From a virus, in IMG/VR virus record IMGVR_UViG_3300025598_000114, positions 1 through 30,627 of that record: 30,627 bases of DNA; one strand, written 5' to 3'. The notes under the pieces were generated by a model. It made no database searches, was not told where the DNA came from, and worked only from the letters and a program-made list of their open reading frames with translations. Position numbers and translations under genes: made by a program. Positions 1 to 30,627 of the stretch are shown in pieces. The first letter of the stretch is position 1. Every line of letters begins with the position of its first letter.

Positions 1-8
1 TTTGCCAT
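1..8 (-). CDS. Start of next downstream gene (partial)
   Basis: An ATG at positions 8-6 follows the stop of the large upstream gene by 2 bases and has an AAAGGA Shine-Dalgarno at about 14-19. Only two full codons (Met-Ala) are in the window, so nothing can be said of its product. The tight spacing indicates the same transcript continues to the left. Confidence 0.5.
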
Positions 9-10
9 GT

Positions 11-4754
<4,744 letters not shown>

Positions 4755-4758
<4 letters not shown>

Positions 4759-7010
4759 GGGTTACCCGTACCTCTCACGTCTCCAGTTTCGACACTCAGA
4801 ATGATCTTACCCATCTGGTAGTCACCATTAAAAGTATTTGACTCAAACCTCAAACGCATCTCACGACGCTGTTCGCGCATGTCTATCTTCAATGTTGATG
4901 GCGTGAAATTGTAAGAATCTGATGGACGATCAATGTCGTCGGCATAACCCTTACCAGTCACAATCACATCCATCTGACCATTCTGAATGAAGTCAGGCTC
5001 TATCCGTTCACAGCGTGTCCAGTTATTATCGCCTGGTGCTTGTGTCGATCCGACCAAACCAGCCTGATTTCCCAAAACGGGCGTCTCAAACGCAGAATAG
5101 ATTGCATCACTGTTGGTCAAATAAACTTGGTTTGTCCCAGTCTCATGTTGCCAAATAATGCTTGAATTTGCAGTCATGGTTGTTGATGCAACCGTAGCAC
5201 TCATTGGGTTATTGACGGTATAAGTTCCTGTTCCGCCAGTTCCTGTGCCCAAAGCAGTAATCACCATTTGATCTGGAACATTTGTTCCTGAAAGGATTTG
5301 ACCTACAGCAACAGTACCAAAATTCACAGCAGTGACAGTCAGCGTAGTTCCAGATACAGAACCAACAATTGATAATGTAGTAGTTGAATTTGTGTCACCC
5401 CAGATAGGTTTAGGAAAGACTTCAGTGAACCAACCAGATGAACGTTGAGCCCCAGGTGCTGAGCCAGCGTCATACCAAACCTTATCCTTGACGTTATAGA
5501 TTATTGCGTCCGTACACTCGGTTGCATTACCACGAGGATAAAACCACCATATCTCGTTATACCGTGGAACCTTTGTCACCCAAACCTTTTGACGCTGAGA
5601 GAAGTTCACATTGTCGTAGAACCAGTTTAGATTCATTGAATTTGGAATTTCGGCAACAACTCCGTTGTACATCAAGAAACGGTCAATGCCTGCCCAGTAA
5701 AATAAACCATCATATTCAATAACACTACTAGAAGACAAGATAGAACTTTGCTGAGTAATCAAGTCATAACGCCAATAGAACGTGCTAGAGGTGCTTCCAG
5801 TGGTCACCGTTGTTGGGGTATAGGAAACACGAATAACGCTGTCTAAAGACCAAAATAAGCCCGATGGAGAGGTTGTACCACCCCTTAAAGGTAAGCCCTT
5901 CACAACCTTTGTAGAGGCCACGTTGTTGGCGTTTGAGTCAGCGCTTGTCCAGTTGTTGAAGTCGCCTGCAGCGCAGTTCTGTATCAGTCCATTATTTCCA
6001 TACACAAAGAGGTAAGGAAATAACATCACAACTCCACCCGACACAGAGATGTTGTTGTCGAATGTCAATGTCTGCGCTCCGCTTGTGGTTGCGCTATTGT
6101 TTAAAAAAGCCGTCCATAGATTAGAAGTGATAGTCGCCAAAGCACTGATAGTTCCTTGGAATCCTGTGCCTGATCCAATACCACCACCAGATAAGGTAAA
6201 TGTGTCTTGGTACAAGTAATTTGATCCACCAAGGGTAACAGTTACCGAAGTGATAACACCACCCGTGACAACAACGGTTGCTTGTGCGCCTGAACCAATT
6301 TTTCCACCAACAATAGATACACCCGTAAAAGTTCCAGATGTGTAACCTGTACCTTGCGTATTGATAGTGACTTGACCAACAGGGCCATATCCTTGAAGAC
6401 TAGATGAGACAACCGTGGTGTTGGAGGGTATGCCAGTGCCTGAGACTGAAACCCCTGCGCCAATCGCCACAATCGTGCTTGCAAACGTCACAAGCTTGGA
6501 TCCTGATGTTAGGGTGCCTGTTGCGGTAAAAACGCCTACAGGGGCTAATGACGTGCCTGTGAACTGACCATACAAGGGTCGAGTGTTTGTGGTGTTTGTG
6601 ATGTACTGGAGATTCTGACCAGGGTGCGCAATCAATTGTAGATTCCCACCACCTGTTGAGTCATACCCTATGTCAAACTGCCAAAGATTGTAATCATTGG
6701 GACTAAAGGATGTACTCATCGAAAAAGATGTTGGGCCTGTTCCTATGGCTGTGACGTTGTTGGTCACCCATTGCTGAACACCTGCACTATAGCCTGAAAT
6801 AATGTAGTTCAATCCATTCGTGGCACTCATGATAAGACCACGAGAGATACCAAACGAATTAAGAAAAGCGCCTGTATAGCCTCCTATTTTTCTAGGAAGA
6901 CCACGTTGGAAACGAACCCACTGACCATCAACATATGAAAGCGATGCGAACATCGTACCATCCCTTTGGATACCAGGGGGTACCTGAAGGGCTATTACCT
7001 TAGCTGTCAA
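4755..7010 (-). CDS. Tail hub/nozzle-like protein, P22 gp10-type (tentative), with inserted modules
   Basis: The N-terminus ([20 protein letters not shown], then [17 protein letters not shown]) is a signature I associate with podovirus tail-closure or packaged-DNA stabilisation proteins analogous to P22 gp10. The beta-rich body contains many Trp/Tyr motifs ([27 protein letters not shown]), suggesting a beta-propeller. Three modules seem inserted: two Gly/Thr-rich ones at about 6130-6510, and a third at about 5172-5372 that recurs in the 333-residue protein near 23.4 kb. The C-terminus ([30 protein letters not shown]) is typical of the family. The start is TTG at 7010, within a TTGA overlap with the upstream gene and preceded by a strong GGAGGT; the first internal ATG would remove the conserved N-terminus. 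The general structural role is secure, the exact one is not. Confidence 0.8.
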
Positions 7011-8236
7011 AATGTACCTCCACTGATACCATTGACAACATACAAACCATTCGGGCCAAGGGTCGCAGCTTGTGCGCCATTCGAGGTAAATCCAATCGTA
7101 TTTGAACTGGGCAAATAAAGTCCAGTCGTAAGATTACCAGAGAAGTTCAAAGACGGATTGGTGGCTGACGCTGTTTGCAAAGTAATGTTATTACTACTGT
7201 TTGTCACAGTTGAAATACCAACTACATTTGTACCATCACAAATCATGCCAACTGTAGTGCCTGATGGTATGGTAAGTGTTGATCCGCCAGAAACTGAGGT
7301 TTTGAACGTCAGAGTATAGGATCCACTTGTACTATTCGTGATCACATAAAACTGGACTGTCGGTGGGACGATCACATTGGTGTTTTGACTTAATGTGCCA
7401 GTGTAATTTTGTAGGGTGTACGATGCTTGTGTGCTTGTTAAGGTAATGGTTGCTGACGCGCCAGTTACTGATATTTGTTCTTGAGTAAAGAAAAATACTG
7501 AACTTTGTCCATAACCCCACGAGGTAAATCCAGTCGATCCATTGGACGCCAAGTAAAACGATTCTCCGATCTGCAATTGGAAAGAACCACTTGTCCCGTC
7601 AATGACATCTGAACCTTGTGCAGCGACCGTTAAAACACCTGTACCATTATTTTTAATGATTGTGAACCAACTAGATCCTACCCCAGTAGATGTTGGAAGC
7701 GTCAAAGTGCCCACGCCACCTGACCAAGTTGTCAATTGTGATTGGACTGAATTTGGAAGTGTTTGTGTGCTGTAGTAGTTGACAGGTAAAGTTGTAGTGT
7801 TAAGAGTTGTACCTGTAGCGGTTAGACCATACCCTGCCAAGCTTGTTGCATTCGCTACAGACGTGCTCGCCCCGAACTGCAAGACCGACCATGTACCATT
7901 TGTAGTGGTGTTATTTGTCAAGTAAATGTAGTACGAGATTCCTGAATTGATGGTGATCAAACTAGTCGTTGTGTCATTTTCATAGACCGTAAAAGGATTG
8001 GTTGCTATGTTTTTAATTAAAAATGACTGCCCTGTAGAGACTTGAGTCGCAGTGGGCAAAATCAACTTTAGGCCAGTCGTTGTGGCTGTCACCTCGATGA
8101 TGTTGGCAACAACTCCACTTGTGTTGCCATTGACTGGCCACTGAAGCGTGGTGTTAGCACTGATTGTGAGGCTCTCATAACCAACCTGAGATGGGCTGAT
8201 CGTGGAACCTGTATAGGGGTTTACATAGTAAGTCAT
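7007..8236 (-). CDS. Fibre- or spike-like structural protein (409 aa)
   Basis: This is a Thr/Ser/Asn/Gly-rich, beta-rich protein with several similar stretches ([57 protein letters not shown]). They look like repeated 'value plus noise' beta domains seen in phage receptor-binding proteins. The C-terminus [17 protein letters not shown] followed by [13 protein letters not shown] resembles the end of fibre proteins that carry a chaperone or trimerisation tip. The last residues match the end of the 854-residue fibre protein upstream (GGINGGTF). It lies between the adaptor-like gene and the tail-hub gene and overlaps the latter by 4 bases. No enzymatic motif is visible. Confidence 0.75.
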
Positions 8237-8238
8237 GA

Positions 8239-8901
8239 TTAACTGTCCACTGCAACAGATTGACGATCTCCAACTCTAGATACATCTTCAGCTTTCAGGG
8301 CTTGAATAGCTTCCTGATATTTCTGTTCGAAGATCTGACGTTGGTCATTTTTAAGGAAAGGCATGGCTTGCAACAACGTGCCAAAAAGCATGGCATTGGG
8401 TGCATTCTGTGTCAGCCAATTGGTCTGATTGGTAGAACTCAAAGGCTGAATGCGCTCATAGTAGAGCACTTCAAAGTTATACGATTGATCTGGAGTTGGA
8501 GCAACATACCAGAAGTCCCAACTTGTGTCCGAGTAAAACAAAGGAGGCGATGTTTGTGTGTTGACTGGCCAATAATTGGTCAAATACTCGTACTTACGAA
8601 GCAAGATAGGGTTACGGTTACCACTGCTGTCCGTGTAATTCATAGAGACGGTTTTACGCCATCTGGAGGGCTTTTGGATGACTGGGTTGCCTGCGGTCAT
8701 CGTTGCCTCAACAATCTGCAATTGACCCAAAGTCTTGATCTGCTGAGCTATCTCAAACTCAGCCAAAGTGATAAAGGTGGGAATCGCGTTGATTGTTGCG
8801 GTATCTGACCTCTCCAAATACTGTGGAACGATGGCAATCAAGTTATCATAGGTCAGAACCCATGAATTAGGATTTGATGGCGTAAGTACAGTAGTGGTCA
8901 T
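8239..8901 (-). CDS. Head-tail adaptor-like protein (220 aa)
   Basis: The motif series LTYDNLIAIVPQYLERSD, AEFEIAQQIKTLG, YLTNYWPVNTQ, YVAPTPDQSYNFEVLYYER, NAPNAMLFGTLLQAMPFLK and FEQKYQEAIQALKAED matches the family of phage adaptor proteins of the SU10 type. These form a ring between portal and tail. The predominantly helical N- and C-terminal parts around a beta middle fit. The gene has GGGGAT upstream of ATG and follows the endolysin gene. It precedes the fibre-like and tail-hub genes, so it begins the last tail block. A second protein with adaptor-like features lies at 17943-19016; which of the two contacts the portal cannot be told from sequence. Confidence 0.8.
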   Translation of the reverse strand: MTTTVLTPSNPNSWVLTYDNLIAIVPQYLERSDTATINAIPTFITLAEFEIAQQIKTLGQLQIVEATMTAGNPVIQKPSRWRKTVSMNYTDSSGNRNPILLRKYEYLTNYWPVNTQTSPPLFYSDTSWDFWYVAPTPDQSYNFEVLYYERIQPLSSTNQTNWLTQNAPNAMLFGTLLQAMPFLKNDQRQIFEQKYQEAIQALKAEDVSRVGDRQSVAVDS

Positions 8902-8930
8902 AATATCCCCATTTTCAGTCTATTTTCCCA

Positions 8931-9521
8931 CTAGGCAGTCAAAACAGCAAGTGCATTTTGGGTTTGGGCTATTCTATCTTGGAGTCCTATTAATCCACCA
9001 TTTACACGCTTACAAAGTTGCTCTTGATTGTCTATTAAAGATCCGCAATGATGGGTCTGCCAGAACCACCCAGCGCTCATGGCGGCGAATGTTGGAGTTG
9101 CCACCAAGTCAGGATTCATCACAAAATCCTGACCCACCGCTTGGCCACAGTGCCAGTAGTTGTCATGCCCGGTGAGTTGAACAAGCCCTCTTCCCCTAAA
9201 GCGGTACCCATCCCCAGAGGCTTCGTCACGGTTTCCCATGCGATTGGCGTAAATCCTATTGGCGATGCGCTGTGGATTATGGGCGTAAGATTGAATTTCT
9301 TCGGGTTTAAACTTGTGACCGAACAAAGCTTGAAGGGTCTCTGCTCGATAGTTAAGATTTTCTTCCAAGACTCGGAAATGGTTGCTCTCATGACTGCATT
9401 GCCCTATGAAAGATGCTTGTTCCTTTGGACTGACCATGCCAAACTTGACAAACGTATCCATCAAGGGTTGAGCCCATTCAGCCCCAATACCTAGTTTGTG
9501 GAGTTGTTGTGCATTAATCAT
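8931..9521 (-). CDS. Endolysin, GH19 chitinase-like muramidase (196 aa)
   Basis: This enzyme would cut the glycan strands of peptidoglycan at lysis. It has the GH19-like pattern of phage endolysins: an N-terminal helix with FIGQCSHESNHFRVLEENL (catalytic Glu45 in HES, second acid Glu53 or Glu54), ANRIYANRMGNRDEASGDG and the YRFRGRGLVQLTG motif. The last is shared with plant-type chitinases and phage lysozymes of this fold. Length is typical for a single-domain endolysin. There is no signal peptide or membrane segment, so release needs a holin. The start codon overlaps the i-spanin stop (ATGA), placing it in the lysis cassette. Confidence 0.92.
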   Translation of the reverse strand: MINAQQLHKLGIGAEWAQPLMDTFVKFGMVSPKEQASFIGQCSHESNHFRVLEENLNYRAETLQALFGHKFKPEEIQSYAHNPQRIANRIYANRMGNRDEASGDGYRFRGRGLVQLTGHDNYWHCGQAVGQDFVMNPDLVATPTFAAMSAGWFWQTHHCGSLIDNQEQLCKRVNGGLIGLQDRIAQTQNALAVLTA

Positions 9522-10081
9522 TTCACCCCCTCATTGACTGTCTGTCTCACTTTGTTGTAGGTGTCAATACAAGCGTTGAGTTGGGTGATGGCGATGTCCC
9601 CGTCTGCTGCGATACTTGCAAGAGCCTTAATAGTCTCTCGCTCAGATTGGCCGTCATTGGCTGTATCTCCTCTGGCAGTGGAGGCATCTGTGGCGGTTTG
9701 AACGGCACAACTGGAGGGGAGGCGCAACTCGCCAGAGTCAACCCTAGCATTAATACTAGTCTGCTTGGTTTGAATATCATTTTTTGCCTTTTTAAGTGCC
9801 AAATTAGACTGAGTTAACTTTTGGTTTAGCTCTGCTTCTTTTGCCCTAGCTTCGCCATTAAGTCTGTCAATTTCTGCTTGATCTTCTGCAACCCGTCTTT
9901 CATAGCCGTGATGATCTGCGACATAGTAACCTCCTAAAAGAATTAAGATCAGACTGACAATCTGTACTGGGAACTTATATGTACCCAACGGAAACACATA
10001 GGACACAACGTGTACCAAAATAGCCAAAATTAGTACACAATAGGCAATATAGAGAAAAATGTTGGCAAAAAACTCAAACAT
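9518..10081 (-). CDS. i-spanin, Rz-like inner-membrane subunit (187 aa)
   Basis: The protein has two hydrophobic segments near the N-terminus (about residues 8-30 and 38-56), then a charged coiled coil (VAEDQAEIDRLNGEARAKEA and following, to about 115) and a periplasmic tail with LPSSCAVQ. This is the layout of podovirus i-spanins, which join an outer-membrane lipoprotein to fuse the two membranes in the last step of lysis. A separate o-spanin gene is nested inside it in another frame. It overlaps the upstream holin candidate by 8 bases and the endolysin by 4. The first membrane segment is additional to classical lambda Rz but common in this subgroup, as far as I recall. Confidence 0.85.
   Translation of the reverse strand: MFEFFANIFLYIAYCVLILAILVHVVSYVFPLGTYKFPVQIVSLILILLGGYYVADHHGYERRVAEDQAEIDRLNGEARAKEAELNQKLTQSNLALKKAKNDIQTKQTSINARVDSGELRLPSSCAVQTATDASTARGDTANDGQSERETIKALASIAADGDIAITQLNACIDTYNKVRQTVNEGVK
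9547..9780 (-). CDS. o-spanin, Rz1-like lipoprotein nested inside the i-spanin gene (77 aa)
   Basis: The reading frame is entirely inside the i-spanin gene in a different frame. It encodes a short signal peptide with lipobox LASC (Cys19 lipidated) followed by a proline-rich mature part (SPPVVPFKPPQMPPLPEE), exactly the Rz1 pattern. A Shine-Dalgarno AAAGG precedes the ATG. The mature lipoprotein would sit in the inner leaflet of the outer membrane and bind the i-spanin coiled coil through the periplasm. Embedded Rz/Rz1 genes are established in lambdoid and T7-like phages. This is therefore a real gene and not a shadow frame. Confidence 0.9.
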   Translation of the reverse strand: MIFKPSRLVLMLGLTLASCASPPVVPFKPPQMPPLPEEIQPMTANLSERLLRLLQVSQQTGTSPSPNSTLVLTPTTK

Positions 10082-10541
10082 TTACACTAGCCCTTGCATT
10101 TGCCATGCGCTCTCGCTCTTCCTCATGTTCTAAAGTGGGAGGTGTTGTGGGCGGAGGAGGAGGTGTCCATGCCTGAGTTGGATCAATACTAAATCCTGAA
10201 GTGGAGTTGTTGCCACTTTGAAATTGCATTGGGTTTCCATGCCCCATTTGCCCCATCATGGGCTGACCCATGCAAGGATTAAAAGGCATCGGAGGAGGGG
10301 GTGGAGGCACGCTAGACTTGCCTGTGAGCACCAAACTGACCACGGTGAATATCTGCGCCATAGCCATAGAAAGAATGGCCAAGATCGCCTTATCAGCAGG
10401 CGCTTCGGTAAAAAGTGGCTGTTCAATGAACACAATGCTGTATGAAAACAGCACTGTTACTAGGACAAGGATAAAGCAAAACGTCTTTAGGATAAACGCT
10501 TTGGTCTCGATGTCAACTTGTTCAGGGGTTTTGTGCGCCAT
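10074..10541 (-). CDS. Two-span membrane protein, holin candidate (155 aa)
   Basis: Start chosen at MAHKTPEQVD (10541), because an earlier in-frame ATG at 10658 would run through the small lipoprotein gene. Two clear hydrophobic segments are visible: FILKTFCFILVLVTVLFSYS and, later, AILAILSMAMAQIFTVVSLV. A proline-, Met- and Gly-rich cytoplasmic-type tail (SSVPPPPPPMPFNP; WTPPPPPTTPPT) ends in a charged stretch. It lies directly before the i-spanin gene, so a holin or lysis regulator is the best guess. Holins are too diverse for sequence alone to decide. The tail is longer and more proline-rich than in usual class II holins. Confidence 0.7.
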   Translation of the reverse strand: MAHKTPEQVDIETKAFILKTFCFILVLVTVLFSYSIVFIEQPLFTEAPADKAILAILSMAMAQIFTVVSLVLTGKSSVPPPPPPMPFNPCMGQPMMGQMGHGNPMQFQSGNNSTSGFSIDPTQAWTPPPPPTTPPTLEHEEERERMANARASVNV

Positions 10542-10695
10542 TTTTCGGTTTATTAAAAAATTCGGGACAATTTTGCGAAGCAACACAGAGAGGTGGTTTA
10601 CAGTCTTCCGCATCCCAGTTCTTAGGGTCTTGGCAATGGTAGCGATATCTGTCTTCACAAGACACCAACAAAAGAGTTAATAGCAACCACTTCAT
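10522..10695 (-). CDS. Small phage lipoprotein (57 aa)
   Basis: This short gene starts at ATG 10695 and overlaps the upstream gene by ATGA; GAAGG stands just before the start. Translation gives MKWLLLTLLLVSCEDRYRYH, then CQDPKNWDAEDCKPPLC and a short tail ending at the TGA at 10522. A hydrophobic signal with lipobox LVSC (Cys13) is followed by a mature peptide with four further cysteines. I recall small lipoproteins with the CEDRYRY sequence from podovirus lysis or tail regions. Its role is unknown; superinfection control or lysis are possibilities. It is distinct from the o-spanin, which lies downstream. Confidence 0.85.
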   Translation of the reverse strand: MKWLLLTLLLVSCEDRYRYHCQDPKNWDAEDCKPPLCVASQNCPEFFNKPKNGAQNP

Positions 10696-10931
10696 TTGCC
10701 TTCAATCCTAACCAAAGCCTTGTTTACACGAATCTCCATCATCTTGATATCTATGTACATCCACGAAAGCAGTGGTATGAATAAGAGGATCACCACCATC
10801 AAGACCACGATAACAATGACGAAGAACGAACGATCATCAGCATCAGCCATATCCACGCTATCATCAGAAACGTTATTACTGTAGCTATTGCTTTGTCTTG
10901 GAATTCCTCCGCCCTTTGACGCTTTAGCCAT
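10692..10931 (-). CDS. Small single-span membrane protein (79 aa)
   Basis: One strong hydrophobic stretch (SFFVIVIVVLMVVILLFIPL, then LSWMYIDI) follows a polar N-terminus, and a short basic helix ends the protein. The first ATG at 10931 has a modest GGAAAG upstream but overlaps the preceding gene by 133 bases. A second ATG at 10850 (MADADDRS) would cut the overlap to 52 bases but has no clear ribosome site. Either start keeps the membrane segment. It lies in the lysis region and could be a holin, antiholin or a membrane accessory; nothing in the sequence decides. Confidence 0.65.
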   Translation of the reverse strand: MAKASKGGGIPRQSNSYSNNVSDDSVDMADADDRSFFVIVIVVLMVVILLFIPLLSWMYIDIKMMEIRVNKALVRIEGK

Positions 10932-11461
10932 TGCGCTTTCCGTTTCTTGTCTAGCTCCGCCTTTCTGGCTAACGCCTGCTGATTGGCAATATGCCCAATC
11001 ATTTTATTCACCCGACTGTACAAGTCCTTCATCTCAGGAGGAACATGGTAGACCATGTACTCTCTCATCTCTTCATTCAACTTTTCCATCTGCAAATTGG
11101 CGATTACCAACTTGATCGCAATGTCGTTTCCTTCTTCATTGTCAGCAGTCAATGCCAACTCTTCTTGTTCTTTGGAGTAATTCTTCAGTCCGTTATAGGC
11201 ATGAAAGAACTTGGTGAGGGCATCTGCGACTTGGGCATAGATTTGGTTTTCATCAAACTCGACCGATTTCTTCTTGGTTTTTTTAACAGGAGCAGATCCG
11301 ACTTGAGTTTGTTGCTTTTGAGTTTCTTGTTGAACGCCAAAAAGTTTTTTGAAAAACCCAAATATTCCTTGAGCATCTTTTTGTATGCCCTTGATATCCC
11401 CCACAACTGCGTCAATCTCTTTCTTGGCATCAACGACAAACTGCCGCCCCTCCTTGTACAT
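10799..11461 (-). CDS. Coiled-coil protein with C-terminal membrane anchor (220 aa, start uncertain)
   Basis: The sequence is highly charged and helical (KEGRQFVVDAKKEIDAVVGD; MEKLNEEMREYMVYHVPPEM; ARKAELDKKRKAQWLKRQRA) and ends in a membrane segment (AIATVITFLMIAWIWLMLMI). No function is recognised. The ATG at 11461 has no clear ribosome site. The frame stays open upstream to an in-frame stop near 11540, with plausible coding content (DPFTLVALATSAFKLVKES). The true start may therefore be at the ATT at 11527, two bases after the stop of the preceding gene. The 3' end overlaps the next gene widely. A membrane-linked role in lysis or entry is inference. Confidence 0.7.
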   Translation of the reverse strand: MYKEGRQFVVDAKKEIDAVVGDIKGIQKDAQGIFGFFKKLFGVQQETQKQQTQVGSAPVKKTKKKSVEFDENQIYAQVADALTKFFHAYNGLKNYSKEQEELALTADNEEGNDIAIKLVIANLQMEKLNEEMREYMVYHVPPEMKDLYSRVNKMIGHIANQQALARKAELDKKRKAQWLKRQRAEEFQDKAIATVITFLMIAWIWLMLMIVRSSSLLSWS

Positions 11462-11529
11462 TTCACAGGATTCTTTGACAAGTTTGAAGGCCGAAGTTGC
11501 CAGAGCGACAAGGGTGAATGGATCAATTT

Positions 11530-11724
11530 TTACAACCCAAAAACTTTATGGAAGAACGATGCGGCCACACCTGGCCCAAACATAACCAAAGCCATTACAG
11601 CATAGATCAAATACTCGATCTTGGTCATGCGTCTCTCTCCGCTTTTCAGTGATTGCTCAATGTTGCGGTAACGCTCATCACAGACTGCAATGTGGACGGC
11701 TAGGTCTTTTTCAGTGTCATTCAT
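11530..11724 (-). CDS. Small membrane protein, XhlA-like or holin-like (64 aa)
   Basis: A charged helical N-terminal half (EKDLAVHIAVCDERYRNIEQ) is followed by one membrane segment (IEYLIYAVMALVMFGPGVAA) and a short tail. This layout resembles haemolysin XhlA-type or accessory holin proteins of phages. It overlaps the preceding gene by ATGA (11721-11724), showing coupling. It is the first membrane protein gene of the region running into the lysis genes, so it is one of three holin candidates. The assignment rests on topology only. Confidence 0.7.
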   Translation of the reverse strand: MNDTEKDLAVHIAVCDERYRNIEQSLKSGERRMTKIEYLIYAVMALVMFGPGVAASFFHKVFGL

Positions 11725-11951
11725 TCTGCACCTATGATTGCGGTTGATGTTGCTCTGTCTATGGTCATCTTGCCGTCACAGACAAAATTCCAATCATTCC
11801 CATTTACGTCTTTTTCAGTCTGGCAAGGGATGTTGATTTGCACATTTTTAAACAAATATTCTTTGTCTCCCTCAAATACTCGCCAACAATGGTCTATTGT
11901 TCCTCTACCTTCTTGGCCTCTTGTTTTGTTAAACCTGATTGAATATTTCAT
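11721..11951 (-). CDS. Conserved small phage protein (76 aa)
   Basis: Start chosen at ATG 11951 (MKYSIRFNKTRGQEGRGTID), which overlaps the oxygenase stop by ATGA; the longer frame beginning at 11981 would overlap it by 34 bases. The pattern GRGTIDHCWRVFEGDKEYLFK, with later DWNFVCDGKMTIDRATSTA, resembles small conserved proteins that I recall from aquatic phages beside fibre and oxygenase genes. No function is known to me. It is soluble, mostly beta-rich and has no signal peptide. Confidence 0.8.
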   Translation of the reverse strand: MKYSIRFNKTRGQEGRGTIDHCWRVFEGDKEYLFKNVQINIPCQTEKDVNGNDWNFVCDGKMTIDRATSTAIIGAE

Positions 11952-12637
11952 ACGATCTCTGGAGGAGTCGTAATTGTGCAAGTCTGTTCTGCATTAAATT
12001 GGACAGCAACATTGAAATGAACAAACCTAATTGGTTTTTTGTTGCCATGTCTTGTAAATGAATGAGGTAGCCACGCGTTACTAAAAATAAACATACCTGG
12101 CTTTGGCTCAAAGTTAATCATTTGGCTTGCAGGTGTAGCAATATTGACGTTTGCTTCAGGCAAATTTAACTGCACTTTTGCAGGGCGTGGATCATGAAAT
12201 ACTGCTCTAGATGAGTCTTTTGGTACATCAAGAAAGTAAAATCCTACAATTTGAACATTACCATTATGTGTGTGCTGATCCATTGCTGAATGTTTATAGT
12301 GTTCTTGAACCCAACATTCAGTAAAAGTTGTGGAAAAATTGCTCATTGCATACCCTTGGCTGTCAAGTATGTTCCAACAAGTTGAACCTGCAAATGTCAA
12401 AAAATCATTTAATCTTTCATCTAAAAGATTGTCAGACATATACACAGGGTATAAATCATTTAATTTAACTTCTTTACGTCTTTTAGCTAAAGACTCTTCT
12501 GAAACTTCTTTTACTTTAAATATAAACTCAGGTTTTTCAATAACATAAACTGGGGATGGAAAATGGTAAGCAGTAGCCAATTGATTTTGAGCTACGACTT
12601 CTGATACTTTATCTTGTGCATCAATTATTTCTGCCAT
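11948..12637 (-). CDS. Putative 2OG-Fe(II) oxygenase (229 aa)
   Basis: The C-terminal half carries the double-stranded beta-helix signature of 2-oxoglutarate/Fe(II)-dependent oxygenases of the PF13759-like type found in aquatic phages. The first ligand region is H122-T-H124-N, followed by IVGFYFLDVP. Then comes VFHDPRP, then the distal LPHSFTRHG with His192 and an Arg at about 204 (PIRFVHFNV) placed to bind 2-oxoglutarate. The acidic residue of the canonical HxD motif is not evident; His124 or a nearby Asn stands there. The N-terminal 60 residues are outside the core. AAGGAAA precedes the ATG. The substrate is unknown: nucleic acid, a virion protein or a host metabolite are all possible. Confidence 0.8.
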   Translation of the reverse strand: MAEIIDAQDKVSEVVAQNQLATAYHFPSPVYVIEKPEFIFKVKEVSEESLAKRRKEVKLNDLYPVYMSDNLLDERLNDFLTFAGSTCWNILDSQGYAMSNFSTTFTECWVQEHYKHSAMDQHTHNGNVQIVGFYFLDVPKDSSRAVFHDPRPAKVQLNLPEANVNIATPASQMINFEPKPGMFIFSNAWLPHSFTRHGNKKPIRFVHFNVAVQFNAEQTCTITTPPEIV

Positions 12638-12647
12638 TTGCGTTTCC

Positions 12648-13070
12648 TTATGTTCTATTTACAACTACCCAAGATTTTGTTTCTTCATCCCAAGTACATT
12701 TTTGGTTAAATGTAATTTCTGGTTTTTGGGTTGGTGCTTTCCAAATCCAGTTTGTTTCTGCCGATATTGTCCATGATGGGTATGGTTGAGGAGCTATGAA
12801 AACATCATTTACAGGGTCGTAAATAGCACCAATGCCCGCAAAATTTCCCCTGAAAGGGGGTTTACCATCAAGATTTCCATCAGCGCCATAATGTGCATTC
12901 GCTCTAGTATTGTAGCTGGTCTGTTTCCAAATCCCGCCAAATAAGTTTTGAAGAAAACTAATACCGACTGCTTCTTGCTCAACGCCGTTACTATCTTCCA
13001 TGTCCTTGTTTCTTACAACAAGAACTCTTAAAACGGTGTTATCGGAATCAAGTTCCGCAAAATGTGCCAT
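12648..13070 (-). CDS. Conserved phage protein of the aquatic-phage fibre region (140 aa)
   Basis: Start set at MAHFAELDSDNTVLRVLVV (13070), in a TAATG overlap with the upstream glycine-rich gene; a longer frame from 13130 would overlap that gene by 61 bases. Motifs LFGGIWKQTSYNTRANAHYG, FAGIGAIYDPVNDVFIAPQP and YPSWTISAETNWIWKAP match a small protein widely conserved in cyanophages and other marine and freshwater phages. Its role is not established to my knowledge; a virion or fibre-associated part is suggested by its constant place near fibre genes. It lies next to the oxygenase. Confidence 0.85.
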   Translation of the reverse strand: MAHFAELDSDNTVLRVLVVRNKDMEDSNGVEQEAVGISFLQNLFGGIWKQTSYNTRANAHYGADGNLDGKPPFRGNFAGIGAIYDPVNDVFIAPQPYPSWTISAETNWIWKAPTQKPEITFNQKCTWDEETKSWVVVNRT

Positions 13071-14020
13071 TATTGAAATCTCCATTGAACAATAACTACG
13101 CCACTTCCACCGCTTGACCCGCCAACACAACCACCAAATAATTTAGATCCACCGCCACCACCCGTATGTGGCGCGCCGGGAGAAGTAGTAAAATGACTAG
13201 AAGCAATACAGCCCGCACCGCCCCCGCCAGCTCCACCAGCACCTGCAGTATAGTGGGGGGAGTAACCACAACTATAACTATATACTCCTGTACCTCCTCC
13301 GCCGCCCCCATAATAAGATCCGGTAATTGCTGAAGCAATACCGCTGCCTCCTGCCCCTGGATACGAAAATCCGGGGCCAGTTACTCCGACTCCACCATTA
13401 GATCCCGCACCACCTCCACCCCCTCCAGCAGCAGAAAGAGCCGAAAAACTACAAGTACTACCGCAATAAAAATTCCCTCTTCCTCCGTTATGTCCCTGTC
13501 CAACTATCCCCGTACCGCCAATCCCACCGCATGCGCCAGCACCTAACCCTCCCCCACCAGAAGCGCCATTTAACGTATTAGGATGCGCACCGCTACCATT
13601 AGCGCCACCACCACCGCCACATGTGCTAATCAACGCTCCCAAACTTGAGGATGTACCTACTCCACCTGTAGGACTATAAGGAAAACAGGTGCAGACATAA
13701 TATCCACCTGCTCCAACAGCTACAGAATAAGTTGTTGTTGTAACTGTTTTGGATGCGCAATTAAAGCCGCCAGCACCTCCACCTCCACCATAACCGCGAC
13801 CAGAAGCGCCCCCACCTGCTACAACTAAAGCAGTGACAGACTTACCTTCTGATGCGTCAGAGCCAAGACTATTTACTGTTAATGAACCGCTTCCATTGAA
13901 TACGGCTATTTTGTAATTGCCACTTGTTGTTACGCACGCGCCCGAACTGGTAATGCATGGGTATCTTGGGCCAGGTGGAGTATACGTTCCCCCAGTATAA
14001 GCATTGAGTATTCCGCTCAT
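13070..14020 (-). CDS. Glycine-rich, cysteine-rich tail tip or adhesin-like protein (316 aa)
   Basis: After a short N-terminus (MSGILNAYTGGTYTPPGPRY) and a beta segment (YKIAVFNGSGSLTVNSLG), most of the protein is made of runs of glycine (GGGGGAGG, GGGGGGTG). These are separated by short variable stretches, ending in GSGVVIVQWRFQ. This is the layout of phage glycine-rich adhesin domains, in which polyglycine II helices pack in a lattice and the variable loops contact the receptor, as in the T2/S16 gp38 type. It also contains about a dozen cysteines, several in pairs (VCTC, FYCGSTC), unusual for a tail protein. It is coupled to the preceding fibre gene (ATGA) and the following gene (TAATG). 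Confidence 0.8.
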   Translation of the reverse strand: MSGILNAYTGGTYTPPGPRYPCITSSGACVTTSGNYKIAVFNGSGSLTVNSLGSDASEGKSVTALVVAGGGASGRGYGGGGGAGGFNCASKTVTTTTYSVAVGAGGYYVCTCFPYSPTGGVGTSSSLGALISTCGGGGGANGSGAHPNTLNGASGGGGLGAGACGGIGGTGIVGQGHNGGRGNFYCGSTCSFSALSAAGGGGGGAGSNGGVGVTGPGFSYPGAGGSGIASAITGSYYGGGGGGTGVYSYSCGYSPHYTAGAGGAGGGGAGCIASSHFTTSPGAPHTGGGGGSKLFGGCVGGSSGGSGVVIVQWRFQ

Positions 14021-14994
14021 GTCACATTAGTTCCTGTAAGTAACCATTGAGTTGTACCGATTTTTATGCAATTTGCTACGCCATATTGAGCTAGCGTTCT
14101 TGATCCCGAAGTGCCACCAGACGCCCATGTCAATGTGTCGGAGTTAATTGCAATTGTTACGTTGCTGGCTGACATGTTGATAAACTGAATTACCGTACCA
14201 AGTGTATAAGCTACTGAGGCATTAGCGGCAATAGTAAAAGTTCTAGCGTTTGCATCGCTTGCTGGGTGAAAGATTGTTGTACCTGCATCAGCAAGTACAG
14301 TCGTATATGCAGTAGATTGACTATTTTGAGGAATGTTTAAATATCCAACGCTTGAACTTGTTGGAGGAAAAGTCATTGTGGTACTGTCAGTACCTGCTAA
14401 TGTAATTGAATTATTCGCTGTTAATGTTTTACCATCAGCTATGGTCAATGTTGATCCAGTTGCAGGTGTGGTAAGTGTAACCTTGTTAATTGTGGTTGCC
14501 GTTGCAACACCCAATGTAGGTGTTGTTAATGTTGGCGATGTACTTAAAACAACACTACCAGAACCAGTTGATGAAGTTACACCTGTACCACCATTAGTAA
14601 CACCAAGAGTTCCAGTAACACCAGTTGTTAATGGTAAACCTGTGGCATTTGTTAAAGTAACACTTGTTGGCGTGCCTAAAACAGGTGTTACTAAAGTTGG
14701 TGAAGAACTTAACACAACGCTTCCAGAACCTGTAGATGTTGTAGTACCAGTTCCACCGTATCCAACAGCGATTGTGGTTGCATTCCATGTTCCTGTGGTA
14801 ACAGTGCCAAGCGTAGTGATTGCTGTTGTACCCTTACTTGCAACAAGTGTGTTGTAAGTATTGGTTCCTGTACCAACAAACAAAATTCCATCAGTAATGT
14901 TAACAGCAAGCTCACCAGTAGTGATCGTAGTTGGCGTATGTCCTGTTGTAGAACTGTTATACGTGATGATTGGGGTATAGCCTGATGCTGACAT
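14017..14994 (-). CDS. Tail fibre-like protein (325 aa)
   Basis: The N-terminus has GYTPIITYNSSTTGHTPTT followed by TGELAVNITDGILFVG, a motif that opens many phage fibre or tail-adhesin proteins. The middle (residues about 82-165) has GSGSVVLSSSPTLVTPVLGT, NATGLPLTTGVTGTL and VTNGGTG repeats, the same units as in the longer fibre gene upstream. The C-terminal part (NIPQNSQSTAYTTVLADAG; TNVTIAINSDT-like stretches) is a beta-rich domain with an end suited to carry another tip. It is coupled by TAATG to the upstream fibre gene and by ATGA to the glycine-rich protein. A three-part fibre is likely (inference). Confidence 0.8.
   Translation of the reverse strand: MSASGYTPIITYNSSTTGHTPTTITTGELAVNITDGILFVGTGTNTYNTLVASKGTTAITTLGTVTTGTWNATTIAVGYGGTGTTTSTGSGSVVLSSSPTLVTPVLGTPTSVTLTNATGLPLTTGVTGTLGVTNGGTGVTSSTGSGSVVLSTSPTLTTPTLGVATATTINKVTLTTPATGSTLTIADGKTLTANNSITLAGTDSTTMTFPPTSSSVGYLNIPQNSQSTAYTTVLADAGTTIFHPASDANARTFTIAANASVAYTLGTVIQFINMSASNVTIAINSDTLTWASGGTSGSRTLAQYGVANCIKIGTTQWLLTGTNVT
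14500..14751 (-). repeat. Fibre repeat block (NGGTG / SPTLVTP units), copy in 325-aa protein
   Basis: Two successive units encode GGTG, GSVVLSSSPTLVTPVLGTP and then GGTG, GSVVLSTSPTLTTPTLG, separated by TNATGLPLTTGVTGTL. The same module occurs at about 15535-15706 in the neighbouring fibre gene. Such units are common in phage fibre shafts. Confidence 0.85.
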
Positions 14995-17558
14995 TAGAAT
15001 GTTCCTCCATTGATGCCACCAGTAATTGTACTGTTTGTGGCGTTAATTGTAATCCCTGTGCTCGTATATTGGGCTTGATTTCCAGTGGCACTAGACGCAT
15101 AAGTAATGTAATTTGTCGCACCTGATCCAGCACTCAAATTAAGATTGGTTGCATTTGTTGCGTTTGTCACCGCAGTGGTGCCAATTACAGAAACAACTTG
15201 AGATGCAGTCGCTGCAGTGAATGCAGAGGTTCCATTACCGTAAGCCAGTCCTGTGAGTGTCGCGACTCCAGTTCCCCCATTTCCAACTACCAAAGTACCA
15301 CTCAAAGTAATTGCACCTGATGTCGCAGTGCTTGGTGTCAATCCTGTTGTTCCACCACTGAATGTGCTTACGCCACCAGATGGTGCTTGCCAAGATGCAG
15401 TTGTTCCGTTTGAAGTTAATACATACGTATTAGCTCCAATTCCAAGCCTTGTGGCGCTATTAGTTCCGTTTCCAATAATCAAATCGCCAGTTGTGGTGAT
15501 GGGGGATAATGCATTAAAAGCCGTAGAAGCTGTTGTTTGACCTGTGCCTCCATTTGCAATAGGCAAAGTACCTGTAACACCAGTGCTTAAAGGTAAACCT
15601 GTTGCATTTGTAAGAACTACGCTAGAAGGTGTTCCCAACGCAGGAGTAACTAATGTTGGACTTGTAGCTAAAACAACATTCCCACTACCAGTTGTTGAAA
15701 TCGCTGTAACATTGCTTGAACCGTTGGCATACATAACACCAGTTAGTCCAGTTACAGCAATGTTTGTTGTGGTCAAGTTTGTAAATGACTCTGAAGAAGA
15801 GCCAGGCACCTTTTCCCAAACTCCACCAGTGAAAATAGCCCAGTCACCTACATTCCAGCCAGAAACACCATTTAAAGTGGTATTGCCAGCCACAGAAACC
15901 ACATAGTAATAGCTTTGTGTACCAACAGAAGAAGTCAGTGTGGGCGTATTGGTGTTTGCGTTCCAAGTGCCCTGATATGTTGGAGCGTTGATAGGTTGTG
16001 TGCTTACAGAAGTAATTTGACCTTGACTATTAACTTGAAGAACTGGGATTACTGATGCAGAACCATAAGTTCCTGATGTAACACCAGTATTTGAAATTGC
16101 AATTGTGACAGGAGATGAACCATTGAATGATGTTCCAGAAAGTCCAGTACCAATTGTTAATGTACTTGTTGTAGAAGCAGAAATTGTTCCAGATCCACCT
16201 AAACTTATGGATGTACCATTCACAGTTAAAGAACTATTGGTCAATGCAGAGTTGCCAATGTTACTCAATGTATTTGTTGAGCCACTGATTGACTTGTTAG
16301 TCAGTGTGTCGATTGTTGCTCTACCCACCAAAGTGTCAGTGCTTGAGGGTAGGGTCAATGTTCCACTGTTGACAATTGACGAAATGACTGGAGAAGTCAA
16401 TGTCTTGTTTGTCAGTGTCTGTGTGCCAGTCAATGTGGTGACGACTGTCGTATCAATTGCAATCGTGCCTGATACTGTGATTGTTCCGCCAGTCAAGCCT
16501 GTGCCAGCGATAATTTGCGTCACGGTGCCTACGCCAGACAACGTTTGCCAAATCGGATTGCTTGATCCTTGGCTTGTTAAAACTTGACCAGTCAAACCAG
16601 TTGGTGTAACTGCAAAACCAGTTCCGTTTCCATAAAGAACACCGCCAGCAGAAGGGGCTGTAGACAATCCTGTGCCACCATTTGATACGCCCAAAACACC
16701 ACCTAATGTGATGTTTCCTGAGCTTGCACTTGAAGGTGATAGACCTGTTGTGCCTGCGCTAAACGTATTGACTACAGAACCACCTGAACCAATCGCATTT
16801 TGCACAAACGCGGTTGTTGCGATCTGTGTGGTATTCGTTCCAGTTGACGCTGTGGGTGCTATTGGAGTTCCAGTCAATGTTGGACTGTTTGCCAATACCA
16901 CTGAACCTGTACCTGTTGTCGATGCGCTAGAGGATGATGTAGCCCTTCCATAAGCGTCAAACGTCACTGTGGGTAGTGTATATGAGCCTGCTGTTACAGA
17001 AGTCGTTGTAAGCCCAATTTGAGGGCTTGTAGTGCCATTGTTGACGGTAATTTGTCCACCAACGCCAGTGACTGCAACCGTGCTCAGTGATGTGCCACTC
17101 AAAGCCAACAAACCTGTGCCTGTTGTGCCAACTAAGTTTTGTAAAACAGTTGAAAGGCTAATCGTTGGGTTTCCAGTTGTACCATTGCCATTTGCAACTG
17201 ATACGCCTGATCCACTTGATGTAATTTGAACGTTTGTTATCGTTGTACTGTTGGTCTTGACTTGAATGCCGTTACCAGAAGTAAGCAAAGAAGCCAAAGC
17301 GCCAGTCACAGCAATGGTATAGCTACCTTGAGCACCACCATCGGTTGTGGTTAAACCAGTGCTGACTGCAATTTGTCTGCTGTTAGCCAAGCTTGTTTGT
17401 TGGCCAACGGTCAAAAATGTTTGTGTTTGTGTGGGTTGAACCGCAATAGCCCCAGTCGTGGTTTGAACCGTCACTCCATTTTGAACAATAGGAACTGACT
17501 CATTACCAGTCAAAGCACTTGCTTGAGGCAATTGGGTGATTGTTACTTGTCCACTCAT
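14994..17558 (-). CDS. Large tail fibre-like protein (854 aa)
   Basis: The protein begins MSGQVTITQLPQASALTGNE, then VPIVQNGVTVQTT, a typical fibre start. It is then a long chain of beta-rich repeats: NGGTGLSTAPSAGGVLYGNG, TQTLTNKTLTSPVI, GSGNVVLATSPTLVTPALG, NATGLPLSTGVTGTL and ANGGTGQTT. The TLTNKTL motif and NGGTG repeats are well known in phage side fibres. Near the middle, TYQGTWNANTNTPTLTSS and YYVVSVAGNTTLNGVSGW are followed by NVGDWAIFTGGVWEKVPG, a small domain also common in fibres. The C-terminus ends GGINGGTF. It probably forms the shaft of a trimeric receptor-binding fibre. It follows the Cys4 protein by one base and is coupled to the next fibre gene. Confidence 0.85.
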   Translation of the reverse strand: MSGQVTITQLPQASALTGNESVPIVQNGVTVQTTTGAIAVQPTQTQTFLTVGQQTSLANSRQIAVSTGLTTTDGGAQGSYTIAVTGALASLLTSGNGIQVKTNSTTITNVQITSSGSGVSVANGNGTTGNPTISLSTVLQNLVGTTGTGLLALSGTSLSTVAVTGVGGQITVNNGTTSPQIGLTTTSVTAGSYTLPTVTFDAYGRATSSSSASTTGTGSVVLANSPTLTGTPIAPTASTGTNTTQIATTAFVQNAIGSGGSVVNTFSAGTTGLSPSSASSGNITLGGVLGVSNGGTGLSTAPSAGGVLYGNGTGFAVTPTGLTGQVLTSQGSSNPIWQTLSGVGTVTQIIAGTGLTGGTITVSGTIAIDTTVVTTLTGTQTLTNKTLTSPVISSIVNSGTLTLPSSTDTLVGRATIDTLTNKSISGSTNTLSNIGNSALTNSSLTVNGTSISLGGSGTISASTTSTLTIGTGLSGTSFNGSSPVTIAISNTGVTSGTYGSASVIPVLQVNSQGQITSVSTQPINAPTYQGTWNANTNTPTLTSSVGTQSYYYVVSVAGNTTLNGVSGWNVGDWAIFTGGVWEKVPGSSSESFTNLTTTNIAVTGLTGVMYANGSSNVTAISTTGSGNVVLATSPTLVTPALGTPSSVVLTNATGLPLSTGVTGTLPIANGGTGQTTASTAFNALSPITTTGDLIIGNGTNSATRLGIGANTYVLTSNGTTASWQAPSGGVSTFSGGTTGLTPSTATSGAITLSGTLVVGNGGTGVATLTGLAYGNGTSAFTAATASQVVSVIGTTAVTNATNATNLNLSAGSGATNYITYASSATGNQAQYTSTGITINATNSTITGGINGGTF
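15535..15706 (-). repeat. Fibre repeat block (NGGTG / SPTLVTP units), copy in 854-aa protein
   Basis: This stretch encodes GNVVLATSPTLVTPALGTP, SVVLTNATGLPLSTGVTGTL and ANGGTGQTT, almost the same peptide as the block at 14500-14751 in the next gene. It could allow recombination or a deletion between the two fibre genes. Confidence 0.85.
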
Positions 17559-17559
17559 G

Positions 17560-17940
17560 TTATTGGCTCGTGTTGGGGCTTGGGCTTATGATGTTAATGT
17601 TGTCGTTCTGTTGTGGAATATCGTTTCCATTCTGAGTGCTAATGTAGACTTCAGAGGGATTGCCTCCAGGTATATTTGTCCCCGTAGGCGTAACGACCAA
17701 ACCATTGTCATTTGCAGCAACACTGACATCGGGTCTTGGGAATTGTAAGGTAATTCTTTCGGTTTTCCTAGCTGGTAATCTATAGGGATCTTTTTGATCT
17801 GCACACCCTTCTTGACACACCCGAAGACCAGGGAAATTTGGATCAGGCATGGCCTGAATAATTGGTCTTTTCATCTTGCAACGGTCGCAAATGAAGATCG
17901 CAATTACTGCGTTTCCTGTGGTGTCTAGAAAGCGTGGCAT
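17560..17940 (-). CDS. Small Cys4 zinc-ribbon-like phage protein (126 aa)
   Basis: The N-terminal half has a CDRC pair (FICDRCKMKRP) and a later CQEGC pair (FPGLRVCQEGCADQKDPYRL), a spacing that fits a small zinc-binding fold. It is followed by PARKTERITLQFPRPDV. I recall this sequence from conserved small proteins lying between adaptor and fibre genes in podovirus-like phages. The C-terminal half is low-complexity and Asn/Pro/Ser-rich. It follows the adaptor gene by two bases, with AAGG before the ATG. Function unknown; a structural joint or a zinc-stabilised virion part is possible. Confidence 0.8.
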   Translation of the reverse strand: MPRFLDTTGNAVIAIFICDRCKMKRPIIQAMPDPNFPGLRVCQEGCADQKDPYRLPARKTERITLQFPRPDVSVAANDNGLVVTPTGTNIPGGNPSEVYISTQNGNDIPQQNDNINIISPSPNTSQ

Positions 17941-17942
17941 GC

Positions 17943-19016
17943 TTACCTTGTGTAGACAGAAATGTTGGGAGCGAAGTAAATTGGGGACTTGTCCCTTTCT
18001 TCGTTCTCAGCCATGAGGAAGTAATTGTTCGCTTGGGTTTCCAAGTATTGAATCCTTGCGATGTCAACCCCAGGCAATATCAAGCTCATCTGGTGAGCTA
18101 GTAAATACTGAATGGCTTGGTTCCAACGTTGAGGAATTTCCAATTGACCATTCAATGAACCCACATCGTCAATTTGGCGTGAGTACCAAATGGTCATCTG
18201 AATGAACGCATTAGAAGGAGCTGGCCAAAGGGTAATCGTTGCCTGTGGAATTGTTCTGTTGAACCAATACTGATAAGGCTGATTGGCTGTGAAATTCTTG
18301 TTAGGCAGATTGGTATAGTCGTCACGATTCAAACGAGCCATGGTGACTTCAGTGGAGTTGTTGCCAAGGTACCATTCACGCAAAGCCAAAGTTGTGCCGT
18401 TCAATGCTTGAAAACGGTAGTATTGCGCTGTGGCACCAGGGTCAATATCTTGAAAAATCCATTGACCATCAGTCACTGTAACGTTTGTACCCGTGTACAA
18501 GGTCGTCCAAGTCGTTCCATCATAGGAATATTGAAAGCTGTAGTTCCATGTTGCAGATCCACCGTTGGCAACGTATGGCATAAAGCCAATAGATCCAATG
18601 TAAATGCTGTTGTTTGTACCGTAATTGACTGTGTAATTGCCATTTGGCACAGTCATTTGGTTGTACGTCTGTGTGTTTTGATCGTAAATGTAGGATGTGC
18701 TACTGCCATCGCTTGCAGAATATGACCCACTAGGGCGGTTCATTGTGCGATAGAGCGCATTTAAGACATCAACACCGCCTACGGGTAGCAAATACTCGTA
18801 CTGGTCTGGAATAAGGCCATAAACCTGTTTATTGATGGCCCAATAGTTGATGCCCTGATTGATCAGGTTGCTAAGAACAAAAAACAAGGCTTGCTTGGAA
18901 CCCTGAACTTGCTCACTCGTCAACTCTTCCGCCAGTTTGCCCGACAAGCGAGCACCCTGATCAATGAAGTTTTGAACTGTGATTACTGTCTGTCCAACGG
19001 TTCCACTGTAAGCCAT
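17943..19016 (-). CDS. Head-tail adaptor-like protein with inserted carbohydrate-binding-like domain (357 aa)
   Basis: N-terminal (residues about 1-90: QNFIDQGARLSGKLAEELTS, FVLSNLINQGINYWAINKQ) and C-terminal parts (LEIPQRWNQAIQYLLAHQMS, QANNYFLMAENEERDKS) are helical and match phage connector or tail-accessory proteins of the P22 gp4/SU10 adaptor kind. Between them, at about residues 95-222, sits a beta domain with WNYSFQYSYDGTTWTTLYTG, DGQWIFQDIDPGATAQYYRF and LALREWYLGN. This is the pattern of F5/8 type C (discoidin-like) galactose-binding domains. Such an insertion could decorate the neck and bind host glycans. AAGGAT precedes the ATG. The adaptor role is likely, the sugar binding is inference. 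Confidence 0.8.
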   Translation of the reverse strand: MAYSGTVGQTVITVQNFIDQGARLSGKLAEELTSEQVQGSKQALFFVLSNLINQGINYWAINKQVYGLIPDQYEYLLPVGGVDVLNALYRTMNRPSGSYSASDGSSTSYIYDQNTQTYNQMTVPNGNYTVNYGTNNSIYIGSIGFMPYVANGGSATWNYSFQYSYDGTTWTTLYTGTNVTVTDGQWIFQDIDPGATAQYYRFQALNGTTLALREWYLGNNSTEVTMARLNRDDYTNLPNKNFTANQPYQYWFNRTIPQATITLWPAPSNAFIQMTIWYSRQIDDVGSLNGQLEIPQRWNQAIQYLLAHQMSLILPGVDIARIQYLETQANNYFLMAENEERDKSPIYFAPNISVYTR

Positions 19017-19025
19017 TGTTAATCC

Positions 19026-19460
19026 TTACCAACACTTTTTGTGTTTAGAATTTGTTTCGTGTGTACTAACTTTGCAATGTTTTAAATTGATTTTTCCACT
19101 TTTTTCATGGTGTTCAGCTTTATGTTTAACGCTTCCACCCTTTTTAAAAAATTGTCCTTGGTCACCTTGACCAGGGTTTGCAAACCTTCCAACATCAGAA
19201 TCATTGGCCAAAAGATCTTGAGCATATTTCATTGCAGTTTGTCGATTTGCATTAATTGGCAAAACTGTATTGTATTTTGACAAAGGTAAATCACCATTTG
19301 CCATGTTTACGTCTTCTTTAATGGACTGGTATTGTGCTTTAGGTGACAAATGATTGCCTGGCATAGGAATATCAGCAGGGTCTCTTTGAGCATATGAATT
19401 AATTAAATCCAATTGTTGTTGGATTCTTTCAGGACTTGAATTGATACTAAACCCACCCAT
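19026..19460 (-). CDS. Hypothetical protein with Lys/His-rich tail (144 aa)
   Basis: The N-terminal two thirds are soluble and helical (SSPERIQQQLDLINSYAQRD; NANRQTAMKYAQDLLANDSD). The last 40 residues are basic and His-rich (FFKKGGSVKHKAEHHEKSGK) and end in STHETNSKHKKCW. That tail is nearly the same as the end of the 61-residue protein two genes upstream, and the KKGG motif recurs in the large repeat protein at 20893-22605. A clear AGGAG precedes the ATG. I recognise no family; the context between head and neck genes suggests a virion or assembly protein. Confidence 0.75.
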   Translation of the reverse strand: MGGFSINSSPERIQQQLDLINSYAQRDPADIPMPGNHLSPKAQYQSIKEDVNMANGDLPLSKYNTVLPINANRQTAMKYAQDLLANDSDVGRFANPGQGDQGQFFKKGGSVKHKAEHHEKSGKINLKHCKVSTHETNSKHKKCW

Positions 19461-19472
19461 AATTTTCTCCTA

Positions 19473-19865
19473 TTACCACCCTGGGCAGTTCCAACGCTTC
19501 AATGATGCCTTTGCTCTTGGCGCATCACCTGAAGCATGCTTCACCACCCCAGACATTCTTGCACAAAATGAATCTTTTCTAGCACCGCCTTGAGGCTGAG
19601 GAGCCTTTAAATGGCTTCCAGTCTCTCGATTGTACTTAGCCCTACCCTTGGCAGTCAGCCCTGCTCCTTGATCAACTGAGAGCTTCTCACCCCGTCCTAC
19701 GGCTAAAGATGGGCCACCCTCTTTGAGTTTAGCCGTTTTAGCTGATTCACGGAAAGCTTCAGCAGTCGGTGCGCCCTTAGAGCCGACCTTACGCATCTTT
19801 TCACCAGAGCCATGAGCGATTCTCTCTTGTTTTCTATGAATATTGGCATAAAGTCCGTTTTTCAT
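19473..19865 (-). CDS. Conserved basic phage protein, DUF6321-like (130 aa)
   Basis: Start chosen at the ATG at 19865 (MKNGLYANIHRKQERIAHG) in a TAATG overlap; a GTG nine bases earlier is less likely. The N-terminal part ANIHRKQERIAHGSGEKMRK, GSKGAPTAEAFRESAKTAK and the C-terminal part GLTAKGRAKYNRETGSHLK, KDSFCARMSGVV, RAKASLKRWNCPGW are strongly conserved in many phages and match what I know as a DUF6321-type protein. It is very basic, so nucleic acid or capsid-interior contact is plausible. Function is unknown. It belongs to a run of three small basic genes between terminator-bounded structural genes. Confidence 0.85.
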   Translation of the reverse strand: MKNGLYANIHRKQERIAHGSGEKMRKVGSKGAPTAEAFRESAKTAKLKEGGPSLAVGRGEKLSVDQGAGLTAKGRAKYNRETGSHLKAPQPQGGARKDSFCARMSGVVKHASGDAPRAKASLKRWNCPGW

Positions 19866-20050
19866 TACCAACACCCTTTGTGTTTTGAATTCTCATGATG
19901 AGTGGAAACGTTACCACCATGAGCCTTTTTAGCGTGTCTTTTTACACTGTAGGCAATCGCCACTGCCTGCTTCTGGGGCTTGCCTGCGTGAATCTCAGCT
20001 TCAATGTTATGTTCAAAAGCTTTTTTGGATTTGGATTTGGTTAAAGGCAT
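19865..20050 (-). CDS. Small basic conserved phage protein (61 aa)
   Basis: The core SKKAFEHNIEAEIHAGKPQK followed by QAVAIAYSVKRHA is a pattern found in numerous phage and some bacterial small proteins (DUF6496-like, from memory). The tail KKAHGGNVSTHHENSKHKGC ends in Trp and matches the tail of the 144-residue protein downstream. It is strongly basic, without membrane segments. It starts two bases after the preceding gene and its stop overlaps the next start (TAATG). Function unknown. Confidence 0.82.
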   Translation of the reverse strand: MPLTKSKSKKAFEHNIEAEIHAGKPQKQAVAIAYSVKRHAKKAHGGNVSTHHENSKHKGCW

Positions 20051-20052
20051 GA

Positions 20053-20847
20053 TTAGGTTCCTACTCCAGTGACGTTGTTGTTGTTTTGAATTAACTTACC
20101 AATAATAATTGCTCCAGACAAAATAGCAGTTGAACTGGTTGTTGCAATCTGCCATTGAATGTCTGATTTTTGTGGGTATGCAAATGGTGCTGAAGATCTG
20201 TCAATTACATAAACTGAACTAAAGCCTTGAGTCAATACATTGTATTGAACACCATTTACTGTTTGTTGAACGTTGTAATACATTCCATTACCACTGCCCA
20301 ATGTATTATCAGAATTAACTTCTACTACATTCAAATAAAATGTATACCCATTAGGAACAGAATAAATGCTCGCTTGATTTTTACCAACTTTAGGGTTTAT
20401 TTGAGCAACAATATTTATACTTTGTTTAAAGGTAATTGTTCCTACATTAGTAACTTGGCTTGTACCAGCAGATACTAAAGCTACACCATTAACTCTGTAG
20501 TAACTGTTTACAGAAGTTACAGCAGTTGTTCCATTTAAAAATAATGTTTCTGACAATGGGTTATAACTTGCGTCTAATCCAGTAATTAAAATAGAAGCTG
20601 ATGTATTGTCTGATGTAGATGAACTAACAACAGTCAAAACTGCAGCAGATGATGGAAAAGTATATGCAGTGGCATTTTCCCACATAGGAATTGGTGCAGT
20701 TGTAGGAGCGGTTGACGATGTAATACCACCGTTGTAACCAAACAAACTAACAACGCTGTGTCCATAAATTTGACCGCGAGCTACTTGTAAATCAAATGGC
20801 TCATACGCTCCTGCGCGTGTGACTGAAGAAACGATACCGTTACTCAT
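20053..20847 (-). CDS. Beta-rich structural protein (264 aa)
   Basis: The N-terminus AGAYEPFDLQVARGQIYGHS, the motif PIPMWENATAYTFPSSA, ILITGLDASYNPLSETLFLN and IYSVPNGYTFYLNVVEVNSD are patterns I recall from virion proteins lying downstream of capsid genes in podovirus-like phages. The protein is Ser/Thr/Val-rich and beta throughout, with no enzyme motif, fitting a capsid decoration or head fibre. AAGGAT lies 8 bases before the ATG and directly after the U-tract of a terminator. A paralogous flavour is seen in the 333-residue protein near 23 kb (LDTPRAVQLTT, TVSGYDYYGQAMSEVI). Confidence 0.8.
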   Translation of the reverse strand: MSNGIVSSVTRAGAYEPFDLQVARGQIYGHSVVSLFGYNGGITSSTAPTTAPIPMWENATAYTFPSSAAVLTVVSSSTSDNTSASILITGLDASYNPLSETLFLNGTTAVTSVNSYYRVNGVALVSAGTSQVTNVGTITFKQSINIVAQINPKVGKNQASIYSVPNGYTFYLNVVEVNSDNTLGSGNGMYYNVQQTVNGVQYNVLTQGFSSVYVIDRSSAPFAYPQKSDIQWQIATTSSTAILSGAIIIGKLIQNNNNVTGVGT

Positions 20848-20858
20848 AATTTATCCTT

Positions 20859-20886
20859 AAAAAGTGGGAGAGCCGAAGCCCTCCCA
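20859..20886 (-). terminator. Rho-independent terminator with UUCG tetraloop
   Basis: On the minus strand a nine-pair stem (TGGGAGGGC pairing with GCTCTCCCA, one G-U) closes a C(UUCG)G loop and is followed by C and five T. The stem spans 20865-20886 and the T tract 20859-20863. It lies just after the stop of the His/Lys/Gly repeat gene and before the ribosome site of the next gene. Confidence 0.88.
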
Positions 20887-20892
20887 TCTTAC

Positions 20893-22605
20893 TCAACACT
20901 TTCTCATTGAGCCACCACGTTTTTTAGCGGGTGCTTTTGGAGTTTCTTTAGAACTAAACAGATTCTTAATTGCATTCACTCCGCTTTTGATAGCGTTGGG
21001 AATCATATTTTTATCTGCTTCATTCTCAGCGCGTTGGGCTTTTTCCCAGTTTGCGTAGTCTTGGTTAGCCTTTTGTGCAAATTGGTCGTCGGAGGTGCTT
21101 CCACCTCCATCAAACTTTTTTGTTGCACGACCTCCACGTTTGTAGCCTCTGTTTACTTCATGCATAGCTGTCATGTGAGCATCTTCAGCGTCATCCGTAT
21201 GGGAATCCCCTTCAGTTAAATGCTTACCTTCAGGTGTGTAGAATTTGGTTCTGTACTCACCATAGTCTTTGTCTTTGTAAACTTTAGCTACGTGACCTTT
21301 AGGGCCTGTGTGTGTCTTTACTAGGCGTAAGTTTGGCTTTTCAGGATTCTTTTGTAATCTTTTAGCAAGATCACTGTAGTAATCCACTTTACCACCTTTA
21401 GCAAAGGTACCAGATTGCAAGCTGTTAGCCACAGGACGGCTGACGAAGTGGTGAGGCATTTTTACTGCCTTACCATCATCGACTACATTACCCCCTGTGG
21501 CGTAGTGCTTTTTTGCTGCGTGGCCTCCATGCTTGTATCCACCTGCATTGGACTCATGAACTTCACCAGTGTGACCCATTTTCTTGCCTGCGGTAGCAGT
21601 GTCAGCAGAACGGTTTTCCCAGTCTCCGCCTTCCACTGTGTCATGCTTGAAATGACCTTCCTGTTTGCCCTTCATGGTCGCTGCTGGTATTGCACCGCCA
21701 GTAGCCTTGTGATGCATCTTGTGGGCTTTACCACCATGCTTATAGCCACCTGCGTTGGTCTCCTTGATGCCACCAGTACCATGCGCTTTGTCACGCTTGG
21801 CTGAGTGCATCTCGGTGTTCAAGTAGTCATGCTCATTTCCCTCAATGGTGCCATGCATCTTGATCTTACCTTTGTTGACCTTCTCATTGGTGTCAGCAGG
21901 AATAGCGCCTCCAGTGGCTTTGTGATGCATTTTGTGCGTCTTGCCACCGTGTTTGTAGCCTGCTGGTTTACCTTCATGGATTTCGCCTGTGCCATGGTGC
22001 TTGTCATGATGTTGACCATCAACAACCATGGTCTTCTCGAATTTCTTCGCGTTACCCTTGATTGTTGTTTTGGTCTCGTCACGGTCAATAGCGCCACCAG
22101 ATGCCTTGTGGTGCATCTTATGAGCTTTTTCCATTGGCATAGACTCGTGATGATGGAGTTCTTTCTCCAACTTCTCAATGTGCTTTTCCATGCCCATGTG
22201 ACCGCCTTTTTTCATGCCAGTCAATGCTTTTCTCACCATTGCAGCGCGAGCCATGCGAGCACGGGGATCCATCGCTGCAATTGCTGGTCTAGCCATAGGA
22301 GCCATAGGAGCGCCCATCATGCCACCGTCAAGCTTGTGCTCAACCTTGCCACCCTTTTTGTATTGGTTGGGGTTCATTGCCTTACGACGCTCAGACATAG
22401 AAGGCTTCTTAGGAGCCTTACCATGCTCAGCCTCAAAAGCGTGATGAGCACCGTGCATCATGCCACCAGAAGCTTCGTGCATGGATTTGTGGCCATGCTC
22501 TTCGGCTTTCATGCCTTTGTGATGCACTTTTCCACCTTTTTTGAGCTTCAGAATGACTGAAGGCTCATCGGTGTACATTTTTACCATTGGTTTAAATTGA
22601 CCCAT
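20893..22605 (-). CDS. His/Lys/Gly-rich tandem-repeat protein (570 aa)
   Basis: No function is recognised. Three tandem units of about 62-71 residues (about 162-223, 224-294, 295-363) each begin HKMHHKATGGAIP, run through a variable charged part with a GxGEIHE-like motif and end NAGGYKHGGKA; a fourth remnant follows. The N-terminal part is His/Met/Lys-rich with KKGGKV motifs. A compact non-repeat domain (about 404-485: DYYSDLAKRLQKN, LVKTHTGPKGHVAKVYKD, KFYTPEGKHLTEGDSH) is more conserved-looking. The protein ends KKRGGSMRKC. Composition suggests binding of DNA, phosphate or metal. It has a strong AGGAGG site, follows a structural gene closely and is closed by a terminator. A virion-internal basic protein is one option (inference). 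Confidence 0.85.
   Translation of the reverse strand: MGQFKPMVKMYTDEPSVILKLKKGGKVHHKGMKAEEHGHKSMHEASGGMMHGAHHAFEAEHGKAPKKPSMSERRKAMNPNQYKKGGKVEHKLDGGMMGAPMAPMARPAIAAMDPRARMARAAMVRKALTGMKKGGHMGMEKHIEKLEKELHHHESMPMEKAHKMHHKASGGAIDRDETKTTIKGNAKKFEKTMVVDGQHHDKHHGTGEIHEGKPAGYKHGGKTHKMHHKATGGAIPADTNEKVNKGKIKMHGTIEGNEHDYLNTEMHSAKRDKAHGTGGIKETNAGGYKHGGKAHKMHHKATGGAIPAATMKGKQEGHFKHDTVEGGDWENRSADTATAGKKMGHTGEVHESNAGGYKHGGHAAKKHYATGGNVVDDGKAVKMPHHFVSRPVANSLQSGTFAKGGKVDYYSDLAKRLQKNPEKPNLRLVKTHTGPKGHVAKVYKDKDYGEYRTKFYTPEGKHLTEGDSHTDDAEDAHMTAMHEVNRGYKRGGRATKKFDGGGSTSDDQFAQKANQDYANWEKAQRAENEADKNMIPNAIKSGVNAIKNLFSSKETPKAPAKKRGGSMRKC
21517..22122 (-). repeat. Three tandem in-frame repeats, about 185-215 bp each
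   Basis: The units encode HKMHHK(A)(T/S)GGAI at one end and YKHGGK/H at the other. Lengths are about 62, 71 and 69 residues. Ends are well conserved and middles diverge (KGKIKMHGTIEGNEHD versus KGKQEGHFKHDTVEGGD), showing old duplications under selection for the ends. Confidence 0.9.
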
Positions 22606-22617
22606 GATGCCCTCCTA

Positions 22618-23619
22618 TTAGGCTTGAGTTACGCCAAGAGCACCAGTGCGTGTTGCATTGGGGCCAGTTGCAATACCAGGCAATGCAATCACAACGACCA
22701 AACGTTTTACACCGTTTGATGCCGTAGAAGGCACATAAGTACCGCGCACATCACCAGTTGTTGATGTTGCAGGTGTGGTCAAATCTGCTACTGTAAATGC
22801 GCTATTGCCACCTGTGTCATTGGCTAGAGTGTTATTCCAACCCACACGAACAATGTAGCCTGCGTCAAATACACGCAAAGGTAAACCTAAAATATCTGTT
22901 GTACCAACAGTAATTGCCACTGGCAAAGAACCGTTAATTGCAATGCTAGATATTTGGTAGAAAGCTTTCTTGCCAGAAACATTAGCAACAGCAGAAGATG
23001 TTGTACCTGTAGCAATCACTTCAGACATTGCTTGTCCGTAATAATCGTATCCAGACACTGTCAAGTTACGGCTAGTGGAAATAGTTCCAGAAGCTGTAGT
23101 CAACTGAACTGCACGGGGTGTGTCCAATTGAATGACTGTTGTACCATCATTGCGAAGGAATGACTTGGCATTAGTACCAGCGGTCAGCGTCAAGTTGCCT
23201 GAAGCAGCAGGGGTTTGTGACGCAGCAATGTTGCTTGTGTTTAATGTTTGAGGAATTACATCCCAGACATACTCACGACCCAAGGGGCCAACACCAACTT
23301 CCATTGGAGATGGGTCTTGCAAGCCATAGTTGCCTGAAGCGTAAATTGTGATTGAACCAGTTGCTGATGATGAAGCACTTAGCGTGTAAGTACCTGTTCC
23401 ACCCGCACCAGTTACAAAAGCAGTAATGTAAGAGTTGGCTGTAATGCCAGTTCCGTTTACATACTGTCCAAGGGTGAGCGAGTCACCAGAGTTCATTGCG
23501 GTTACTGTCATTGTGGTTCCAGTTACGGAACCAGTGATAACAGCTTCACTGTTGGTTACATTGGTACCAATGTAGCCTTGGGCTGTACCCAAAAATAGAT
23601 CATCTGAAAATTGAGGCAT
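22618..23619 (-). CDS. Beta-rich head or decoration protein (333 aa)
   Basis: After a short N-terminus (MPQFSDDLFLGTAQGYIGTN) a Gly/Thr module at about residues 28-93 (GTTMTVTAMNSGDSLTLGQY; GAGGTGTYTLSAS) is inserted. It also occurs in the tail-hub protein. The rest (GPLGREYVWDVIPQTLNTSN, RAVQLTTASGTISTSRNLTV, GLPLRVFDAGYIVRVGWNN) is a conserved-looking structural protein following the capsid gene in related phages, as I recall. AGGAG precedes the ATG. It is the first gene after the capsid terminator, so it depends on read-through or its own promoter. Decoration or head-fibre role is likely but unproved. Confidence 0.8.
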   Translation of the reverse strand: MPQFSDDLFLGTAQGYIGTNVTNSEAVITGSVTGTTMTVTAMNSGDSLTLGQYVNGTGITANSYITAFVTGAGGTGTYTLSASSSATGSITIYASGNYGLQDPSPMEVGVGPLGREYVWDVIPQTLNTSNIAASQTPAASGNLTLTAGTNAKSFLRNDGTTVIQLDTPRAVQLTTASGTISTSRNLTVSGYDYYGQAMSEVIATGTTSSAVANVSGKKAFYQISSIAINGSLPVAITVGTTDILGLPLRVFDAGYIVRVGWNNTLANDTGGNSAFTVADLTTPATSTTGDVRGTYVPSTASNGVKRLVVVIALPGIATGPNATRTGALGVTQA

Positions 23620-23654
23620 TTTTTTCTCCTTGTGGCTTGAACCACTCAGGGTTT

Positions 23655-23683
23655 AAAAAAAGGGGTGGAAACAACTCCACCCC
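23655..23683 (-). terminator. Rho-independent terminator after the major capsid gene
   Basis: On the minus strand a perfect eight-pair stem GGGGTGGA / TCCACCCC with a six-base loop (23662-23683) is followed by seven T (23655-23661). It lies 7 bases after the capsid gene stop codon. A small second hairpin (GTGG/CCAC, 23632-23645) follows just before the next ribosome site. Confidence 0.93.
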
Positions 23684-23690
23684 ACTTTGA

Positions 23691-24605
23691 TTAGACTCCA
23701 GGTGTACCGTAGGCACAACGGGGATCTGTAAAGCCAACGTCGTAACGCTCTGTGGCTTTGTAGCGCATAGAGTCAGTTTCAAAGTCGCCTTCCATGGTCT
23801 TCTCTAGACGTCTGCGCATCAAAAGCTTGAAGCCTTCGGGAGCATCAGTCTGAACCCACCATGCTGTAGATGAAGTCAAACGTGACAACACTGCGGCACC
23901 CTCGTCAAGCAAACCGATAGATTTGATTGGGTTGATGTCGTTGTTGGCGTTGCCTGTACGTAGGACAGATTTCAACAATACTTCAGCTTGGAAGATATTG
24001 CCTGGAGCCACGATCAATTGACGTGGTACCAAACGAATACGCTTACCGTTGTTGTCAACTGCTTGGCGGATTTGAATCAACATCTGTTCGAGAGATGTTT
24101 GAGACAAAACGGCGGCTGTGGCCAACTGGTTGCTGAATGTGCCGTTAACGATGGGGTGTGCTGTGCTGATCAAAGACACACCATCACCGCCAGGGTAGGC
24201 GCTATTGAAAGCTGTGTTCAACACGTTAGCTGACAACAACTCTTTGGTCTCAACCAAAGATTGTGCCAAGTGGCGTGCGTACACTTGACCGATACGGATG
24301 TGGTCGCCATCTTCCACCAACACTTTTGTCAAAGCGAAGGCTAGGCCATACACTTTGTACAAATAGCGCTTGAGGAATAACACACCACCCTGTTGATAGG
24401 TCACTGGAGTGCCATCAGGGAGTTGGGGTGCTGCGCCAAATCCATATAGGACGGGCTCTTCGTGGTAGTTACGGGGAATGCCGTCTTCTTCGCGGAACAC
24501 TCGGCTCCACTCGTCGGCACGTTGGTCATAGACTCCGTCAAAACACTCGTTAAGAATTGGCTCAACGATTGATCTAAAGTCCGTACTTCGCATTGGTGCT
24601 GCCAT
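23691..24605 (-). CDS. Major capsid protein, HK97-fold (304 aa)
   Basis: It would build the icosahedral shell. Features that suggest it: FRSIVEPILNECFDGVYDQR at the N-terminus, a central helix region (YARHLAQSLVETKELLSANV), DGVSLISTAHPIVNG, PRQLIVAPGNIFQAEVLLKS and GLLDEGAAVLSRLTSSTAWW. The ending DSMRYKATERYDVGFTDPRC is also typical. The LISTAHP motif and VPRQLIV...P strand are typical of HK97-type and Mu gpT-like capsid proteins. At 304 residues it is of usual length without a delta domain. A strong AAAGGAG precedes the ATG and a strong terminator follows the stop, as expected for the most expressed gene. Gene order portal-chaperonin-scaffold-capsid supports the call. Confidence 0.9.
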   Translation of the reverse strand: MAAPMRSTDFRSIVEPILNECFDGVYDQRADEWSRVFREEDGIPRNYHEEPVLYGFGAAPQLPDGTPVTYQQGGVLFLKRYLYKVYGLAFALTKVLVEDGDHIRIGQVYARHLAQSLVETKELLSANVLNTAFNSAYPGGDGVSLISTAHPIVNGTFSNQLATAAVLSQTSLEQMLIQIRQAVDNNGKRIRLVPRQLIVAPGNIFQAEVLLKSVLRTGNANNDINPIKSIGLLDEGAAVLSRLTSSTAWWVQTDAPEGFKLLMRRRLEKTMEGDFETDSMRYKATERYDVGFTDPRCAYGTPGV

Positions 24606-24620
24606 TGCAATACTCCTTTA

Positions 24621-25262
24621 TTAAACAACAGCAGTAGTAGCTGCAACAAATTGAACATATGGCAACGTTACACGAACAATCGTGTATGCATCACCCCAAG
24701 CGTTGTCCACATAGGGAGCGAGATCAACGACACGCATCTGACCTTGAGCACCGTTAGCTTGGTTAGAAGCTGATGCCAAAGTTGCTTGCGACAAACCAGT
24801 GGTTGTTGAACCAGCGGTAATGTTACTGAAGTTGTACTCGTCGCCAATAGACGTTTGAGCCATTGAACCATCTGCTTGAATTTCATAAACGATTTTTTCG
24901 TCGTTGTAGAAGTAAGCAACGCAAGTTCCTGCTGTGTAAGCAGTGCTTGCTGGCCAATAGTTAGAAATACGTGCACGACCAGTTGTATCTGTCCACTGTA
25001 CGCCTGCGAATGCACCAGCGACTTGGTAGCCTGATGATGCTGCGCTATTGCCAGGGGTGGCAGAAGGAACGATTGTGCCGTTAGCAATTCCTGACAAGCT
25101 TGTGGCTGTCAAGACTGCGGCTGTGACGTAAGAAACTGGTTGTCCTTTTAAAATGTTTACGGACAAACCAGATTGAATACCGCCAGCAAGCGCCTGAGCG
25201 CGATCCAGACCAGAGGGGTGGAACGCAGGGCGCAAGCCAAACGGAGCATTAGTTGCTGACAT
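24621..25262 (-). CDS. Possible capsid accessory or decoration protein (213 aa)
   Basis: Start set at ATG 25262 (MSATNAPFGLRPAFHPSGLD) with AAAGGAG seven bases upstream; a TTG six bases earlier is unlikely. The NAPFGLRPAFHPSG beginning is one I recall from proteins just upstream of capsid genes in many uncultured phages. The middle (YQVAGAFAGVQWTDTTGRAR, ISNYWPASTAYTAGTCVAYF) is beta-rich, and the end (LAPYVDNAWGDAYTIVRVTL) is Trp/Tyr-containing. No signal or membrane segment. A capsid-binding or minor head role is inferred from position; it might also be a second shell protein. Confidence 0.75.
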   Translation of the reverse strand: MSATNAPFGLRPAFHPSGLDRAQALAGGIQSGLSVNILKGQPVSYVTAAVLTATSLSGIANGTIVPSATPGNSAASSGYQVAGAFAGVQWTDTTGRARISNYWPASTAYTAGTCVAYFYNDEKIVYEIQADGSMAQTSIGDEYNFSNITAGSTTTGLSQATLASASNQANGAQGQMRVVDLAPYVDNAWGDAYTIVRVTLPYVQFVAATTAVV

Positions 25263-25279
25263 AGTCAAACTCCTTTAGG

Positions 25280-25825
25280 TTAACCCGAAAATACGGGTGT
25301 TTTGCTTGGTTGCTGTTCAATTCCGCCAATACCTTCACCCTCAACATTTACAAGCGACTTTCCGTTGCTATCACGTTGGCCTTGGAGACTCTCAATTTGT
25401 ACACGAATCTTGTCAGCTTCTTCACGAGGTTTGTCGTGATGCTGATAGGTCATGACCTCTTGGAAAATATCCATGGGCAATTTGAAAAGCAACATCTCGT
25501 TGCACGATATGTAACCTACGTACTCACCCGATTTAATCTTGTAATCTTCATAGCCTGGTAACTCTTCCGACTTAACGGGTACGTACCCAAGGCGAATCCG
25601 CTTATCAATTGAATCGTAGCTGTTGGTTGTTGAAAGCCAGCAAAGGTGCCACCCATCTACGTTGGGTAGTTTTGGCAGTGCTGATTGCGTCCACTCCTCG
25701 CTCCACATTTTTTTACGTTCCTGCGTAGAAATGAACTTATCTTCAGGTGCTTTGTGGGATGCTTCCCCGTTATCACGGTCTTGGCGACCACTTGCATTCA
25801 AAGATTTTTTTAGACGTGATTCCAT
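25280..25825 (-). CDS. Conserved hypothetical head-region protein (181 aa)
   Basis: The N-terminal 40 residues are charged and Ser/Lys-rich. The core WTQSALPKLPNVDGWHLCWL, YDSIDKRIRLGYVPVKSEEL and EYVGYISCNEMLLFKLPMDI is well structured, followed by a helix (YQHHDKPREEADKIRVQIES) and a Gly/Glu-rich tail. I recognise the pattern from unnamed proteins beside scaffold genes in podovirus-like phages, without known function. TGGAG stands before the ATG. A scaffold cofactor or assembly factor is possible. A weak hairpin (ACCCG/CGGGT) overlaps its last codons. Confidence 0.72.
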   Translation of the reverse strand: MESRLKKSLNASGRQDRDNGEASHKAPEDKFISTQERKKMWSEEWTQSALPKLPNVDGWHLCWLSTTNSYDSIDKRIRLGYVPVKSEELPGYEDYKIKSGEYVGYISCNEMLLFKLPMDIFQEVMTYQHHDKPREEADKIRVQIESLQGQRDSNGKSLVNVEGEGIGGIEQQPSKTPVFSG

Positions 25826-25840
25826 GTTTTACTCCAAGTA

Positions 25841-26839
25841 TTAGTTACGGTTTTTATTCTGACGGTCAAACTTGATGAAATTTTCAATCATCTTCGCTTT
25901 GCGCACAGGGTTCTCCCATGCACCAGCTTCCTTCATAGCACTCACTCTTTCTGGGGTGAGGATGAACTGGGTACGGTTTGTACCCCCATAAGCTGCAGAT
26001 GCCTCGCGTCCTGAACTTCCCACAACATTCCTCGGTCTTCGAACAGTGGAATTACTGTCTGTGGTTTCATTATAACGATGTGGTAGAGATTTTTGCAAGC
26101 GACTATCGAGTTCATCCCAATAATCTGGATCTTTTGGATCCCAACCCTCTTCAACTAGCATTTCAGACGCCTTCAAAGTGACTTTACTGTCTCTATCTGT
26201 GCCGTCTACTTTATACCAACTGTGCTTATTGATCCATTGAGCAGCGTTTCTCTGCGTCTCTGGGTCAGGCAACCTGATGTTGTCAAGATTTTGTTGCTGT
26301 GGGGCTTGTGTTGCCTGTCTTTTTATTTGATTGAGTTGGCTTAGGTTGACTTTTGCCTCATCTAAAAGGTCTTGAGCCTCCACCATGGCTTGTCCATCAT
26401 TGGAACTAACCGCCTCAGCCATCTTCATCTTGGCATATTCCAAGCGAACTTGGGTGTCCTCGATGTTTTTGTCGATCCGCATGACGTCTGACTGGCGTGT
26501 TCTGCTCTCCACCTCTGTCAAACGACGCTTAAACTCCTCATTTTCACGTTGGAGTTGTTGCAAACGAAGGTCTTTTTCCTCGTTTGTCTTGCGAATCAGG
26601 TCTTTTTTGGCTCTGCGACGGTTTCTTTTAGCGTCTCTGAGCGCTTGGTCATCGTCTGGATGGTCAGCGTCCTCATCTTCAACTGTTCCACCCTCTTTTT
26701 TCTCAGGTGGAGTTGTTGCCACATCATTTAATTGATCATCTTCGTCATTTGTGAGCAAGTTTTCGTCTAATTCAACGACAGCAGAGCCGTCTTGCGCCTC
26801 TTCTATCTTTAAATCTGGTGTTTTTTTATCTTCTGCCAT
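25841..26839 (-). CDS. Probable scaffolding protein (332 aa)
   Basis: The N-terminal third is very acidic (EEAQDGSAVVELDENLL, TNDEDDQLND, EDEDADHPDDDQALRD). A long highly charged coiled coil follows at about 70-175 (RNRRRAKKDLIRKTNEEKDL; QLQRENEEFKRRLTEVESRT). The C-terminal part has a folded-looking segment (QWINKHSWYKVDGTDRDSKV; EEGWDPKDPDYWDELDSRLQ) and ends basic (MIENFIKFDRQNKNRN). An elongated helical protein with a basic C-terminal helix, encoded between portal and capsid, is the hallmark of phage scaffolds, which guide capsid assembly and then leave. The acidic N-terminal motif EEaQDGSAvV is shared with the portal. GGGAAAA precedes the ATG; no protease is seen. Confidence 0.75.
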   Translation of the reverse strand: MAEDKKTPDLKIEEAQDGSAVVELDENLLTNDEDDQLNDVATTPPEKKEGGTVEDEDADHPDDDQALRDAKRNRRRAKKDLIRKTNEEKDLRLQQLQRENEEFKRRLTEVESRTRQSDVMRIDKNIEDTQVRLEYAKMKMAEAVSSNDGQAMVEAQDLLDEAKVNLSQLNQIKRQATQAPQQQNLDNIRLPDPETQRNAAQWINKHSWYKVDGTDRDSKVTLKASEMLVEEGWDPKDPDYWDELDSRLQKSLPHRYNETTDSNSTVRRPRNVVGSSGREASAAYGGTNRTQFILTPERVSAMKEAGAWENPVRKAKMIENFIKFDRQNKNRN

Positions 26840-26850
26840 GATATTTTCCC

Positions 26851-27303
26851 TTATACGTATGTTTTGAACGACAACGGATCATCTGTGATGGCCGAAATCA
26901 GTTCGTGGTCGTTGATAGTCATGAACAAAACAGGATCTTCACCGTCTTCAGTAGGAACTTTGCGTTCCCAACGGTCTCCACCCCATCTTGGAACTCTTAC
27001 AAAGTCGCCAAGCTCAGCCCATGAGCCTTCAGCCCACGGTTGCATGGTGTCCCTGTTCTTGAACGCCAATGGGCCAATAGCCACGACCTTACCGATCATG
27101 TTGTTCCACTTTTCGTTCTCTTTGGTTTCATCAACAATGATGATCATTCCAGACTTCTTTTTTATTCGTCGAAGTTGGACGATCACTCGACCACCAAAAG
27201 GGCGTTGCCCTGGGTTTACGTCTGGGAATGCCCATGCTAAATCTTCTGCATTGGGCGTACCTTGGCTTCCCTCAATCGTAGGGATCTTCTCTTTCTCACT
27301 CAT
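26851..27303 (-). CDS. GroES-like co-chaperonin (150 aa)
   Basis: GroES caps the GroEL chamber; phage versions (T4 gp31 and others) let the host chaperonin fold capsid proteins. Here PFGGRVIVQLRRIKKKSG (residues 35-52), GMIIIVDETKENEKWN (mobile-loop and following region), MIGKVVAIGPLAF (69-81), ELGDFVRVPRWGGDRW (97-112) and VLFMTINDHELISAI (125-139) follow the GroES beta-barrel order. The first 34 residues are an extra N-terminal segment not found in bacterial GroES. AGGAG is five bases before the ATG. It sits between portal and scaffold genes, which fits a role in capsid folding. The hydrophobic tripeptide of the mobile loop looks like III or IIV. Confidence 0.82.
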   Translation of the reverse strand: MSEKEKIPTIEGSQGTPNAEDLAWAFPDVNPGQRPFGGRVIVQLRRIKKKSGMIIIVDETKENEKWNNMIGKVVAIGPLAFKNRDTMQPWAEGSWAELGDFVRVPRWGGDRWERKVPTEDGEDPVLFMTINDHELISAITDDPLSFKTYV

Positions 27304-27381
27304 ACTAACTCCTAAAAAACACCATATCTCAGGTGCATCGTTAAAGCGCTTTTCAGCGCGGCCTCAGTCGCGGAGTGCGAC
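27304..27381. other. 78-bp intergenic stretch with a small hairpin
   Basis: This is the longest gene-free gap in the head module. On the minus strand it holds GCGCT-GAAA-AGCGC (27346-27359), a five-pair stem with a GNRA loop followed by TTT. That is too weak to call a terminator. The ribosome site AGGAG of the chaperonin gene is at its end. No sigma70-type promoter is convincing to me. Confidence 0.5.
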
Positions 27382-27561
27382 CTATTCTCTTCCTTCTTCT
27401 TCTTCAGCCATGCGGTCAAATGAGTTCATGACGTATTGCAGTCCCTGATACTCACCGACCATGCGCTGATAAGCCTCCCAAGTGGTTGCGTTCCCGAAGG
27501 CAAGAGACGCAGCTAACTCGGCTTGGCGAAGTTTGATCACGTGGATCAATTGTTCAATCAT
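27382..27561 (-). CDS. Small conserved phage protein (59 aa)
   Basis: This short gene runs from ATG 27561 to TAG 27382. It encodes MIEQLIHVIKLRQAELAASL, AFGNATTWEAYQRMVGEYQG, LQYVMNSFDRMAEEEEGRE. The TWEAYQRMVGEYQGL helix is a pattern I recall from small proteins next to portal genes in podovirus-like phages; the function is unknown. It overlaps the previous tiny gene by ATGA. It is all-helical and soluble. The four consecutive glutamates near the end continue the acidic trend of the neighbouring proteins. Confidence 0.85.
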   Translation of the reverse strand: MIEQLIHVIKLRQAELAASLAFGNATTWEAYQRMVGEYQGLQYVMNSFDRMAEEEEGRE

Positions 27562-27695
27562 TTTTTCTTAGACAAAGGGGAAGCAGTTTTCTTACCGCCA
27601 TCCTTCATGCTTTGTCCGTTCACAGGGGCGCCTTGAGCCAAGCGCTTGTGTTGGGGTACGTTGATGCTCTTTTGTTCTTGATCAGATGTTGCCAT
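27558..27695 (-). CDS. Tiny basic hypothetical protein (45 aa)
   Basis: ATG at 27695 follows AAGGAG by seven bases and lies inside the portal gene end (14-base overlap). The frame ends at TGA 27558, overlapping the next start by ATGA. The peptide starts MATSDQEQKSINVPQHKRLA and ends KKTASPLSKKK. It is basic and probably disordered. The good ribosome site and the double overlap support a real gene. Confidence 0.72.
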   Translation of the reverse strand: MATSDQEQKSINVPQHKRLAQGAPVNGQSMKDGGKKTASPLSKKK

Positions 27696-30168
27696 TTGGG
27701 GCTCCTTGGGGTTGTGGCGTTGGCGCCTGTGGTTGTGCCATGGGTTGTCCCATAGGCGGTTGCATCTCAGGCGGTTGTGCCTGAGCTATGTTTTGGATTG
27801 TCTCATGCGTTAGCTTGGCGTTTTCAATGGCAATTTTTGTTTGATTGTCCATTTGCGATTTTTGCATATCCGCTTGCAACTTGGCTTGCTCATACTGAGA
27901 TTTGGCTTGATCAGCCTGTGTCTTGCGTTGTGTCTCAGCCATGCTTGTCTCTTTAACGACTTGCTCGGCTGGGGGTAGATTACCCTGAGCTGCTTGAGCG
28001 CGTTGTGATGCCACTTGTATAAGCTGTTGGAAGGCAGGTACAAACGCTTTAAACACGTCTTTGGTATCCAACTCCACATGTGCGCCAACGGTCGTGTATA
28101 GCTTGTCTATGGTAGCTGTGAGGCTAGGATCATCATAGTTGTTGATTGGCTTGCCACCTTGCGACTGTGCCACATATGCATTACTGCGGTTCAAGTACCA
28201 CAATGTCATGTGTTGCTTGATGTGTTCAATCAAGTTGTTAATGTAGTTGGGGTCAGCAAACGGTGACTGACCAAAGAATGGATTCAATCCAAATTGCAAG
28301 TGATCTTGGATGTGTGCAATATGGTCTTGTTGCATGTAAGCGTATGAAGGCTGTCCAAGCAACATGGCTGCGTTCTCATCCGCAGAAGTCCTTTGCTCAG
28401 GCGCTGGCACATCCTTCATCAACTCATTAACATTAGGCACCTTCAACTGCTTGAGGAACCTTGAAAGCACTTGTGTCATGTTGAATTGATCTGGGTGTTT
28501 TTCAGCCAAGGCCAACACAGCTTGGTTCTGAGCCATCCGTTGGGTCTCAGAGAAGATGTGAGGATCAGATACAGGAACAACGTCTGTATTGCGTGAAAAA
28601 TCTTCGCGTTCAATCTCTAAATCGGCAACAACTTCAGACTTGCGCATCTCATCAAAGTGCCAACGGTTCAGTCTGCAAAGGATCTTTAGTACCCTTGCTT
28701 GTGACTCGTGCATCCTTGCGTGGATGGCAGAAAAGACTGCTGCGCCTTGCTCAATCAAAGCCTGAGTTGTACCCACAGGGGCTTGTGCATTGACATCAGC
28801 AATCTTTTCTTCACTGGTACTGACTACCCCCTTAGCTGCGGTGTCAAGCCATCCTAGAAGCTCAAATAGAACTGCGCTAGGTGGATTGAACGGCATGGGC
28901 ATGGCTATCTGACGGATGTCATTAACTCCAGGTGCTCCCTCAATTTCAACAATTTGAGTGATGTCAACTTGTTGGGATTGGCCACTAATCTTAGCCCCCT
29001 TGAGCTTGAGCATGGTGGCTGCGTTGTTGATGTGAGCAGAGTCCAGAAGCGCTCTAAGTGATCCAGTGAGGGCAGCGGACAATCCACCAATGAGATGAGG
29101 GAGACCAATCGCATATGCACCCCTCCAAGGGATAAACTTAAACTCCACAATCCAATCCAACTTGGTCATGGTCTCATCTTCTTCTTCCCAGTTCCTGTAC
29201 AAGCCAACAACCTCATTGTCTAGCTCGTCAATCATCAAGATGTAAGGAACCATCTTGCCCTTGCTGTACTTGTCCTCTTCCAACTCAAGGTAGGTGTAGA
29301 TGTGGTAAACCTTGCGCAATCCGTCTTTGTTGTCCTCCCACTTTTTACCTTCAATCTTGTCGTTGGCTTTCTGTGGTTTAGTTTGATCGGGCTCAGACAC
29401 CGCTTGGATAACATTCACATCACGGTACATTCCACTGGCAATGCGACGGTTAAACTCCCAATGGGTAATTTCATGCACCTCTGCAGCTCGTTGGGCTGTA
29501 TAGAAGTTGGTCGCTGCAAACGGTAATATCACCCTATCAATTGGCAAAAACTCCACACAGGGCCGTTTTTTGTCTTCATCAAACCATAGCTTAAAGTATT
29601 GGCTTCCACCCAATGGCAACTGAGTCAGCAACTGCTCTTGCTCATCGCGGAACTCTTCAATCTGCTCAGTGATCTGCCAGTTCAGATAGTCACGCTTACG
29701 CTCAGCTTTCTGAGTCTTCATTTCATCGACCTTGCCAAGGATTTTAGTCCTGACAGGGCCATCTGGTGGGAACATTTCTTTGATGGCGCGAGCAGCGAAG
29801 TCAACGCAACCCTCAGCCATCGCTGGGTGCACAACCTTAGACGCTCCCATGAAGGTAGCACCGCCAGGGGCATCATTCCCCATGCCAGTACGCTTTAATC
29901 CTTCTTCGTATTGCTTATCTCTTAGTTCACGGGCTTCTTTGTCATTCTTGACTAAGTCCATGTAGCGCATGGCAATAGTACGAAGTTCACCTTCGTCATA
30001 GTCTTCTGCCATGTTTGCATAAAAGTCTGGATTCTCTTCTGGGCCACTGCTTGGTATGGTGACAATCGCTGAGCCGTCTTCTTGCTCTTCGGTTTCCATC
30101 TCAGGCATGTCAACAAGAGCAGAACCATCGTCTTGCTCTTCAATGTTCATATCGTCTTGGTTACTCAT
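27682..30168 (-). CDS. Portal protein, P22-like (828 aa)
   Basis: Forms the dodecameric ring at one capsid vertex through which DNA enters and leaves. Evidence: length near the large P22-type portals (P22 about 725), and a mainly helical core with motifs KVVHPAMAEGCVDFAARAIK, MFPPDGPVRTKI, GGSQYFKLWFDEDKKRPCVE, EWRGAY-like stretch FKFIPWRGAYAIGLPHLIGG and ALTGSLRALLDSAHINNAAT. A Gln-rich helical C-terminal region (KTQADQAKSQYEQAKLQADM) could form a barrel, and the tail is Pro/Gln-rich. The first 40 residues are acidic with a duplicated motif EEQDDGSAlV and EEQEDGSAIV, also present in the scaffold. TAATG overlap with the previous gene, GAGG upstream. The terminase genes probably lie beyond 30627. 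Confidence 0.92.
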   Translation of the reverse strand: MSNQDDMNIEEQDDGSALVDMPEMETEEQEDGSAIVTIPSSGPEENPDFYANMAEDYDEGELRTIAMRYMDLVKNDKEARELRDKQYEEGLKRTGMGNDAPGGATFMGASKVVHPAMAEGCVDFAARAIKEMFPPDGPVRTKILGKVDEMKTQKAERKRDYLNWQITEQIEEFRDEQEQLLTQLPLGGSQYFKLWFDEDKKRPCVEFLPIDRVILPFAATNFYTAQRAAEVHEITHWEFNRRIASGMYRDVNVIQAVSEPDQTKPQKANDKIEGKKWEDNKDGLRKVYHIYTYLELEEDKYSKGKMVPYILMIDELDNEVVGLYRNWEEEDETMTKLDWIVEFKFIPWRGAYAIGLPHLIGGLSAALTGSLRALLDSAHINNAATMLKLKGAKISGQSQQVDITQIVEIEGAPGVNDIRQIAMPMPFNPPSAVLFELLGWLDTAAKGVVSTSEEKIADVNAQAPVGTTQALIEQGAAVFSAIHARMHESQARVLKILCRLNRWHFDEMRKSEVVADLEIEREDFSRNTDVVPVSDPHIFSETQRMAQNQAVLALAEKHPDQFNMTQVLSRFLKQLKVPNVNELMKDVPAPEQRTSADENAAMLLGQPSYAYMQQDHIAHIQDHLQFGLNPFFGQSPFADPNYINNLIEHIKQHMTLWYLNRSNAYVAQSQGGKPINNYDDPSLTATIDKLYTTVGAHVELDTKDVFKAFVPAFQQLIQVASQRAQAAQGNLPPAEQVVKETSMAETQRKTQADQAKSQYEQAKLQADMQKSQMDNQTKIAIENAKLTHETIQNIAQAQPPEMQPPMGQPMAQPQAPTPQPQGAPNGNI

Positions 30169-30599
30169 TATTTTTTCCTCATCAATTCAAGAATCATAGT
30201 ATCCAAGTTTTTGTTAATCATGACATTTGGTTTGGGCGCATGATAAGGCATATCTTCATCTTCACCACGACGCATTGCTAAGTGACGTTGTGCAATTGGG
30301 TTTTGCTCAGGGAATGCATGGAAATCATCATCACTATAACCCCAATGTCTTTCACCAACCAAACCACCGTCCGCTTTGCGAATAATCTTAATTGGTTGTG
30401 GTGCAACATATTCTTTGTTTGCGCTTCGTAACTGATCTTCAGGTTTGTCAATTACGTATTCACCTTTTGTTTTTACAGCGTGTTTGATGTCTTCATCACT
30501 TACATTATGTGTAAATGATGTTTGATGTCCCACATTGCTAGTAGATTCAGTTGGTGTGGTCATTAAAATATGTCCAGCAACTTTGCCATTTTTAGTCAT
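30168..30599 (-). CDS. Hypothetical protein upstream of portal (143 aa)
   Basis: The protein begins MTKNGKVAGHILMTTPTEST and has DEDIKHAVKTKGEYVIDKPE, KADGGLVGERHWGYSDDDFH and FPEQNPIAQRHLAMRRGEDE. It is soluble and charged, with no signal or membrane segment, and I do not recognise a family. It is coupled to the portal gene by TAATG, so it may be an early head or packaging cofactor. Only 28 bases upstream are visible, so its ribosome site is incompletely seen. Confidence 0.7.
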   Translation of the reverse strand: MTKNGKVAGHILMTTPTESTSNVGHQTSFTHNVSDEDIKHAVKTKGEYVIDKPEDQLRSANKEYVAPQPIKIIRKADGGLVGERHWGYSDDDFHAFPEQNPIAQRHLAMRRGEDEDMPYHAPKPNVMINKNLDTMILELMRKK

Positions 30600-30627
30600 A
30601 TAACGATTTTTGACTTGTTTGTTTAAT

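Follow-up and report, generated by a model that had tools for sequence, protein, structure and literature searches.

Two described systems are among the closest to the protein analyzed here. Iyer et al. (2017, PMC5512222) propose that polyvalent proteins are packaged and then injected. The internal proteins of T4 are diverse, have only a targeting sequence in common, and contact DNA phosphates through lysine (PMC3012670). The present protein bears on how phages without T4-type signals select proteins for the next cell. We analyzed a single lake-virus record of 30,627 bases (IMGVR_UViG_3300025598_000114; hereafter, the window). Judging from its recognizable capsid, portal (phrog_1216), SU10-type adaptor and spanin genes, the window is a tailed-phage fragment. 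One of its proteins, rep570, carries repeated [FY]xxGG motifs, here called pegs (Table 1).

Table 1. Features of the window, listed from high to low coordinates
Feature	Position	Strand	Basis
Large polyvalent-type protein, C-terminal end, cut by the window edge	30168..30627	(-)	KADGGLV, LDTMILELMRKK tail; C-termini of L098 and L082 similar
Major capsid protein, Phage_capsid_4 / Mu gpT-like	23691..24605	(-)	Family matches
Intrinsic terminator directly 3' of the major capsid gene	23683-23662	(-)	9 bp stem, T7 tail, about -17 kcal/mol
333-aa structural protein, block gene 1	22618..23619	(-)	phrog_38233/21413 matches, synteny
rep570, basic, mostly disordered GG-motif repeat protein, 570 aa	20893..22605	(-)	ORF, composition, AlphaFold
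Near-invariant N-terminal segment MGQFKPMVKM.TDEPSVILKLKKGGKV, residues 1-31	22513..22605	(-)	45 aligned relatives
Repeat unit 1, residues 163-224	21934..22119	(-)	Local alignment
Repeat unit 2, residues 225-295	21721..21933	(-)	Local alignment
Repeat unit 3, residues 296-366	21508..21720	(-)	Local alignment
Conserved core VVDDGKAVKMP..VSRPVANSLQSGTFxKGG, residues 373-405	21391..21489	(-)	Relatives aligned
Optional cassette, residues 402-488, contains phrog_7884 domain	21142..21402	(-)	Precisely absent in L006/L007
phrog_7884 domain, beta-beta-beta-beta-alpha fold	21148..21315	(-)	Profile match, AlphaFold
Predicted long helix (506-550) and RGGxxxC tail with final cysteine	20896..21090	(-)	AlphaFold, homologue comparison
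UUCG-loop intrinsic terminator directly 3' of rep570	20886-20865	(-)	About -18 kcal/mol
61-aa protein, phrog_2423, HGG motif, near-identical ...NSKHKGCW tail	19865..20050	(-)	Translation, PHROG match
144-aa protein, FKKGGSV motif, ...NSKHKKCW tail	19026..19460	(-)	Translation

An earlier note on this DNA had placed rep570 in a two-gene block bounded by terminators, and we found both hairpins. Among relatives, 45 of 71 had a terminator after the rep570 gene and 35 of 47 had one after the capsid gene, and none of 75 had one immediately upstream of rep570, in the gap separating the block genes. Because both terminators recur and the space just upstream of rep570 has none, we take the block to be real. 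We searched for a sigma-70-like promoter at the block head and found none, so transcription of the block may depend on read-through or on a phage promoter. At least 586 IMG/VR stretches encoded a relative of rep570, and closer work used the best 80. Among these 80, the capsid and 333-aa genes lay upstream in nearly all contigs that reached far enough. Based on its phrog_38233/21413 matches and synteny, the 333-aa protein is probably a head decoration protein.

The open reading frame matched the 570 residues described earlier. The three repeat units that the earlier note had reported stood as diverged repeats of 62–71 aa, with local alignment scores of 139, 107 and 167 against shuffled means of ~37 (Z = 14, 11 and 18). 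They were visible at the protein level only, and a DNA-level tandem array was rejected. We observed 21 GG pairs in rep570 compared to 9.2 expected from shuffles, and 10 copies of [FYWMILV]xxGG compared to 1.8 expected. With a pI of 9.7, a net charge of ~+41 at pH 7 and 15% Lys, rep570 is strongly basic; it was also largely disordered by AlphaFold prediction, in which confidence was low except at residues 426–486 and some helices. With 45 sequences as input, pLDDT was <50 across nearly all of residues 163–381, and the repeat units look like disordered spacers rather than domains in these models. The repeats matched no characterized family, in line with the earlier note: the Pfam search of rep570 gave no significant match, and the only PHROGs match was a family of unknown function on the C-terminal domain. 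A sequence search of solved structures gave no convincing match, and literature searches found no description of the GG motif in phages.

Across the family, composition spanned 0.3–11% His, 10–16% Lys and 12–20% Gly, with net charges of +24 to +54. The family conserves a strongly positive net charge, a chain predicted to be disordered, the same N-terminus, three to four xG[FY]xxGG pegs and usually a single terminal cysteine. Peg copies numbered three in 57/75 homologues and four in 16/75. At 1394 family GG pairs, position −3 was enriched 10-fold in Tyr and 8-fold in Phe, and the second residue after GG was enriched 5-fold in Val and 6-fold in Ile. Exactly one cysteine was present in 46 of the 71 complete homologues. 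We also observed that cysteine was the final residue (window 20896–20898) in 48 of these 71.

The earlier note had further suggested that this protein, rich in His, Lys and Gly, could bind metal or phosphate, and the window copy does have 8.8% His. We found that His was not conserved: it made up 6–11% of residues in one subset and 0.3–4% elsewhere, with the architecture unchanged. Because His-richness varies in this way, it is highly improbable that rep570 serves to bind metal or phosphate through His-rich repeats.

We compared divergence at 32 loci with six marker genes, of which 31 were compared to the window after exclusion of the near-identical L002. Relative to the window, the median identity fell from 97% in the capsid to 79% in a gene with relatives annotated as co-chaperonin GroES, and was lower still in the 333-aa protein (58%) and in rep570 (48%). 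The examined region of Caulobacter phage KcrB, whose capsid was 77% identical, contained no gene resembling rep570, so the common capsid does not require rep570. A single record in the phage collection had the rep570 repeat architecture, the hypothetical protein UOF78453.1 (MW202545, Manatee Spring Caudoviricetes). Like rep570, it sits after the capsid gene; unlike the window copy, it is His-poor and lacks the phrog_7884 cassette, and its function is not annotated. Two contigs of metagenome-assembled genomes gave hits, one betaproteobacterial and one small Akkermansia contig; because either may be a contaminating virus, we rejected a host assignment from them.

The separate C-terminal domain claimed by the earlier note exists, with a confident AlphaFold fold and a phrog_7884 match; its bounds are residues 426–486 and not 404–485. 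The phrog_7884 profile (positions 9–63 of 66) matched residues 431–486 (E = 1.6e-11). This domain was present in about one third of the relatives (26/75 homologues by pattern, 27 by tblastn). In L006 and L007, the flanks were nearly identical to those of the window rep570 and residues 402–488 were missing. The junction changed from SGTF-AKGG...RGY-KRGG in the window to SGTF-KKGG, such that the loss was exact at the flanking [FY]xxGG motifs. Indels between similar homologues had their left end at GG in 24/24 cases and both ends at GG in 16/24, compared to 10% for random placement; the 24 are distinct by coordinate, and several come from related pairs and are not all independent. Modules were thus gained and lost at the pegs.

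In T7-like Pseudomonas phages (CHF7, uligo), relatives of the module are stand-alone genes that come second or third among the early genes, ahead of the RNA polymerase. Pseudomonas phages of the Ghunavirus and Uliginvirus groups encode phrog_7884 proteins that are homologous to rep570 residues 431–486. There they are free early proteins of ~70 aa, whereas in rep570 the domain is a cassette within a protein of the structural module. Foldseek searches with the cassette fold returned small Pseudomonas phage proteins and segments inside 310- and 1001-aa proteins of uncultured phages. A structure search of the PDB with the cassette found nothing significant. We rejected a known fold for it; the best full-length likeness, to HVO_2922 (6q2z, E = 0.61), was a hint only.

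These observations bear on the idea that rep570 is a DNA-condensing or charge-neutralizing internal protein only, its cassettes being passengers with no function in the next host. The charge, the lysine content and the predicted disorder of rep570 would suit such a protein, as would the lysine–phosphate contacts of T4 internal proteins (PMC3012670). It is quite unlikely to be the full account, as it would leave unexplained why the N-terminus and the peg number are conserved and why a cassette related to early genes recurs.

Several proteins have the GG motif in common, so interest extends beyond the rep570 gene alone. In six related contigs (44–59 kb), the narrow motif [FY][KRAHST]xGG occurred 9–14 times compared to 2–5 expected. 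Its sites were mostly in rep570, in a 1000–1600-aa protein encoded before the portal and in small proteins after rep570, with few elsewhere. The large pre-portal protein is a mosaic with GG linkers between modules and a conserved GG-helix tail at its end; depending on the phage, its modules matched ART-PolyVal, GDSL lipase plus ASCH, or GP88. In contig G001, it adjoins a 354-aa ART-PolyVal protein (PF18760, E = 5e-17) with the same helix tag at its start and AKGGNV linkers. More distant phages showed a similar style with other tails, for example YAEGGLV...FDPARIDAIV.

The window and G001 were 99.4–100% identical from 10776 to 30173, a stretch that runs through the portal gene, and then carried different alleles of the large gene. 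This switch (window vs G001, L092) lies at the gene boundary near 30173; it is as expected of an effector locus and reflects either recombination or a contig chimera. The protein set of G001 (L091–L092) also included a Mom-like DNA modification protein (PF25680, E = 8e-26), which suggests modified phage DNA.

Several further observations concern the small proteins and their tails. Two unrelated small proteins of the window (19026–19460 and 19865–20050) end in nearly one tail, STHETNSKHKKCW and STHHENSKHKGCW. Proteins from this region in relatives end in ...PFKKGGKVNW or ...PFKTGGSSCW. The protein at 19473–19874 has a C-terminal DUF6321, and several PHROG families bear a matching segment at their C-termini. 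This segment is a possible further virion tag, and our literature searches gave no account of DUF6321 in phages. Six loci with capsids ~77–83% identical (L154, L161, L163, L181, L185 and L187) encode other GG-motif proteins, in which a second segment (GKVMGEF...KQAxAIAxSEAR) recurs and resembles phrog_2423.

Two further explanations give the pegs a different role. The first places rep570 on the outside of the head, as a disordered tether of many binding points that would cement or extend its block partner's decoration layer by holding repeated capsid sites with its pegs. A series of pegs would fit a repetitive lattice, rep570 is encoded with the 333-aa structural gene in one terminator-bounded block with no terminator between them, and both proteins diverge fast relative to the capsid (median identities of 48% and 58% vs 97%). 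We consider this placement doubtful, since large polyvalent-type proteins that carry enzymatic domains have this motif too and would be hard to explain as outer decoration, and the relatives of the cassette are early intracellular proteins.

The second is that rep570 is a polyprotein, cut at the pegs by a maturation protease that frees its units as small basic peptides in the head. Some viral proteases, of the adenovirus type, cleave directly after Gly-Gly, internal head proteins are processed in several phages, and the motif does lie between modules. Against this, a peptidase family was absent from the Pfam matches of 37 proteins from this phage (ORFs of at least 90 aa), in a search that also covered 25 of 52 PHROG families. 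A search for Peptidase_C48 (Ulp1-type) gave no match but was likewise silent on the controls, so it carries no weight. Overall, cleavage at the pegs appears unlikely.

We favor, with about even confidence, a carrier function in which rep570 is virion cargo that is packaged in the head, associates with DNA and is delivered together with the genome. Here, a long, basic, disordered chain would lie inside the virus head, and the repeated pegs would be its attachment points for loading during head assembly. Its lysines would associate with the DNA in the head. Folded modules of small size, in this case the phrog_7884 domain, would sit between pegs and reach the next host along with the DNA, and the pegs would double as recombination sites for module gain and loss. 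This model draws on the post-capsid position, the basic and disordered chain, the conserved pegs, the indels at GG and the exact cassette loss, together with the occurrence of pegs in polyvalent-type proteins and the kinship of the module to early genes. From these we infer a location in the head interior, DNA association, delivery and a binding partner for the pegs. The earlier suggestion that rep570 could condense DNA or be ejected is partly supported by its strong charge and predicted disorder, which fit a DNA-associated or ejected internal protein. Counted against the carrier model are the putative decoration protein as block partner, which fits an outer-surface role equally, the lack of a rep570-like gene in KcrB, and the low AlphaFold confidence outside residues 426–486 and some helices. 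Among loci with KcrB-like capsids, the co-occurrence of post-capsid GG-motif proteins with large pre-portal motif proteins showed a trend opposite to the model ([[2,5],[10,3]], P = 0.06), but gene calls and motif definition were too noisy for us to base a claim on it.

A wider and more tentative possibility is that tailed phages of aquatic habitats generally use the repeated aromatic-x-x-Gly-Gly peg, often with a helix tag behind it, as a code for loading cargo, which would recruit otherwise unrelated effector modules into the head and also serve as the crossover point for their exchange. A repeated, easily mutated motif common to an abundant phage group would allow a direct test of cargo choice. 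The GG motif could also be used as a tag for undescribed injected host-takeover or anti-defense modules in metagenomes.

Compared to polyvalent proteins (PMC5512222), rep570 is similarly mosaic, its modules differ among close relatives, and it is encoded amid virion genes, next to late ones. The same phage (contig G001) has a genuine ART-PolyVal protein with GG linkers. Unlike polyvalent proteins, rep570 has one recognizable folded module and consists mostly of basic disordered repeats. In place of several biochemical activities per chain, it combines this module with helices and disorder, and a catalogued polyvalent domain is found in its G001 neighbor (PF18760) rather than in rep570 itself. 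Family searches gave no sequence relation of rep570 to the T4 system, and its near-invariant N-terminus had no relation that we found to the T4 capsid targeting sequence. The T4 signal is a single cleaved N-terminal segment, whereas that of rep570 is repeated and internal, and no maturation protease was recognized among the Pfam matches of the 37 proteins scanned here. Like the T4 internal proteins IPI, IPII, IPIII and Alt, rep570 is Lys-rich and basic, is diverse among relatives, has a short conserved signal and carries modules that likely act in the host. Because two defining features of polyvalent proteins are absent and homology to the T4 proteins is not established, we do not class rep570 as a member of either group; by analogy, it appears to work like both.
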